Translations under genes and position numbers: made by a program | The notes under the pieces: model-generated | Seen by the model: the letters and a program-made list of their open reading frames with translations, nothing else | Databases searched by the model: none | What the model was told of the DNA's origin: nothing | Assembly (NCBI RefSeq): GCF_014196925.1 | Contig: NZ_JACIEN010000002.1 | Coordinates: forward strand, 1-64,000 | DNA: 64,000 bases | Direction: 5' to 3' | Source of the DNA: Chelatococcus caeni | Lineage (GTDB): Bacteria; Pseudomonadota; Alphaproteobacteria; Rhizobiales; Beijerinckiaceae | In this document: piece by piece, positions 1 through 64,000 of the stretch | Numbering within the stretch: position 1 is the first letter of the stretch | Layout: every line of letters begins with the position of its first letter

Positions 1-330
1 GTGGTGGCGCACCTGAAGGCGCAGGGGCGGCCGCAATATCTCGACGCCGTCACCGCCGACGAGGAGGGCGCGGCACCGGAGGCCGACGGCGCCGTGTTCG
101 ACAACACGTCGTTCGGCGCGCCGGGAAGCGACCTCTACGACCAGGCGGTGGCCATCGTGCTGCGCGACAAGAAGGCCTCGACCTCCTACATCCAGCGCCG
201 CCTGCAGATCGGCTACAACCGGGCCGCCTCGCTCATGGAGCGCATGGAGAACGAGGGCATCGTCGGACCCGCAAACCACGCCGGAAAACGCGAGATCCTG
301 ATCGAGCCGCCGGCCGGCGGCGACGAATGA
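1..330 (+). CDS. ftsK: DNA translocase FtsK, C-terminal fragment
   Basis: This is the 3' end of a septal DNA translocase gene whose start lies left of the window. FtsK is anchored at the division septum and pumps DNA to clear the chromosome terminus and help dimer resolution. The visible part is the gamma domain, a winged helix that reads KOPS sequences: DLYDQAVAIVLRDKKASTSY, then IQRRLQIGYNRAASLMERME and ENEGIVGPANHAGKREIL, very close to the family consensus. The motor domain with its Walker motifs is outside the window. Its position directly upstream of lolA and xthA is common in Hyphomicrobiales. The first codon here (GTG) is only the window edge, not a true start. Confidence 0.9.
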   Translation: MVAHLKAQGRPQYLDAVTADEEGAAPEADGAVFDNTSFGAPGSDLYDQAVAIVLRDKKASTSYIQRRLQIGYNRAASLMERMENEGIVGPANHAGKREILIEPPAGGDE

Positions 331-442
331 GGCGTCGCGCTTTCGCCACAGCGATGGCATACCTGACCTCACGCGCAGGCGCGGCGCGCCAGCGCGCCAC
401 CCCGGCCGGAACCGACACCGCCGGCCGGCCGTTGGAAAGACG

Positions 443-1294
443 ATGAAGACGCTACGTTTCGCAAGCCTCGTTTCGGGTCCGGTCCTTGCCCTTGCCGCCA
501 CGCTCGTGGCGGCCCAGCCCCTGCAGATCCATCCGCCCGCGGCGCAGCCGGCAAGGCCGGCCCCTCCGGCCCAACCCGCCGCGCCACGCGCGCCCGCGCC
601 CGCTCCCACACCGGCCTCCCCGCCCAGCGCCGCGCCGCAGGCCTCCCTGCCCGCGTCCCACCCGCTGCCGCCGCGCCGGCCGGCCGACCTTCCAACGGGC
701 GGCGCCCCCGCGCCGGCTGCAAGCCCCGGCGAAACCGCCACACGGCCGGCGCCGCCCGCGCCGGCACCCGCCGCGCCGCCGCCCGCTGCGGCGGTACCGA
801 CCAATCCCCAGGCGGCGCTGGCGCGGGTCAACGCCTATCTCAACGGCATCGACACGCTCACCGCCAATTTCCTCCAATACAGCGGCGACGGACGACAGGC
901 GACGGGCTCGCTCTACGTGAAGCGCCCGGGCCAGCTGCGCTTCCAGTACAACCCGCCGAGCACGCTCGAGATCGTCGCCGACGGGCGCTCCGTCGCCATC
1001 CGCGACAAGAAGCTGAGGACCCAGGACGTCTATTCCATCGGCCAGACGCCGCTGAAATTCCTGGTGCAGGACCGGGTGGACCTCGCCCGCGACGTCAAGG
1101 TGCTCGACGTGCGTACCGCGCCATCCGGCGTCGTCGAGGTGATCTTCGAGGACAGCTCGACGCTCGGCGGCACGTCGAAGGTGACGCTCGTCTACGACGC
1201 CAAGGCCAATGTCCTCCGGCAATGGATCGTCGTCGACCCGCAGGGCTACGAGACCTCCGTGGCCCTGCAGGACGTCAACATCGTGCCGCGGTAA
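443..1294 (+). CDS. lolA: LolA-like outer-membrane lipoprotein carrier with Pro/Ala-rich linker
   Basis: Predicted periplasmic chaperone that takes lipoproteins from LolCDE at the inner membrane to the outer membrane. The first ~25 residues form a signal peptide (MKTLRFASLV..., cleavage near VAAQP). Residues ~26-125 are almost entirely Pro, Ala and a few Arg/Ser, which is low complexity and probably disordered. The LolA fold occupies ~126-283, with recognisable stretches such as LTANFLQYSGDGRQATGSLY, RPGQLRFQYNPP, ADGRSVAIRD and TPLKFLVQD. At 283 residues it is clearly longer than the usual ~200-220 because of the linker. The ATG at 443 has GGAAAG a few bases upstream. It lies between ftsK and xthA on the same strand, the usual order in this group. 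The family call is secure; the role of the linker is unknown. Confidence 0.85.
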   Translation: MKTLRFASLVSGPVLALAATLVAAQPLQIHPPAAQPARPAPPAQPAAPRAPAPAPTPASPPSAAPQASLPASHPLPPRRPADLPTGGAPAPAASPGETATRPAPPAPAPAAPPPAAAVPTNPQAALARVNAYLNGIDTLTANFLQYSGDGRQATGSLYVKRPGQLRFQYNPPSTLEIVADGRSVAIRDKKLRTQDVYSIGQTPLKFLVQDRVDLARDVKVLDVRTAPSGVVEVIFEDSSTLGGTSKVTLVYDAKANVLRQWIVVDPQGYETSVALQDVNIVPR

Positions 1295-1422
1295 GCCCAG
1301 CCCGATCCGGATGGAACGTGTGGCGCGCCATCCCTTGCAACGCGCCGCGCCAGGGGCCAAGTTCGGGGCCCCGTTTCCGTCCGGCCGAATCGCTTGCGGC
1401 CGATGAGGCCGAAAGCCGAGGC

Positions 1423-2238
1423 ATGAAGCTCTCCGTCACCAGCTGGAACATCAATTCGGTGCGCCTGCGCATCGACCACGTCGCGCGCCACATCGCCGAG
1501 GCCCAACCGGACGTCATCTGCCTGCAGGAGACGAAGTGCCCGAACGACCGCTTTCCGCTGAAGGCGCTGAAGGCGCTCGGCTACGAGCACATCGCCTTCC
1601 ACGGGCAGAAGGGCTACCACGGCGTCGCCACCCTCTCGCGCCTGCCCTTCTCGACGACCGAATCGATGAGCTTCTGCGGCAAGGACGACGCGCGCCACCT
1701 CGCCGTCACCTTCGGCCCCGGCGCCGGGGCGGCGAGCGGCATCACGGTGCATAACTACTACGTGCCGGCCGGCGGCGACATTCCCGACCCGGACCTCAAC
1801 CCGCGCTTCGCCCACAAGCTCGCCTTCCTCGACGAGCTGTTGCAGTGGAGCGACCGGGCGAAGCCCACGGCCGCGCCGAGCATCCTCGTCGGCGACCTCA
1901 ACATCGCGCCCTACGAGAGCGACGTCTGGAACCACAAGGCGCTGCTGAACGTCGTCAGCCACACGCCCATCGAGACGACGCGCATGGAGGAGTGGCGGCA
2001 GGCCGCCGGCTATGTCGACGCCATCCGCCACCTCACGCCGGTGCCGGAGCCGGTCTTCACCTGGTGGAGCTACCGCTCGCCCGACTGGGCCGCTGCCAAC
2101 AAGGGCCGGCGGCTCGACCACGTGTGGCTCGCGCCCTCGCTCGTCCCGACGCTGAAGGAAGCGAACATCGGCAAGGCCGCCCGCGGCTGGGAACGCCCGT
2201 CAGACCACGCACCGGTGACGGTGACGCTGGAGCTTTGA
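1423..2238 (+). CDS. xthA: Exodeoxyribonuclease III
   Basis: Exonuclease III/AP endonuclease of the EEP superfamily, acting in base-excision repair at abasic sites and blocked 3' ends. Family motifs are visible in order: SWNINSVR at the N terminus, CLQETKCPNDRFP with the metal-binding Glu at residue 36, HNYYVPAGGD, VGDLNIAP, then RLDHVWLAP and the C-terminal SDHAPVTV with the catalytic Asp-His. The ATG at 1423 is preferred because it starts directly at the conserved MKLSVTSWNI; the open frame runs further upstream but that part has no family similarity. The protein is 271 residues, a normal length. It follows lolA by about 130 bases and ends facing tex. Confidence 0.93.
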   Translation: MKLSVTSWNINSVRLRIDHVARHIAEAQPDVICLQETKCPNDRFPLKALKALGYEHIAFHGQKGYHGVATLSRLPFSTTESMSFCGKDDARHLAVTFGPGAGAASGITVHNYYVPAGGDIPDPDLNPRFAHKLAFLDELLQWSDRAKPTAAPSILVGDLNIAPYESDVWNHKALLNVVSHTPIETTRMEEWRQAAGYVDAIRHLTPVPEPVFTWWSYRSPDWAAANKGRRLDHVWLAPSLVPTLKEANIGKAARGWERPSDHAPVTVTLEL

Positions 2239-2270
2239 CGATTGCGCAAGAGATATTGCTGGCGCGCCAC

Positions 2271-2314
2271 TCTCCCTCCCCCCGCTTGCGGCGGGGAGGG
2301 CCGGGGTGGGGGGC
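2271..2314. repeat. Palindromic GC-rich repeat, copy 1
   Basis: A hairpin-forming element: a pyrimidine arm (CCCTCCCC... at 2274-2284), the loop core GCTTGCGG, then GGCGGGGAGGG, followed by CCGGGGTGGGGGGC. It lies just after the xthA stop. Its sequence is nearly the reverse complement of the element at 2392-2438, so the two form a facing pair between convergent genes. Elements of this kind are common between genes in Hyphomicrobiales genomes; related ones occur here at 16428-16536 and 30791-30820. It may act as a bidirectional terminator or mRNA 3'-end protector; this is inference. Confidence 0.7.
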
Positions 2315-2391
2315 GGTTCCGCAGGCAGGCGGTCACCGGCAATTCCCGCGCATCAGCGGCACGACACGATAAACGGCGCATTGGCGGCGCG

Positions 2392-2438
2392 GCCCCCCAC
2401 CCCTGACCCCTCCCCGCCGCAAGCGAGGGGAGGGGGAC
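2392..2438. repeat. Palindromic GC-rich repeat, copy 2 (inverted relative to copy 1)
   Basis: GCCCCCCACCCCTGACCCC, then TCCCCGCCGCAAGCGAGGGG, then AGGGGGAC. It contains its own stem (CCCCTCCCC with GGGGAGGGG around GCCGCAAGCG) and as a whole pairs with copy 1 across 77 bases. It lies 30 bases before the tex stop codon on the opposite strand. Confidence 0.7.
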
Positions 2439-2467
2439 AGCCTCGGCGCGGCCACCCGCTTCGGATC

Positions 2468-4786
2468 CTACCGCGTCTTCCGCCGCATGGCGTCGGCCAG
2501 CGCCGCCCCGAGGGCGCCCTGCTGGGCGCCCTTCGCCGGGCCGTCGTCGCGCCGGGGGCGCGGCGCCTTGTCGGCGCCCGATGATGGACCCCGCGGCCTC
2601 GGCGCCGCGCTGCCGTCGTCCTTGCGCATGGAGAGCGCGATGCGCTTGCGCTTCACGTCGACCTCGACGACGCGCACCTTGACGACATCGCCCGCCTTGA
2701 CGACCTCGTGCGGGTCCTTGACGAAGCGGTCGGCGAGCTGGGAAACGTGCACGAGGCCGTCCTGGTGGACGCCGATGTCGACGAAGGCGCCGAAGGCGGC
2801 GACGTTGGTCACCGTGCCCTCCAGCATCATGCCGGGCTTCAGATCCGACAGTTCCTCGACGCCCTCGGCGAAGCTCGCGGTCTTGAACTGCGGGCGCGGA
2901 TCGCGGCCGGGCTTCTCGAGCTCCGCCAGGATGTCGCGCACGGTCGGCAGGCCGAAGCGCGCGTCGACGAAGGCCGCCGGATCGAGGCCGCGCAGCACCG
3001 CGCTGTCGCCCATGAGCGTGCGCACGTCGCGCCCGCAGGCGGCGACGATGCGCTTCGCGAGGCCGTAGGCTTCCGGGTGCACCGAGGAGGCGTCGAGCGG
3101 CTCGTCGCCGTCGCGGATGCGCAGGAACCCGGCGCTCAGCTCGAAGGTGCGCGGGCCGAGGCGCGCGACGGAGAGAAGGTCGCGGCGCGTGCGGAACGGG
3201 CCGTTGGCGTTGCGGTGCGCGACGATGGCCTCGGCGAGAGAGGCGCCGAGGCCCGAGACGCGGGCGAGCAGCGGGGCGGAGGCCGTGTTGAGGTCGACGC
3301 CGACGGCATTGACCGCATCCTCGACCACCGCGTCGAGCGCGCGGGCGAGCTGGTGCTGGTCGACGTCGTGCTGGTACTGCCCGACGCCGATCGACTTCGG
3401 CTCGATCTTCACGAGCTCGGCGAGCGGATCCTGCAGGCGCCGGGCGATGGAGACGGCCCCGCGCAGGGAGACGTCGAGCGAGGGAAGCTCGGCGGAGGCG
3501 ACCTCCGAGGCCGAGTAGACCGAGGCCCCCGCCTCGCTGACCACCACCTTGATCGGCCGCCTGTCGGCCGGCAGCTGCGCCAGGAGGTCGGCGACGAGCC
3601 GGTCGGTCTCGCGGCTCGCCGTGCCGTTGCCGATGGCGACGAGGTCGACCTTGTGGCGCGCGACGAGCGCGGCGAGCACGGCCTGGGCACCGGAGACGTC
3701 GTTGCGCGGCTGGAAGGGATAGACGGTCGCCGTGTCCACCACCTTGCCGGTGCCGTCGACGACCGCGACCTTGACGCCGGTGCGGATGCCGGGGTCGAGC
3801 CCCATGGTGGCGCGCGAGCCGGCGGGGGCGGCGAGCAAAAGGTCCTTGAGGTTGCGGGCAAAGACGCGGATCGCCTCCTCCTCCGCGCGCTCGCGCAGGG
3901 TCGACATGAGGTCGACCGAAAGGTGCAGCGACAGCTTCACGCGCCAGCACCAGCACGCCACCTCGGCGAGCCAGCGGTCGGCCGCGCCGCCGTCCGGGGC
4001 GATGGCATAGGCCGCGCAGATCATGCGCTCCACCGGCTTCACGGGAGACGGATCGTCCGCATCGATCTCGATGTCGACGGTGAGAACCTCCTCGTTACGG
4101 CCGCGCAGCATGGCGAGCGCGCGGTGGCTCGGCGTCGTCGCCCAGCGCTCGGCGTGGTCGAAATAATCGGAGAACTTGGCGCCCGCCTCCTCCTTGCCGG
4201 CAACGACGCGGGCGCGCACGAAGGCCTTCTCGTGCATGTAGCGGCGCAGGCGGCCGACGAGGTCGGCGTTCTCGGCGAAGGTCTCGGTGAGGATGTCGCG
4301 CGCGCCGTCAAGGGCGCTCTTCACGTCCGGCACCTCGGGCCCGAGGTAGCCCTCCGCCAGCGTCGCCGGCACCACCGTGCGATCCGCGAGGATGCGCTCG
4401 GCGAGCGGGCCGAGGCCCTTCTCGCGGGCGATCTCGGCGCGGGTGCGGCGCTTGGGCTTGTAGGGGAGGTAGAGGTCCTCGAGCTCGGCCTTGGTGGCGG
4501 CGGCGGCGATGCGCCCGTCGAGCTCATCGGTGAGCTTGCCCTGCCGGCCGATCTCCTCGCGGATGGCGGCGCGCCGCGCCTCGAGCTCGCGCAGGTAGGT
4601 CAGCCGCTCCTCGAGCTTGCGCAGCTGCGCGTCGTCGAGGCCGCCCGTCGCCTCCTTGCGGTAGCGGGCGATGAAGGGAACGGTCGCGCCCTCGTCGATG
4701 AGCCGGACGGCGGCAAGGACCTGGGCCGGCCGCGCGGCGATGTCGGCTGCGATGACGGGGGCGATGCGTTCCAGAATGTCGGACAT
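2468..4786 (-). CDS. tex: Tex family RNA-binding transcriptional accessory protein
   Basis: Tex is a cytoplasmic nucleic-acid-binding protein related to eukaryotic Spt6. Domains run in order: the N-terminal helical Tex part ([35 protein letters not shown]), a YqgF/RNase H-like domain starting at [18 protein letters not shown], a helix-hairpin-helix block ([20 protein letters not shown]), and a C-terminal S1 domain ([20 protein letters not shown] and [13 protein letters not shown]). The tail is basic and disordered. The ATG at 4786 ([13 protein letters not shown]) is chosen because the 13 upstream in-frame residues are not conserved. At 772 residues it is the usual length. It is downstream of, and co-directional with, the RND pump genes. 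Confidence 0.93.
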
Positions 4787-4908
4787 GCGGCTTCCATGGT
4801 TGGGTGGCGCAGGAAGGCGCGACAATAGAAAGCCGGCGCCGCCGAGCCAACAGGACGCGCGGGCCCCCGCCTCGCGTCATCCACATGCGAAAGTCCTGAG
4901 GCGCGCCT

Positions 4909-7900
4909 TCAGACCGCCGCCGGCGGCTCCGCGGCCGTGCCCGCCTCGGGTGCCTTGCGCCCGGTCCACCATTCCTCGAACCGTTGCAGCACCGTGAAGA
5001 AGGACGGCACGAAGAGCACGGCGAGGCAGGTCGAGGCCAGCATGCCGCTGAAGACGGCGATGCCGATCGACTTGCGCCCGTTGGCCCCGGCGCCCTCGGC
5101 GAGCACCAGCGGCACGACGCCGAGGATGAAGGCGAAGGAGGTCATCAGGATGGGCCGGAAGCGCCGGCGCGCCGCCTCCACCGCGGCATCCACGATCGCC
5201 ATGCCCTCGGCCCGCTGCTCGCGCGCATATTCGACGATGAGGATGGCGTTCTTGCTCGACAGCGCGATGAGCAGGATGAGGCCGATCTGCGTGTAGAGGT
5301 TGTTGGCGATGCCGAGGGCGGTGAGCGCGCCGACGGTGCCGAGCAGCGCCAGCGGCACGGCGAGGATCACCGAGAGCGGCTGGATCCAGCTCTCGTACTG
5401 GCCGGCGAGCACGAAATAGACGAGCACGACGGCGAGGCCGAAGACGAAGAAGATCTGGTTGCCCACGATCTTCTCCTGGAAGGACATGCCGGTCCATTCG
5501 TGGCCCATGCCCGCCGGGAGGGTATGGGCGGAGATCTGCTCCATGAGCTGCATCACCTGCCCCGAGCTGAAGGCGGGCGCCGGCATGCCGGTGATGGTCG
5601 CGGCCGGATAGAGGTTGTAGAGCGAGACGATCGACGGCCCCTCCATGGGCGTGACGTCGACGAGCGTGCCGAGCGGCACCATCTCGCCGGTCTGGGTCCT
5701 GATCTTCAGCCCCTTGATCGTGTCCACCGTCTGGCGGAAGGAGCCCTCGGCCTGGGCATAGACCTGGAACACCTGGCCGAAGCGGTTGAACTGGCCGACA
5801 TAGGTGGAGCCGATATAGCTCTCCAGCGCCTGGAACACCTGGCCGACCGTGACGCCGAGCGTCTCGGCCTTGGTGCGGTTCACGCCGATGTGGAACTGGG
5901 GCACCGTGGCGCGGAAGCTGGTGAAGGCGGAGCTGACGGCCGACTGGGAAACCGCATTGGCGACGACCTCGTCGGTCGCGCCCTGCAGCTTCCCGAGGTC
6001 GCCGCTGCCGTCCCGCAACTGGACGACGAAGCTGAAGCCCCCGGCATTGCCGATGCCCTGGATCGGCGGCGGCGGGATGACCATGGTGCGCGCGTCGAGG
6101 ATGTTCTCCTCGAGGACGCGCGTCAGCACCCGATAGAGGCCGAGCATGCCCTGGGCGGGATCCTTCTCGCGCACCGACCAGTCCTTCAGCATCACGTAGA
6201 CGGCGCCGGCGCTGGGCAGCGAGGCGTTGTTGTCGAGGAGCGAGATGCCGCTGATGGTGAAGACCTGGTCGACGCCGGGCACCTGCGAGACGACCTTCTG
6301 CACGTCGTCCAGCACCCGGTCGGTGCGCTCCAGCGAGGCGCCGTCGGGCAGCTGCACGTTGACCATCATGTAGCCCTGGTCCTCGAGCGGGATGAAGGCC
6401 GTGGGCACGCGCGACATGCCCCAGAAGGCGAGGCCGATGAGGCCGAGCGCCACGACAACCATCACGTAGCTCGCCTTCACCATGTGGTGGATGAGGCCGG
6501 CATACCAGCGCTCGCAGGCGTCATAGACCCGGTTGAAGCCGCGGTAGATGACATTGCGCTTCTCCGGCGGCGTCGGCGGGCGCAGCCACAGGGCGCACTG
6601 CGTCGGCTTCAGCGTCATGGCGTTGATGGCGCTGATGAGGGCGGTGGCGGCGATGACGAGCGCGAACTGCTGGTACATCTGCCCGGTCAGGCCCGGCATG
6701 AAGGCGGCCGGCAGGAAGACCGACATGAGCACGAGGGTGATGCCGATCACCGGCCCCGTCAGCTCGTTCATGGCCTTCACCGCCGCCTCGCGGCCGGACA
6801 GGCCGCGCGACATGTGGTGGGCCACGCCCTCGACGATGACGATGGCGTCGTCGACGACGATGCCGATGGCGAGCACGATGGCGAAGAGCGTGGAGATGTT
6901 GACCGTGAAGCCGAGCGCCGCCATGGCCGCGAAGGCGCCGATGATGGTGACGGGGACCGTCGTCGCCGGCACGAGCATCGCCCGCCAGTCCTGCAGGAAG
7001 AGCATGATGACGAGGAGCACGAGGATGCCGGCCTCGATCAGCGTCTTGTAGACCTCGCTGATGGAGGCCTCGACGAAGGTCGTCGTGTCGAAGGGTACGG
7101 AATAGGTGAGGCCGGGCGGGAAGCGCTGCGCCAGCTCGTCCATCTTGGCCCGCACCGCCTCGGCCACCTCGATGGCATTGGCCTCGGGCAGCTGGAAGAT
7201 GCCGATGCCCGCCGCCGGCGCCCCCTGCAGGGAGAAGGCGTAGCTGTAGGTCTGGGCGCCGAGCTCGACCCGGCCCACGTCCCTGACGCGCGTGATGCGG
7301 CCGCCGTTCGCGCCGTCGACCTTGACGACGATGTTCTCGAAGTCCTCCGCCCTCTCGAAGCGGCCGGTGACGTTGAGCGTGTACTGGAAGTTCTGGCCCT
7401 GCGGGGTCGGGGGCATGCCGACGACGCCGGCCGTGACCTCCTGGCTCTGCTGCTGCACGGCCGAGATGACGTCGCTCGGCGTCAGGCTGAAGGCCTGCAG
7501 CCTGTCCGGGTCGAGCCACAGGCGCATGGCATATTCGCCCGCACCGTAGATGCTGACGCTGCCGACGCCCGGCACGCGGGCGAGCTCGTTCTGCAGGTTG
7601 ATGACGCCGTAATTGGCGAGGAAGAGGCTGTCGTAGCGCTTGTCGGGCGAGGTGAGCGCCACGAACATCAGCACGGCCGTCGACTTCTTCTGGACGTTGA
7701 CGCCCTGCACCTGCACCGATTGCGGCAGCTGCGCGAGCGCGGCCGACACGCGGTTCTGCACCAGGATCTGCGCGAAGTCGGGGTCGGTGCCGATCGCGAA
7801 GGTGACGGTGAGATTGTAGGAGCCGTCGCTGCCGCTCGTCGACTGCATGTAGATCATGCCCTCGACGCCGTTCACCTGCTGCTCGATGGGCAGGGCGATG

Positions 7901-8082
7901 GTCTCCATCACCGTCTGGGCGCTGGCGCCGGGAAAGCGCGCCGTCACGGAGACGGTGGGTGGTGTGACGTTGGGATATTGCGAGACCGGCAGGCGCAGCA
8001 GGGCCACGGCGCCGATGAGGACCGTCACGAGCGCGATGACGTTCGACAGGACCGGCCGCTCGATGAAGAAGCGCGAAAACAT
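4909..8082 (-). CDS. RND multidrug efflux permease (AcrB/MexB family)
   Basis: Inner-membrane proton-driven pump of the hydrophobe/amphiphile efflux RND family. At 1057 residues it is full length for the class with 12 transmembrane segments and two large periplasmic loops. The N terminus MFSRFFIERPVLSNVIALV is typical. Transmembrane segment 4 carries the proton-relay pair in GIVVDDAIVIVEGVAHHM. Other marks are LPVSQYPNVTPPTVSVTARF, ARVPGVGSVSIYGAGEYAMR and TALGIANNLYTQIGLILLIA with SSKNAILIVEYAREQ. The adaptor gene lies just upstream on the same strand, 60 bases away, so the two form an operon. No outer-membrane TolC-type gene or adjacent TetR regulator is present. The substrate cannot be predicted. 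Confidence 0.95.
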   Translation of the reverse strand: MFSRFFIERPVLSNVIALVTVLIGAVALLRLPVSQYPNVTPPTVSVTARFPGASAQTVMETIALPIEQQVNGVEGMIYMQSTSGSDGSYNLTVTFAIGTDPDFAQILVQNRVSAALAQLPQSVQVQGVNVQKKSTAVLMFVALTSPDKRYDSLFLANYGVINLQNELARVPGVGSVSIYGAGEYAMRLWLDPDRLQAFSLTPSDVISAVQQQSQEVTAGVVGMPPTPQGQNFQYTLNVTGRFERAEDFENIVVKVDGANGGRITRVRDVGRVELGAQTYSYAFSLQGAPAAGIGIFQLPEANAIEVAEAVRAKMDELAQRFPPGLTYSVPFDTTTFVEASISEVYKTLIEAGILVLLVIMLFLQDWRAMLVPATTVPVTIIGAFAAMAALGFTVNISTLFAIVLAIGIVVDDAIVIVEGVAHHMSRGLSGREAAVKAMNELTGPVIGITLVLMSVFLPAAFMPGLTGQMYQQFALVIAATALISAINAMTLKPTQCALWLRPPTPPEKRNVIYRGFNRVYDACERWYAGLIHHMVKASYVMVVVALGLIGLAFWGMSRVPTAFIPLEDQGYMMVNVQLPDGASLERTDRVLDDVQKVVSQVPGVDQVFTISGISLLDNNASLPSAGAVYVMLKDWSVREKDPAQGMLGLYRVLTRVLEENILDARTMVIPPPPIQGIGNAGGFSFVVQLRDGSGDLGKLQGATDEVVANAVSQSAVSSAFTSFRATVPQFHIGVNRTKAETLGVTVGQVFQALESYIGSTYVGQFNRFGQVFQVYAQAEGSFRQTVDTIKGLKIRTQTGEMVPLGTLVDVTPMEGPSIVSLYNLYPAATITGMPAPAFSSGQVMQLMEQISAHTLPAGMGHEWTGMSFQEKIVGNQIFFVFGLAVVLVYFVLAGQYESWIQPLSVILAVPLALLGTVGALTALGIANNLYTQIGLILLIALSSKNAILIVEYAREQRAEGMAIVDAAVEAARRRFRPILMTSFAFILGVVPLVLAEGAGANGRKSIGIAVFSGMLASTCLAVLFVPSFFTVLQRFEEWWTGRKAPEAGTAAEPPAAV

Positions 8083-8142
8083 GGGTGCTGCCTCGGCGTT
8101 CGGGGACGGCGCCCGGCGCGGGCGCCCGCGGCTGGCGCAGGT

Positions 8143-9327
8143 TCAGGGCCTGGCGGCAGCGGTGGAGCGCCTGCCGGCCATCTCGGTCGTCTCGGGCGCC
8201 ACCTTGTTGCCCGGCACGGCCCGCTGGAGCCCGGACACGACGACACGCTCGCCCGCCTTGAGGCCGCTCTCGACGACCCTGAGGCCATTGTCCTGCAAGG
8301 CGCCGGTGGTGATGGTGCGCTGCTCGACGACCTCGTCGTCGCCGACGACCAAGACGTAGCTGCCAAGCTGGCTCGACCCGATGGCCGTATCGGCGACGAG
8401 CAGCGCCTTGTCGATCTGCCGCATGGGCACGCGCACGCGCACGAACAGGCCCGGCAGGAGGGCGAGGTCCTTGTTCTCGAAGAGGCCGCGCACCATCAGC
8501 GTGCCGGTGCCCGCATCGACCTGCGGCGCGATGTAGTCGATGACGCCCTTGTGCGGATAGCCCATCTCGGTCTGCAGGCCGATCTCCACCGGCACGTCCT
8601 TCAGCTGATCCGGCGTCCGGCCCTGCGCGGCGAGCGCCTCCAGGACCCGGAGCACCTGCTGCTCGTCGACGTTGAAGTAGACGTAGATCGGATGCGTCTG
8701 CACGATGGTCGCGAGCTTCGTCGGCCCGGCATAGCCGACGAGGGCACCGACATCGACGAGATGGTTGGTGACGATGCCGTCGAAGGGGGCCACCACTTCG
8801 GTGTAGCCGAGGTTGATGGTGGCGAGCGCGACGTTCGCCTTGGCCGCCGCGACGTCGGCCGTCGCCTGGTCGAGGTTGGTCTTGGCGTCCTCGACCCGCG
8901 CCTTGGAGGCGAAGTCCTGCTGGCCGAGCTGGGACTGGCGGTTGTACTCGTTCTGGGCGTTGATCTGGCGGGCCGTGGCACCCTCGAGGTTCGCCTGCGC
9001 CTGGTCGAGCTGGGCCTGATAGGTGTCGCGCTGGATGGTGAAGAGGCGCTGCCCCTTCTTCACCGCCGCGCCGTCCTTGTAGTCGATGGAGGTGAGGAAG
9101 CCCTGCACCCGCGCCTCGAGATCGACCGCGTTGAAGGCCTGGGTGTTGCCGGTGAGCGCCATGTAATTGGTCACCGGCTGCTCGACGGGCGTGGCCACCA
9201 GCACCTTGGCCGGCGGCGGCGGAACGTAGGCGTTCTCCTCGCTGCAGGCGGCAAGGCTCGCGGCGACCAGGGCGACCGGCAGGATACGTCTGCCATGGCG
9301 ACGAATGGAACGGATCAACGCGTCCAT
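8143..9327 (-). CDS. RND efflux periplasmic adaptor lipoprotein (AcrA/MexA family)
   Basis: Membrane fusion protein that links the RND permease to an outer-membrane channel. The N terminus MDALIRSIRRHGRRILPVAL leads to a lipobox (SLAAC), so it is probably a lipoprotein with the mature Cys near residue 28. Next come the lipoyl/barrel-sandwich half (EARVQGFLTSIDYKDGAAVK, KKGQRLFTIQRDTYQAQLDQ), an alpha-hairpin rich in Ala/Gln, the second half (GYTEVVAPFDGIVTNHLVDV) and the C-terminal beta domains. Start ATG 9327 is used because the further in-frame upstream codons would precede the signal peptide. It heads the adaptor-permease operon. The 215 bases between it and dgoK must hold both divergent promoters; no clear operator was recognised there. 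Confidence 0.92.
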   Translation of the reverse strand: MDALIRSIRRHGRRILPVALVAASLAACSEENAYVPPPPAKVLVATPVEQPVTNYMALTGNTQAFNAVDLEARVQGFLTSIDYKDGAAVKKGQRLFTIQRDTYQAQLDQAQANLEGATARQINAQNEYNRQSQLGQQDFASKARVEDAKTNLDQATADVAAAKANVALATINLGYTEVVAPFDGIVTNHLVDVGALVGYAGPTKLATIVQTHPIYVYFNVDEQQVLRVLEALAAQGRTPDQLKDVPVEIGLQTEMGYPHKGVIDYIAPQVDAGTGTLMVRGLFENKDLALLPGLFVRVRVPMRQIDKALLVADTAIGSSQLGSYVLVVGDDEVVEQRTITTGALQDNGLRVVESGLKAGERVVVSGLQRAVPGNKVAPETTEMAGRRSTAAARP

Positions 9328-9542
9328 GACGGCCCCCCTCCAGAGTTTGGCGGCTGCCCGCGGCACCAGAGCAAAGGGGCCGAAGGAGCGCTCTTATCGC
9401 GACAGTCGCCCTACGCCACTAACGGAACATTGCAACAAACAGGTTAACGGTGCGCGGCAGCGGCGTCGAGCGTATCGACGCTTGCCCGTGGACAGGGCGC
9501 GCACCTTCCGGCATGTAACCGCCAATAAGGGAGGACGAAGGA

Positions 9543-10466
9543 ATGCAGGAAACGGTGCTCGTCGGCGTCGACTGGGGGACCACCAACCTCAGGGCCTATG
9601 CCTTTGCGGCCGATGGCTCCGTTCGCGCCAAGACGGCGCGGCCGACCGGCATCACCCGCATGAGCGTCCCCTATGGAGACCTCCTCGAGGAGCTTTGCGG
9701 CGAGCTCGGCGCCGGCGCAGACACGCCGGCCCTGCTCTGCGGCATGGTCGGCAGCCGCCAGGGCTGGATCGAGGCGCGCTACATCACGACGCCCTGCACG
9801 CTCGACGGCCTCGTCGAGGGGCTGGTGAGCGCCCCGCACGCGCCCCGCCGGGTGCTCGTGGTGCCAGGGCTCGATTCCCAGTCCGGCAGCGCGCCCGACG
9901 TCATGCGCGGCGAGGAGACCCAGCTGCTCGGCCTGATGGACGGCGTCGGCGGCGCCGAGCGCCTCGTCTGCATGCCCGGCACCCATTGCAAGTGGGTGCG
10001 CCTCGCCGCCGGGCGCATCCTCGATTTCCGCTCCTACATGACCGGCGAAGCCTTCGCCGCCCTGAAGGACCACACCATCCTCGGGCGCCAGATAAGCGAG
10101 GGCGCGGTCCACGACGCGGCGGCCTTCGCGAAGGGCGTCGGGATGGCGCAGGAGGCCCGCGGCCGCGGGCCTGGGGGGCTGCTCAACCTCCTCTTCGGCG
10201 TGCGCACGCTCGGCCTGTTCGACCGCCTCGACCCCGCGGCGGCGGCGAGCCTGATGTCGGGCCTGATGATCGGCGCGGAGATCGCCGACGCCCTCGGGCC
10301 GCAGCCGCCGGCCGAGCCGGTCGTCGTCGTCGGCAGTGCCGGCCTCAGCGCGCGCTATCGCGATGCGGCGGAGGCCCTCGGCGTGCGCACGACCATCGCC
10401 GACGAGGACATCGCGACGCGGGGCTTATGGGCGATCGCGCGGGCGGCGGCGCTGGCGAGCCGATAA
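9543..10466 (+). CDS. dgoK: 2-dehydro-3-deoxygalactonokinase
   Basis: Cytoplasmic sugar-acid kinase of the DgoK family (sugar kinase/actin fold), phosphorylating 2-dehydro-3-deoxy-D-galactonate at O6. The phosphate-binding motif VGVDWGTTNLRAYAFAADGS opens the protein. LCGMVGSRQGWIEARYI, CMPGTHCKWVRLAAGRI and the C-terminal VVVVGSAGLSARYRDAAEAL are typical. Length 307 matches the family. The ATG is preceded by AGGACGAAGG. Its usual partner, the KDPGal aldolase DgoA, is not adjacent. It lies near the hexuronate genes, so it could supply the kinase step for a 2-keto-3-deoxy acid made there; that is inference, since DgoK enzymes normally prefer the galacto form. Confidence 0.9.
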   Translation: MQETVLVGVDWGTTNLRAYAFAADGSVRAKTARPTGITRMSVPYGDLLEELCGELGAGADTPALLCGMVGSRQGWIEARYITTPCTLDGLVEGLVSAPHAPRRVLVVPGLDSQSGSAPDVMRGEETQLLGLMDGVGGAERLVCMPGTHCKWVRLAAGRILDFRSYMTGEAFAALKDHTILGRQISEGAVHDAAAFAKGVGMAQEARGRGPGGLLNLLFGVRTLGLFDRLDPAAAASLMSGLMIGAEIADALGPQPPAEPVVVVGSAGLSARYRDAAEALGVRTTIADEDIATRGLWAIARAAALASR

Positions 10467-10519
10467 GCTCGCCGCCACGGATGTTGATTCGCAAGGGGCC
10501 CGGTGGCAGGAGTTGCGGA

Positions 10520-10756
10520 ATGCAGACCTTCTTCGTCCAGATCAAGTGCAAGCTCGGCAAGACCTATGCGGTCGCCAGCGAGCTCGCCGACCGTGAGATC
10601 GCCTCGGAGATCTACTCGATCGCCGGCGACTACGACATCATCGCCAAGTTCCATGTCGACCGCGACGTCGACATCGGCCATTTCGTCGCCGAGAAGGTGC
10701 AGACCATCGACGACATCGCCGACACGCGCACCATCATCACCTTCAAGGCCTTCTGA
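10520..10756 (+). CDS. Stand-alone Lrp/AsnC ligand-binding (RAM) domain protein
   Basis: A 78-residue protein made of only the C-terminal RAM domain of Lrp/AsnC regulators, without the DNA-binding helix-turn-helix. The sequence MQTFFVQIKCKLGKTYAVAS, then EIYSIAGDYDIIAKFHVDRD and TRTIITFKAF, follows the beta-alpha-beta-beta-alpha-beta pattern with the GDYDIIAK core. Such proteins form oligomers that bind amino acids or other small effectors and may modify full Lrp proteins. The ATG at 10520 follows GGCAGGAGTTGCGGA, a good Shine-Dalgarno; the frame upstream merely overlaps dgoK. It starts 53 bases after dgoK and may be co-transcribed with it. Confidence 0.85.
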   Translation: MQTFFVQIKCKLGKTYAVASELADREIASEIYSIAGDYDIIAKFHVDRDVDIGHFVAEKVQTIDDIADTRTIITFKAF

Positions 10757-10758
10757 TT

Positions 10759-11187
10759 TCAGGCCGCGGCAGCGGTCGCGCGCGAATCCATCGCGCCGAG
10801 CCGCGCCGCGATGACGGCGGCGAGATGCCGCTGCCGGCGCTGCGAGCAGCGGTTCTGCGCCCGCACCACGGCCATCAGCTCGAGCGCGACCGCGGCGTCG
10901 AGCTGGCGGATATGCTGCGCCGTCAGGCCGCTCTCGCGCATCAGCGCCACGAGCCGGCGGCTGACCGGCCGCTGCTCCTCCTCCGGCAGATCCGCCAGCG
11001 ACATGATGATGAGCGCCCCGTGCAGGCGCACCAGACTGTCGGCGTTCTGCGGGTCGCGCGCGAGCCAGGCCCCGTAGGTGGCGCGCAGCAGGTCGTAGAT
11101 GACGGGGACGGCTCTCAGGATCGTGCGCAGTTCCCCGTCCCGCCCGGGAACGCGCAACTCGTCGTCGGACAAAGTCGGCAGCGACAT
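10759..11187 (-). CDS. Hypothetical helical protein
   Basis: A 142-residue protein that I do not recognise. It is rich in Leu, Ala and Arg, with predicted helices throughout (RTILRAVPVIYDLLRATYGA, RLVALMRESGLTAQHIRQLD) and no signal peptide, membrane segment or cysteine cluster; a single Cys is near position 115. Coding appears real: the frame uses G/C-rich third positions and the stop lies 2 bases beyond the stop of the convergent RAM-domain gene. The ATG at 11187 follows AGGAGGGTGCGCCG on the minus strand, a strong ribosome-binding site. Function unknown. Confidence 0.6.
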   Translation of the reverse strand: MSLPTLSDDELRVPGRDGELRTILRAVPVIYDLLRATYGAWLARDPQNADSLVRLHGALIIMSLADLPEEEQRPVSRRLVALMRESGLTAQHIRQLDAAVALELMAVVRAQNRCSQRRQRHLAAVIAARLGAMDSRATAAAA

Positions 11188-11281
11188 CGGCGCACCCTCC
11201 TTGTGACCCTGGAAGCGTGCGCCCCGATGGTTAACGAAAAGTTAACGGCACGGCCGCGCAGCCGTGCCTTACGCTACCTGC

Positions 11282-12766
11282 TCATCCGTGCGCGAGGCTT
11301 GCGAGCGTGGCGCGGGCGCCGTCCCGGTAGAGCCGCGCCAGGGCCTCGCTCACCGCGGCAAGGAAGCGCGGCTCGGCCGGCAGGTCGGCGCCGAACACCG
11401 CCTCGACGCCGGCGAGCGCCCTGGCGAGCGCGGCGGGGTCGCCGCCCGCGGACCGCGCGATCGCGGCAAGGTCCGCCGCCAGCGGGTCGCGCACGTCGAT
11501 GGCGTCGCCCTTCTCGTCCGTGCCCGTGACGTAGCGCATCCAGGCCGCCACGGCGAGAGCGTGGCGGGCGATGTCGGAGCCGGCCGCGAGCCGGTCGCGG
11601 ATCGTGCCCAGCAGGCGCTGCGGCAGCTTCTGCGAGCCGTCCATGGCGATCTGCCAGGTGCGGTGCTTGAGCGCCGGATTGCGGAAACGCTCGCGCAGGG
11701 AGCGCTTGTAGGCCTCCACGTCGGCACCGGGCGGGATCGTCAGCGTCGCCGTCGTGTCGTCCATGAGGGCGGCGACATAGGACGCGAGGCTCTCGTCCGC
11801 CATGGCCTCGGACACGGTCTGGTAGCCGGCGAGATAGCCGAGATAGGCGATGGCCGAGTGGCTGCCGTTGAGCAGGCGCAGCTTCATGGCCTCATAGGGC
11901 GCAACGTCCGTGACGAGCGTCGCCCCCACCGTCTCCCAGGCGGGGCGGCCGGAGGGGAAATGGTCCTCGATCACCCACTGGGTGAAGGGCTCGGTCATCA
12001 CCGGCCAGGCGTCGGCGACGCCGAGGCGCGCCGCCACGGCGGCCCTGTCCTCGTCGGTCGTCGCCGGCACGATGCGGTCGACCATGCTGTCCGGGCAGGC
12101 GATCTTGTCGCGCACGAAGGCGCCGAGGTCGGGCGAGACGAGCTCCGCGAAACGGGTGAGGATGCGGTGCAGCGTCCGGCCGTTCGACGGCAGGTTGTCG
12201 CACGACAGCACGGTGAAGGGCGCAAGGCCGAGGCTGCGGCGACGGGCGATGGCCGCGGCGAGGAAGCCGATGGCCGAGCGCGGGCGGTTGAGGTTGGCGA
12301 GGTCGTGCACCACGTCGGGGTGCTTCTCGTCGAGCCGCCCGGTCGCCGGATCGTGGCAATAGCCCTTCTCCGTCACCGTGAGGGTGACGACCTTCACGTC
12401 CGGATGGCTCATGCGCTCGACGAGCGCCGCCGGATCCTCCGGCGCCACCACGACCTCGCGGATGGCGCCGATGACGGCGAGCTTCTCGCCCTCGCCCGAG
12501 CGCACGGCGAGGGTGTAGAGCCCGTCCTGGGCCTTCAGCGCATCGCGCGTGTCGGGGCTGCGCAGGCTGGCGCCGACGATGCCCCATTGCTGGTCGCCGC
12601 CGGCGATGACCGCATCCGTGTAGGCCGCCTGGTGGGCGCGGTGGAAGGCGCCGATGCCGAGGTGGACGATGCCGGTCTTCATCGCCTTGCGATCATAGGC
12701 CGGGCGGGCGACATCGGGCGGCAGGTCCGGGAGGCGCGCAGTGTTGAGGCGGGCCGTCTGCGTCAC
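11282..12766 (-). CDS. uxuB: Mannitol dehydrogenase-family oxidoreductase, probable fructuronate/tagaturonate reductase
   Basis: Polyol-specific long-chain dehydrogenase that probably reduces D-fructuronate to D-mannonate (or tagaturonate to altronate) with NADH. The Rossmann part is IVHLGIGAFHRAHQAAYTDA, then WGIVGASLRSPDTRDALKAQ. VTLTVTEKGYCHD is a family signature, and LLNGSHSAIAYLGYLAGY is the C-domain motif. At 494 residues it is full length. The GTG at 12766 overlaps the uxaC stop by four bases (12763-12766), so the two are translationally coupled; this fixes the start, although the ATG at MKTGIVHLG is possible. UxuB and UxaB belong to the same family, so the substrate is not settled by sequence. 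Confidence 0.85.
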   Translation of the reverse strand: MTQTARLNTARLPDLPPDVARPAYDRKAMKTGIVHLGIGAFHRAHQAAYTDAVIAGGDQQWGIVGASLRSPDTRDALKAQDGLYTLAVRSGEGEKLAVIGAIREVVVAPEDPAALVERMSHPDVKVVTLTVTEKGYCHDPATGRLDEKHPDVVHDLANLNRPRSAIGFLAAAIARRRSLGLAPFTVLSCDNLPSNGRTLHRILTRFAELVSPDLGAFVRDKIACPDSMVDRIVPATTDEDRAAVAARLGVADAWPVMTEPFTQWVIEDHFPSGRPAWETVGATLVTDVAPYEAMKLRLLNGSHSAIAYLGYLAGYQTVSEAMADESLASYVAALMDDTTATLTIPPGADVEAYKRSLRERFRNPALKHRTWQIAMDGSQKLPQRLLGTIRDRLAAGSDIARHALAVAAWMRYVTGTDEKGDAIDVRDPLAADLAAIARSAGGDPAALARALAGVEAVFGADLPAEPRFLAAVSEALARLYRDGARATLASLAHG

Positions 12767-14184
12767 AGCTTGTAGGCCTCCTTGGCCAGGCGATAGGCGA
12801 GATCGTGGGCGAGCTCGTGCGCCTCGTCCTCGTCGAGGCGGTGGGTGACGACGAGCTCGGCGAGGAAGGCGCAGTCGACGCGACGCGCCACGTCGTGCCG
12901 GGCGGGGATCGACGGGAAGGCCCGCGTGTCGTCGTTGAAGCCGACGGTGTTGTAGAAGCCGGCCGTCTCGGTGACGAGCTCGCGGTAGCGGCGCATGCCC
13001 TCGGGGCTGTCGAAGAACCACCAGGCCGGGCCGAGCTTCAGGCACGGATAGTGCCCGGCGAGCGGCGCGAGCTCGCGCGAATAGGCGGTCTCGTCGAGCG
13101 TGAAGAGGATGATGGTGAGCTCGCGCTCGTTGCCGAAGCGGTCGAGCAGCGGCTTCAGCGCATGGACATAGTCGGTCGCGGCCGGGATGTCGGCACCCAT
13201 GTCGCGGCCGAAGCGGGCGAAGAGCCCGGCGTTGTGGTTGCGCATCGAGCCGGGGTGGATCTGCATGACGAGCCCGTCCTCGAGGCTCATCGCCGCCATC
13301 TCGGTCAGCATCTGGGCGCGGAAGAGCTCCGCATCCTCGCTCGTGACGTTGCCGTGCATGATGCGGGTGTAAAGCGCCTCGGCCTCGACGGGCGAGAGGT
13401 CCGCCGTGCGAGCGCTCGGATGGCCGTGGTCGGTCGAGGTGGCGCCCATGTCCTTGAAGAAGGCGCGGCGCTTGCGGTGGGCCTCGAGATAGCCGGCGAA
13501 GGTCGAGACGTCGCAGCCGGTCAGTTCGCCGAAGGCCTCGACATTGGCCCTGAAGCCGTCGAACTCGGGATCGACGACCGGGTCCGGCCGGTAGGCCGTG
13601 ACGACGCGCCCTTTCCAGCCGCTGTCGCGGATCGCCTTGTGGTGGACGAGCGGATCGAGCGGGCTCTCGGTGGTGGCGATGACCTCGATGTTGAAGCGCT
13701 CGAACAGGGCCCGCGGGCGATAGGCGGGCTCGGCCAGCCGCTCGGCGATGCGGTCGTAGTAGAGGTCGGCCGTCTCGGCGGAGAGCCGCACGTCGAAATC
13801 GAACAGCGTGGCGAAGGCGTGGTCGAGCCACGTGCGCGTCGGCGTGCCGCGGAAGAGATGGTATCGCTCGGCGAAGCGCCGCCAGATCCTGCGCCCGTCG
13901 GTCTCGACCTCGGCGCCGTCCTTCGTCGCGATGCCGAGATCCTCGAGCCGCACGCCCTGGCTGTGGAGCATGCGGAAGATGTAGTGGTCGGGCACGACGA
14001 AGAGGCGGGCGGGGTCCGGGAAGGGCTCGTTCTCGGCATACCAGCGCGGATCGGTGTGCCCGTGCGGGGAGACGATCGGCAGGTCCTTCACATGGGCATA
14101 GAGCCGGCGCGCCACGGCGCGTGCGGACGGATCGGCGGGAAAGAGGCGGTCCTCGTGGACGAGCGGCAGGCGGCCCTCGCGCAT
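12763..14184 (-). CDS. uxaC: Glucuronate/galacturonate isomerase
   Basis: Uronate isomerase of the amidohydrolase superfamily, converting D-glucuronate to D-fructuronate and D-galacturonate to D-tagaturonate, the first step of hexuronate catabolism. Visible marks are the metal-binding VSPHGHTDPRWYAENEPFPD near residue 30, VPDHYIFRMLHSQG, TWLDHAFATLFDFDVRL, HGNVTSEDAELFRAQML, MQIHPGSMRNHNAGLFARFG and FDSPEGMRRYRELVTE. Length 473 is normal. The ATG at 14184 is preceded by AGGAAAGGAAGTGCCG, a good ribosome-binding site; the open frame reads further upstream without family similarity. It leads a two-gene operon with the uxuB-like gene. Confidence 0.93.
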   Translation of the reverse strand: MREGRLPLVHEDRLFPADPSARAVARRLYAHVKDLPIVSPHGHTDPRWYAENEPFPDPARLFVVPDHYIFRMLHSQGVRLEDLGIATKDGAEVETDGRRIWRRFAERYHLFRGTPTRTWLDHAFATLFDFDVRLSAETADLYYDRIAERLAEPAYRPRALFERFNIEVIATTESPLDPLVHHKAIRDSGWKGRVVTAYRPDPVVDPEFDGFRANVEAFGELTGCDVSTFAGYLEAHRKRRAFFKDMGATSTDHGHPSARTADLSPVEAEALYTRIMHGNVTSEDAELFRAQMLTEMAAMSLEDGLVMQIHPGSMRNHNAGLFARFGRDMGADIPAATDYVHALKPLLDRFGNERELTIILFTLDETAYSRELAPLAGHYPCLKLGPAWWFFDSPEGMRRYRELVTETAGFYNTVGFNDDTRAFPSIPARHDVARRVDCAFLAELVVTHRLDEDEAHELAHDLAYRLAKEAYKL

Positions 14185-14311
14185 CGGCACTTCCTTTCCT
14201 GATAACGGCTTCAAGCCTTTTGACGAAAAGCGCCCCCCGATGGCGACGCCGCGCGTCGCGCGGCGAACCCTAACCAGCGGAGCAGCCGGTGTGAACTGCT
14301 TTCTCGGCGCC

Positions 14312-14325
14312 GTTTGAATCGATTT
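14312..14325 (-). promoter_or_regulatory. Shared motif upstream of uxaC, candidate regulator site
   Basis: On the uxaC sense strand this reads AAATCGATTCAAAC, 128 bases before the uxaC start. Nearly the same sequence (AAAACGATTCAAAT) occurs in the same orientation 42 bases before uxaA at 19944-19957. Both lie in otherwise G/C-rich sequence. It could be the operator of the GntR/FCD protein encoded next door. The match is short and was found by eye. Confidence 0.35.
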
Positions 14326-14414
14326 GGAAATAGCGCGCGCAGGCCGTCCGGGCAAGCCGACAGAGCGCGCCGGGGAGGAGCCGGCAGGCCGACGGCGCGG
14401 CTGTCCTTCAACCG

Positions 14415-15086
14415 TCAGCGCAGGCCGAGCGCACGGTTGCGGGCGTTGTCGATATGGGCCGAGAGGGCGGCCACGGCCTTCTGCGGATCGCGCGTCTCCA
14501 TGGCGGCGATGATGCCGAGATGCTCGCGCATCACCGGCGCCACGAGACCGTCGATTCGCACCAGCTCCTGCCGGATGAGGCGGATCTTGATGGAATTGAC
14601 GCGGTAGGCCTTGGTGATGATCTCGTTGCCGAGCGCATCGACCAGCATGTCGTGGAAGCCCCAGTCGACCGCCTGGCCCTCGGCGACGATTTCGGGCGTG
14701 TCGCCCTGCGCCTCGGCCCGCGCCAGCACATCCTCGTGCTGGCGGCGCACGGCGGCGAGCGTCTCGTCGGAGGCGGACTGCACGAACAGGTCCATGGCCC
14801 CGCGCTCCATGAAGAGGCGGAACTGGAAGGCGTCGCGGATGAGGTTGAGGTCGAGATGGGCGACCTGCATGCCGCGCTGCGGCACGGTCTTGATGAGGCC
14901 CTCGGCCTCGAGACGCGGGATGAGCTCGCGAATGGCGCCGAGCGGCAGGTCGGTCAGGGCCACGAGTTCGCGCTGGGAGATGAACTGGCCCGGCCGGACA
15001 TTGCGCGCGAGAAGGTGCTGCGTGAAGCTGTCATAGGCCTTCTCGCGCAGCTTGAGAGGGGCACCGTCGTCCGCTGGCCGGTCCAT
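14415..15086 (-). CDS. GntR-family regulator with FCD domain
   Basis: Transcription factor of the FadR subfamily: an N-terminal winged helix (residues ~10-75; ISQRELVALTDLPLGAIREL, EAEGLIKTVPQRGMQV) and an all-helical FCD effector domain (~85-215; RDAFQFRLFMERGAMDLFVQ, MREHLGIIAAMETRD). FCD regulators often bind sugar acids and repress hexuronate genes. The ATG at 15086 is preceded by GAGGAGGAGG on the minus strand, an excellent ribosome-binding site, so the long upstream extension of the frame is not real. It sits between uxaC-uxuB and the divergent TRAP operon, and probably controls both. Length 223 is typical. Confidence 0.88.
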   Translation of the reverse strand: MDRPADDGAPLKLREKAYDSFTQHLLARNVRPGQFISQRELVALTDLPLGAIRELIPRLEAEGLIKTVPQRGMQVAHLDLNLIRDAFQFRLFMERGAMDLFVQSASDETLAAVRRQHEDVLARAEAQGDTPEIVAEGQAVDWGFHDMLVDALGNEIITKAYRVNSIKIRLIRQELVRIDGLVAPVMREHLGIIAAMETRDPQKAVAALSAHIDNARNRALGLR

Positions 15087-15401
15087 CTCGTCCTCCTCCT
15101 CAATGTCTTCGGCGTCGGGGCCGATGGCGCGCCCTGGCCTCGCGATCCCCATAAAGCCGGCGACGGCATCGGCCAAGGCCCTTCGGGCGGAGCGCCCCGG
15201 ACAGGGCCCCAGGGACAGGCCGTCGGGCAGAAGCGCCACGCGTGCCGAGGACCTGCGCAGGCCCTCGACGGCTCTTTTTCTCGGCTGACATGTTAGCTGG
15301 TTGTTTTTTGTTTGCAAGCATTCCACCGCTTCGGCAATATGCGGCCGATCGCGCCCGGAACGGGCGCTCAAACAAGCCGTTATCCCGGGAGGATCGTCAC
15401 C
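15087..15401. other. Divergent intergenic region between GntR gene and TRAP operon
   Basis: These 315 bases hold no convincing gene. They must carry the promoters of the GntR gene (minus) and dctP (plus). An AT-rich stretch at ~15288-15325 (TGTTAGCTGG, TTGTTTTTTG, TTTGCAAGC) stands out from the G/C-rich surroundings and is the likely control area. GGGAGGATCGTCACC just before 15402 is the dctP ribosome-binding site. I found no clear palindromic operator. Confidence 0.5.
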
Positions 15402-16400
15402 ATGGCATTTTCGCTGAGCCGCCGGCTCGTCCTCGGCCTTGCCCTCTCCTGCCCGCTCATCGCCGGCCCGGCGCTCGCCGCCGATCCGGTCAAGCTGCGC
15501 ATCTCGACGCCCGCCGTCGAAGCCGACTGGCATGCCAAGATGCTCCCCGTCTTCAAGGAGGAGCTCGAGAAGCGGGCGCCCGGCCAGTTCGACGTCGAGA
15601 TCCACCTCAACGCCACGCTGTTCAAGCAGGGCACCGAGCCGGCCGCCATGCAGCGCGGCAATCTCGAGATGGCGATGATCTCGGCCTTCGACATCGCCAA
15701 GCAGATCCCCGAGTGGTCGATCTTCACCGCCGGCTATCTGATCCGCGACCCCGAGCACCAGCAGAAGGTCTTCGCGAGCGACATCGGCGAGGAGATGTAC
15801 AAGCTCGTCGAGGACAAGATGGGCATCAAGGTGCTCTCCGTCGGCTATCTCGGCACGCGCCAGCTCAACCTGCGCATCGAGAAGGAGGTGAAGACCCCGG
15901 CGGACCTCGCAGGCGTCAAGCTGCGCATGCCGGGCTCCGACACCTGGCTGTTCCTCGGCAAGGCGCTCGGCGCCAACCCGCTGCCGCTCGCCTTCGGCGA
16001 GATCTACACGGCGCTGCAGACCGGCGCCATCGACGGCCAGGACAACCCGCTGCCGACCGTGCGGGCCGCGAAGTTCTACGAGGTGACCAAGCAGATCGTG
16101 CTCACCGACCACCTCGTCGATTCCATCTTCCTCTCGCTCGCCGGCGCGACCTGGAACAAGCTCGACGACAAGCAGAAGGAAGCCGTGCTGGAAGCCGCCA
16201 AGGCCGCCGTGGCCTTCAACAACGAGGGGCGCATCGGCGAGGAGAGGCAGCTCGCGGCCGATTTCGCGCAGCAGGGCCTCAAGGTCTACCGGCCCGACGT
16301 CGAGGCCTTCCGCACCCATGTGCAGAAGGCCTACCTCGAATCGGAATTCTCCAAGACCTGGCCCAAGGGCATGGTCGAACGCATCAACGCGGTGAAGTAA
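15402..16400 (+). CDS. dctP: TRAP transporter substrate-binding protein (DctP family)
   Basis: Periplasmic solute receptor of a tripartite ATP-independent transporter. The N-terminal signal peptide (MAFSLSRRLVLGLALSCPLI, cleavage near ALAAD) precedes a mature domain beginning PVKLRISTPAVEADWHAK. Typical TRAP marks are TPADLAGVKLRMPGSDTW with the carboxylate-binding Arg, and LPLAFGEIYTALQTGAIDGQ followed by DNPLPTV. Length 332 is usual. The ATG at 15402 follows GGGAGGATC, whereas an upstream in-frame ATG would place 30 residues before the signal peptide. Clustered with uxaC, uxuB and uxaA, it probably binds a hexuronate or related sugar acid; the ligand is inferred only from context. Confidence 0.9.
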   Translation: MAFSLSRRLVLGLALSCPLIAGPALAADPVKLRISTPAVEADWHAKMLPVFKEELEKRAPGQFDVEIHLNATLFKQGTEPAAMQRGNLEMAMISAFDIAKQIPEWSIFTAGYLIRDPEHQQKVFASDIGEEMYKLVEDKMGIKVLSVGYLGTRQLNLRIEKEVKTPADLAGVKLRMPGSDTWLFLGKALGANPLPLAFGEIYTALQTGAIDGQDNPLPTVRAAKFYEVTKQIVLTDHLVDSIFLSLAGATWNKLDDKQKEAVLEAAKAAVAFNNEGRIGEERQLAADFAQQGLKVYRPDVEAFRTHVQKAYLESEFSKTWPKGMVERINAVK

Positions 16401-16427
16401 GAGCAACCGGCCGGGGGGCCCGGTGCT

Positions 16428-16536
16428 CCCCTCTGCCCTCTCCCGCAGCGTGGAGGGCAGAGGGGGCAGCCTGAAGGCGCCATCGCTGCGTGTCACGCTC
16501 CCCGCCCCTTCTCCTCCCCGCAAGGGGGAAGGGAGG
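16428..16536. repeat. Two palindromic elements between dctP and dctQ
   Basis: The first is a perfect 13-bp inverted repeat, CCCCTCTGCCCTC (16428-16440) and GAGGGCAGAGGGG (16453-16465), with a 12-base loop. The second is an imperfect hairpin at ~16504-16536 (CCCCTTCTCCTCCCCGC, then AAGGGGGAAGGGAGG). Both resemble the dispersed elements at 2271-2438 and 30791-30820. Lying between the receptor gene and the membrane genes, they could protect or terminate the dctP transcript so that more receptor than permease is made. Confidence 0.7.
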
Positions 16537-16579
16537 ATGCCGACTGCCCCAAAACAGACCCTGCGTACCGGAGGCACCC

Positions 16580-17086
16580 TTGTCCGTTGTGGTGAAACGG
16601 CTGCGTTTCCTGGCGACGATCGCGGCGGCGCTCGGCTTCATGGCCATGTTCGCCGCCTTCATCCTGCAGATCTTCACGCGCTACGTCCTCAACGACCCGA
16701 CGGCCTGGACGCAGGAAGCGACGCTGATCTCATATGTCTGGGTGGTCTTCTGGTGCGCGGCCTTCCTGACGCGCGACAAGGACCAGATCACCTTCGACAT
16801 GGTGGTGCTCGCAAGCCCGCGCCGCGTGCAGCGCTGGCTCGCCTTCGTCTGCGCGCTCGTGACGCTGGGCGCCTTCCTCGCCGCCCTGCCGGCGACGGTG
16901 GACTGGATCAGCTTCATGCGCATCGAGAAGACACCGGTCCTCGGCCTGCGCTACGACATCCTCTATTCCATCTTCATCGTCTTCGTCGTCTGCGTCGTCA
17001 TCCGCCAGGGCCTGCGCGTCGCGCGCCTCCTTTCGCGCCGCTGGGGCGAGGTGCTTGACGAACGTCCTTCCGGTTTCAGCGAATGA
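16580..17086 (+). CDS. dctQ: TRAP transporter small permease (DctQ family)
   Basis: Four-helix inner-membrane subunit of the TRAP transporter. Membrane segments are visible at LATIAAALGFMAMFAAFILQ, ISYVWVVFWCAAFLT, WLAFVCALVTLGAFLAALPA and ILYSIFIVFVVCVVIRQG. The family pattern RYVLNDPTAWTQEATLI follows helix 1. The start is taken as TTG 16580 because GGAGG lies 5 bases before it; an in-frame GTG at 16589 is the alternative. Sequence upstream of it in frame is hairpin DNA without similarity. It overlaps dctM by four bases (17083-17086). Length 168 is typical. Confidence 0.85.
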   Translation: MSVVVKRLRFLATIAAALGFMAMFAAFILQIFTRYVLNDPTAWTQEATLISYVWVVFWCAAFLTRDKDQITFDMVVLASPRRVQRWLAFVCALVTLGAFLAALPATVDWISFMRIEKTPVLGLRYDILYSIFIVFVVCVVIRQGLRVARLLSRRWGEVLDERPSGFSE

Positions 17087-18378
17087 GCGCATCCTTCGTC
17101 TTCCTGCTCGCCGCCTTCTTCGGGCTGGCGGCCATCGGCATGCCCATCGCCTATGCCATGTTCGTGGCGGCGATCGGCTATCTCTTCGTCACCGGCAAGG
17201 ACGTCGGCCTCTTCTCCGAGCAGATCCTCAACAATCTCGTCGACAGCTTCGTGCTGCTCGCCGTGCCGCTGTTCATCCTCGCCGCCAACCTGATGAACGC
17301 CGGCGGCGTCTCCGAGCGCATGCTGCTCTTCTGCCAGGCGCTCGTCGGGCGCTTCCGCGGCGGGCTCGCCCACGTCAACGTGGTCGCCAGCATCATCTTC
17401 GCGGGCATGTCGGGCTCGGCCATCGCGGATGCGGCGGGCGTCGGCAAGCTGCTCACGGAGATGATGGTCAAGACGAAGCGCTATACGCCAGGCTTCGCGG
17501 CCGCCATCTCGGCCGCCTCCTCGACCATCGGGCCGATCATCCCGCCGTCGATCCCGATGGTGCTCTATGCGCTCGTCTCGGATACCTCGGTCGGCTACCT
17601 CTTCCTCGGCGGCATCATTCCCGGCCTCATCATGGCCGCCGCGCTGATGGGGGCCATCGCCTGGGTCGCCCGCAAGCGCGACTTCCCGCGCGACGACACC
17701 GTGCCGATACGCGAATTGCCCCGCGCCACCGTGCGCGCCTTCCCGGCGCTCATGCTGCCGGTCATCCTGCTCTACGGCATCTACGGCGGGGCCGCGACGC
17801 CGACCGAGGCCGCCTCGCTCGCGGCGCTCTATGCGCTCATGCTCGCCGGCCTCGTCTATCGGTCGCTGACAATCCGGGAGGCCTTCCGGCTCTTTGCCGA
17901 ATCCGCGCGCTCGACCACCGTCGTCGCGCTCATCATCGCCGGCGCCTTCATTTTCAACTACATCGTCGCGAGCGAGAACATCCCGCAGCTCGTCGCCGGC
18001 TGGATGCGCGGGGTGGACGTGCATCCGCTCGTCTTCCTGCTGCTCGTCAACCTGCTGTTCCTTGCGCTCGGCTGCCTGTTCGACGCGACGACCATGCTGC
18101 TCGTGCTGGTGCCGCTGTTCCTGCCGGCGGCGCGGGAAATGGGCATCGACCTCGTGCATTTCGGCGTCGTCATCGTCGTCAACATCATGCTGGGGCTGGT
18201 CACGCCCCCCTATGGCGTGCTGTTGTTCGTGATGAACGGACTGACGGGCATCCCCCTGCGCGACATCATCCGCGAGATGTGGCTGTTCCTCTTCATTCTC
18301 CTGGCCGCGCTCCTCCTGATGATCCTCGTGCCGGAGACGGTGCTGTGGCTGCCGCGCCAGTTCGGCTACACCGGTTAG
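17083..18378 (+). CDS. dctM: TRAP transporter large permease (DctM family)
   Basis: The main transport subunit, a ~12-helix inner-membrane protein that uses the sodium or proton gradient. Hallmarks are IGMPIAYAMFVAAIGYLFV, GGLAHVNVVASIIFAGMSGS followed by AIADAAGVG, ISAASSTIGPIIPPSIPMVL, GGAATPTEAASLAALYALML and FGVVIVVNIMLGLVTPPYGV. Length 431 is standard. Its ATG overlaps the dctQ stop (ATGA), showing translational coupling. Eleven bases after its stop the aldo/keto reductase gene begins, so transporter and enzymes probably form one operon. Confidence 0.95.
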   Translation: MSASFVFLLAAFFGLAAIGMPIAYAMFVAAIGYLFVTGKDVGLFSEQILNNLVDSFVLLAVPLFILAANLMNAGGVSERMLLFCQALVGRFRGGLAHVNVVASIIFAGMSGSAIADAAGVGKLLTEMMVKTKRYTPGFAAAISAASSTIGPIIPPSIPMVLYALVSDTSVGYLFLGGIIPGLIMAAALMGAIAWVARKRDFPRDDTVPIRELPRATVRAFPALMLPVILLYGIYGGAATPTEAASLAALYALMLAGLVYRSLTIREAFRLFAESARSTTVVALIIAGAFIFNYIVASENIPQLVAGWMRGVDVHPLVFLLLVNLLFLALGCLFDATTMLLVLVPLFLPAAREMGIDLVHFGVVIVVNIMLGLVTPPYGVLLFVMNGLTGIPLRDIIREMWLFLFILLAALLLMILVPETVLWLPRQFGYTG

Positions 18379-18389
18379 GGAGGATATCG

Positions 18390-19424
18390 ATGAGCCTGGC
18401 GACACGCACGCTCGGACGCAGCAACCTCAAGGTCACGGTCCTCGGCTTCGGCACGGCGCCGCTTGGCGACCTCTATGCGAGGCTCGACGATGCCACGGCC
18501 GTCGCCACCGTCGAGGCCGCGCTCGCGGCCGGCATCACGCTCCTCGACACCTCGCCGCACTACGGCAACGGCCTTGCCGAGCACCGCTGCGGCACGGCGC
18601 TCCGGCGCCACGAGCGCAGCGACGTCGTGCTCTCGACCAAGGTCGGGCGGGTGATGGATCCGCGCCAGCGGCCGGCGACGCCAGCGCGGAGCGACGTGAT
18701 CTCGCCCGGCTTCGCCGGCGGCCTGCCGCACAAGGCCTCCTTCGATTATTCCTACGACGGCGCCATGCGCTCCTTCGAGCAGTCGCTGCTGCGCCTCGGC
18801 ACCGACCGCATCGACGTGCTGCTCATCCATGACGTCGACGTCTGGACCCATGGCGCCGACGGCATCGAGGCCCGCTTCAAGGAGGCGATGGACGGCGCCT
18901 ACCGGGCCCTCGCCGACCTGCGCGACCAGAAGGTGATCAAGGCCATCGGCGTCGGCATCAACGAGGCCGACATGTGCGAGCGCTTCGCCCGCGCCGGCGA
19001 CTTCGACTGCATGCTGCTCGCGGGGCGCTATTCGCTCCTGGAGCAGCCGGCGCTCGAGGGCTTCCTGCCGCTGGCGCAGGAAAAGAACATCGGCGTCATG
19101 CTCGGCGGCGTGTTCAACTCCGGCATCCTCGCCACGGGCGCGGTGCCGGGCGCTCGCTACAACTACGCCCCCGCGCCCGATGCCGTCATGGACAAGGTGC
19201 GCCGCATCGAGGCCGTGTGCCGGGCCCATTCCGTCCCGCTCGCCCATGCGGCGCTGCACTTCGCCCTCGGCCATCCCGCGGTCGCGAGCCTCGTGCTCGG
19301 CGGCGTCGCGCCCGAGGAGGTGAGCCGCAACGTCGCCGCCTTCGCCGCCCCCCCGCCCGCGGGGCTGTGGAGCGACTTGAAGAGCGAGGGCCTGCTCGCT
19401 CCCGACGCGCCGACGCCCGCCTGA
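18390..19424 (+). CDS. Aldo/keto reductase, possible aldose/L-fucose 1-dehydrogenase
   Basis: NAD(P)-dependent TIM-barrel oxidoreductase. The family pattern is clear: TLGRSNLKVTVLGFGTAPLG, DTSPHYGNGLAEHRCGTALR with the catalytic Asp and Tyr, STKVGRV with the Lys, and RLGTDRIDVLLIHDVD. It belongs to the subgroup that includes D-threo-aldose (L-fucose) 1-dehydrogenase and pyridoxal 4-dehydrogenase, which oxidise the anomeric or aldehyde carbon. The next gene encodes a FucU-type mutarotase, which supports a sugar substrate. The ATG at 18390 follows GGGAGGATATCG. Length 344. The exact substrate is not shown by sequence. Confidence 0.83.
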   Translation: MSLATRTLGRSNLKVTVLGFGTAPLGDLYARLDDATAVATVEAALAAGITLLDTSPHYGNGLAEHRCGTALRRHERSDVVLSTKVGRVMDPRQRPATPARSDVISPGFAGGLPHKASFDYSYDGAMRSFEQSLLRLGTDRIDVLLIHDVDVWTHGADGIEARFKEAMDGAYRALADLRDQKVIKAIGVGINEADMCERFARAGDFDCMLLAGRYSLLEQPALEGFLPLAQEKNIGVMLGGVFNSGILATGAVPGARYNYAPAPDAVMDKVRRIEAVCRAHSVPLAHAALHFALGHPAVASLVLGGVAPEEVSRNVAAFAAPPPAGLWSDLKSEGLLAPDAPTPA

Positions 19425-19447
19425 TCGCCACCACCGGAGCCGACACG

Positions 19448-19897
19448 ATGCTCAAGGGTCTCGACCCCGTCCTGACGCCCGACCTCCTCTGGGTGCTCGC
19501 CGCCATGGGCCACGGCGACGACCTCGCCCTCGTCGACGCCAATTTCCCGGCCGAGACGGTGGCGCGCCGCACCACCTCGGGCGAGCTCGTGCGCATCCCC
19601 GGCCTCACCATGGCGCGCGCCGCGGAGGCCGTGCTGTCGCTGCTGCCCGTCGACACCTTCGTCGACGATCCGGTACGGCGCATGGAGGTGGTGGGCGATG
19701 CCGTCACGGTGCCGCCGATCCAAAGCGAAGTGCAGGCGGTGATCGACCGGGCGGCCGGCAAGGCGCTGCCGCTCGTCGGCATCGAGCGCTATGCCTTCTA
19801 CGAGGCGGCGAGCGGGGCCTTCGCGGTCGTGCAGGTGGGCGACATGCGCCCCTACGGCTGCTTCCTCATCCGCAAGGGCGTGGTGCTGGCGGAGTGA
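19448..19897 (+). CDS. fucU: RbsD/FucU family sugar mutarotase
   Basis: Small decameric mutarotase that speeds interconversion of sugar anomers. The N-terminal motif LLWVLAAMGHGDDLALVDAN carries the conserved His and Asp, and GIERYAFYEAASG holds the conserved Tyr. Length 149 and overall pattern fit FucU (fucose type) better than RbsD. It follows the aldo/keto reductase by 23 bases with a GGAG site, so the pair probably prepares and oxidises a sugar such as L-fucose or a hexose imported by the TRAP system. Substrate is inference. Confidence 0.82.
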   Translation: MLKGLDPVLTPDLLWVLAAMGHGDDLALVDANFPAETVARRTTSGELVRIPGLTMARAAEAVLSLLPVDTFVDDPVRRMEVVGDAVTVPPIQSEVQAVIDRAAGKALPLVGIERYAFYEAASGAFAVVQVGDMRPYGCFLIRKGVVLAE

Positions 19898-19943
19898 AAC
19901 CGGCGACCCCGGCGGGCTCGCATCGGCTGGAGCCGCGTAGTAT

Positions 19944-19957
19944 AAAACGATTCAAAT
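19944..19957 (+). promoter_or_regulatory. Shared motif upstream of uxaA, overlapping a -10-like box
   Basis: AAAACGATTCAAAT, matching 11 of 14 bases with the motif upstream of uxaC at 14312-14325 and in the same orientation to its gene. It overlaps the end of a -10-like TATAAA at 19941-19946, so a bound protein would block transcription start. It lies 42 bases before the uxaA start. Candidate site for the local GntR regulator. Confidence 0.35.
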
Positions 19958-19998
19958 AACCATATCAGCGGCCAACCAGCCCGCCCGGAAACACGCCC

Positions 19999-21525
19999 AT
20001 GGACCGTCCCGTCACCCCCCGTACCCTTCGCCTCAACGCCAGCGACAACGTCATCGTCGCCGTCGATGCGCTGGAGCCCCGCGCTTCCGTCGACGGCGTC
20101 GCGGTGACGCAGCGCGTGCCGCGCGGCCACAAGATGGCGGTGGTGCCGGTGGCCGAGGGCGAGCCCATCGTCAAGTTCGGCCAGATCATCGGCTTTGCGT
20201 CGAAGCCCATCGCCCCCGGCGAGTGGGTGCACGAGCACAATGTCGAGATGCACGATTTCGCCCGCGACTACCGCTTCGCCGAGGCGGCGCGAGAGGAGGA
20301 CATCCTGCCCGTCGAGCAGCAGGCGACCTTCGAGGGCTTCCGCCGGGCCAACGGCAAGGTCGGCACGCGCAACTACATCGGCATCCTCACCTCGGTGAAC
20401 TGCTCGGCGACGGTCGCCCGCTACATGGCCGAGGAAATCCGCCGCTCAGGGCTTCTCGACGACTATCCGAATGTCGACGGCGTCATCCCGCTGGTACACG
20501 GCGGCGGCTGCGCCCTCGACGTCAAGGGCGAGGGCTACGAGGTCCTCAAGCGCACCCAGTGGGGCTATGCGACCAACCCCAACATGGCGGCGGTCGTCAT
20601 GGTCGGCCTCGGCTGCGAAGGCTTCCAGATCGCGCGCTGGAAGGAGATCTACGGCATCACGGAGAGCGACACCTTCCGCTCCTTCACCATCCAGGAGATC
20701 GGCGGCACGAAGAAGACGGTGGAGGCCGGCGCCGCCGCCATCCGCGAGATGCTGCCCGTCGCCAACAGGGCGCGGCGCGAGACGGTGCCGGCGTCGGAGC
20801 TGATGCTCGCCCTGCAGTGCGGCGGCTCCGACGGCTATTCCGGCATCACGGCCAATCCGGCTCTCGGCGCGGCCGCCGACCTGCTCGTCAAGCACGGCGG
20901 CACGGCGATCCTCTCCGAGACGCCGGAGATCTACGGCGCCGAACATCTCCTGACGCGCCGCGCGGCCACCCGCGAGGTCGGCGAGAAGCTCGTCGAGCTC
21001 ATCAAGTGGTGGGAGGATTACACCACCCGCAACAAGATGGAGATGAACAACAACCCCTCGCCCGGCAACAAGGCAGGCGGGCTCACGACGATCCTCGAGA
21101 AGTCGCTCGGCGCCGCGGCCAAGGGCGGCACGACGACGCTCACGGGCGTCTACCGCTATGCCGAGAAGGTCACCGCCAAGGGCTTCGTCTTCATGGATAC
21201 GCCCGGCTACGACCCGGTCTCGGCAACGGGCCAGGTCGCCGGCGGCGCCAATGTCCTCGCCTTCACCACCGGCCGCGGCTCGGCCTACGGCTGCAAGCCG
21301 ACGCCGTCGATCAAGCTCGCCACCAACAGCGAGATGTACCGGCGCATGGTCGACGACATGGACATCAACTGCGGCGACGTGGTCGAGGGCGTGTCGATCG
21401 AGGACAAGGGCCGCGAGATCTTCGAGAAGGTGCTGAAGGTCGCCTCCGGCGAGCGCTCCAAGTCCGAGGAGCTCGGCTACGGCGACGCCGAATTCGTGCC
21501 CTGGCAGATCGGCGCGACGATGTGA
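19999..21525 (+). CDS. uxaA: Altronate dehydratase family protein
   Basis: UxaA/GarD-family iron-dependent dehydratase, expected to turn D-altronate into 2-dehydro-3-deoxy-D-gluconate. The N-terminal SAF domain spans ~10-95 (NASDNVIVAVDALE, GHKMAVVPVAEGE), followed by the large catalytic domain: GTRNYIGILTSVNCSATVAR, LVHGGGCALD, LQCGGSDGYSGITANPALG, TRNKMEMNNNPSPGNKAGGL and AYGCKPTPSIKLATNSEMYR. Conserved Cys, His and Asp of the metal site are present. Length 508 is between E. coli UxaA (495) and GarD (523). The related L-fuconate or galactarate activities cannot be excluded. No uxuA (mannonate dehydratase) is in the window, so the galacturonate branch fits best. Confidence 0.9.
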   Translation: MDRPVTPRTLRLNASDNVIVAVDALEPRASVDGVAVTQRVPRGHKMAVVPVAEGEPIVKFGQIIGFASKPIAPGEWVHEHNVEMHDFARDYRFAEAAREEDILPVEQQATFEGFRRANGKVGTRNYIGILTSVNCSATVARYMAEEIRRSGLLDDYPNVDGVIPLVHGGGCALDVKGEGYEVLKRTQWGYATNPNMAAVVMVGLGCEGFQIARWKEIYGITESDTFRSFTIQEIGGTKKTVEAGAAAIREMLPVANRARRETVPASELMLALQCGGSDGYSGITANPALGAAADLLVKHGGTAILSETPEIYGAEHLLTRRAATREVGEKLVELIKWWEDYTTRNKMEMNNNPSPGNKAGGLTTILEKSLGAAAKGGTTTLTGVYRYAEKVTAKGFVFMDTPGYDPVSATGQVAGGANVLAFTTGRGSAYGCKPTPSIKLATNSEMYRRMVDDMDINCGDVVEGVSIEDKGREIFEKVLKVASGERSKSEELGYGDAEFVPWQIGATM

Positions 21526-21558
21526 GAATAGCGGAGCGCTTGCGGTCCCACAGGCGAC

Positions 21559-21584
21559 GACCTATGTTACATGTAACACAGGTC
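21559..21584. promoter_or_regulatory. 26-bp near-perfect palindrome, probable MazEF operator
   Basis: The core TGTTACATGTAACA (21565-21578) is a perfect palindrome. With flanking GACCT and AGGTC the symmetry extends to 26 bp with a single mismatched pair (21564/21579). It ends 10 bases before the antitoxin start codon and leaves room for a GGAG ribosome-binding site between. Toxin-antitoxin operons of this kind repress themselves by binding such palindromes; the assignment here is by position. Confidence 0.75.
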
Positions 21585-21594
21585 GGAGACTGAA

Positions 21595-21807
21595 ATGGCA
21601 GGTGTCGCCAAGCGCGTGCAGCGCCATCGCGAGCGATTGCGGGCGGCCGGGCTGAAGCCGGTGCAGATCTGGATACCGGACCCGGCGCAGCCCGGCTTTG
21701 CCGAGGAATGCCGGCGCCAGTCGCAACTCATCGCCAAGAGCGCCGAGGAAGACGAGATCCTCGATTTCATCGAAGCGGTCTCGGACCATCGGGGCTGGCG
21801 TGAATGA
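21595..21807 (+). CDS. Antitoxin MazE family protein (DUF3018)
   Basis: A 70-residue antitoxin. The pattern KRVQRHRERLRAAGLKPVQI, WIPDPAQPGFAEECRRQS, then an acidic tail EEDEILDFIEAVSD, is that of DUF3018 antitoxins paired with MazF-type toxins in alphaproteobacteria. The basic N-terminal part likely binds the operator immediately upstream and the acidic tail likely inhibits the toxin. The stop overlaps the toxin start by four bases (21804-21807, ATGA), the usual coupling that keeps antitoxin in excess. Confidence 0.88.
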   Translation: MAGVAKRVQRHRERLRAAGLKPVQIWIPDPAQPGFAEECRRQSQLIAKSAEEDEILDFIEAVSDHRGWRE

Positions 21808-22127
21808 GGCGCGGTGATCTCGTCACCGTGGCTCTTCCCGGGGCCTATGGCAAACCCAGACCGGCCCTGATCGTCCAGTCGGATCTCTTCAGCACGCATC
21901 CCTCCTTCACCTTGCTGCCGGTGACGAGTGAACTCGTCGCGGCGCCGCTCCTGCGCATCACGGTCGAGCCGAACGAGCGCAACGGCCTGCAGAAGGTCTC
22001 GCAGATCATGGTCGACAAGGCTCACACGGTGCCCCGCGGCAAGGTGGGCGAGCCTTTCGGCCGGCTCGACGAGACGGACCTTCTCGCGGTAAACCGCGCG
22101 CTCGCGCTCTTTCTCGGCTTTGCGTGA
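21804..22127 (+). CDS. MazF/PemK-family endoribonuclease toxin
   Basis: Sequence-specific mRNA interferase of the type II toxin class. The SH3-like barrel begins MRRGDLVTVALPGAYGKPRP with the Arg-Pro motif that precedes ALIVQSD, then LLPVTSELVAAPLLRITVEP and QKVSQIMVDKAHTVPRGKVG, where the conserved Ser/Thr-type positions lie. Length 107 is typical. The gene is intact and coupled to the antitoxin, so the module is probably functional. It sits alone between a metabolic operon and a glycosyltransferase gene, as mobile toxin modules often do. Confidence 0.9.
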   Translation: MRRGDLVTVALPGAYGKPRPALIVQSDLFSTHPSFTLLPVTSELVAAPLLRITVEPNERNGLQKVSQIMVDKAHTVPRGKVGEPFGRLDETDLLAVNRALALFLGFA

Positions 22128-22133
22128 GGCATC

Positions 22134-23276
22134 GTGACCGACCGGCCCCGTTCCGTTCTCTTCCTCGTCACCGAGGACTGGTTCTTCGCTTCGCATTTCC
22201 TGCCCATGGCGCGGGCCGCGCGCGAGATGGGGCTTGCCGTGACGGTGGTGGCGCGGGTGCGGGCGCACCGGGAGGTGATCGAGGCGACGGGCGCGCGCGT
22301 GCTGGCGCTCGAGGCGGACCGGCGCAGCATGAGCCCCCTCGCCATCCTGCGCACCGTCGGTGCCATGCGCCGAGTGCTCGCCGAGGAGCGCCCCGACATC
22401 GTGCACGCCATCGCCCTGCGCTCCATCGTGCTCGGCGGCCTTGCGGCGCGTCTCGCCGGCATCGCCGGCCGCGTCTATGCGCTGACCGGCCTCGGCTTCC
22501 TCGGCGCCCGCCGCGATGCCGTCGCGCGCGTGGCGCGGGCCGGGCTTCGCCTCGTCATCCGCGGCGGGCTCGAAGGCCGCGGCACGCATTACCTCTTCGA
22601 GAACGAGGACGACCCGCGTCTCATCGGGCTCGATCCGCGCGCGCCGAACGTGACCATCGTCGGCGGCGCCGGTGTCGAGCCAGCGGATTATCCCGTGGCG
22701 CCGCTGCCGCCGCAGCCACCGCTCAGGGTGGCCGTCGTCGCGCGCATGCTGTGGTCGAAGGGCATCGACCTCGCGGTGGAGGCCGTCCGCCGCGCCCGCA
22801 CGGACGGCGTCGCGGTCGAGCTCTCGCTCTTCGGCGCGCCGGATCCCGACAATCCCAAGGCGGTGCCGGAGGCGACGCTCCGGCAATGGTCGGAGGAGCC
22901 CGGCATCGCCTGGCGCGGCCCGACGCGCGACATCGCCGGCGTCTGGCGCGAGCACCACGTCTCGTGCCTGCCGTCGCGCGGCGGCGAGGGCCTGCCACGC
23001 ACCTTGCTCGAAGGGGCGGTGAGCGGCCGCGCCGTCCTGACGACGGACGTGCCCGGCTGCCGTACGCTGGTGCGCGACGGCATCGAGGGCCTCGTGGTGC
23101 CGCCGGACGACGCAGCGGCTCTCGCCGAGGCCATCGCGCAGCTGGCGGCCGATCCGCGGCGCGTCGCCGCCATGGGCGCTGCGGCGCGCGCGCGCGTGCT
23201 CGACGGCTTCACGGAGCGCCACGTGATGGACGGGTTGAAGGACCTCTACCGCCGCATGCTCGACGAGCGGCCATGA
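22134..23276 (+). CDS. Glycosyltransferase family 4 protein
   Basis: GT-B fold glycosyltransferase of unknown acceptor. The N-terminal domain (RSVLFLVTEDWFFASHFLPM, MARAAREMGLAVTVVARVRA) resembles enzymes of capsule or O-antigen assembly, and VYALTGLGFLGARRD is typical of the PglA/WbnK-like group. The C-terminal domain holds the nucleotide-sugar site: VARMLWSKGIDLAVEAVR and SRGGEGLPRTLLEGAVSGRA followed by VLTTDVPGCRTLV. Start is GTG 22134, six bases after the toxin gene, and the stop overlaps the next gene by four bases. Length 380. Cytoplasmic or peripheral membrane. Confidence 0.85.
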   Translation: MTDRPRSVLFLVTEDWFFASHFLPMARAAREMGLAVTVVARVRAHREVIEATGARVLALEADRRSMSPLAILRTVGAMRRVLAEERPDIVHAIALRSIVLGGLAARLAGIAGRVYALTGLGFLGARRDAVARVARAGLRLVIRGGLEGRGTHYLFENEDDPRLIGLDPRAPNVTIVGGAGVEPADYPVAPLPPQPPLRVAVVARMLWSKGIDLAVEAVRRARTDGVAVELSLFGAPDPDNPKAVPEATLRQWSEEPGIAWRGPTRDIAGVWREHHVSCLPSRGGEGLPRTLLEGAVSGRAVLTTDVPGCRTLVRDGIEGLVVPPDDAAALAEAIAQLAADPRRVAAMGAAARARVLDGFTERHVMDGLKDLYRRMLDERP

Positions 23277-23932
23277 CGCGCCTCGCAACGGACAAGGCCG
23301 CTTTCGTCCGCACCCATACGCGGCTCCTGCCGGTGCCGCACGCGCCGGAGATCGTGCTGCATGTGGCGGACGAAGCGACGGCCCTGTGGGAGAAGACCGA
23401 GGAGGAGCTCGGCGCCATGGGGCTGCCGCCGCCCTTCTGGGCCTTCGCCTGGGCTGGCGGGCAGGCGCTGGCGCGCTATATCCTCGATCACCCGGCCATC
23501 GTCACCGGCAAGCGCGTGCTCGATTTCGCGTCGGGTTCGGGGCTCGTGGCCATCGCCGCCGCACGGGCCGGCGCGGCACAGGTGGACGCCTGCGACATCG
23601 ACACCTTCGCGGCGGCGGCCATTGCGGTGAATGCCGAGGCCAACGGTGTCGCCCTCACCGTCCGCCAGGACAATCTCGTCGGCACGGACGAGGGGTGGGA
23701 CTGCGTGCTGGCCGGCGACATCTGCTACGAGCGCGATCTCGCCGCTGCCGTCACCGACTGGCTGTCGCGCCTCGCCGCGCGCGGCGCCACTGTGCTCATC
23801 GGCGACCCCGGCCGCAGTTATCTGGCGCGCGAACGGCTCGCCGCGCTCGCCACCTATGAGGTGCCGGTGACGCGGGCGCTCGAAGACAACGAGATCAAGA
23901 AGACGAGCGTCTGGGCCTTTCGCGAGGCCTGA
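23273..23932 (+). CDS. Class I SAM-dependent methyltransferase (COG3897/ETFB-lysine type)
   Basis: A 219-residue Rossmann-fold methyltransferase. SAM-binding motif I is VLDFASGSGLVAIAAARAGA and motif II is VDACDID. LPPPFWAFAWAGGQALARYI before motif I is typical of the family that includes ETF beta-subunit lysine methyltransferases and proteins labelled nicotinamide N-methyltransferase-like. CVLAGDICYERDLAAAV and IGDPGRSYLARERL follow. Its ATG overlaps the glycosyltransferase stop (23273-23276). The substrate is probably a protein lysine but is not shown by the sequence. Confidence 0.85.
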   Translation: MTRLATDKAAFVRTHTRLLPVPHAPEIVLHVADEATALWEKTEEELGAMGLPPPFWAFAWAGGQALARYILDHPAIVTGKRVLDFASGSGLVAIAAARAGAAQVDACDIDTFAAAAIAVNAEANGVALTVRQDNLVGTDEGWDCVLAGDICYERDLAAAVTDWLSRLAARGATVLIGDPGRSYLARERLAALATYEVPVTRALEDNEIKKTSVWAFREA

Positions 23933-23934
23933 GA

Positions 23935-24480
23935 TCAGCGCGTGAGGGTCTCGAGCGCCTCGCGGTGCAGAACGGCGCTGCCGGCCGAGAAGCAGCAGAA
24001 GACGACGCGTTCGATGGAAATATCCGGCAATCTCGCCAGCACGGTGCCCACCGCGACCGGCGCCGCCTCCTCGGGGGGAAAGCCGTAGACGCCGGTGGAG
24101 ATGGCGGGAAAGGCGATGCGGGCAAGGCCGTGCGCATCGGCGAGGGCAAGCGCATTGCCGTAGCAGGCGGCGAGCAGCGTCGCCTCTCCCTCCGCGCCTC
24201 CCCGCCAGACGGGACCGACCGTGTGGATGACATGGGCCGACGGCAGCCGATAGCCGCGCGTGATCTTCGCCTCGCCGGTCTCGCACCCGCCGAGGGTGCG
24301 GCATTCGGCGAGAAGCTCCGGCCCCGCCGCCCGGTGGATCGCTCCGTCGACGCCGCCACCGCCGAGGAGCGTGCGGTTGGCGGCGTTGACGACGGCATCG
24401 ACGGCGAGACGCGTGATGTCCCCCACCACGATCTCGATGATGCCGCCGGGAACGGCGGCCCGATGCGGCCAGTCGCCCAT
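23935..24480 (-). CDS. Macrodomain protein, probable O-acetyl-ADP-ribose deacetylase
   Basis: A single macrodomain that binds ADP-ribose and probably hydrolyses O-acetyl-ADP-ribose or removes mono-ADP-ribose. The YmdB-like motifs are all present: [60 protein letters not shown], and the phosphate loop [18 protein letters not shown]. Length 181 and the Asn-Asn pair match the MacroD-type class. It converges with the methyltransferase (2 bases between stops) and lies just downstream of the patatin-like gene on the same strand. Confidence 0.92.
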
Positions 24481-24501
24481 GGCCGGTCCTTCCGCGCTTC
24501 G

Positions 24502-25604
24502 TCAGGCGAATTCGTGGCGCAGGTCGAGCGTCGACCGCACGCCGACGTCATCATAGCTCTCCTTGAGCCATTTGCGCGCGGCCTGCCGGCCAAGATCGGC
24601 GAGGCGCTGCAGGAGGCTCCAGTCCGCCGACAGGCGCGAGGCCGCCGTCACGCGCTTCATCAGGAGGTCGGCGTCGATGCGGTGCATGAGCACGCGCTTG
24701 TACTCGTCCTTCGACAGCTTGCCCTCGTCGATGAGGCGCGTGACGAATTCGATGGCGCGCATCTCGCGCAGGAGTGTCGCGTTGAAGGTGATCTCGGTCA
24801 GGCGGTTCTGGATCTCGCGGGCGGAGCGCGGCGTCTCCTCCCGCTCGATCGGATTGATCTGCACCAGGAGCACGTCGTCGCTCGCCGCGCCGTAGAACAG
24901 CGGAAAGAGGGCGGGATTGCCCATGTAGCCGCCGTCCCAATAGGGCACGCCGTCGATCTCGACCGCCTGGAAGACCATGGGCAGGCAGGCCGAGGCCATG
25001 ATGTGGTCGGCGGTCAGCTCCGGGCGCTCGAAGAGCTTGATCTTGCCCGTGCGCACGTTGGTCGCGGCGATGAAGAGCGAGACCGAGTTGCAGGCGCGCA
25101 CCTTGTCGAAGTCGATCAGCTCCTCGATGAGGTCGCGGAGCGGATTGATGTTGAGCGGGTTGAAGTCGTAGGGGCTGGCGAAGCGCGACACCATGTCGAA
25201 CCACAGGAGGCCGGGCGGCTCGTCGCCCCCGCCCCAGATGCCGAGCATGCGGTCGACGAGCGAGCGCTGCAGCGGCGACAGCGCCCCGTCGCGGCTGACG
25301 CGCCGCCAGAAGGTCTCGAGGTCGCGCCGTGCGCCGTCGATGCCGGCCTCGATGAAGCCCTGAGTCATGACGACGGCGTTCATGGCGCCGGCGCTCGTGC
25401 CCGAGATCGCCTCGATGGCGAGCCGGCCATCCTCGAGCAGGGCGTCGACGACGCCCCAGGTGAAGGCGCCGTGGGCGCCGCCGCCCTGCAGGGCAAGGCA
25501 GATGCTCTTCTCGGCCTTCGGGCCGGCGATGCCGGCAAAGCCGCCCGCCGGCTTGCCGGGGGCTTGCCGGCAGGATGGCGGACGCGGGGGGCGCGGCCGG
25601 TCAT
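24502..25604 (-). CDS. Patatin-like phospholipase, apparent single-base frameshift near the 5' end
   Basis: Serine lipid acyl hydrolase of the patatin family. On the minus strand the reading frame carries LALQGGGAHGAFTWGVVDAL (oxyanion hole), ISGTSAGAMNAVV (nucleophile GTSAG) and YWDGGYMGNPALFPLF (DGG, second dyad residue). The first ATG in this frame (25383) comes after the nucleophile Ser, so a protein starting there would be dead. Upstream the frame has no ATG, GTG or TTG before a stop at ~25707. In the next frame an ATG at 25604 overlaps the bdhA stop (ATGA) and reads MTGRAPRVRHPAGKPPA. Adding one base in a G run at 25586-25591 or 25558-25562 would join it to the main frame and give ~367 residues. 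Either a sequencing error or a true mutation. Confidence 0.75.
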
Positions 25605-26386
25605 TCGGCCGTCCAGCCGCCGTCGATGGTGGCGATCGCGCCCGTGATGGAGCGCGCGGCGTCGGAGGCGAGGAAGACGGCGTAGGCGGCGACTTCGTCC
25701 ACCGTCACGAATTCCTTCGTCGGCTGGCCGGCGAGCAGCACCTTCTCCTTCACCTCGGCCTCGCTGATGCCACGGGCCTTGGCCGTGTCGGGAATCTGCT
25801 TCTCGACGAGCGGCGTCCAGACATAGCCGGGGCAGATGGCGTTCACCGTGATGCCGTGGGTCGCGACCTCGAGGGCGATCGTCTTGGTGAGGCCGGCGAT
25901 GCCGTGCTTGGCCGCCACATAGGCCGACTTGTAGGGCGAGGCGACGAGGGCATGGGCGGAAGCGGTGTTGATGATGCGGCCCCAGCGGCGCGCCTTCATG
26001 CCGGGCACGGCCGCCCGGATGCCATGGAAGGCGGAGGAGAGATTGATCGCGATGATCTGGTCCCACTTCTCGACCGGGAACTCCTCAACGGGCGCGACAT
26101 GCTGGATGCCGGCATTGTTGACGAGCACGTCGACGGAGCCGAGGGACTTCTCGGTATCGGCGATCATCTGGGCGATCTCGGCCGGCTTCGTCATGTCGGC
26201 GCCGGAATAGATGGCCTTGACGCCGAACTCGCGCTCGATCGTCGCCCGTTCCCGCTCGATGGCAGCCGGCTCGCCGAAGCCGTTGATGACGACGTGGGCA
26301 CCCTCGGCGGCCAGGGCCCGGGCGATGGCGAGCCCGATGCCGCTCGTTGAACCGGTGACGACGGCGGTGCGCGATTTCAGCGACAT
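25601..26386 (-). CDS. bdhA: D-3-hydroxybutyrate dehydrogenase
   Basis: Classical short-chain dehydrogenase that interconverts 3-hydroxybutyrate and acetoacetate with NAD, in polyhydroxybutyrate and ketone-body use. Visible are the cofactor motif VTGSTSGIGLAIARALAAEG, VLVNNAGIQHVAPVEEFPVE (the QHVAPVEEFP stretch is characteristic of BDH), the active site Ser in NTASAHALVASPYKSAYVAA with the Tyr-x3-Lys, and the end GAIATIDGGWTAE. Length 261 is exactly in the family range. It is the upstream gene of a unit with the patatin-like gene, whose ATG overlaps its stop; a link to PHB or lipid turnover is plausible. Confidence 0.92.
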   Translation of the reverse strand: MSLKSRTAVVTGSTSGIGLAIARALAAEGAHVVINGFGEPAAIERERATIEREFGVKAIYSGADMTKPAEIAQMIADTEKSLGSVDVLVNNAGIQHVAPVEEFPVEKWDQIIAINLSSAFHGIRAAVPGMKARRWGRIINTASAHALVASPYKSAYVAAKHGIAGLTKTIALEVATHGITVNAICPGYVWTPLVEKQIPDTAKARGISEAEVKEKVLLAGQPTKEFVTVDEVAAYAVFLASDAARSITGAIATIDGGWTAE

Positions 26387-26629
26387 GTGTTGCTCCCGAT
26401 GGCTGCTGTTATGATGTTCCTGGACGCGACGAAGAACTCTTCTCGCAAGGCCCTCTTCGCGGCGAAGCGCCGCCGCGGGGTGGGCAACTGGGGTGATAGA
26501 CCCTATCTATGTTGCGCCGCACTGCAAACCCACGTCGCACGGGGACCGCTCGCCGCGAGTCCCTTCGCGCAACCGGTGGCACGAGGCCGCGGCGGACATG
26601 CGCTCGGTGCGGTGCCTCGCCGGGCGAGT

Positions 26630-26643
26630 AACGCTATAATGTT
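26630..26643. promoter_or_regulatory. Zur-box-like inverted repeat upstream of zur
   Basis: AACGCTATAATGTT: AAC..TATA..GTT is symmetric around the centre (10 of 14 positions pair) and resembles the AT-rich dyad of alphaproteobacterial Zur/Fur-type boxes (TGTTATANTATAACA type). It lies 30 bases before the zur ATG in the probable promoter, so autoregulation is possible. Short match found by eye. Confidence 0.4.
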
Positions 26644-26673
26644 CGCATTGAGGCACCGTATCGCCACCGCCTG

Positions 26674-27270
26674 ATGACAGCGGCGGCGGGCAACGGCCAC
26701 GGGACAGACAGCGACACGATGCACGAGATCGAGGCAGGCCACGACCATCACCATCACCACGGCGAGGACGGGGATTGCGCCCATGCCGCCGCCCGGCTGA
26801 AGGAGGCGCCTGCCGCGCTCGATGCGGCCGAGGCCGCCTGCCGGACACGCGGCCAGCGGCTGACGCCGATCCGCCGCGCCGTGCTGGAGACGCTCTATGC
26901 CACGCACCGGCCGCTCGGCGCCTACGACCTCGCCGAGGCGCTGACCCGGCAGGACGAGCGGCGGGTGGCGCCGATCACGATCTACCGCGCCCTCGACTTC
27001 CTCCTGGAGCAGGGCTTCGTGCACAAGCTGGAGACGAAGAACGCCTTCGTCGCCTGCCCGCACCATCACGAGCCCGGGGAGCTCGTCGTCTTCCTCATCT
27101 GCGAGACCTGCGGCGGCGTCGACGAGGCCTCCTCGCCCGAGGTCGGCGCGGCCCTCAGGCGGGTGCTGACCGGCGCCGCCTTCAAGCCGCGGGCCCAGGT
27201 CGTCGAGATCGCCGGCACGTGTGCCCATTGCCGGGCAGGCGCAAAAGGCGAAAGTCAAGCCTTGACCTGA
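26674..27270 (+). CDS. zur: Fur-family regulator, probable zinc uptake regulator Zur
   Basis: Metal-dependent repressor. The winged helix (residues ~55-115) reads [20 protein letters not shown] and [20 protein letters not shown]. The dimer domain has the structural zinc cysteines ICETCGG and GTCAHCRAG and the metal ligands in [15 protein letters not shown]. The [11 protein letters not shown] sequence and the HHHEPGELV part point to Zur rather than Fur. At 198 residues it is longer than usual because of an N-terminal tail with [15 protein letters not shown], a likely zinc-binding segment. The ATG at 26719 is an alternative start that keeps the His run. No znuABC genes are adjacent. Confidence 0.88.
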
Positions 27271-27329
27271 CGGCGCGAGAGGCGCAGCAAGACCTTCGAT
27301 CGTCCAAACGAGCCTTCCGAGCCGATCGC

Positions 27330-28622
27330 ATGACAGCTGACATCACCCATCTGCCGGGCACCGAGGCGCTGACGCCTGCCCCTGCGGGCGCAGGCGCGCG
27401 GCACCGCACCGTCGGCGTCAAGGTCGGCTCCGTCGCGGTCGGCGGCGGGGCGCCCATCGTCGTCCAGTCGATGACCAACACCGACACGGCCGATGTCGAG
27501 GCGACGGTGCGGCAGGTGGCCGCGCTCGCGCGCGCGGGGTCCGAGCTCGTGCGCATCACCGTCGACCGGGCCGAGGCGGCGGCAGCGGTGCCGCACATTC
27601 GCGACAAATTGGCGCGGATGGGCATCGCCGTGCCCATCGTCGGCGACTTCCACTTCATCGGCCACAAGCTGCTCGCCGACCATCCGGCCTGCGCCGAGGC
27701 GCTCGACAAGTACCGCATCAATCCCGGCAACGTCGGCTTCAAGGACAAGAAGGACCGGCAGTTCGGCATGATCGTCGAGACGGCGATCCGCTGGCAGAAG
27801 CCCGTGCGCATCGGCGCCAACTGGGGCTCGCTCGACCAGGAGCTGCTGACGCACCTCATGGACATCAACGCCCGCTCGCCCCGGCCCGTCGATGCGCGCG
27901 CCGTCACGCGCGAGGCGCTGGTGCGCTCGGCGCTCCTGTCGGCCGAGCGGGCCGAGGAGATCGGCCTTGCACGCGACAGGATCATCCTCTCCGCCAAGGT
28001 CTCGGCGGTGCAGGACCTCATCGCCGTCTACCGCGACCTCGCCGCGCGCTCGGACTATGCCCTGCATCTCGGCCTCACCGAGGCCGGCATGGGCTCCAAG
28101 GGCATCGTCGCCTCGGCCGCGGCCATCGGCATCCTCCTGCAGGAAGGCGTCGGCGACACGATCCGCTTCTCGCTGACGCCCGAGCCCGGGGGCGACCGCA
28201 CGCTCGAGGTCAAGGCGGCCCAGGAGCTGCTGCAGACCATGGGCTTCCGCACCTTCGTGCCGCTGGTCGCCGCCTGCCCCGGCTGCGGGCGCACGACCTC
28301 CACCGTGTTCCAGGAGCTCGCCCGCGACATCCAGGACTGGATCTCGACCTCGATGCCCGAGTGGAAGACGCGCTATCCCGGCGTCGAGGCGCTCAACGTC
28401 GCGGTCATGGGCTGCATCGTCAACGGGCCGGGCGAATCGAAACATGCCGACATCGGCATCTCGCTGCCCGGCACGGGGGAAATGCCGGCCGCGCCGGTCT
28501 TCATCGACGGGCAGAAGGCCACGACCCTGCGCGGGCCGACGATTGCGGCGGAATTCAAGACGCTGGTCGCCGATTACATCGACAGGCGCTTCGGGCAGCG
28601 CCTGTCGAAGGCCGCCGAGTAG
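27330..28622 (+). CDS. ispG: 4-hydroxy-3-methylbut-2-enyl-diphosphate synthase
   Basis: Flavodoxin-dependent [4Fe-4S] enzyme of the MEP isoprenoid pathway (also called GcpE), converting MEcPP to HMBPP. Family marks are [67 protein letters not shown], and the cluster-binding cysteines in [17 protein letters not shown] and [20 protein letters not shown]. Length 430 matches alphaproteobacterial forms. The ATG at 27330 is preceded by CCGAGCCGATCGC, a modest site. It begins 59 bases after zur on the same strand and may share its transcript. The prenyl synthase at 30856-31776 acts later in the same pathway. Confidence 0.95.
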
Positions 28623-28827
28623 CCTGCCGTCCCATCCTATCCGTTTGACAATTCACACTTTCCGGCGATCGGCGCATGGGGCGTTTGCCCGGCCTGCCGC
28701 TTGTGGTAAACACCGCCGGCCCTAAGGGTGCCTTCGTCGCGGCCCAGCCGCCCCGAAGGGTAACAGCGCGCCGTGCGGCCGGCTGCCGGCGGCATTCATG
28801 TGTGGCCAACCATAGGCCTTCATCCAT

Positions 28828-30777
28828 ATGGTTTCAGATACCAAAGCCTCCATGCTCGCAGGTCAGGGCAGCAGCAGCGAGCAGGCTGCCGGCGACATGG
28901 GACAGGCCGGGGTGCATGCGCCCTCCAGCTTCTTCGCCCTCGCGCTCGGATCCGTCGGCGTCGTCTACGGCGACATCGGCACGAGCCCGCTCTATGCGCT
29001 GCGCGAGGCGGTGCATGCCGTCTCGGACGGCGACGGGCCCATCGCCCGCGAAACGATCATCGGCGTGCTGTCGCTCATCCTGTGGTCGCTCATCCTCGTG
29101 GTGACGATCAAATACGTGGTGATCCTGCTCAGGGCCGACAACAAGGGCGAAGGCGGCACGCTGAGCCTCGTGGCCCTTGCCCAGCGGGCGATGGGCCGCT
29201 CGCACGCCCTCGTCCTCGCGCTCGGCATCACCGGCGCCGCGCTGTTCTACGGCGATTCCATGCTGACGCCGGCGATCTCGGTGCTGTCGGCCGTCGAGGG
29301 CCTCAAGCTCGCGGCGCCGGAGCTCGGCGACTATGTCGTGCCCATCACCGTCGCCATCCTCGTCGCGCTCTTCGCCGTGCAGAGCCGCGGCACCGGCAAG
29401 GTCGCCGCGTTCTTCGGGCCGATCATGGGCGTGTGGTTCACGGTGCTGGCGGTGACGGGCATCCTGCACATCATGGACGATCCGGACGTCTTCCGGGCGC
29501 TGTGGCCGCACTACGGGCTGATGTTCCTCATCAACCACTCGGTCGTCGCCTTCGCGGTCCTCGGCGCCGTCTGCCTGGCCGTGACGGGAGCCGAGGCGCT
29601 CTATGCCGATCTCGGCCACTTCGGGCGCGGCCCCATCCGCGCGGCCTGGCTGTGCTTCGTCTTTCCCGCCCTGGTGCTGAACTATTTCGGGCAGGGCGCG
29701 CTCGTGCTCGCCCATCCGGACGCCATCGAGAACCCGTTCTACCGCATGGTGCCCGACTGGGGCCTTCTGCCCCTCACCATCCTGGCGACGGTGGCGACCA
29801 TCATCGCGAGCCAGGCCGTCATCACCGGCGCCTTCTCGCTCACGCGCCAGGCCATCCAGCTCGGCCTGCTGCCGCGGCTCGAGGTGCGCTTCACCTCGGC
29901 CTCGCACCAGGGCCAGATCTTCCTGCCGCGCGTCAACGCCATGCTGCTCATCGGCGTGCTCTTCCTCGTGGCCATGTTCGGCTCCTCGAGCGGCCTCGCC
30001 CACGCCTACGGCATCTCGGTCTTCGGCGCGATGGTGGTGGACGGCATCCTCGCCATCCTCGTCATCTGGAAGGGCTGGCGCTGGAGCCTCGCCGCCGCCG
30101 TCCTGCTGATCGTGCCGTTCCTGACGATCGACATCGCCTTCTTCTCGGCGAACCTGCTCAAATTGTTCTCCGGCGGCTATGTGCCGGTGCTGCTGGCGAG
30201 CGTGCTCATCGTCGTGATGTGGACCTGGGTGAAGGGCACCGCCATCCTCTTCGCCAAGACGCGCAAGGTGGACGTGCCGCTCGTCGAGCTCGTGGAGATG
30301 CTGCAGAAGAGCCCGCCGCACCGCATCAAGGGCACGGCCGTGTTCCTGACGAGCGATCCGGAGACCGCCCCCTCGGCGCTGCTGCACAACCTCAAGCACA
30401 ACAAGGTGCTGCACGAGAAGAACGCCATCCTCACCGTCAGGACGGCCGACGTGCCGCGCATCAACGACGAGGAGCGCGTCAACATCGAGCCCATCGCCGA
30501 CGGCTTCTGGCGGGTGGAGATGACCTTCGGCTACATGGAGATGCCCAACGTGCCGAAGGGCCTCGCCATCCTGCGCAAGCGGGGCTTCAAGTTCGACATC
30601 ATGTCGACGTCGTTCTTCCTCTCGCGCCGCTCCATCCGGCCCGCCGCCCAGTCGGGCATGCCGATGTGGCAGGACAGGCTGTTCATCTCGCTCGCCAAGA
30701 ACGCCAACGACGCGACGGACTTCTTCCAGATCCCCACCGGCCGCGTCGTCGAGGTCGGCACCCAGGTGACGGTGTAG
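28828..30777 (+). CDS. kup: KUP-family potassium transporter
   Basis: Low-affinity potassium uptake protein with proton symport. The N-terminal ~35 residues are cytoplasmic; then [20 protein letters not shown], the family's signature, begins the ~12-helix membrane domain (about 35-460). [39 protein letters not shown] and [20 protein letters not shown] are all typical. The C-terminal ~170 residues form the soluble domain ([25 protein letters not shown]-like [13 protein letters not shown]). Length 649 is normal. The preceding 205 bases hold no gene; a TTGACA at 28645-28650 is a possible -35 box without a convincing partner. Confidence 0.95.
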
Positions 30778-30790
30778 GCGCCGCGCCCAG

Positions 30791-30820
30791 CCCCCCCTCT
30801 CCCCGCTGGCGGGGAGAGGG
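30791..30820. repeat. Palindromic GC-rich repeat between kup and the prenyl synthase gene
   Basis: A perfect 12-bp stem, CCCTCTCCCCGC (30795-30806) and GCGGGGAGAGGG (30809-30820), separated by only TG. It lies between convergent genes, 17 bases after the kup stop, and has the same core (CTCCCCGC...GCGGGGAG) as the elements near 2271-2438. Likely a bidirectional transcript end. Confidence 0.75.
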
Positions 30821-30855
30821 AGCACCAGGCCCGCGGCCACGCGATCCGATAAGAC

Positions 30856-31776
30856 CTACTTGCGGCGCGCGGCGGCGAAGCGCGCCGCCTCGCGCAGCGT
30901 GTCCGCCGCCGGGCCGAAGGGGGCGAGCGCCGCCACGGCCTCCTCGGCGAGGCGATCGCGCTCCGCCCGCGCCGCCTCGATGCCGAGCACGTCGACGAGC
31001 GTCGCCTTGCCCCTGTCGGCATCCTTGGCGGCGCGCTTGCCGAGCGCGTCCGTGCTCGCCTCCCGGTCGAGGATGTCGTCGGCAATCTGGAAGGCTGCGC
31101 CGAGGGCCCGGCCATAGACCGCGAGGCGACCCCGCTCCTCGGCCCCCGCCCGCGCGACAATCCCGCCCGCATCGACGGCAAAGGCGATGAGCGCTCCCGT
31201 CTTCATGGCCTGCAGGCGGCGCACCTCGGCCTCCGCGAAGGGCGTGGACCGGCTCTCGGCCTCGAGGTCCAGCATCTGCCCGCCGACCATGCCGCCGAGC
31301 CCGGCCGCCCGGGCAAGGCCGAGCACGAGCTCGGCACGGACGGCCGCCTCCGCCGTCAGGGCCGGATCGGCGAGCACGTCGAAGGCGAGCGTCAGCAGCG
31401 CGTCGCCGGCAAGGATGGCGGTGGCCTCGTCGAAGGCGCGGTGCACGGTGGGGCGGCCGCGCCTCAGGTCGTCGTCGTCCATGGCCGGCAGGTCGTCATG
31501 GACGAGGGAATAGCAATGCAGGAGCTCGATGGCGGCCCCCGCCCGCAGCGCCCCCTCCCCGGTCTCGCCGAAGAGCCGGGCCGTCTCGACGGTGAGGAAA
31601 GGACGCAGGCGCTTGCCACCGTCGAGCACGGCATGGCGCATGGCGGCGAGAAGGCGGGGCGGGCGGGCGATCTCGCCGGCGAGCGGCGTGCCGCCGAGAA
31701 GCGCCTCGAGCAGTGGCTCCAGCGCGCGGGCCGCGGCCTCGAGACGCTCGGTAAAAGCGGCGCTCAAGCTCGCCAT
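30856..31776 (-). CDS. ispA: Polyprenyl synthetase, probable farnesyl diphosphate synthase
   Basis: Trans-isoprenyl diphosphate synthase that condenses IPP with DMAPP/GPP. The first Asp-rich motif is in LVHDDLPAMDDDDLRRGRPT, with GGKRLRPFLTVETARLFGE before it, and the second is FQIADDILDREASTDALGKR. GGQMLDLEAE and MKTGALIAFAVDAG are also typical of the FPP synthase (IspA) group. Length 306 fits. The ATG at 31776 (MASLSAAFTERL) has GGGAGAAACGACC before it; the frame open further upstream is not coding. It is convergent with kup and divergent from mtgA. A geranylgeranyl product is possible but less likely. Confidence 0.88.
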   Translation of the reverse strand: MASLSAAFTERLEAAARALEPLLEALLGGTPLAGEIARPPRLLAAMRHAVLDGGKRLRPFLTVETARLFGETGEGALRAGAAIELLHCYSLVHDDLPAMDDDDLRRGRPTVHRAFDEATAILAGDALLTLAFDVLADPALTAEAAVRAELVLGLARAAGLGGMVGGQMLDLEAESRSTPFAEAEVRRLQAMKTGALIAFAVDAGGIVARAGAEERGRLAVYGRALGAAFQIADDILDREASTDALGKRAAKDADRGKATLVDVLGIEAARAERDRLAEEAVAALAPFGPAADTLREAARFAAARRK

Positions 31777-31875
31777 GGTCGTTTCTCCCAGGTCGCCACC
31801 GGAACGTGAAGGCAAGCGTCGCTTGCCCGAGACGCCCGGATCGGTCAAGCCTATGGGCCACTCAGGGGCAGGGAG

Positions 31876-32583
31876 ATGACCGCAAACGTGCAAGCAAGAA
31901 GCCGGGGGAGGCTGGCCATCGGCCGGACGGTGCTGCGCTGGACCATGCGCGCGGTGCTCGCCATCATGCTGTTCTGGGCCGTTTCCATCGCCGTCTACCG
32001 CGTCCTGCCGCCCGTCTCCACGCTGATGCTGGGGCGCTGGCTCACGCTGCAGCCGGTTGAGCGCATCTACATGCCGCTGTCGGACATATCGCCGCATCTC
32101 GCCCGGGCGGCCATCGCGGCGGAGGATTCGCGGTTCTGCATGCATGCGGGGATCGACTGGTTCGCCCTGCAGAGCGTCATCGAGGATGCATTCGGCGACG
32201 GCGCCTCGCGCGGGGCCTCCACCATCACCATGCAGACGGTGAAGAACATCCTCCTCTGGCCGGGCCGCTCCTACCTGCGCAAGGGGCTCGAGCTGCCGCT
32301 CGCGCTCGTCGTCGACACCGTCTGGCCGAAACGCCGGGTGATGGAGGCCTATCTCAACATCGCCGAGTGGGGAGAGGGCGTCTTCGGCGCCGAGGCGGCG
32401 GCGCGGCGCCATTTCGGCAAGAGCGCGCGGGATCTGACGCGGCGCGAGGCGGCCCTCCTCGTGGCCGCCTTGCCCAATCCGATCGCGCGCAACCCGGCCC
32501 GCCCGACCCGCTATCTGTCCACCTATGCCTCGCGCATCATGGGCCGCATGGGCAACGAGAACGTCTCCTGCCTCGGCGCGTAA
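31876..32583 (+). CDS. mtgA: Monofunctional biosynthetic peptidoglycan transglycosylase
   Basis: GT51 glycosyltransferase that polymerises lipid II at the inner membrane. One N-terminal membrane segment (LAIMLFWAVSIAVYRVLPPV, residues ~30-50) anchors a periplasmic catalytic domain. The five GT51 motifs are visible: AAIAAEDSRFCMHAGIDW (catalytic Glu), GASTITMQTVKNILLW, RKGLELPLALVVDTVWPKRR, MEAYLNIAEWGEGVFGAEAA and RREAALLVAALPNP. Length 235 is typical; there is no transpeptidase domain. It is divergent from the prenyl synthase gene and upstream of rpmF. Confidence 0.93.
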   Translation: MTANVQARSRGRLAIGRTVLRWTMRAVLAIMLFWAVSIAVYRVLPPVSTLMLGRWLTLQPVERIYMPLSDISPHLARAAIAAEDSRFCMHAGIDWFALQSVIEDAFGDGASRGASTITMQTVKNILLWPGRSYLRKGLELPLALVVDTVWPKRRVMEAYLNIAEWGEGVFGAEAAARRHFGKSARDLTRREAALLVAALPNPIARNPARPTRYLSTYASRIMGRMGNENVSCLGA

Positions 32584-32731
32584 AGGGAAAATCCCACTTT
32601 CTGCCGCCGAGGGCTAGCCAATCCGGCGCTGAGCCTGTATAAGCCCGCGTCCCAGAGACAGTTTCGTCAACGAGGGACCTGCGCCCCTTTGCGCGCGCAG
32701 GCCCGCAGAAGCCATCGACCGGAGTTGAGCC

Positions 32732-32917
32732 ATGGCCGTTCCGAAAAGAAAAACGTCGCGGATGAAGCGCGGCCACCGCCGCTCCGCCGACGCGCTGCAG
32801 CAGCCCACCTACGTGGAAGACAAGGACTCGGGCGAGCTGCGTCGTCCGCACCACGTCGACCTCAAGACCGGCATGTATCGCGGCCGGCAGGTGCTGAAGC
32901 CCCGCGCCGAGGCGTGA
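32732..32917 (+). CDS. rpmF: 50S ribosomal protein L32
   Basis: A 61-residue basic ribosomal protein of the large subunit. [20 protein letters not shown] is the invariant alphaproteobacterial start, followed by [20 protein letters not shown] and [15 protein letters not shown]. The ATG follows CGGAGTTGAGCC. A TATAAG at 32638-32643 may be the -10 of its promoter, but no good -35 is present. A strong intrinsic terminator follows at 32951, so it ends its own transcript. Confidence 0.96.
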
Positions 32918-32950
32918 GAGGCGGACGCTCCATCGAGCGATACGACAGGA

Positions 32951-32975
32951 AGGGCCGGTTCACCGGCCCTTTTTT
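32951..32975 (+). terminator. Rho-independent terminator after rpmF
   Basis: Perfect 8-bp stem AGGGCCGG (32951-32958) and CCGGCCCT (32963-32970) with a TTCA loop, followed by a run of six T (32970-32975). It begins 33 bases after the rpmF stop. This is the clearest intrinsic terminator in the window. Confidence 0.93.
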
Positions 32976-33121
32976 GTTGCCGGCGTGCAGAGATCGCCAC
33001 TCTTTACCGGCCGTTAACCCTTGCCGTTCATGATGCCCGCTAGCGTTTCTGCGCGCCGGTTCAGCCGCCGCCTCCGGTGCCAGACGCGGCAAGCTCCCAG
33101 ACAGGCAGGACCCGGCAGCCG

Positions 33122-34837
33122 ATGGCAGACTGGACAGGCGTCGCTCGTCGCGCGGACCATCCGGCGTCGCTCACGCCCGATGCCGCTGCCGCGCCGCTCG
33201 ATCCCCGCCGGCTGCTGACGTCGCTCGGGGAGGTGGTCTACGACTGGGACCTTGCCAGCGACCGGCTCAGCTTCGGCAGCAACGGCGCCGAGGTCATCGG
33301 CCTCGACTGCAGGGGTGCGCTCGCGACCGGCGCGGCCTTCGACCGGCTGATCGACGTCGCCTCCGGCCCCGGCCGCTGCGCCTTCTTCCGCACCACCGCA
33401 GGCGAGGACACCGGCGCCGGCGTGCCCTTCCGCCTCCACTACCGCCTCAGGGCCGGCGCCACGGATGTCGCCGTCGAGGACAGCGGGCGCTGGTATGGGG
33501 GCCCCGACGGGCGCCCGGCGACCGTGCACGGCGTCATGCGCATCGCGCGCGAGCCCGCGCAGTCCGGCGTCGCACGGGCCGACGGCTGGGCTGACCTCGC
33601 CAGGACGATCGGCGCCCTCTTCGCCGAGGACTGCGGCCGCCGCACGCCGCTGACACTGATCTTCCTCGCCATCGACAATCTCGGGGCCATCAATGCGGCG
33701 CTCGGCTATGCGCGGGGCGACGACATCATCGCGGCCACCGCGCAGGTCCTGATGCGGCAGCTGCGGCAGGGCGACCTGCTCATCCGCCACGGCAGCAACC
33801 GCTTCGCGCTCGTCATGCGCGGCTGCTCCGCCCAGCAGGCGACGGTCGCCGCCGCGCGCATGGCCGGGCTCGCCGCGGCGGCCGGCGGGGCTGCGGCGGC
33901 GGTGCGCCTGCGCATGGGCGCCGCGACGGCGCCCCAGCATGCCGACGATGCGGAAACGCTGATGCGGAACGCCAATCTCGCCTTCGACGAGGCGCGGCGG
34001 CTGAGCGGCAGCGGCTTTGTCTTCTACGGACCGCAACTGGCTGCCACCATGACCACACGCCGTGCCACGGCGGACGGGATCGACATCCTCGCCGCCCTCA
34101 ACGAACGCCGGATCGTGCCCGCGCGCCAGGCGATCGTCGATGCCGTGACGCGCCAGCCGGCCTTCCACGAGGCCCTGCTGCGCCTGCGACTGCCCGACGG
34201 GGGCGAGGCCGGGGCCGCGCGCCTCGTGCCCGCGGCCGAGAAGGTCGGGCTGATCGAGGCCGTCGACCACCGCATGCTCGAGCTGATCGCCGCCCGCATG
34301 ATGGGCGAGCCGGGGCTGCGCATCGCCCTCAACATCTCGCCGCGCACGCTCGCGAGCCGCGCCTGGCTCGGCAATCTCGCCGCCCAGCTCGGCGCCTGCC
34401 CCGGCGTCGCCGAGCGGCTCATCATCGAGATCACCGAGACGGCGGCCGTCGAGGACCCGGGCGCCACGCGGGCCTCGCTCGACGCCATGAAGGCGCTCGG
34501 CGTCTTCATCGCCATCGACGATTTCGGCGCCGGACACACCTCCTTCCGGCACCTGCGCCATTTCCCCATCGACCTGCTCAAGATCGACGGCGCCTTCGTG
34601 CAGAACTTCGCGCGGTCGAGCGACGACCGCTTCTTCGTGCGCACGCTCGTCGACCTCGCCCAGCATCTCGGCATCGCCACGGTCGCCGAATGGGTGGAGG
34701 ACGAGGACACCGCCCGCCTCCTCACCCAATGGGGGGTCGACTACCTGCAGGGCGAGCACATCGCGCCGGTGACGGCCTGGCCCGAGCCGGCCGGCCTCGC
34801 CGTGGAGCGTGCCAGGGAGCGGGCCAGGTCAGCCTGA
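33122..34837 (+). CDS. EAL-domain protein with degenerate GGDEF domain
   Basis: Predicted cyclic-di-GMP signalling protein. Residues ~35-120 look PAS-like (SLGEVVYDWDLASDRLSFGS). The GGDEF domain (~155-305) keeps its fold (LIFLAIDNLGAINAALGYAR) but the signature is HGSNRFALV instead of a G-G-D/E-E-F, so it cannot make c-di-GMP. The EAL domain (~325-565) retains HEALLRLRLPDGG, the Asn in ALNISPRTL, IEITET, AIDDFGAGHTSF, LLKIDGAFVQ and VAEWVEDED with the key Glu and Lys, so phosphodiesterase activity is possible; AEWVE replaces the usual AEGVE. ATG 33122 is used; 33077 is in frame but only adds a non-conserved leader. No transmembrane helix. Soluble, 571 residues. Confidence 0.85.
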   Translation: MADWTGVARRADHPASLTPDAAAAPLDPRRLLTSLGEVVYDWDLASDRLSFGSNGAEVIGLDCRGALATGAAFDRLIDVASGPGRCAFFRTTAGEDTGAGVPFRLHYRLRAGATDVAVEDSGRWYGGPDGRPATVHGVMRIAREPAQSGVARADGWADLARTIGALFAEDCGRRTPLTLIFLAIDNLGAINAALGYARGDDIIAATAQVLMRQLRQGDLLIRHGSNRFALVMRGCSAQQATVAAARMAGLAAAAGGAAAAVRLRMGAATAPQHADDAETLMRNANLAFDEARRLSGSGFVFYGPQLAATMTTRRATADGIDILAALNERRIVPARQAIVDAVTRQPAFHEALLRLRLPDGGEAGAARLVPAAEKVGLIEAVDHRMLELIAARMMGEPGLRIALNISPRTLASRAWLGNLAAQLGACPGVAERLIIEITETAAVEDPGATRASLDAMKALGVFIAIDDFGAGHTSFRHLRHFPIDLLKIDGAFVQNFARSSDDRFFVRTLVDLAQHLGIATVAEWVEDEDTARLLTQWGVDYLQGEHIAPVTAWPEPAGLAVERARERARSA

Positions 34838-34845
34838 GCCGGCCG

Positions 34846-35937
34846 TCAGCGCCGCCCCGGATCGCCGAGGCGCGCGCCGATCTCGTGAGCCCCGAGCAGC
34901 AGCAGCGCGAAGGCGAAGGGCACGAGATAGTAATACAGCCGGAACAGCAGCAGGGCGCCGAGGACCCCCTCGCGCGGCAAGTGCGACAGGGCGATCAGCA
35001 TGGTCGCCTCGAAGACGCCTATGCCGCCCGGGGCGTGGCTGGCGATGCCGAGCATGCAGGCCGCGACATAGATGGCGAGGAAGGTCTCGTAGCTGAGGCC
35101 GTGGCCGCCCGGCAGGAGCACGAAGAGGACGCCCGCCGCCGCGCAGACGTCGCCCGCGCCGAGCAGCATCTGCCCGATGGACAGCCGGAAGCCCGGCAGT
35201 TCGAGGCGCCAGCCCTGCACGCTGACGCTGCGCCGCTTGACGCCGACCCAGGCGAGATAGCCGACGAGGGCGGCGACGATGGCGATGCCCAGCCCCTCGT
35301 TGAGCCGCACGACCGTGCCCGTCAGCGCCGCGACGGCGAGGCTCTCGCGCATCAGGCTCCAGGCCAGAACCGCGCTCATGCCGAGCCAGAAGGTGATGCC
35401 GGCGATGACGGTGAGGCCGACGATGGTCGGCGCCTTGATGCCGTAGGGCGAATAGATGCGGTAGCGCACCGCCCCGGAGGTGACGAGCGGAAAGCCCAGC
35501 GTGAAGCTGACGGCGTAGCTCGTGAAGGAGGCGAGCGCCGTGACGCGATAGGCGATGCTGCGGCCGAGCTGGCGCAGGGCGAGGGCGTCGTATCCCGTCA
35601 GCAGCAGGTAGCTGACGCAGGTGAAGAGGATGGCGAGCGCGATCTGCCGCACGCTGGCGGCCGCAAAGGCGTTCCTGAGCTCGGCAAGGCTGATCTCTCC
35701 GATGATGCGCCACAGCACGACCATCGAGGCGAGGAAGAGCGCGACGCTGACCACGGTGCCGATGAGCGACAGCCGGCGGCGCGTGTCGCCGGTGACCTCG
35801 ACGGGCGGGCTCGGCGGGGGCGCGGCGAGCGCAGTGCCCGGCCCGGCTGCGGGCTGAACGGCCCCGGCACGTCCCCGGTCCCCGTCCACGGCGCCGGCCT
35901 CGTGCTCTCCTGCCTCCATGCTGCGGACGCGTCCCAT
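34846..35937 (-). CDS. Lysylphosphatidylglycerol synthase/flippase-type membrane protein
   Basis: Integral membrane protein of the UPF0104/LPG synthase transmembrane family. After a ~50-residue cytoplasmic Pro/Ala/Gly-rich start, helices follow at LSLIGTVVSVALFLASMVVL, IALAILFTCVSYLLLTGYDA, the conserved ASFTSYAVSFTLGFPLVTSG, IVGLTVIAGITFWLGMSAVL and SHAPGGIGVFEATMLIALSH, which is the family signature. The MprF synthase domain that adds lysine is absent, so at 363 residues it resembles the flippase half only. An in-frame ATG at 35919 is an alternative start. It is convergent with the EAL gene (8 bases apart). Confidence 0.83.
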   Translation of the reverse strand: MGRVRSMEAGEHEAGAVDGDRGRAGAVQPAAGPGTALAAPPPSPPVEVTGDTRRRLSLIGTVVSVALFLASMVVLWRIIGEISLAELRNAFAAASVRQIALAILFTCVSYLLLTGYDALALRQLGRSIAYRVTALASFTSYAVSFTLGFPLVTSGAVRYRIYSPYGIKAPTIVGLTVIAGITFWLGMSAVLAWSLMRESLAVAALTGTVVRLNEGLGIAIVAALVGYLAWVGVKRRSVSVQGWRLELPGFRLSIGQMLLGAGDVCAAAGVLFVLLPGGHGLSYETFLAIYVAACMLGIASHAPGGIGVFEATMLIALSHLPREGVLGALLLFRLYYYLVPFAFALLLLGAHEIGARLGDPGRR

Positions 35938-36110
35938 CCCGTTTCACATGCGCGGCGCGGACCTCGAAGAGGCGCCGCACCCCGCCCGGTTATGGGGGCG
36001 GGGTGCGGCGAGTGCAAGGCGGCGGGCAGGGAAATCCGCTGCGGGCATGGCGCCCGTGCCGGGGCTGCAGGGCTGGCCGGGCCGTCCCTGCCGCAGGCGC
36101 GATGCAGGCG

Positions 36111-37205
36111 TCAGACGGTGGGCGCCGGGCGGCGGGCGAGACCGGCTGCCGCGCCCCGCCGGTACCTGAGGTCCAGCGCCGGGCGCTCCACCAGATGCCA
36201 GGAGACGAAGCCCGCCGCCAGCGCCAGCGGCGTCGCCATGAGCGATATGGCCGTCGGGCCGACCTCGGGCCCGAAGGCCCAGATCAGCAGCTGCTGCAGC
36301 GGAAAGGCGAACAGGTAGGCGCCGTAGGACATGTCGCCGAACCGCTCCTTCACGTCGAAGGACAGCGGATGCGCCAGCGCGGCATAGATGACGAGATAGG
36401 GCAGGGCCAGGAGATAGACGAACTGTGCGCCCGGCCGGTTCGCGAAGGCGTAGAGCAATATCAGGCAGGCGAGGGCGAGGCCGGCGCTGACCGGGACCGT
36501 TGCCCGGTGCACCCACAGCGCCGCGCCGAGCACGAAGACGAGGCCGTAGCGCAGGACCGGGAAGAGCGAGGCGCCAGCCCAGAGCTCGCCGCCCATGTTC
36601 CCCCAGGACAGGCCCCACACCTGGCTGCCCCAGAGCACGAGCCCCGCGACGGCGGCGACGAGCAGCAGCACGCCGCGGCGCGACAGGAGCCCGCAGACCA
36701 TGGCGACCGGCAGGAGCAGGTAGAACCCGCATTCGAGCGCCAGGGTCCAGATGGAGCCGTTGACCCCGGTATGGGGCAGGTTCGTGAAGACGCCGGGCAG
36801 ATTGAAGGACACGCCGAAGACGAAGATGTTGCGTGCGTGCTGCAGCGTCTCGGGATGGAGCAGGTAGTCGGCGAGGCCGAGGCTCGTGACCATGGGGCCG
36901 AGGCAGAAGATATCGAACACCGTCACGAGGGCGAGCGCCGGCACGATGCGCAGGACGCGGTTGAGGAGATACTGACCCGAGGCGTGCACGGTCACCGAAC
37001 GCGCCACCAGGAAGCCGCTGATGGCGAAGAAGATGGCGACGCCCATGCCCCCGCCCGTGTCGTAGCCATCCGTCAGCCAGTGGAAGAGCTCCGCCCCGGT
37101 GCCGGTCAGCGTGTAGCTGTGGCTCCACAGCACCAGCAGCACCGCCACGAGGCGCAGGAGGTCGAAGTTGTTGGCCCGCGTTTCAAATGCTTCCCGTATC
37201 GTCAT
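36111..37205 (-). CDS. Acyltransferase 3 (OafA/YrhL-type) membrane protein
   Basis: Ten-helix membrane acyltransferase that acetylates or acylates surface sugars, drawing acyl groups across the inner membrane. The N terminus NNFDLLRLVAVLLVLWSHSY holds the conserved Arg and His, followed by GGMGVAIFFAISGFLVARSV with the family F-F-x-I-S-G-F. NGSIWTLALECGFYLLLPVA contains the W-x-L-x-x-E motif. Length 364 matches stand-alone members without the SGNH domain. The acceptor is unknown. The 173 bases downstream to the next gene and the 135 upstream to soxR show no gene. Confidence 0.88.
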   Translation of the reverse strand: MTIREAFETRANNFDLLRLVAVLLVLWSHSYTLTGTGAELFHWLTDGYDTGGGMGVAIFFAISGFLVARSVTVHASGQYLLNRVLRIVPALALVTVFDIFCLGPMVTSLGLADYLLHPETLQHARNIFVFGVSFNLPGVFTNLPHTGVNGSIWTLALECGFYLLLPVAMVCGLLSRRGVLLLVAAVAGLVLWGSQVWGLSWGNMGGELWAGASLFPVLRYGLVFVLGAALWVHRATVPVSAGLALACLILLYAFANRPGAQFVYLLALPYLVIYAALAHPLSFDVKERFGDMSYGAYLFAFPLQQLLIWAFGPEVGPTAISLMATPLALAAGFVSWHLVERPALDLRYRRGAAAGLARRPAPTV

Positions 37206-37340
37206 CGCCCCACCCGATCTGTTGCCGTCCCCTTGCCGCGCAGCGGGAACGCCCTCAACGCGCGATCGCGAGCGATATTATCAACCTATGGGTGCAGAAC
37301 GTCGTAGGCTGCGAGTGGCGGATGGCGATCCCTGCAGCGC

Positions 37341-37802
37341 TCAGCCCGGATCGAGGAGCCGCGCCCCGGGGCCTTCGCGGGCGAGCGCATCGTGCGGGTT
37401 GCGCAGGCGGCAGGCCTTCACCGACAGGCACCCGCAGCCGATGCACTGGTCGAGCTGATCGCGCAGCCGCGTGAGGCGGTCTATGCGCAGGTCAAGCTCC
37501 TGCCGCCAGCTCAGCGACAGGGCCCGCCAGTCCTCCTCGGTCGGCGTGCGCCCCTCGGGCAATGCGGCCAGCGCCTCGCCGATGGCGGCGAGGGGAATGC
37601 CGACCCGCTGCGCCACCTTGATGACGGCGACGCGCCGCAGCACCTCGCGCGGATAGCGGCGCTGGTTGCCGGCGCTGCGCAGGCTGCGGATGAGCCCCTT
37701 CCGCTCGTAGAAATGCAGGGCCGAAACGGCGACGCCGCTGCGCCGCGCGACCTCGCCCACCGTCAGATCCCGGCCGACCGCCACAGGATCGGGCATCGTC
37801 AT
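37341..37802 (-). CDS. soxR: Redox-sensitive transcriptional activator SoxR
   Basis: MerR-family regulator with a [2Fe-2S] cluster that senses redox-cycling drugs. The helix-turn-helix is [20 protein letters not shown] with [20 protein letters not shown], near the SoxR consensus. A coiled-coil dimer helix follows, and the cluster ligands are [12 protein letters not shown] (C-x2-C-x-C-x5-C). Length 153 is normal. It is divergent from a flavin reductase and an MFS exporter; a sox box lies between them. No soxS is nearby, which fits alphaproteobacteria where SoxR acts directly on its targets. Confidence 0.95.
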
Positions 37803-37847
37803 GCTCGCCCTCCAGGTCTCAGGTCTTTCCAGGCTCGAAGCCGGGCA

Positions 37848-37878
37848 TTGACCTCAAGCTAAGTTCAGGTTTTATCAC
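37848..37878 (+). promoter_or_regulatory. SoxR-controlled promoter with sox box
   Basis: A -35 box TTGACC (37848-37853) and a -10 box TATCAC (37873-37878) are 19 bp apart, the long spacer typical of MerR-family activation. Inside it, CCTCAAGCTAAGTTCAGG (37852-37869) matches 15 of 18 positions of the enterobacterial sox box CCTCAAGTTAACTTGAGG. The promoter points at the FMN reductase gene, whose start is 45 bases downstream. Confidence 0.85.
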
Positions 37879-37922
37879 TGCGGCTCCCCGCGTGCCAGCG
37901 CACGCCGAACCATGGAGCACCC

Positions 37923-38507
37923 ATGCCGATGACCCTGCCCATCCGGCTCGCGATGATCTACGGCAGCAACCGCGAAGGGCGCCTGTGCGACACCGTCGCC
38001 GACTGGGCGGCGGCGGAAGTCGACAAGAGCGGCGCCTTCTCCCTCCTGCGCCTCGACCCGGCCGGGCTCGACCTGTCGCTGCGCCACCCGAGCCGCGACG
38101 ATCCGGCCGTCGCCGGCCTCAGGCAGGCGATCGCGGCGGCGGACGCCTTCCTCGTGGTGACGCCGGAGTACAACCGCGGCTATCCGGCGCCGCTCAAGTT
38201 CATGATCGACTGCGCCAGTCACGAATGGCACGCCAAGCCCGTCGCCTTCGTTTCCTACGGCGGCATCTCGGGCGGGCTGCGCGCCGTCGAGCAGCTGCGG
38301 CTCGTCTTCGGCGAGCTGCATGCGGCGACGATCCGCGACTGCGTGTCCTTCGCCCAGGCGCACGAGCGCTTCCGCCCCGACGGGTCGCTGCCGGAGGGCG
38401 ACGGCGCCTACAAGGCCATGGCCCTGCTGCTCGCGCGGCTCGCCTGGTGGGCCCGCGCCCTGCGCGACGCGCGCCAGGCCTCGGCCTACAGCGAGGTGGC
38501 CGCATGA
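37923..38507 (+). CDS. NAD(P)H-dependent FMN reductase family protein
   Basis: Flavodoxin-fold reductase of the NADPH-dependent FMN/azoreductase family. The FMN phosphate loop is MIYGSNREGRLCDTVADWAA, and VTPEYNRGYPAPLKFMIDCA with FVSYGGISGGLRAVEQLR are the family's two other signatures. Length 194. It is the first gene downstream of the predicted SoxR promoter, so it probably helps handle quinones or other redox-cycling compounds. Its stop overlaps the MFS gene start by four bases. Confidence 0.9.
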   Translation: MPMTLPIRLAMIYGSNREGRLCDTVADWAAAEVDKSGAFSLLRLDPAGLDLSLRHPSRDDPAVAGLRQAIAAADAFLVVTPEYNRGYPAPLKFMIDCASHEWHAKPVAFVSYGGISGGLRAVEQLRLVFGELHAATIRDCVSFAQAHERFRPDGSLPEGDGAYKAMALLLARLAWWARALRDARQASAYSEVAA

Positions 38508-39718
38508 GGCCGATGCGCCAGGGCGAGCTCGCCGGCGGCGAGGCGGTTCCGGCCGCCGCCGGGCCCAGGGCCGGCGCCCGCAACGCGACGCTGCTCGCGA
38601 CGGGCGTGCTCACCATCATGTCCGCCGCCACCATCGCGCCGGCGCTGCCGGCCATGCAGGCGCATTTCGCCGGCACGGAGCAGGTGGCCCTGATGACGCG
38701 GCTCGTCCTCACCATCCCGGCGCTCGCCATCGCGCTCGTCGCCCTGCCTGCCGGCGGCCTCATCGACCGCTGGGGCCGGCGCCCGTTCCTGATCGGCGCC
38801 ATCGGCCTCTACGGCATCGCCGGCATGTCGGGGCTGGTGCTCGATTCGCTCGGCGCCATTCTCGCCAGCCGGGCGCTGCTCGGGGTCGCCGTGGCGATGA
38901 TCATGACGACGGCGACCGCGCTCGTCGGCGATTATCTCGCCGGTCCGGCGCGTGACCGGTTCCTCGGCCTGCAATCCGCCGCCATCGGCGGCGGCGGCCT
39001 CCTGTGCCTCACGGGCGGCGGGCTCCTCGCCGAGATCGACTGGCGGGCACCCTTCGCCATCTACGGCATGGCCTTCCTGCTCATGCCGGCGGTCATCGCC
39101 TTCATCGCCGAGCCGGCGCGCAGCGGAGCCGCCCGGCCGGCACCGGGCGAGGCGCCAAGCGGCTCGCCCGCGGCGCTCGCCCTGCTGCTGACGGCCGCCA
39201 TGCTCAACAGCGTCATCTTCTACCTCGTGCCGACGCAGCTGCCGTTCCATCTGCGCGAGCTCGGCCATGCGGCGCCGAGCCGGGCGGGCCTCGCCATCGG
39301 CCTCTTCACGCTCGCGCAGGCGGTCGTCGCGCTCGGCTTCGGCCGGCTGCGCCGCAGCTGGTCGAGCACGACGCTGTTCGGGATCGGCTTCGGGCTCATG
39401 GCGGCCGGCTACGGCCTCGTGGCGATGGCCGAAAGCTACGTCGCCGTGGTCGCCGCCATCGTCGTCACCGGCTTCGGCATGGGGCTGGTGATCCCCAATC
39501 TCGGCGCAACCGCGCTCACCGTGGCGCCGCCGGCCCTGCGCGGGCGGGTGGCCGGAGGGCTCACGGCCAGCATCTTCCTCGGGCAGTTCCTCTCGCCGCT
39601 CGTCAGCCAGCCATGGATCGGCGCCTTCGGCTATGCCGCGACCTTCCGGGACATGGCCGTCGTCCTCGCCGCCATGGCCATGACCGGCCTCGTCCTCGCC
39701 GGGCGCGGGCGGCCCTGA
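38504..39718 (+). CDS. MFS transporter, probable drug exporter
   Basis: Major facilitator of 12 helices, 404 residues. The loop between helices 2 and 3 carries PAGGLIDRWGRRPFLIGAIG, the MFS signature, and helix 5 has an antiporter-type Gly/Pro-rich pattern (LQSAAIGGGGLLCLTGGGLL). The start ATG 38504 overlaps the reductase stop (ATGA). Being in the SoxR-controlled unit suggests export of a redox-active compound such as a phenazine- or viologen-like drug; the substrate is inferred from regulation only. Confidence 0.87.
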   Translation: MRPMRQGELAGGEAVPAAAGPRAGARNATLLATGVLTIMSAATIAPALPAMQAHFAGTEQVALMTRLVLTIPALAIALVALPAGGLIDRWGRRPFLIGAIGLYGIAGMSGLVLDSLGAILASRALLGVAVAMIMTTATALVGDYLAGPARDRFLGLQSAAIGGGGLLCLTGGGLLAEIDWRAPFAIYGMAFLLMPAVIAFIAEPARSGAARPAPGEAPSGSPAALALLLTAAMLNSVIFYLVPTQLPFHLRELGHAAPSRAGLAIGLFTLAQAVVALGFGRLRRSWSSTTLFGIGFGLMAAGYGLVAMAESYVAVVAAIVVTGFGMGLVIPNLGATALTVAPPALRGRVAGGLTASIFLGQFLSPLVSQPWIGAFGYAATFRDMAVVLAAMAMTGLVLAGRGRP

Positions 39719-40465
39719 TCAGGGGCCGGCGTCGGCCCGGCCGATGCCGGTGTCGCGCACGAGGAAGCCGGAGAGGTCGCGGGTCGTATATTCGATGTGG
39801 GAGGCGACGACCTCTTCCTGCTCGTGCAGCTCGCGGAAGGGGTCGGGCGTCTTCGGCAGCACGAGCACGGTCGTCATGCCGAGCCGGTGCGGCTCGGCGA
39901 GATTCTTGGCGAGGTCCTCGAACATCGCCGCGCGCGAGGCCTCGATGCCGTGGCGGTCGAGGAAGCTCGCATAGGTCGCCGGCTCGGGCTTCGGCACGAA
40001 GCCCGCGTCGGCGATGTCGAAGATGTCCTCGAAATGCGCGCCGATGCCGAGCCGCTCCGCCACCGCCTCCGCATGGCCGCGCGAGCCGTTGGTCAGGATG
40101 AGCTTGCGCCCCGGCAGGGCGCCGATGGCGGTCGCGAGCGCCGGATCGGGCGCGAGCAGCGAATAATCGATGCTGTGGGCGAAGGCGAGGAAGTCGCGCG
40201 GGTCGATGCCCTGCTCCTCCATGAGGCCGCGCAGGGTCGTGCCGTAGCGGTTGTAATAATACTTCTGCAGGGCACGGGCCGAGAGGCCGTCCATGCCGAA
40301 GAAGTCGCAGACGAAGAGCGTGATGCGCTCGTCGACCTGCGGCCACAGCTGCGCCTCGTGCGGGTAGAGCGTATTGTCGAGATCGAAGATCCAGGTATCG
40401 ACATGCGCGAAGCCGCGGCGGGCCTTCTCCGCCCCTGCGGCCGGCACCGTGTCGATCATCTTCAT
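39719..40465 (-). CDS. HAD-family pyrimidine 5'-nucleotidase
   Basis: Haloacid dehalogenase phosphatase of the SDT1/pyrimidine 5'-nucleotidase group. HAD motif I is TWIFDLDNTLYPHEAQLWPQ (nucleophile Asp), motif II KLILTNGSRGHAEAVAERLG, motif III Lys in GFVPKPEPATYASFL, and motif IV AMFEDLAKNLAEPHRLGMTT. CDFFGMDGLSARALQKYYYN with YGTTLRGL in the cap is typical of alphaproteobacterial members located next to argB-engB. Start ATG 40465 is chosen because it precedes the conserved part by ~20 residues; another ATG lies two codons later. Length 248. The stop is directly adjacent to the MFS stop. Confidence 0.88.
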   Translation of the reverse strand: MKMIDTVPAAGAEKARRGFAHVDTWIFDLDNTLYPHEAQLWPQVDERITLFVCDFFGMDGLSARALQKYYYNRYGTTLRGLMEEQGIDPRDFLAFAHSIDYSLLAPDPALATAIGALPGRKLILTNGSRGHAEAVAERLGIGAHFEDIFDIADAGFVPKPEPATYASFLDRHGIEASRAAMFEDLAKNLAEPHRLGMTTVLVLPKTPDPFRELHEQEEVVASHIEYTTRDLSGFLVRDTGIGRADAGP

Positions 40466-40547
40466 CTGCGACCTCTCGTGCGTGAAAGGAGGAAGGAGAT
40501 GGGGTGCCGGAGCGGCGATTGCAAGCTCGTCCGGCCCGGCGGAAGCC

Positions 40548-40883
40548 TCAATGCGGCACGGAGGAGGAGAAGACGTTGATGACGACGACACCGGCCAGGA
40601 TGAGGCCGATGCCGACGAGCGCCGGCGCATCGAGGCCCTGCCGGAAGGCGAAGAAGCCGACGAGCGAGATGAGCACGATGCCGATGCCGCTCCAGATGGC
40701 ATAGGCGATGCCGACCGGGATCGTGCGCAGCGTCAGCGACAGGCAGTAGAAGGCGACGCCGTAGCCGACGGCGGTGACGAGGGACGGCAACGGCCTGGTG
40801 AAGCCCTCGGACGCCTTGAGCGCCGACGTGGCGATGACCTCACCGACGATGGCGATGAGGAGATAGAGATAGCCCGTCGCCAT
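40548..40883 (-). CDS. Small multidrug resistance (SMR) family transporter
   Basis: Four-helix, 111-residue proton-coupled efflux protein. [20 protein letters not shown] has the essential membrane Glu (Glu-14 of EmrE), and [20 protein letters not shown] with [20 protein letters not shown] are the SMR signatures. It resembles EmrE/QacE-type proteins more than the guanidinium exporter group, but the substrate cannot be told. It lies 44 bases downstream of argB on the same strand. Confidence 0.92.
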
Positions 40884-40926
40884 GTCCTGCCGTGCCTCGC
40901 CGTTTCGCCGGCCCTCCCGCCGCCCG

Positions 40927-41826
40927 TCAGCGGCGGATGAGCGTGCCGGCGCCGTGGTCCGTGTAGAGCTCGAGCAGCACCGAATGGGGCACCTTGCCGT
41001 CAAGGATGACGACTCCTTCGACGCCCTGCTCCAGCGCATAGATGCAGGTCTCGACCTTCGGGATCATGCCGCCGGTGATGGTGCCGTCGGCGATGAGGCG
41101 GCGGCAGTCCTCCACCGTGAGCTCGGGCAGGAGGTTCTTGTCCTTGTCGAGCACGCCCGGCACGTCGGTGAGGAGGAGCAGGCGCTTGGCGCGCATGGCC
41201 CCGGCGATGGCGCCGGCGAAGGTGTCGGCATTGACGTTGTAGGTCGCCCCGTCGTGGCCGACGGCGACGGGCGCGAGCACGGGGATGAGCTCGGCCTTGA
41301 GCACCGCGTCGAGCACGGTGCGGTCGACCTTCTCGGGCTCGCCGACGAAGCCGAGGTCGACGATCTTCTCGATGTTCGAATCGGGATCGACCACCGTGCG
41401 CGTCACCTTGCGGGCGACGACCATGTTGCCGTCCTTGCCGCACAGGCCGATGGCCTTGCCGCCTTCGACCGAGATGGTGCCGACGATCTGCTTGTTGATG
41501 GCGCCGGCGAGCACCATCTCGACGATGTCGACGGTGGCCTTGTCCGTGATCCTGAGGCCGGCCGCGAATTCGGACTTGATGCCGAGCTTCTCCAGCATGC
41601 GGCCGATCTGCGGGCCGCCGCCGTGCACGACGATCGGCTTGACGCCGGACTGCTCGAGCAACACCACGTCCTCGGCGAAATCCTCCGCCGCCGCGGCGTC
41701 GCCCATGGCATGGCCGCCGTATTTGATGACCACGATCTCCTGGTCGTAGCGCTGCATGTGCGGCAGCGCCTGCACCAGCGTCTCGGCCTGGGTATGCACG
41801 TCGGGTAGATCGGGAAGGTCGGTCAT
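40927..41826 (-). CDS. argB: Acetylglutamate kinase
   Basis: Amino acid kinase family enzyme, second step of arginine biosynthesis (N-acetylglutamate to its 5-phosphate). The phosphate-binding [11 protein letters not shown], the substrate-binding [20 protein letters not shown] followed by [26 protein letters not shown] and the C-terminal [20 protein letters not shown] are all clear. Length 299. The presence of the N-terminal helix and the C-terminal pattern fits the arginine-inhibitable hexameric type. The argB-engB-yidC order is conserved in Hyphomicrobiales. Confidence 0.95.
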
Positions 41827-41940
41827 GTCGTGTCGCGGCGCAGGTTGAGGGAAGGGTTGCTTCGCGAGGCCGTCTTTTAGCAGGGAGGGAGGCGGCTGTC
41901 GCCCCCGCTCCGACGCCTCATGGCAAACGGGAACACGCCT

Positions 41941-42306
41941 TCACAGGCGGCTCGAGACGAGGCCCGACGTGCCGATCGCCGCCCAGCCGAGCATCACGAG
42001 GATGCCGCCGGCCGGGGCCGCCATCGGAAAGAGGCCGTCGTCGACGAGGGCGCGCAGCGTCAGGTCGCCGGTAAAGAGGAGGACGCCCGCGGCGAGCAGC
42101 CAGCCGCCGATGCGCATCAGCCCCCGGTGCGCCACCCAGGCGTTGAGCGCGGCCGGCAGGGCGACGAGCAGCACGGCATGGACGAGGAGGATGCTCGCCG
42201 CCGTCGCCAGCATGCCGGTGCCGGCGATATGCGCCGCCGCAGCCGCCGCGGCGACACCCCAGAAGCCGAAGAGCCCGCCGACGAAGACAAAGAACCGGTC
42301 GCTCAT
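41941..42306 (-). CDS. DUF423 membrane protein
   Basis: A 121-residue protein with four predicted helices: FFVFVGGLFGFWGVAAAAAA, ASILLVHAVLLVALPAAL, IGGWLLAAGVLLFTGDLTLR and AAPAGGILVMLGWAAIGTSG. The G-G-x-L/x-FTGDL and P-x-GG-x-x-x-x-GW patterns are those of the DUF423 (YwdK) family. Function unknown. It sits between engB and argB on the same strand. Confidence 0.8.
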   Translation of the reverse strand: MSDRFFVFVGGLFGFWGVAAAAAAAHIAGTGMLATAASILLVHAVLLVALPAALNAWVAHRGLMRIGGWLLAAGVLLFTGDLTLRALVDDGLFPMAAPAGGILVMLGWAAIGTSGLVSSRL

Positions 42307-42346
42307 GCCGCCCCCTTTTTGATCCCTCGCCGCTTTGCGGGCACCC

Positions 42347-43021
42347 TTAGAGGGCGCCGCGCTCGTCCATCAGCCGCGCCACCGCCTCGCGCAGCTCGCT
42401 CATGCCCTCGCCGGTGCGGCTCGACGTCGGCAAGATGACCGGGAAGGCCGCCGCGCGCTTGGCGAGGGCGGCGGCCGTCGCCGCGAGCCGCTTGTCGAGC
42501 TCGGCTCGTGACAGGGCGTCGGTCTTGGTCAGCACGATCTGGTAGGAGACCGCCGCCTTGTCGAGAAGGTCGAGCACGCCGGCGTCGATGGGCTTGATGC
42601 CGTGGCGCGCATCGATGAGCACGTAGACGCGCGCGAGATTGGCGCGCCCGCGCAGATAGGCGTGGATGAGGTCGGTCCAGGCGGCAACCTTCTCCTTGCC
42701 GACGGCCGCATAGCCGTAGCCGGGCATGTCGACGAGCGTCAGCCGGCGCGGGGCCCCGTCCTCCGGGCCGATGCGGAAGAAGTTGAGCTCCTGCGTGCGG
42801 CCGGGCGTGTTCGAGGTGCGCGCCAGCGCCTTGCGGCCCGTCAGCGCGTTGACGAGGCTCGACTTGCCGACGTTGGAGCGGCCGGCGAAGGCGATCTCGA
42901 GCCCCTCCATGGGCGGCAGGCCGCCGAGGGAGGCGGTCGCCCAGATGAAACCGGCCTCGCCCGCGAACAGCTTGCGGCCGATCTCGGCGTGGTCGGTGGC
43001 GTCGTCGGTTGCCTCGTTCAT
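42347..43021 (-). CDS. engB: Ribosome biogenesis GTP-binding protein EngB/YsxC/YihA
   Basis: Essential small GTPase of 50S assembly. The G motifs are [20 protein letters not shown] (G1), [18 protein letters not shown] (G2), [20 protein letters not shown] (G3), [14 protein letters not shown] (G4) and [20 protein letters not shown] (G5). Length 224 is normal. It is 40 bases upstream of the DUF423 gene and 18 bases downstream of the acetyltransferase gene, so it lies inside a long minus-strand run with yidC. Confidence 0.95.
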
Positions 43022-43039
43022 CGTCCGAGGCTTAGGCCG

Positions 43040-43705
43040 TCAGCGCGCCCGCCGCAAGGCATCGACGTCGTTGCCGCGGATGAGAGCGAGGTTGCGTGTG
43101 ATTTTTGCCGCGTCCCAGTCCCACCAGCGGATAGCGCTGAGCGCCTCGATCTCGGCTTCGGTGAAGCGCATGCGCACCACGCGCGCCGGATTGCCCGCGA
43201 CGATGGCATAGGCCGGCACGGGCCCCGCGACCACCGCGCGTGCGGCGATGATGGCGCCGTCGCCGACGGTGACGCCCGGCATCAGCATGGCCTCGTGGCC
43301 GATCCAGACATCGTTGCCGATGATGGTGTCGCCGCGCAGGCCCGCCGCGATGGAGCCCATGTCGAACCCCTCCTCCCAGCCGTTGCCGAAGATGTTGAAG
43401 GGGTAGGTCGAGAGGCCCGTCATGGCGTGGTTGGCGCCGTTCATGATGAAGGTGACGCCGGTGGCGATGGCGCAGAAGCGGCCGATGACGAGCCGGTCGC
43501 CGAGGAAATCGTAGTGGTGCAGCACGCAGCGCTCGAGGAAGTGCTGCGGCCCGGCGGGATCGTCGTAATAGGTGTAGTCGCCCACCTCGACATTCGGACG
43601 GTCGACGAAGGCCTTCAGGAAACCGACGCGGGGATGGCCGGGCAGCGGGGCCGGATCGAGCGGGTGGGGCCCGCAGCCGGCGGGCGGGGCGGGCGGGCGC
43701 TTCAT
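43040..43705 (-). CDS. CatB-related O-acetyltransferase (xenobiotic acetyltransferase type)
   Basis: Left-handed beta-helix (hexapeptide-repeat) acetyltransferase. Features are FVDRPNVEVGDYTYYDDPAG, IGRFCAIATGVTFIMNGANH with the catalytic His, FNIFGNGWEEGF, and a repeat row GDTIIGNDVWIGHEAMLMPG followed by VTVGDGAIIAARAVVAGPVP. The C-terminal RMRFTEAEIEALSAIRWWDW is typical of the Vat/CatB group. Such proteins may acetylate antibiotics or surface sugars; here it lies in a housekeeping block with no resistance genes, so no drug is implied. Length 221. Confidence 0.88.
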   Translation of the reverse strand: MKRPPAPPAGCGPHPLDPAPLPGHPRVGFLKAFVDRPNVEVGDYTYYDDPAGPQHFLERCVLHHYDFLGDRLVIGRFCAIATGVTFIMNGANHAMTGLSTYPFNIFGNGWEEGFDMGSIAAGLRGDTIIGNDVWIGHEAMLMPGVTVGDGAIIAARAVVAGPVPAYAIVAGNPARVVRMRFTEAEIEALSAIRWWDWDAAKITRNLALIRGNDVDALRRAR

Positions 43706-43744
43706 CCCGGTCTCCCGATCTCAGGCCGGCGCGGCGGCCTCAAA

Positions 43745-43775
43745 CGACAGCGCCCGGCCGGAGCCGGGCGCGGTT
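43745..43775 (-). terminator. Hairpin after yidC, probable terminator
   Basis: Perfect 9-bp stem GCGCCCGGC (43750-43758) and GCCGGGCGC (43763-43771) with a four-base loop, 28 bases after the yidC stop. On the minus strand it is followed by TGTCGTTTG, a poor T-run, so termination is likely but not certain. It separates the yidC operon from the acetyltransferase gene. Confidence 0.6.
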
Positions 43776-43799
43776 CTTCGTGGGCACAGCTCCGGCCGG

Positions 43800-45629
43800 T
43801 CAGGCCTTGGCGCGGCCCGAGAAGGTGTTGCGCAGGTTGCCCCACAGCTCGATCTTGACGCCGTTCTTGCGCATGATGAAGCCCTGCTGCAGCACCGAGA
43901 GCAGGTTGTTCCACGACCAGTAGATGACGAGCCCGGCCGGGAACGACGCCAGCATGAAGGTGAAGATCACCGGCATCCAGGCGAACATGGTCTTCTGGAT
44001 CGGATCGGTCGGCTCCGGGTTCATCTTCATCTGCACGAACATCGTGAAGCCCATGATGATCGGCCAGACGCCGAGCATCAGGAAGTGGCCGATGACCGGC
44101 ACCTGCGAGGGATCCCACGGGATGAGGCCGAAGAGGTTGAAGACCGTCGTCGGATCGGGCGCGGCAAGATCCCTGATCCAGCCGAAGAACGGCGCGTGGC
44201 GCATCTCGATGGTGACGAAGAGCACCTTGTAGAGCGCGAAGAAGACCGGGATCTGGATGAGGATGGGCCAGCAGCCGGCGAGCGGATTGATCTTCTCCTT
44301 CTTGTAGAGCTCCATCAGCGCCTGCTGCTGCTTCATCTTGTCGTCGGCATAGCGGTCGCGGATCGCCATCATCTCCGGCTGCACCGCCTTCATCTTCGCC
44401 ATCGACACGTAGGAGCGGTTGGCGAGCGGGAAGAAGATGGCCTTGATGATGACCGTGACGATGAGGATCGCCACGCCGAAGTTGCCGAACATCTTGAAGA
44501 AGAAGTCGATCACCCTGAACAGGGGCTTGGTGATGAAGTAGAACCAGCCCCAGTCGATGAGCAGGTCGAAGCGCTTGATGCCGAGCGCCTGCTCATAATG
44601 GTCGATGGCCGCGACTTCCTTGGCGCCGGCGAAGAGGCGGGTCGTCACCTCGGTCGTGGCACCCGGCGCAACCGTCTGCGGTCCGCCCAGCATGTCCGAC
44701 TGGAAGCGGGGCCCGTGCGCACCCGGCGACACCGAGAAGCGCCCGTCGTAGGGCTGGTCCTGGTTCGGGACGACGGCCGCCGCCCAGTACTTGTCGGTGA
44801 TGCCGATGAAGCCGCCGGTCACGCCCTTGTAGACCTGGCCGCGCATGTCACCGACGAGGACGGGATCCTTCTCGAGGCCGGAGTAGGAGACCTCCTTCAG
44901 GCCATCGTCGCCGAGGACGCCGATGAGGCCCTCGTGCAGGATGTAGAAGCCTTGCGTCGCCGGCACGCCGTGGCGCGAGACGAGACCGAAGGGATGCAGC
45001 GTGACGGGCTCGCCGCCGGTGTTCTCGACGCTGTCCTTGATCGTGAACATCGCGTCGTCGTCGACGGCGATCTGACGCCGGAAGACGAGGCCCTCGCCGT
45101 TGTCGAAGGTGAGCGTCACGGGTTCGGACGGCGTCAGGCGGTCCCGGTCCGCGGTCCATACGGTGTTGGCGTCCGGCACCTTCACGCTCGCGCCCGCACC
45201 GGTCACCCAGCCGAACTCGGCATAATAGGGATGCGGGCTGCCGGCCGGCGACAGGAGGACGATGTTGGGGCTGCGCGGGTCCACCGTCTCGCGATAGGCC
45301 TTGAGCGAGATGTCGTCGATGCGCGCGCCGCGCAGCGAGAACGAGCCGGCGATCTTCGGCGTGTCGATGACGACGCGGGGCGCCTGGGCGAGCGCCTCGT
45401 CGCGCGTCACCACCACCGCCGGTGCCGTGCCCGCCGTCGGCGCGCCCGCGCCGTTGGTCCCGGAGGGGACGGGCGCCGTGGAGCCGGCTTCGCCCTGCTG
45501 CAGGCTCTGCTGCTGCGCCTCGCGGCGCTGCTGCTCCATCTGCGGCACGCCGTAGAAATAGTTCCAGCCGATCAGGACGATGACGGACAGGACGATGGCG
45601 AAGAGCAGGTTCTTGTTATCGCCGGTCAT
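43800..45629 (-). CDS. yidC: Membrane protein insertase YidC
   Basis: Inner-membrane insertase and chaperone, working alone or with Sec. N-terminal helix [20 protein letters not shown], then a disordered linker and a large periplasmic domain (~80-350; [40 protein letters not shown]). The conserved core follows: [80 protein letters not shown] and [20 protein letters not shown]. Length 609 is usual for Gram-negatives of this group. Its ATG overlaps the rnpA stop by four bases; no yidD gene lies between them. Confidence 0.96.
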
Positions 45630-46102
45630 GGACGATCCGTTTCAGTTCCGGGAAAAGGTGCCGCGGCCAACGCCGACTGCGCCCGGACACGCTTTGCGCC
45701 GGACGTTGTGGATGTGGTCTTTTCTGTGAGGGTCGCAAGAGCCCGGTCGAGATCCTCGACGAGGGCCGGAAAGGGCGCCGTCAGGGCATCGCGCCGGGCC
45801 ACCACGACGAAATCGATGTCGGCCTGCGGCCAGCGCGGCGCGATCGCGCCGAGCGCCGCCCGCAGGCGGCGCCGGATGCGGTTGCGCTCGACGGCGCCAC
45901 CGGTCTTCTTCGTGACGGTGAGACCGAAGCGCGGGCCTGCGGGAACGGCGGTTCCCTGGGGCCGCGTGCCGCGCAGCAGGGCCTGGACGCTCATGCGGCT
46001 CGTGTGAAACCGTCGGCCGCCCGCCGCCGCCTTGAACTCGGCGCGCTTGCGCAGGCGGGGCAGGCGCCCGCGCCGCTGTACAGCTGCCGGAGCGCCCTGC
46101 AT
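45626..46102 (-). CDS. rnpA: Ribonuclease P protein component
   Basis: Basic protein subunit of RNase P, which trims tRNA 5' leaders. [20 protein letters not shown] opens the fold, [20 protein letters not shown] carries the RNR motif (RNRIRRRLR), and [20 protein letters not shown] follows. The C-terminal 25 residues are extra. The first ATG at 46102 is used, 20 bases after rpmH; a GTG nearer the conserved part is possible. Order rpmH-rnpA-yidC is the universal arrangement. Confidence 0.92.
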
Positions 46103-46122
46103 GGCATCGCCGAGGGCCGGCC

Positions 46123-46257
46123 TCAGGCCGACAGACGCTTGCGGCCGCGCGCGCGACGCGACGCGATCACCTTGCGCCCGCCCTTCGTCGCCATCCGCGC
46201 GCGGAAGCCGTGGCGGCGCTTGCGCACGAGCTTGCTCGGTTGGTAGGTCCTCTTCAC
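46123..46257 (-). CDS. rpmH: 50S ribosomal protein L34
   Basis: A 44-residue highly basic ribosomal protein, too short for most ORF cutoffs. Read on the minus strand it gives [20 protein letters not shown], then [20 protein letters not shown] and RLSA, a near-perfect L34. The start codon is GTG at 46257, as is common for this gene (translated as Met), and GGAGATGAGGC lies just before it. It begins the rpmH-rnpA-yidC unit. A good promoter lies 170 bases upstream. Confidence 0.96.
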
Positions 46258-46637
46258 GGCCTCATCTCCGATCGTGGGCGCCGTCGATCCGGTGGGACCG
46301 CCCGGCGCCGCGTGCCGTCACGCGGCACATCTGCTGCTTGTTCTTTGTCGTTGGCTGCCGCAAGGCGACGAGGGACGTCGCAGAACGACAAGCGGCGCCC
46401 CGACGAGCGCCGCCCAACCTGCGCGGCTTATGGCGGATGGAGGCGGGAAAGTCAATGCGCGGACGCGCCGCATCGACCTGCCGGCTCCGGCCCGCCGGCC
46501 GGGCATCACGAGGCGGTGACGCACCCTTTGCCGGGCTGGCCTGACCTGCCATCTTCCGGCAAGTTGCACCGGGGTTGACGCGTGGCCCGTCGCCGGGCCG
46601 CCAAGGACAAGAGAAGCAGGAACGCAAGGAACCGGCA
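46258..46637. other. Divergent intergenic region between rpmH and the TVP38-family gene
   Basis: These 380 bases hold no convincing gene; the open frames across them are G/C-rich readthrough without family similarity. The left part is the long rpmH leader and its promoter (46427-46455). The right part must carry the promoter of the plus-strand gene starting at 46638, preceded by GCAAGGAACCGGCA. I saw no DnaA boxes, so there is no sign of a replication origin here. Confidence 0.6.
46427..46455 (-). promoter_or_regulatory. Probable rpmH promoter
   Basis: On the minus strand TTGACT (46455-46450) and CATAAG (46432-46427) are separated by exactly 17 bases. TTGACT matches five of six -35 positions and CATAAG four of six -10 positions. 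Transcription would start near 46420, giving an rpmH leader of about 160 bases. Confidence 0.65.
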
Positions 46638-47471
46638 ATGAGGGCGGACGGGGATGGGGGCACGAAGCGCGGCCCGCGGGCACGGCATCCCGTGCGGCGC
46701 TTCCTGCCGCTCGCCGTCATCCTCGCCGGCATGGCGCTCGCCCTCGCCTTCGGCCTGCACCGCCACCTGTCCTTCGACCAGCTGCTCGCCCGGCGCGTCG
46801 AGCTCAGGCACTATGTCGACGGGAATCTCGCCAGCTCGCTCGTGTTCTATGTCCTCGGCTATGCGCTGGTCGTTGCCCTGTCGCTGCCCGGCGGGCTCGT
46901 GCTCACCATCTTCGGCGGCTTTCTCTTCGGCTGGCTGATCGGCGGGCTCGCCGCCCTCGTGGCGGCGACGAGCGGCGCGTTCGTCATCTTCCTCGCGGCG
47001 CGCACCTCGCTCGGCGACGTGCTGGCGGCGAAGGCCGGGCCCTTCCTGCAGAGGCTCGCCGCCGGCTTCCGCCGCGACGCCGTGGCCTACATGCTCTTCC
47101 TGCGGCTCGTGCCGGTCTTTCCGTTCTGGCTCGTCAACATCGCCCCCGCCCTCCTCGGGGTACCCTTCGCCACCTATGCGCTGACGACCGTCGTCGGCAT
47201 CGTGCCCGGCACCTTCGCCTTCGCCTTCGCCGGCGCCGGGCTCGACGGCGCGGTCGCCGCCCAGCAGGAGGCCTACGAGGCCTGCCTCGCGGCGGCGCGC
47301 GAGGCCTGCACCCTGACGCTCAACAAGAAGACGCTGATCAACAAGCACATCTTCATCGCCTTCGCCGCGCTCGGCTTCATCGCCCTCCTGCCGCCGCTGA
47401 TGCGCCGGCTGTTCGCGCGCCGCCTCTGCGGGCTTGACAAGGGGCTCGACGGGAACGGTCCGGTCCCGTAA
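46638..47471 (+). CDS. TVP38/TMEM64 family (DedA-like) membrane protein
   Basis: Membrane protein of the SNARE-associated/DedA superfamily, relatives of which act in lipid scrambling or flipping. Helices include FLPLAVILAGMALALAFGL, SLVFYVLGYALVVALSLPGG, LTIFGGFLFGWLIGGLAALV and the family's re-entrant motifs: AATSGAFVIFLAARTSLGDV and MLFLRLVPVFPFWLVNIAPA followed by LLGVPFATYALTTVVGIVPG. An unusual insert with two Cys (YEACLAAAREACTLT) comes before the last helix. ATG 46638 follows AAGGAACCGGCA. Length 277. It is co-oriented with the flavoprotein gene, 31 bases downstream; the pairing of these two families recurs in many bacteria. Confidence 0.87.
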   Translation: MRADGDGGTKRGPRARHPVRRFLPLAVILAGMALALAFGLHRHLSFDQLLARRVELRHYVDGNLASSLVFYVLGYALVVALSLPGGLVLTIFGGFLFGWLIGGLAALVAATSGAFVIFLAARTSLGDVLAAKAGPFLQRLAAGFRRDAVAYMLFLRLVPVFPFWLVNIAPALLGVPFATYALTTVVGIVPGTFAFAFAGAGLDGAVAAQQEAYEACLAAAREACTLTLNKKTLINKHIFIAFAALGFIALLPPLMRRLFARRLCGLDKGLDGNGPVP

Positions 47472-47502
47472 CCCTCGTTCCGAAACAACCTGGGAGTGTG
47501 CC

Positions 47503-48939
47503 GTGACGGAGACCTTGCGTCCGGACCTGTGCATCGTCGGCGCCGGCTCGGCCGGCCTGTCGGTCGCGGCGGCGGCCGCCGCCTTCGGCGTGCCGGTGGT
47601 GCTCATCGAGCGCGGGGAGATGGGCGGCGACTGCCTCAACGTCGGCTGCGTGCCGTCGAAGGCCCTGATCGCCGCGGCAAGGCGCGCCCACGACATCCGC
47701 CAGGCGGGCGAGTTCGGCCTCGGCACGCTCGACCCGCAGGTCAATTACGCCCGCGTGCGCGAGCATGTGCGCTCGGTCATCGGCGCCATCGCGCCGAACG
47801 ATTCGGTGGCGCGTTTCACCGCCCTCGGCGTGCGCGTGGTGCGCGCCAGCGCCCGGTTCGTGGCCCGCGACACGCTGGAAGCGGGCAACGTCATCGTGAA
47901 GCCGCGCCGCTTCGTCCTCGCCACCGGCTCGCGCCCGGCCGTGCCGGCCATCGCCGGCCTCGACAGCGTGCCCTTCCTCACCAACGAGACGGCCTTCGAC
48001 CTGACGCGGCGGCCCGAGCATCTCGTCATCGTCGGCGGCGGCACCATCGGCCTCGAGCTGGCGCAGGCGCACCGGCGCCTCGGCGCGCCGGTCACCGTGA
48101 TCGAGGCCGGACGCGCCCTCGGCCGGGAGGATCCCGAGCTTGCCGCCCATGTCCTCGCCGCCTTGCGCCGCGACGGCGTCGTCATCCGCGAAGGCGCCAC
48201 CGTCAGCGAGGTCGCGGGCGAGGACGGCGACATCCGCCTCGTCATCGAGAACCGGGGCACCCGCACGGAGCTGAAGGCGAGCCACCTCCTCGTCGCCACC
48301 GGCCGCCGCCCGGTGACGGACGGGCTCGAGCTCGAGGCGGCCGGCATCGCCCATGACGAGCGCGGCATCGCGGTGGACCAGCACCTTCGCACCAGCAACC
48401 GGCGCGTCTACGCCATCGGCGATTGCGCCGGGCCGGACGGCGGCGGCCGGCAGTTCACCCATGTCGCCAACTATCATGCCGGGCTCGTGATCCGCAGCGC
48501 CCTCTTCCGCCTCAGGCCACGCGTCGACATGCGGACGATGCCGCGCGTCACCTTCACCGATCCGGAACTCGCCGTGGTCGGCATGACGGAGGAGGAGGCG
48601 CGGGCGGACGGCGGGCGCATCAGCGTGCTGCGCTGGCCGGTGGCCGAGAACGACCGCGCCCAGGCGGAGCGGCGGACCGAAGGCGAGATCAAGGTGATCC
48701 TCGGCCGCGGCGGGCGCATCCTCGGCTGCGGCATCGCCGCGCCCGGCGCGGGCGAGCTCATCACCCCCTGGACGCTCGCCATGACCCGCAACCTCAGGAT
48801 CAGGGATCTCGCCGGGCTCACCGTGCCCTACCCCACAATCTCCGAAATCTCGCGGCGCGTCGCCATGTCATATTATACGCCGAGTGCCGCCAAGCCCATG
48901 GTGAGGCGGCTCATCGGCTTCCTGCGCCGGTTCGGCTGA
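47503..48939 (+). CDS. Mercuric-reductase-like FAD-dependent disulfide oxidoreductase
   Basis: Class I pyridine nucleotide-disulfide oxidoreductase. FAD motif CIVGAGSAGLSVAAAAAAFG, redox-active disulfide GGDCLNVGCVPSKALI (C-x4-C), NAD(P) motif LVIVGGGTIGLELAQAHRRL, second FAD motif RRVYAIGDCAG, and the dimerisation domain with VTFTDPELAVVGMTEEEARA. The usual His-x4-Glu at the C-terminal active site is not visible, and the C-terminal Cys pair of MerA is absent, so true mercuric reduction is unlikely. Start is GTG 47503 behind GGGAG. Length 478. Probably in one operon with the TVP38-type gene; its natural substrate is unknown. Confidence 0.87.
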   Translation: MTETLRPDLCIVGAGSAGLSVAAAAAAFGVPVVLIERGEMGGDCLNVGCVPSKALIAAARRAHDIRQAGEFGLGTLDPQVNYARVREHVRSVIGAIAPNDSVARFTALGVRVVRASARFVARDTLEAGNVIVKPRRFVLATGSRPAVPAIAGLDSVPFLTNETAFDLTRRPEHLVIVGGGTIGLELAQAHRRLGAPVTVIEAGRALGREDPELAAHVLAALRRDGVVIREGATVSEVAGEDGDIRLVIENRGTRTELKASHLLVATGRRPVTDGLELEAAGIAHDERGIAVDQHLRTSNRRVYAIGDCAGPDGGGRQFTHVANYHAGLVIRSALFRLRPRVDMRTMPRVTFTDPELAVVGMTEEEARADGGRISVLRWPVAENDRAQAERRTEGEIKVILGRGGRILGCGIAAPGAGELITPWTLAMTRNLRIRDLAGLTVPYPTISEISRRVAMSYYTPSAAKPMVRRLIGFLRRFG

Positions 48940-48982
48940 ACAGGCGCAGGCGGACAAGGCAGGGCGACGAAGACGGAGCGTC

Positions 48983-50443
48983 ATGGACGCACGGCCGGAC
49001 GAGAACATCGAGAGCGAGCGCGCGCCGGCGGGCGACCCGCGTGGGTCCGTCCGTTTCGGCCTGTCGGCGCGCCTGCTCGTGCTCACCGGCCTCTTCGTCA
49101 TGCTGGCGGAAGTGCTGATCTATGTGCCCTCGGTCGCCAACTTCCGCCGCAACTGGCTGAACGACCGGCTCGCCGCCGCCCAGGTGGCAGGCGTCGTGCT
49201 GGAGGCCGTGCCGCCCGGCGGCGTCCCCTCCGGCTTCGAGGAGAAGCTGCTCGCCGGCGTCGGCGCCCGGGCCGTGGCGGTGCGCGTCGGCGGTGCGCGG
49301 CGCCTGCTCGCCACCGCCGAGATGCCGCCCGAGGTCGCCCGCGTCATCGACCTGCGCGACGCCCACTGGGCGACGCTGATCGCCGACGCCTTCGAGACGC
49401 TCGTCTTTCCGGCAGACGGGCCGGTGCGCGTCATCGGGGCCGGCAAGGGGGGAGCGGATTTCGTCGAGATCGTGATGGACGAGCGGCCGCTCAGGGTGGC
49501 GATGCTCACCTTCTCGCGCAACATCCTCATCCTGTCGCTCGCCATCTCCGGCATCACGGCCTTCCTCGTCTATCTCGCGCTCCACCTCATCATCGTACGC
49601 CCGGTGCGCCGGCTCGCGGCCAATGTCACGGCCTTCGAGCACAACCCGGAGGATGCGGAGCGGGTCATCCGCCCCTCGGAGCGGCGCGACGAGATCGGCG
49701 AGGTCGAGCGCGCGCTCGCCCTAATGCAGGAGACGCTGTCGCGCGAGCTCCTGCAGAAGAAGCACCTCGCCAACCTCGGCCTCGCCGTCAGCAAGGTGAA
49801 CCACGACCTGCGCAACCTGCTCGCCTCGGCCCAGCTCCTCTCCGACCGGCTGAGCCAATTGTCGGACCCGACGGTGCGGCGCGTCGCGCCCAAGCTCATC
49901 GCGACGCTGGGGCGCGCCATCGCCTTCTGCGAGGCGACGCTCGCCTACGGCCGCGCGGCCGAGCCGCAGCCGCGCCGGCGCGTCGTCAGGCTGGCGCCGC
50001 TGGTGCGCGACCTCGCCGATTTCCTCGACCTTGCCGGCAACGGCATCACCTTCGTCGTCGACATGGATGAGGACATCACCGTCGACGCCGACCCGGACCA
50101 GCTCTCGCGCATCCTCATCAACCTCGGCCGCAACGCCGTGCAGGCCCTGGCCCAGGCGGGCGCCGGCCCCTCCGCGCCGACGCTCACCATCGCCGCCCGG
50201 CGCGACGGCCGCTCGACCGTGATCCGCGTCGGCGACAACGGCCCGGGCGTGCCGGCCAAGGCGCGCGAGCACCTGTTCGAGGCCTTCCAGGGCACGAGCC
50301 GGCGCGGCGGCGTCGGCCTCGGCCTCGCCATCACGGCCGAGCTCGTCGCCCTGCACGGCGGCCACATCGTGCTCGAGGAGGAGGGCCCCGGCGCCACCTT
50401 CCGCATCCACCTGCCGGACCGCACGAACGGCAACGGCGCCTGA
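48983..50443 (+). CDS. HAMP-domain sensor histidine kinase (orphan)
   Basis: Inner-membrane sensor kinase of 486 residues. Two transmembrane helices (LLVLTGLFVMLAEVLIYVPS and ILILSLAISGITAFLVYLAL) enclose a ~130-residue periplasmic domain. HAMP starts at HLIIVRPVRRLAANVTAFE. The HisKA-type box is LAVSKVNHDLRNLLASAQLL with the phospho-accepting His, followed by the ATPase: N box SRILINLGRNAVQAL, G1 VGDNGPGVPAKAREHLFEAF and G2 RGGVGLGLAITAELVAL. No response-regulator gene is adjacent. It begins 43 bases after the flavoprotein gene with AGGGCGACGAAGACGGAGC upstream, so it may belong to that operon and watch the same stress. Confidence 0.9.
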   Translation: MDARPDENIESERAPAGDPRGSVRFGLSARLLVLTGLFVMLAEVLIYVPSVANFRRNWLNDRLAAAQVAGVVLEAVPPGGVPSGFEEKLLAGVGARAVAVRVGGARRLLATAEMPPEVARVIDLRDAHWATLIADAFETLVFPADGPVRVIGAGKGGADFVEIVMDERPLRVAMLTFSRNILILSLAISGITAFLVYLALHLIIVRPVRRLAANVTAFEHNPEDAERVIRPSERRDEIGEVERALALMQETLSRELLQKKHLANLGLAVSKVNHDLRNLLASAQLLSDRLSQLSDPTVRRVAPKLIATLGRAIAFCEATLAYGRAAEPQPRRRVVRLAPLVRDLADFLDLAGNGITFVVDMDEDITVDADPDQLSRILINLGRNAVQALAQAGAGPSAPTLTIAARRDGRSTVIRVGDNGPGVPAKAREHLFEAFQGTSRRGGVGLGLAITAELVALHGGHIVLEEEGPGATFRIHLPDRTNGNGA

Positions 50444-50650
50444 GCGGCGGCGCCTGCATCGCCTTCCCCGGCTGCGCGCCGACCCGCCGCAGCCGAGCCC
50501 CGCCGGCCCAGCCACCCTCTCGAACGACCGGCCGGCCCGACCGGTGGACAACGCCGAGGAATATCGCACGGCGGGGCTTGCCAAGCCGCCCGCGAGGCTT
50601 TAATTGAACGGCCTCGTCGCCGGACACGTCACGTGAAGCCGGTGCTGGTT

Positions 50651-50727
50651 GCGCCCGTAGCTCAGCTGGATAGAGCACCAGACTACGAATCTGGGGGTCA
50701 GAGGTTCGAATCCTTTCGGGCGCGCCA
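50651..50727 (+). tRNA. tRNA-Arg (anticodon ACG)
   Basis: A full cloverleaf of 77 bases. Acceptor stem GCGCCCG pairs with CGGGCGC, then G and an encoded CCA. D-arm GCTCAGCTGGATAGAGC, anticodon arm CCAGA-CTACGAA-TCTGG with ACG at the anticodon position, and T-arm AGAGG-TTCGAAT-CCTTT are all intact. ACG would be read as ICG after deamination, decoding CGU/CGC/CGA arginine codons. A foreign-looking gene begins 176 bases downstream, consistent with use of the 3' end as an integration target. Confidence 0.97.
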
Positions 50728-50903
50728 TTTTTCCCGTTCACGACCAGGGCGACATTTAGGCCGCTATTGAAGCCGCCGCACTGCGAGTTCGACTGAAGGC
50801 TCTACTCCCTTCCGCGAATGTGAATCAAAAGCCCTTTTGCGAACTTACTTCAGTTGGTGCTAGCATTCGCCTGCGAGCGTTAAAACGCTGCTGGGGGACT
50901 GCT

Positions 50904-52028
50904 ATGACCGAAGATTTCCGCCAAAAGTTAACGTTGTTTGCAACGAGAGCCGTTGAGCTAGCGCCTCGTTGCGCGAACGAAGAGAGCACGAAATTATTCC
51001 TTATACTCCCCTTCTTGAGTGTTCTTGGATATAATTGCCAGGATCCTCATGAGGTTTGCCCTGAGCATAGCGCCGACTTCTCTGATAAATATAAGAATAA
51101 AGTCGATTTTGCCATCTTAAAGAAAGACCAACCCGTTATAGCAATTGAATGTAAGTGCTGCGGTTCAGCTTTAAAAGACGAGAGGGGACAGTTGAGGGCC
51201 TATTTTAATGCCGCCCCGACAGTAAAGATGGGAGTTCTTACGGACGGAATCGTTTATGAATTTTATGCGGATTCAGATGAACCGAATATGATGGATCAAT
51301 CTGCATTCCTAATTGTTGATTTACGACAAATTTCGAAAGGGAAACTGGAAGATTCCGTACTAGATGGGTTAATAGGTCTTCAGAAGAATTCCTTTGATCC
51401 GGAAAATATTGGCGCAGAAGCCAAGAGAAAGCTTGTATTTCAGAGCATAGTACAGCAATTGACCGCTCTTTCTGAGGCACCATCTGAGCCATTCACTCGT
51501 ATGTTGCTCCAAAGTGCCGGACTTAGTCATGTTAGGGCTAAGGCCTTGACTGAATATCAGGACATTATTCGCTCCGCATTTCGCGAATTTATCAATCTAA
51601 GAATTCTGAAACGCCTCGATCTGCCAACAAAAGAAACCGAAAAACCGAGCGGTGAGCCGATCGTTGTCGACAACTCGCCTTCTATGAGCAAGATTGAAGA
51701 ACGTATTATCACGACAGATTCAGAGATCGCTATTTTCAATTATACAAAACAGCGACTTGCGTTCTTGGTTAAGGATGAAAAGCTTTTTCGAGAAATAGAA
51801 AGAATTAATTACAAGGACTATCAAGGGAAATTTGTCGTGTTCTATCGCAGAGAACGCAAAGGGCGCTTGTTTGATTTCATTGAGGGTGATACGCCAAAAT
51901 TCCGCTTCTCATTCGGCGATGCCGGAGAAATTACAACGGACGATTTAACTGATGGGAAAATCGACGCAGCCCTTCTCGCAGCATTCCTAAAGAGGGTCGA
52001 GGAAAATACCCGCACTGATTCTAATTAA
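50904..52028 (+). CDS. HsdR N-terminal-domain nuclease-like protein (COG4748 type), horizontally acquired
   Basis: A 374-residue protein with a PD-(D/E)xK nuclease domain like the N terminus of type I restriction subunit HsdR. Key residues line up: Asp-68 in KNKVDFAIL, Glu-82 and Lys-84 in VIAIECKCC, and a Q-x3-Y motif at RGQLRAY (96-100) as in HsdR. The C-terminal ~110 residues (from SKIEERIITTDSEIAIFNYT) resemble the tail found in restriction-endonuclease-like COG4748 proteins. There is no helicase, methylase or specificity subunit. Base use is strikingly AT-rich (Lys, Ile, Asn, Phe with A/T third positions) against G/C-rich neighbours. The ATG at 50904 follows GGGGGACTGCT; earlier in-frame codons look non-coding. 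Possible lone defence nuclease; function unproven. Confidence 0.8.
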   Translation: MTEDFRQKLTLFATRAVELAPRCANEESTKLFLILPFLSVLGYNCQDPHEVCPEHSADFSDKYKNKVDFAILKKDQPVIAIECKCCGSALKDERGQLRAYFNAAPTVKMGVLTDGIVYEFYADSDEPNMMDQSAFLIVDLRQISKGKLEDSVLDGLIGLQKNSFDPENIGAEAKRKLVFQSIVQQLTALSEAPSEPFTRMLLQSAGLSHVRAKALTEYQDIIRSAFREFINLRILKRLDLPTKETEKPSGEPIVVDNSPSMSKIEERIITTDSEIAIFNYTKQRLAFLVKDEKLFREIERINYKDYQGKFVVFYRRERKGRLFDFIEGDTPKFRFSFGDAGEITTDDLTDGKIDAALLAAFLKRVEENTRTDSN

Positions 52029-52056
52029 CTAAAGCTAACGCCTTATATCCTCTTGT

Positions 52057-52090
52057 ATGCGGCTAGCCTTCTGTCGCTAGCCGCATATTT
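52057..52090 (+). terminator. Hairpin after the nuclease gene, probable terminator
   Basis: Perfect 11-bp stem ATGCGGCTAGC (52057-52067) and GCTAGCCGCAT (52076-52086), with an 8-base loop and an ATTT tail. It starts 29 bases after the nuclease stop and has the same AT-rich setting, so it probably belongs to the inserted segment. Confidence 0.7.
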
Positions 52091-52116
52091 AAGCTCTGTT
52101 TCCAAACCTATCGTCA

Positions 52117-52215
52117 TCAATTGGGGCAGCGCCCCCTGTCGGACGCCCTGCCGACGTGCCAGTGACCTAGATTGGCGGAATTGACGAAGCCATCGAATTC
52201 GAGGCGACCGCCATT
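52117..52215 (-). pseudogene. Fragment of a low-molecular-weight protein-tyrosine-phosphatase gene
   Basis: On the minus strand an open stretch reads RLEFDGFVNSANLGHWHVGR, then ASDRGRCPN and a stop. This aligns with LDLLVDSAGTGHWHVGKAPD of the intact phosphatase at 53593-54066, and 16 bases (52149-52164 and 53919-53934) are identical. The P-loop and the C-terminal part are missing and a stop precedes the fragment, so it is a remnant. It lies just past the AT-rich insertion, between it and the GNAT gene. Confidence 0.7.
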
Positions 52216-52274
52216 CTACGCCCATACGGCAGACGCGCCGCGCGCCGCCCCTCACACGCTCACAGCGCGCCGCG

Positions 52275-52961
52275 TCAATCGTCGGCGCGCTCAATCACGG
52301 CGACCTGCATCGTCGTGCGCAAGGTGAAGCCGATCGACGCGTAGAGGCGGATGGCGGCCGTGTTGCTGGCGAAGGCGTGCAGGTAGGGCCGGTCTCCACC
52401 TTCCGCGATCCGTCCCGCCACGTAGCGCGACAGCAGGCGGCCGAGGCCGCGGCCCCTTGCTTCGGAATGGGTGCAGACGCCGCTGAGTTCGACGTGACCC
52501 GGCTGGGCCATGCGCTCGCCGGCCATGGCGACCAGCCGGCCGTTGTCGCGCACGCCCCAGAAGCGGCCGATGTCGAGCGCCCTCAGCGTGAACGGGCCGG
52601 GCTCGGTGAGCGCGGCGAGCGCCAGCATGTCCGCGGCATCCGCCGGCCCGAGCTTCACAATCCTCTCGTCCTCGAAGGGTGCGTGGCCGCCGTCGGCCAC
52701 CATCTGGACGCCTTCGGCTCGCCGGATGGCGCGGAGGCTCGCGGGCAGGCGGATCTCGCCGGCCTGCAGGAGGATTGCCGTGTCGCCCGGCTCCAGCAGG
52801 GTCCCGAGGGCCTCGAGGCTTTCCGGGCTGTCGTCGGTGCTTGCCGCGAACGGCACGATCGAGGGGCGATATCGCCGCGCCTTCGCATCTCCGTCGGCGA
52901 AGGCCTCGTGCCGCGAGGTCAGCGAAGCCCAGGCCGGGCGATCGAGCTCATGCGCGGTCAT
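52275..52961 (-). CDS. GNAT-family N-acetyltransferase
   Basis: A 228-residue acetyltransferase. The first ~105 residues are a variable N-terminal half; the C-terminal GNAT domain has ELSGVCTHSEARGRGLGRLL with the acetyl-CoA pyrophosphate loop (R-G-x-G-x-L), then LHAFASNTAAIRLYASIGFT, typical of FR47/RimI-like members. The substrate is unknown. Its ATG overlaps the MarR gene stop (52958-52961), so the two are co-translated and the regulator probably controls it. Confidence 0.85.
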   Translation of the reverse strand: MTAHELDRPAWASLTSRHEAFADGDAKARRYRPSIVPFAASTDDSPESLEALGTLLEPGDTAILLQAGEIRLPASLRAIRRAEGVQMVADGGHAPFEDERIVKLGPADAADMLALAALTEPGPFTLRALDIGRFWGVRDNGRLVAMAGERMAQPGHVELSGVCTHSEARGRGLGRLLSRYVAGRIAEGGDRPYLHAFASNTAAIRLYASIGFTLRTTMQVAVIERADD

Positions 52962-53461
52962 TTCTCTCGGTCCTCCCCGGCACGCGCCGTCAGCGGCCGT
53001 CGCGCGAGCCCGTCTTCGATGCTGCCGAGATGCGCCAGAAGCTCGTCGCCGAATCCCGCGCAAAGATCGGCCACCGCCTTCTCGACGCGGAGCCAGACCC
53101 CCTCCCGCGCGGCAGCCACGAAGGCCTCCCCGTCCGGCGAGAGGGAGACGAGCCGCCGGCGGCCGTCTTCCGCCGCGGTGGTGACCGCGACGAGGCCGAT
53201 CCCGGCGAGCTGGCCGACAGCCCGGGTGATCCCCGGCTGCGCGACGCCGAGCAGCGCCGCGAGCTCGCCCACGGTCAGCGCGCCGTGCTTCGACAGCGCC
53301 GCGAGGAGCGGATGCTGGCCCGCGGCCACCGGCGGCGCCAGCTCGCTCAGGATCGGCTGCGCCTCCGCCTGCAGCCGCTCGCCGAGCCGCTTCAACCGGC
53401 TGCCGAGCGTCATCAGGCCAAGGGAGCGGAGCGTGTCTTCGGGTGAGGATTTATTTAACAT
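52958..53461 (-). CDS. MarR-family transcriptional regulator
   Basis: Winged-helix regulator of 167 residues. LGSRLKRLGERLQAEAQPIL opens the dimer helix; QHPLLAALSKHGALTVGELA and ALLGVAQPGITRAVGQLAGI are the recognition region, and EDGRRRLVSLSPDGEAFVAA is the wing. ATG 53461 is preferred: the codons further upstream are AT-rich promoter-like DNA (repeats of GTTATATA and TAACATGTTA, 53456-53480), and a TTG start there would itself be a TTGACA box. The AT-rich inverted sequence TAACATGTTA covers the start codon, so autoregulation is likely. Operon with the GNAT gene. Confidence 0.85.
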   Translation of the reverse strand: MLNKSSPEDTLRSLGLMTLGSRLKRLGERLQAEAQPILSELAPPVAAGQHPLLAALSKHGALTVGELAALLGVAQPGITRAVGQLAGIGLVAVTTAAEDGRRRLVSLSPDGEAFVAAAREGVWLRVEKAVADLCAGFGDELLAHLGSIEDGLARRPLTARAGEDREK

Positions 53462-53592
53462 GTTATATATCGTGTTATATAAATAACAGCATGTCAAGGT
53501 GGAGACCCGAGCGGCCGGGCATCATCTTGCGATCCTTGGCCCGAACGGACCGCTGACGAGTCCATCCCCCGGCACGGCAGTTTCCGCCCGCC

Positions 53593-54066
53593 TCACAAAA
53601 CTCCCGACAGCCGCGCCACGAGCCCCCGCGCGCCCGCCGTCACATCCGCCCAGGTCGTGTCGAAGCCGGCCGCTTCGCCGTAATAGGGATCGGCCACCGC
53701 CTCGCCGGCGCGGCCGGGAACGTGGTCGAGCAGCAGGCTCACTTCGGCGCCTGCGCCTGCCGGGCGCAGCGCGAGAAGCCGGGCGAGATTGTCGTGGTCG
53801 AGCGCGACGACATGGGTGAAATGCAAAAAGTCCTCGCGCACCACCTGTCGGGCGCGATAGCCGCTGATGTCGATGCCGTTGCGGGCGGCCACGGCCTGCG
53901 CCCGCCTGTCGGGCGCCTTGCCGACGTGCCAGTGCCCCGTGCCGGCCGAATCGACGAGGAGGTCGAGCCCTGCCCGCAACGCCTCGGCCCGCATGGCCGC
54001 CTCCGCCAGCGGCGAGCGGCAGATGTTGCCGAGGCAGACGAAGAGCACGGCGGGTCTATCGGGCAT
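53593..54066 (-). CDS. Low-molecular-weight protein-tyrosine phosphatase
   Basis: Cytosolic phosphatase of 157 residues, the standard length. The catalytic P-loop is VLFVCLGNICRSPLAEAAM (C-x5-R-S), followed by DSAGTGHWHVGKAPDRRAQA and the general acid in VADPYYGEAAGFDTTW. ATG 54066 precedes the P-loop by eleven codons; the upstream extension is not conserved. It resembles eukaryotic-type LMW-PTPs more than exopolysaccharide-linked Wzb proteins. A decayed partial copy lies at 52117-52215. Confidence 0.93.
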   Translation of the reverse strand: MPDRPAVLFVCLGNICRSPLAEAAMRAEALRAGLDLLVDSAGTGHWHVGKAPDRRAQAVAARNGIDISGYRARQVVREDFLHFTHVVALDHDNLARLLALRPAGAGAEVSLLLDHVPGRAGEAVADPYYGEAAGFDTTWADVTAGARGLVARLSGVL

Positions 54067-54169
54067 CGAAGCTTTCCCAAGGCGACGGCCGGGAGGGGGC
54101 CGCCGCCCGTCCTTTACCACAATCGCCGGCCGCATCGCTCCTGCACAGCGGCGCGGGGCGGGACCGCCC

Positions 54170-55204
54170 TCACACCATCGGCGGGTTGAGCCGCGCAAAA
54201 CCCTCCTGCCGGTGATAGGGAAAATGCGGATAGGGCGGCGTCACGCGGCTCGCGGCATCGAGCTTCGCCATCTGCTCGGCGGTGAGGCGCCAGCCCAGGG
54301 CGCCGAGGTTGTCGCGCAGCTGCGCCTCGTTGCGCGCGCCGATGATGACGGAGGCCACCGTCGGGCGCGCGATGAGCCAGTTGAGGGCGATCTGCGGCAC
54401 CGTGCGGCCGGTCTCGGCGGCGATCTCGTCGAGCGCGTCGACGACGCGGTAGAGCCGCTCCTCCGGCACCGGCGGGCCGAAATCGGCGGTTTCGTTGAGG
54501 CGGCTGCCGGCGGGCACGGGCGCGCCGCGGCGGATCTTGCCGGTCAGGCGGCCCCAGCCGAGCGGGCTCCAGACGAGGGCGCCGACGCCCTGGTCCTGCG
54601 CAAGGGGCATCAGGTCCCACTCGTAGTCGCGGCCGACGAGCGAGTAATAGACCTGGTGCGCCACGTAGCGCGGCCAGCCGTGCCGCTCGGCGGCGGCGAG
54701 GGACTTCATGAGCTGCCAGCCGGCGAAGTTGGAGACGCCGACATAGCGCACCTTGCCGGCGCGCACGAGCGCGTCCAGCGTCGCCAGCACCTCCTCCACG
54801 GGGGTGCCGGCGTCGAAGGCATGCAGCTGCAGGAGGTCGATGTAATCCGTGCCGAGGCGGCGCAGCGCATCCTCGGTCGCCTTCACGAGCCGGGCGCGCG
54901 AGGCGCCGGCGTCGTTCGGCCCCTCGCCCATCGGCAGCGCCGTCTTGGTGGAGATCAGCACCTTGTCACGCCGGCCGCGGATCGCCTCGCCCAGCACCTC
55001 CTCCGAGGCGCCATCGGAATAGACATCGGCCGTGTCGAACAGGTTGAGCCCGGCCTCGAGGCAGATGTCGAGGAGACGGCGCGCCTCGCCGGCATCCGTG
55101 TTGCCCCATGCGCCGAAGAGCGGCCCCTTGCCCGCAAAGGTCCCCGCGCCGAAGGACAGGACCGGCACCTTCAGCCCCGATGCTCCCAACCGCCTGAATT
55201 CCAT
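54170..55204 (-). CDS. Aldo/keto reductase (YajO/general stress type)
   Basis: NADP-dependent oxidoreductase of 344 residues. MEFRRLGASGLKVPVLSFGA begins the barrel; FDTADVYSDGASEEVLGEAI has the catalytic Asp and Tyr, STKTALPMGEG the Lys, and DLLQLHAFDAGTPVEEVLAT the His. KVRYVGVSNFAGWQLMKSLA and VGALVWSPLGWGRLTGKIRR are typical of this subgroup. It is divergent from a LysR gene (133 bases between), so it is likely that gene's target. Substrate unknown. Confidence 0.9.
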   Translation of the reverse strand: MEFRRLGASGLKVPVLSFGAGTFAGKGPLFGAWGNTDAGEARRLLDICLEAGLNLFDTADVYSDGASEEVLGEAIRGRRDKVLISTKTALPMGEGPNDAGASRARLVKATEDALRRLGTDYIDLLQLHAFDAGTPVEEVLATLDALVRAGKVRYVGVSNFAGWQLMKSLAAAERHGWPRYVAHQVYYSLVGRDYEWDLMPLAQDQGVGALVWSPLGWGRLTGKIRRGAPVPAGSRLNETADFGPPVPEERLYRVVDALDEIAAETGRTVPQIALNWLIARPTVASVIIGARNEAQLRDNLGALGWRLTAEQMAKLDAASRVTPPYPHFPYHRQEGFARLNPPMV

Positions 55205-55268
55205 CGTCCATCTCCTGCTCGTCCGGCCGTCCGGCCGCTCGCGGTGAGAGATGGAACCGGCCGGCGGC

Positions 55269-55314
55269 GTGAACTAGCATGGTGGAAGGCACAGGATCTG
55301 TGACTTCAGTTCAC
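55269..55314. promoter_or_regulatory. Spaced inverted repeat in the AKR-LysR intergenic region
   Basis: GTGAACT (55269-55275) and AGTTCAC (55308-55314) form perfect 7-bp arms 32 bases apart, between divergent promoters. Two dyad halves spaced about four helical turns suit a LysR tetramer that bends DNA. It lies 24 bases before the LysR start codon. Found by eye. Confidence 0.5.
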
Positions 55315-55337
55315 ATCGAACGGGATAGAACGGCGTC

Positions 55338-56246
55338 ATGAGTCGTCTCGACATCAACCGCTCCGGCGAGATGGAGGTCTTCGCGCGCGTCGTCGAGCTC
55401 GGCGGCTTCTCGGCCGCGGCGCGCCGCATCGGCATGACGCCGTCGGCGGTCAGCAAGCTCGTGGCGCGGCTCGAAGGTCGGCTCGGCGCGCGGCTCGTGC
55501 ACCGCTCCACGCGCCAGCTGCGGCTCACGCCCGAGGGCGAGGCGTTCTACGGCCGCTGCCGCGCCGTCCTCGCCGCGATCGCCGAGGCCGAGCGCGAGGT
55601 GGCGGCGGGCGCCGTGCCGCGCGGGCGGGTGCGCGTCAACAGCAACGTGCCCTTCGGGCTGCACTGGCTGACGGGGCTCGTGCCCGACTTCCTCACGCTC
55701 TATCCCGAGATCACCCTCGACATCGTCGCGACCGACATGGTCATCGACCTCATCGACGAGCGCGCCGACGTCGCCATCCGCGTCGGGCCCATGCGCGCCT
55801 CGCCCCTCATCGCCCGCAAGCTCGGCGAGAGCCGCATGGCCGTCGTCGCCTCGCCGGACTATCTCGCCCGCCACGGCGCGCCGGCGACGCTCGAGGAGCT
55901 CGAAAGGCACAACCGCATCGCCTTCAACTTCACCCGCCTCGTCGCCGGCTGGCCTTTTCGCGACGCTTCAGGCGCGACCGTCACCGTGCCGCCCGTGGGC
56001 AATGTCCTCGTCGGCGACGGCGAGAGCGCGCGCCGGCTCGCGCTCGCCGGGGCGGGCCTTGCCCGTCTGTCGCATTTCCACATCGGGCCGGACCTCGCCG
56101 CCGGCCGGCTCGTCGAGGTGCTGGCCGACCTGAATCCCGGCGATACCGAAACGATCCATGCCGTCTTCATCGGCCAGGGCGCGCAACTGCCGGCCCGGGT
56201 GCGCGTGTTCCTCGATTACCTGGCGGCCCACGCGCGGGTCGGCTGA
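55338..56246 (+). CDS. LysR-family transcriptional regulator
   Basis: A 302-residue LTTR. The helix-turn-helix is at residues ~10-65: MEVFARVVELGGFSAAARRI with GMTPSAVSKLVARLEGRLGA and RLVHRSTRQLRLTPEGEAF. The effector domain (~90-295; RVNSNVPFGLHWLTGLVPDF, IRVGPMRASPLIARKLGES) is of the common DsdC/AaeR-like type. It probably controls the divergent aldo/keto reductase gene. The inducer is unknown. Confidence 0.92.
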   Translation: MSRLDINRSGEMEVFARVVELGGFSAAARRIGMTPSAVSKLVARLEGRLGARLVHRSTRQLRLTPEGEAFYGRCRAVLAAIAEAEREVAAGAVPRGRVRVNSNVPFGLHWLTGLVPDFLTLYPEITLDIVATDMVIDLIDERADVAIRVGPMRASPLIARKLGESRMAVVASPDYLARHGAPATLEELERHNRIAFNFTRLVAGWPFRDASGATVTVPPVGNVLVGDGESARRLALAGAGLARLSHFHIGPDLAAGRLVEVLADLNPGDTETIHAVFIGQGAQLPARVRVFLDYLAAHARVG

Positions 56247-56266
56247 ACTGGCCTCCGGCGCGCATA

Positions 56267-56324
56267 TTTTCGTTTTCGCTTTCGTTGTGGCCGAATTGTT
56301 TTCGCTAGCTATTTCGTTTATGCT
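56267..56324 (+). promoter_or_regulatory. TTTCG direct repeats over the glpD promoter
   Basis: TTTCG occurs at 56268, 56274 and 56280 (6-bp steps) and again at 56300 and 56312 (12 bp apart). A weak promoter, TTGTTT (56296-56301) and TATGCT (56319-56324) with a 17-bp spacer, contains the last two copies. DeoR-type GlpR repressors of glycerol genes are known to use short TTCG-containing repeats, so this is a candidate GlpR operator. No glpR gene is in the window. Confidence 0.5.
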
Positions 56325-56386
56325 GCCGCAAGTTGAGCGGGCGCAGCCGGCGGCTGCGCGACCAGGGCAAGCGAACGGAGCAAGGC

Positions 56387-57907
56387 GTGCAGGAGAAGGT
56401 CTTCGACCTCGCCATCATCGGAGGCGGCGTCAACGGCTGCGGCATCGCACGCGATGCGGCCGGGCGGGGGCTTTCGACCGTCCTGTTCGAGCAGAACGAC
56501 CTTGCCAGCGCCACCTCCTCCGCCTCTACCAAGCTCATCCACGGCGGCCTGCGCTATCTGGAATATTACGAGTTTCGCCTGGTGCGCGAGGCGCTGATGG
56601 AGCGCGAGGTGCTGTGGAAGCTCGCGCCCCACATCATCCGGCCGCTGCGCTTCGTGCTGCCGCACCATGCCGGGCTTCGGCCCGCCTGGATGCTGCGCCT
56701 CGGCCTCTTCCTCTACGACCATCTCGGCGGCCGCAAGCTGCTGCCGGCGACGCGCAGCCTCGACCTGCGCCGCGACCCGGTCGGCAGGCCGCTCAAGGGC
56801 GGCTATTCCACGGCCTTCGAATATTCCGACTGCTGGGTGGAGGACGCGCGCCTCGTCGTGCTCAACGCCCGCGACGCGGCCGAGCGGGGCGCCGCCATCC
56901 ACCCGCGCACGCGCGTCACCGGCGCCGAGCGGCGCGGCGACCATTGGGTCGTCAGCGCCGAGCGGCGGAGCGACGGCGCCCGCGTGGCGGTGAAGGCGCG
57001 CATGCTGGTCAATGCCGCCGGCCCCTGGGTGGCCGACGTGCTGGCCGGCATCGTGCGCGAGAAGGCGCCGGCGGGCGTGCGCCTCGTGCAGGGCAGCCAC
57101 GTCGTCGTGCCGAAGCTCTTCGACCACGACCGCTGCTACATCTTCCAGAACAGCGACGGCCGCATCATCTTCGCCATACCCTACGAGCACGACTTCACGC
57201 TCATCGGCACGACGGACCTCGACTATCGCGGCGACCCCGCCGCCGTCAGGGCGAGCGAGGAGGAGATCGGCTATCTCTGCGCCGCGGCGAGCGAATATTT
57301 CGCAAAGCCCGTGCGGCGCGAGGACGTGGTGTGGACCTATTCGGGCGTGCGCCCGCTCTATGACGACGGCGCCTCCAAGGCTCAGGAGGCGACGCGCGAC
57401 TACGTGCTCAAGCGCGAGGGCGAGGGAAACGAACCTTTCCTCCTCTCCGTCTTCGGCGGCAAGATCACCACCTACCGGCGCCTCGCCGAGGCGGTGCTCG
57501 ACAAGCTCGCGCCGCAGCTGCCCGAGGCGGCGCGCGCCAAGGCGGGGTGGACGGCGGGCGCGCCGCTGCCGGGCGGCGATTTCCCGCATGACGGCTACGA
57601 CGCGCTGACGCGCCGCATCGCCGGCGAGCATCCCTATCTCGGCGGCGGCATCGCGGCGCGCCTCGCCCGGTCCTACGGCACGCGCGCCTTCGCCATCCTC
57701 GAGGGAGCCCGCACCATGGCGGACCTCGGCCGCCAGTTCGGCGCCGGCCTCAGCGAGCGCGAGGTGGACTATCTCATGGGCGAGGAATGGGCGATGACGG
57801 CCGAGGACGTCCTGTGGCGCCGCTCCAAGCTCGGCCTGCGCCTGACGCGGGAGGAGGCGGCCGCGCTCGACGATTTCATGGCCGCGCGGCTCAGGCAGGC
57901 CGCCTGA
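56387..57907 (+). CDS. glpD: Aerobic glycerol-3-phosphate dehydrogenase
   Basis: Membrane-associated FAD enzyme that oxidises glycerol 3-phosphate to dihydroxyacetone phosphate and passes electrons to quinone. The FAD motif is LAIIGGGVNGCGIARDAAGR; TSSASTKLIHGGLRYLEYYE, NAAGPWVADVL, GSHVVVPKLFDHDRCYIFQN and YSGVRPLYDD follow, and FGGKITTYRRLAEAVLDKLA is a second FAD contact. The C-terminal helical domain ends with EEWAMTAEDVLWRRSKLGLR. Start is GTG 56387 (VQEKVFDLAI), with CGGAGCAAGG upstream; earlier in-frame codons lie in the leader. Length 506 is normal. Followed by glpK. Confidence 0.94.
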   Translation: MQEKVFDLAIIGGGVNGCGIARDAAGRGLSTVLFEQNDLASATSSASTKLIHGGLRYLEYYEFRLVREALMEREVLWKLAPHIIRPLRFVLPHHAGLRPAWMLRLGLFLYDHLGGRKLLPATRSLDLRRDPVGRPLKGGYSTAFEYSDCWVEDARLVVLNARDAAERGAAIHPRTRVTGAERRGDHWVVSAERRSDGARVAVKARMLVNAAGPWVADVLAGIVREKAPAGVRLVQGSHVVVPKLFDHDRCYIFQNSDGRIIFAIPYEHDFTLIGTTDLDYRGDPAAVRASEEEIGYLCAAASEYFAKPVRREDVVWTYSGVRPLYDDGASKAQEATRDYVLKREGEGNEPFLLSVFGGKITTYRRLAEAVLDKLAPQLPEAARAKAGWTAGAPLPGGDFPHDGYDALTRRIAGEHPYLGGGIAARLARSYGTRAFAILEGARTMADLGRQFGAGLSEREVDYLMGEEWAMTAEDVLWRRSKLGLRLTREEAAALDDFMAARLRQAA

Positions 57908-57999
57908 GCCGCGAGAACCCATTCCGTTGAGGTTGGCTTCAACCTGATCGGATGCGGTTCTGGCGCGGGCGATGCGCGTCCGCTAGCGTCGGCCACGAC

Positions 58000-58029
58000 A
58001 AGAAGCCGAACCGCAAGAAGCCGAACCGG
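58000..58029 (+). repeat. 15-bp tandem duplication in the glpK leader
   Basis: AAGAAGCCGAACCGC (58000-58014) is followed directly by AAGAAGCCGAACCGG (58015-58029), 14 of 15 bases identical. The second copy runs into GGAGGAAA, the glpK ribosome-binding site, 12 bases before the TTG start. Probably a recent slippage duplication; effect on translation unknown. Confidence 0.8.
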
Positions 58030-58041
58030 AGGAAACATTCC

Positions 58042-61896
<3,855 letters not shown>

Positions 61897-62025
61897 GGCC
61901 GCCCTGCGTCGCGGACATGCCAACCCGGCTCGCCCGCAGCTTGACGCTGGCCGCCCCGGCGTCGTCACATGCCCTCAACGAGCATCCGGCGCACGGCGGC
62001 GGATGCCACTGACGGGGGAGGTGGG

Positions 62026-62793
62026 ATGACACTGTCGATCTTCGATCTGTCGGGCCGGACGGCCCTCGTCACGGGCTCGGGCCAGGGCATCGGGCTCGCC
62101 ATCGCCCGCGGCCTTGCCGCAGCGGGCGCGCGCGTCGTCCTCAACGGGCGTGACGCGGCCAAGCTCGACAAGGCGGCCGGGCTCATCCGCGCGGCGGGTG
62201 GCGAGGCGGTGGCGATGCCGTTCGACGTGACCGACGCCACGGCGGCGCGCGAGGGCGTCGCCCGCATCGAGCATGAGGTCGGGCCGCTCACCATCCTCGT
62301 CAACAACGCCGGCATCCAGCGCCGCGCCCCGCTGGAGGATTTCGCCGACGAGGACTGGCACCAGATCATCCATACCAATCTCGACAGCGTCTATTACGTC
62401 GGCCAGGCGGCGGCGCGGCACATGATCCCGCGCGGCTACGGCAAGATCATCAACATCTGCTCCGTCATCAGCGAGCTCGCGCGTCCGACCATCGCGCCCT
62501 ATGCCGCGAGCAAGGGCGCGGTGAAGATGCTGACCAAGGGCATGGCGGCGGACTGGGGCCGCCACGGCATCCGCGTCAACGGCATCGGCCCCGGCTTCTT
62601 CGCCACCGAGATGAACAGCGCCCTCGTCGAGAACGCCGACTTCACCGCCTGGCTGACGAAGCGCACGCCGCTCGGCCGCTGGGGCAAGGTGGAGGAACTC
62701 GCCGGCGCCGCCATCTATCTCTCCGCGCCGTCCTCGGACTTCGTGACCGGCCACGTGCTCTATGTCGACGGCGGCGTCACCGGCTCGCTCTGA
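62026..62793 (+). CDS. Short-chain dehydrogenase, gluconate 5-dehydrogenase-like
   Basis: Classical SDR of 255 residues. Cofactor motif VTGSGQGIGLAIARGLAAAG, NNAG in TILVNNAGIQRRAPLEDFAD, catalytic Ser in INICSVISELARPTIAPYAA and Tyr-x3-Lys at YAASKGAVKML, end GHVLYVDGGVTGSL. The IQRRAPLEDF sequence is characteristic of gluconate 5-dehydrogenases (IdnO/Gno), which reduce 5-ketogluconate. ATG 62026 follows GGGGGAGGTGGG. Possibly co-transcribed with the next SDR. Confidence 0.88.
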   Translation: MTLSIFDLSGRTALVTGSGQGIGLAIARGLAAAGARVVLNGRDAAKLDKAAGLIRAAGGEAVAMPFDVTDATAAREGVARIEHEVGPLTILVNNAGIQRRAPLEDFADEDWHQIIHTNLDSVYYVGQAAARHMIPRGYGKIINICSVISELARPTIAPYAASKGAVKMLTKGMAADWGRHGIRVNGIGPGFFATEMNSALVENADFTAWLTKRTPLGRWGKVEELAGAAIYLSAPSSDFVTGHVLYVDGGVTGSL

Positions 62794-62838
62794 CCCGCGA
62801 ACAGCTTCGAAAAACAGGGATATTCGGGAAGGAAACAC

Positions 62839-63588
62839 ATGAATCAAATCGATTTGACGGGGCGCGTGGCGGTCGTCACCGGCGGCGCCCAGGGCATCGG
62901 CCGCGCGGTGGCCGAGCGCTTCAAGGCCTCCGGCGCCAAGCACGTCGAGCTGTGGGACCGTGACGGCGCCCTGGCGGAAGCGGCGGCGAAGGAGATGGGC
63001 GCGGGTGTCTCGGCCCGCGCCGTCGACATCACCGACTATGCCGCCGTCGAAGCCGCCGCCAGGGCGGCGGAGGCGGCGCACGGGGCCGTCGACATCCTCG
63101 TCAACAGCGCCGGCATCGCCGGGCCGACCTTCAAGGCCTGGGAATACCCGCTCGAGGAGTGGGCGCGCGTGCAGCGGATCAACGTCGACGGCACCTTCCA
63201 TTGCTGCCGCGCGCTCGTGCCCGGCATGCGCGCGCGCAACTACGGCCGCATCGTGCTCGTCGCCTCCATCGCCGGCAAGGAGGGCAATCCCAACGCCTCG
63301 GCCTATTCGGCGTCCAAAGCCGCCGTCATCGGCTTCACCAAGTCGCTCGGCAAGGAGCTCGCCGACCGCAACATCGCCGTCAACTGCATCACGCCGGCCA
63401 CCGCCAAGACGCGCATCCTCGAACAGGTGAGCGAGGAATTCATCCAGTACATGCTGTCGAAGATCCCGCGCGGGCGCTTCGTCGAGGTCGAGGAAGTGGC
63501 GGGCATGGTCGCCTTCCTCGCCTCGGAGGACAACAGCTTCACCACGGGCGCCGTCTTCGACCTGTCCGGCGGGCGCGCCACCTATTGA
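62839..63588 (+). CDS. Short-chain dehydrogenase/reductase, substrate unknown
   Basis: Classical SDR of 249 residues. VTGGAQGIGRAVAERFKASG is the NAD(P) motif, ILVNSAGIAGPTFKAWEYPL follows (NSAG instead of NNAG), the active site is VASIAGKEGNPNASAYSASK with Tyr-x3-Lys, and the end is SFTTGAVFDLSGGRATY. It resembles FabG-like sugar or polyol dehydrogenases of catabolic clusters. ATG 62839 has GGAAGGAAAC upstream, 45 bases after the previous SDR, so they form an operon. Sequence alone does not give the substrate. Confidence 0.87.
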   Translation: MNQIDLTGRVAVVTGGAQGIGRAVAERFKASGAKHVELWDRDGALAEAAAKEMGAGVSARAVDITDYAAVEAAARAAEAAHGAVDILVNSAGIAGPTFKAWEYPLEEWARVQRINVDGTFHCCRALVPGMRARNYGRIVLVASIAGKEGNPNASAYSASKAAVIGFTKSLGKELADRNIAVNCITPATAKTRILEQVSEEFIQYMLSKIPRGRFVEVEEVAGMVAFLASEDNSFTTGAVFDLSGGRATY

Positions 63589-63630
63589 TGGCGCTTGAGC
63601 GGCATGGCCGGGCCCGCTAGCTTGACCGCC

Positions 63631-64000
63631 ATGATCGCCATGCCGCCCCTGCCCACCACCGTGCTCGGCGAGCGCCTGATGACGCTCGCCGCCGACCTCA
63701 ACCAATATTCCGACGAGCCGGGGCGCCTGACGCGCCTCTACCTCTCGCCGGCCCATCGCGCCGCCGCCGAAGCGGTGAAGCGGATGATGGAAGCGGCGGG
63801 CATGAGCGCGCATATCGACGCCGCGGGCACCGTCGTCGGCCGCTACGAGGGGATCGAGCCGGGCGCGCCGGCGCTGCTCGTCGGCTCGCACATCGACACC
63901 GTGGTCGATGCCGGCAGCTATGACGGCATGCTCGGGGTGCTGGCCGGCATCGTCGCCGTGGAGGAGCTCGCCCGGCGCGGGGAGCGCATGCCCTTCGCCA
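63631..64000 (+). CDS. Zn-dependent amidohydrolase (allantoate/N-carbamoyl amino acid type), partial
   Basis: The 5' end of an M20-family hydrolase gene cut by the window edge; 123 codons are visible. After VLGERLMTLAADLNQYSDEP and LTRLYLSPAHRAAAEAVKRM, the sequence reads GTVVGRYEGIEPGAPALLVG and SHIDTVVDAGSYDGMLGVLA, which carries the first zinc ligands (SHIDT and the bridging Asp in YDG). This pattern is that of allantoate amidohydrolase and N-carbamoyl-L-amino-acid hydrolases (hydantoinase/carbamoylase family). ATG 63631 is used; the second ATG four codons on is possible. Purine-ring nitrogen salvage is one plausible role. Confidence 0.85.
   Translation, partial: MIAMPPLPTTVLGERLMTLAADLNQYSDEPGRLTRLYLSPAHRAAAEAVKRMMEAAGMSAHIDAAGTVVGRYEGIEPGAPALLVGSHIDTVVDAGSYDGMLGVLAGIVAVEELARRGERMPFA

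Follow-up and report, generated by a model that had tools for sequence, protein, structure and literature searches.

Stand-alone HsdR_N nucleases and hotspots for integration at tRNA genes are both kinds of element that are already known. Phage endonucleases of the PHROG 4225 family are stand-alone genes of this type, and related nuclease domains form the N-terminal part of type I HsdR subunits. In a phage-resistant Campylobacter strain, a lone gene for an HsdR N-terminal protein was noted that is not present in the sensitive strain compared with it, and the available text of that report calls its role 'unclear' (PMC8713573). The accessible portions of other sources place COG4748 among the restriction endonucleases of Tn7-like cargo (PMC8649781) and in a table of a Sinorhizobium prophage (PMC12429752), and treat other HsdR_N proteins or lists (PMC8432527, PMC7251935). 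A Salmonella prophage defence protein was considered as a further relative and rejected, since it is an unrelated ATPase according to the part of the source at hand (PMC12724215). No functional study of the stand-alone HsdR_N family was found in a non-exhaustive literature search.

Two described systems are relevant to the genomic position of such genes. The superinfection-exclusion gene ltp of Streptococcus phage TP-J34 is part of the lysogeny module, where it follows the integrase gene and precedes those for the metallo-proteinase and then the repressor. Transcription of ltp occurs in the prophage state, as given in excerpts of that study (PMC3952083). At E. coli hotspot 37, no mobile element can be detected in 68% of the occupied cases, although integrase or recombinase genes are present in many, as reported in the portion of that work available (PMC10121019).

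The locus examined here lies in a window of 64,000 nucleotides from Chelatococcus caeni, which is the whole stretch of DNA that was analysed. Its relevant features are as follows.

48,983 to 50,443, forward strand: open reading frame of a sensor-kinase-like gene (assigned by eye), the left flank outside the insert, kept in three congeners (G001, G002 and G003)
50,651 to 50,727, forward strand: tRNA-Arg(ACG) found by ARAGORN, with the left border of the insert just past its 3′ end
50,731 to 52,225: variable insert (the island) of about 1.5 kb, placed by the GC profile, with its right border taken from the G001 comparison
50,904 to 52,028, forward strand: predicted stand-alone HsdR_N-type nuclease gene, 374 amino acids, over the cut-off for Pfam PF04313 and PF13588 and matching PHROG 4225
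52,056 to 52,087: perfect 12-nt inverted repeat located 27 nt past the nuclease stop codon, a possible terminator (repeat search)
52,129 to 52,167: stretch identical at 36 of 40 positions to 53,898 to 53,937 (sequence comparison)
52,275 to 52,961, reverse strand: GNAT acetyltransferase gene (Pfam FR47/Acetyltransf_1, from a search of 52,278 to 52,955), the right flank outside the insert, kept in G001 and G003

The original prediction, made from the sequence alone, described an abrupt change in base use directly after the tRNA and an AT-rich gene with many Lys, Ile and Asn codons, and both descriptions agree with the measured composition. In 500-base windows, the GC fraction drops from 0.71-0.75 to 0.41-0.48 past approximately 50.75 kb and is 0.72 again from 52.25 kb. 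The nuclease gene has a GC fraction of 0.43 (GC3 0.42) compared to 0.71-0.74 for nine neighbouring genes, and its codon-adaptation-like index is 0.17 versus 0.61-0.81 for the same number of neighbours. Lys, Asn and Ile together make up 0.18 of its residues compared to 0.05-0.10 in neighbouring proteins, which is an excess of about 1.8-fold or more. Furthermore, all ten of the lowest-GC 1125-base segments of the window overlap this gene. The other island open reading frames of at least 80 amino acids are a longer, GTG-initiated form of the nuclease frame and two antisense frames of 84 and 83 residues. It had also been predicted that the gene lacks a restriction-modification partner or integrase beside it, and none was found in the open reading frame list or by profile search. 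The same two sources gave no phage gene within the insert, and the nearest tyrosine-integrase match on the contig is at 324,860, some 273 kb away. A promoter scan detected no promoter-like site before the nuclease gene, and the inverted repeat after it was not called by the terminator scan, which requires more T nucleotides after the stem.

Classical attachment sites (attL and attR) were rejected as the borders of the insert because the end of the tRNA is not repeated on the right, where the two sequences share nothing longer than 7 nt. Two additional observations concern the sequence at and beyond this border. The stretch of about 40 bases towards the right border of the insert (52,129 to 52,167) resembles part of a phosphatase-like gene, assigned by eye, that is 1.7 kb downstream. 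Separately, the region from 53,446 to 53,497 is AT-rich and partly palindromic and lies just upstream of a gene at 52,958 that is MarR-like as judged by eye, and it is possibly the operator of that gene.

Comparison of the same tRNA site in three congeners reveals that the region between the flanks is variable. The G001 sequence matches the window up to position 50,730 and then again from 52,226, and that of G003 matches up to about 50,735 and then again from 52,304. Between the conserved flanks, which are the sensor-kinase-like gene with the tRNA on one side and the GNAT gene on the other, there are 1418 bases in G001 and 1303 bases in G003. These inserts exhibit no better-than-chance similarity to the insert of the window or to each other (best E value 0.4 or worse), and both fall below their flanks in GC fraction (approximately 0.42-0.62 in G001 and 0.47-0.62 in G003, per 100 bases). 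In G001 (site at locus L033, 4292 to 5808), the insert carries genes for a SocA/Panacea-domain protein (PF13274, 2.3e-16) and for a partner without a Pfam match, and the stop codon of the partner gene is located directly at the insert border. The Panacea domain acts as an antitoxin against many toxins, according to the part of the source at hand (PMC8832971), and the two G001 genes probably form a toxin-antitoxin pair. The G003 insert carries short open reading frames with no Pfam match over the cut-off. The nuclease gene is absent from all three congeners, so none holds it with a host-like base composition. An empty site, which the original prediction had proposed to look for in relatives, was not found among them either, and both congeners that keep the two flanks carry other inserts. 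The presence of different cargo at the same site in two congeners indicates that the site is a hotspot. Several features that mark a tRNA-integrated island are present, namely a border at the tRNA 3′ end, foreign composition and variable occupancy in relatives. Two others, an integrase gene and flanking direct repeats, were not found. A further 22 tRNA-Arg(ACG) sites in the family had synteny too low for calling inserts, and were left out of the evidence. As in E. coli hotspot 37, the site is fixed, its cargo varies among genomes and the mode of movement is unclear, whereas here the tRNA 3′ end is directly followed by inserts of one or two genes (PMC10121019, from the portion available).

A candidate for the enzyme that acts at this site is found in the remaining congener, G002 (locus L035, 2509 to 4182), where a serine recombinase gene directly follows the tRNA and its reading frame, on the other strand, enters the tRNA gene by 45 nt. 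G002 has no match at this site to the right flank shared by the window, G001 and G003, and it is the only one of the four species in which a recombinase gene was seen there. Serine recombinases act on very short core sites. Such sites would fit the observation that the tRNA end does not recur where the window's insert stops on the right.

The predicted protein scores 35 bits against PF04313 (HSDR_N; cut-off 25.1) and is also over the cut-off for HSDR_N_2. These were the only Pfam matches, with no helicase or translocase domain, and NCBIfam and PADLOC gave no match to the window protein. The PHROG 4225 'endonuclease' profile matches residues 3-322 at 4.2e-67, and the phage proteins of this family share the same nuclease motif. 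Every member of alignment A1, which comprises 30 of an initial 33 sequences, contains HSDR_N. Restriction or methyltransferase models of PADLOC match some of these members, including a type IIG model in 10 of 30 (best 5.6e-9), and those models share such a nuclease domain. The residues D68, E82, K84 and the Q96-x3-Y100 pair are at the positions originally given for them. Together with E26, these residues are invariant in A1 (30/30), in alignment A3 (63/63, from 64 sequences) and in every fetched homologue (113/113 rows), so the catalytic residues are not lost in the family. D68 forms part of one of the two search patterns used to retrieve the viral rows, so its conservation is partly selected for, and the other five residues are outside both patterns. 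The AlphaFold2 model of the full protein (pLDDT 90.8, pTM 0.63) divides into the following parts.

Residues 1 to about 165: nuclease domain
Residues about 169 to 238: helical region
Residues 241 to 263: disordered segment
Residues about 272 to 374: C-terminal alpha/beta domain (pLDDT 92.0 when modelled alone)

A Foldseek search had been proposed as a check on the protein. In the PDB, the top matches of the window protein are PD-(D/E)XK proteins (3ijm, 3h1t, EcoR124I HsdR and BpuSI), but all are weak and none reaches an E value of 0.001 or better. Among predicted viral proteins there was one good fold match, itself named HsdR N-terminal. Searches of solved structures by sequence gave no match for the single protein, and a profile gave one chance-level match to Cas4. 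The C-terminal domain has no confident fold relative in the PDB, the best being frataxin at E 0.19. Collectively, the domain matches and conserved motif suggest that the island gene probably encodes a stand-alone PD-(D/E)XK enzyme that cuts DNA.

At E values of 1e-5 or lower, relatives of the nuclease occur in 18 phage records (out of 50,697) and in 49 plasmid records (out of 72,556). Viral contigs contain at least 475 relatives among the 600 candidate stretches listed, and peptide patterns derived from the single window protein found no relative in these contigs. Gene context was inspected in 14 of these 18 phages. Ten of the inspected records are annotated, including those of two closely similar streptococcal phages. 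In eight of these 10 phages, a named repressor or regulator is located just upstream on the same strand, with no more than two small genes between, and in six an integrase is located downstream on the same strand. Porphyromonas phage 019b exhibits neither arrangement, the genes neighbouring the nuclease in Lacticaseibacillus phage P7.1 are unnamed, and in one annotated phage the nuclease gene lies elsewhere in the genome, close to HicAB and structural genes. In some phages the nuclease gene adjoins a gene for an M78-type protease. For example, the order in Streptococcus phage Javan316 is integrase, nuclease, M78-type protease and HTH repressor.

A test that does not depend on gene names was applied to those viral loci whose contigs are 15 kb or longer (49 of 80) by searching with PF00589 and PF01381 under distance limits that were picked after the annotated phages had been inspected. 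An HTH_3 domain is encoded within 2.5 kb upstream on the same strand in 34 of the 49 records (mean of 3.7 for random placement), and a tyrosine integrase within 6 kb downstream on the same strand in 17 (mean of 2.9). Both are present in 16 records, compared to a mean of 0.8. None of 2000 trials of random placement in the same contigs reached the observed 34, 17 or 16. When the set is reduced at 85% protein identity, 42 records remain, of which 29 have HTH_3, 15 the integrase and 14 both, the random control applying to the 49-record set. The integrase count is likely low because many contigs are fragmentary and the search covered tyrosine rather than serine integrases. Thus, many relatives of the nuclease are genes of prophage lysogeny modules.

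Like the window gene, the relatives inspected usually stand alone. Neither in the 10 annotated phages nor in the seven plasmids inspected of the 49, for which gene tables are incomplete, does the nuclease have an annotated methylase or specificity gene as its immediate neighbour. Plasmid relatives are sometimes near defence-like genes, such as SIR2 on one plasmid and a pair encoding an AAA ATPase and a UvrD-type helicase on another. On this latter plasmid, from Variovorax (L089, 4998 to 9970), the pair directly follows the nuclease relative and is reminiscent of Gabija.

Among 59 other related genomes searched, the sole match (G027) is weak and partial, and among 384 other genomes of the class there are six matches at 1e-10 or lower, of which only that in G220 is close (50% identity). 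Copies that are 61-64% identical occur in four named genomes, of Rhodoblastus, Roseococcus, Acidiphilium and Oleispirillum. In a phylogenetic tree, the window protein, the G220 protein and these four form a fully supported group of six that a long branch separates from the phage rows, although the tree program warned that the distant row L012 may join this group falsely. The C-terminal domain of the group is unlike that of the phage rows and lacks a motif common in phage members of PHROG 4225. Also unlike these phage genes, the window gene is outside any recognisable prophage, with no lysogeny module around it and no adjoining phage gene. Two of the four named copies have a mobile context. The Rhodoblastus copy adjoins a tape-measure gene, and the Roseococcus copy has primase-type genes nearby, an integrase about 14 kb away and a tRNA-Arg(TCT) about 1.8 kb away. 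The Acidiphilium and Oleispirillum copies have ordinary-looking neighbours with no integrase or mobile context nearby. In the Roseococcus locus (L005, 3210 to 12,997), the genes near the nuclease relative are of the D5-type primase and Toprim kinds, and the locus is perhaps a satellite-like element.

With a probability of roughly 0.55, we interpret the locus as a horizontally acquired, single-gene exclusion cargo at a tRNA-Arg(ACG) hotspot, belonging to a nuclease family that occurs in the lysogeny modules of many temperate phages. Horizontal transfer would have brought this one gene to the 3′ end of the tRNA, perhaps through an integrative element that has since decayed, with help in trans from an element like that of G002, or by recombination between the conserved flanks. 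The protein would be made in the resting cell, as it would be in a lysogen together with the repressor, and its PD-(D/E)XK domain would cut incoming phage or plasmid DNA. Because there is no helicase, specificity subunit or methylase partner, target choice and self-tolerance would have to be properties of this one protein and probably reside in its helical and C-terminal domains. Host DNA might be spared by reading of modification, by DNA structure, or because the enzyme is off until triggered. The slot of the relatives, between the repressor, metallo-proteinase and integrase, is by analogy that of the known superinfection-exclusion gene ltp. However, Ltp is not a nuclease but a lipoprotein that stops DNA from being injected, which makes the analogy one of position only (PMC3952083, from the excerpts available). 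Also to be set against an exclusion function are the 15 of 49 viral records without an upstream repressor and the 32 of 49 without a detected tyrosine integrase in range. Further points against it are the missing PADLOC and NCBIfam matches, the lack of a promoter-like site and of phage genes, integrase or att repeats in the insert, the two named relatives without a mobile context, and the separate branch and C-terminal domain of the window's group. Given the phage contexts of many relatives, a proposed defence or exclusion role is nevertheless better grounded than it was from reading the sequence. The original proposal of a minimal defence or selfish island survives insofar as the island is foreign, tRNA-bounded and carries a lone nuclease with an intact motif, but this solitary state is not exceptional, as it is usual among the relatives inspected. 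The nuclease therefore need not be the stump of a restriction-modification system.

Another alternative is a link to type I restriction. The weak fold matches include two HsdR proteins, that of EcoR124I and a fragment from Vibrio, and the window gene is the only one in the genome that is over the curated cut-off for PF04313. A single type I system was recognised in the genome, at locus L200 of contig C1, with HsdR, HsdM and HsdS genes side by side, and a spare nuclease subunit might in principle serve its HsdM and HsdS in trans. However, that system has its own full-length HsdR of 1178 amino acids (PADLOC REase_I, 7e-246) with helicase and EcoEI_R_C domains, encoded directly upstream of HsdM, whose HSDR_N match of 3.6e-4 is below the cut-off. 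The window protein, at 374 amino acids, has no translocase of its own and no HsdM or HsdS neighbours, and service in trans is close to refuted. That the gene is a missing or stray HsdR subunit of a type I enzyme is ruled out by the lack of a helicase and by the HsdR that the type I system already owns. Locus L200 (G000:C1:722000-741500) contains a defence cluster at 7592 to 18,959, in which HsdR, HsdM and HsdS are followed by Zorya genes of the ZorA, ZorB and ZorC types (PADLOC). An integrase match is present at C1:728779-729141.

Three other explanations concern how the nuclease acts, or whether it still does. It may be a modification-dependent, type IV-like enzyme that cuts foreign-modified DNA, which would account for the missing methylase and would be a special case of the exclusion cargo. 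The lack of annotated methylase or specificity genes directly adjacent to the phage and plasmid relatives is consistent with this, as are the additional domains, which in the model could possibly read DNA. Pfam identifies no known modified-base reader domain in the protein, the C-terminal fold is without a confident relative, and Klebsiella phage KpF5 carries a putative DNA methylase about 2.8 kb from its nuclease gene on the opposite strand, leaving this version somewhat unlikely. A suicide nuclease, silent until infection and then cutting DNA of any origin as an abortive-infection system or toxin would, could equally dispense with a methylase, and both the toxin-antitoxin-like Panacea pair at the same site in a congener and the M78-type protease gene adjoining some phage relatives point in this direction. 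No antitoxin or sensor gene accompanies the gene in the window, and its relatives are alone in most contexts inspected, so we regard this mechanism as unlikely. Finally, the gene could have no current function and be all that is left of a prophage or satellite that inserted at the tRNA and then decayed, as might be expected from its AT-rich, unadapted codons and the lack of a promoter-like site, integrase or other phage gene. Decay is harder to reconcile with an intact 374-residue frame that keeps all six motif residues, and with the inverted repeat past its stop codon. Moreover, the inserts of similar size but with other genes in two congeners suggest an exchange of cargo beyond decay alone, making a mere remnant rather improbable.

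Under the preferred interpretation as exclusion cargo, what is added to the known kinds is the lysogeny-slot pattern of the relatives, the presence of different small inserts at one site within a genus, and the finding that a type I partner can be ruled out. Public records often name genes of this family 'type I restriction endonuclease', which masks the stand-alone state of those examined and the placement of many in a phage lysogeny slot. A more far-reaching and tentative proposal, to which we give somewhat less than even odds, is that the family is a widespread one-protein exclusion system, a nuclease found between repressor and integrase in temperate phages of several bacterial phyla, that distinguishes self from non-self without a methylase, by means of an undescribed C-terminal domain, and that it escapes into chromosomal hotspots to form minimal defence islands of a single gene. 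If the family does exclude phages, a single gene would constitute a complete and portable defence with built-in self-tolerance and a candidate domain for it. The hotspot itself shows that very small inserts exchange at one tRNA inside a genus.
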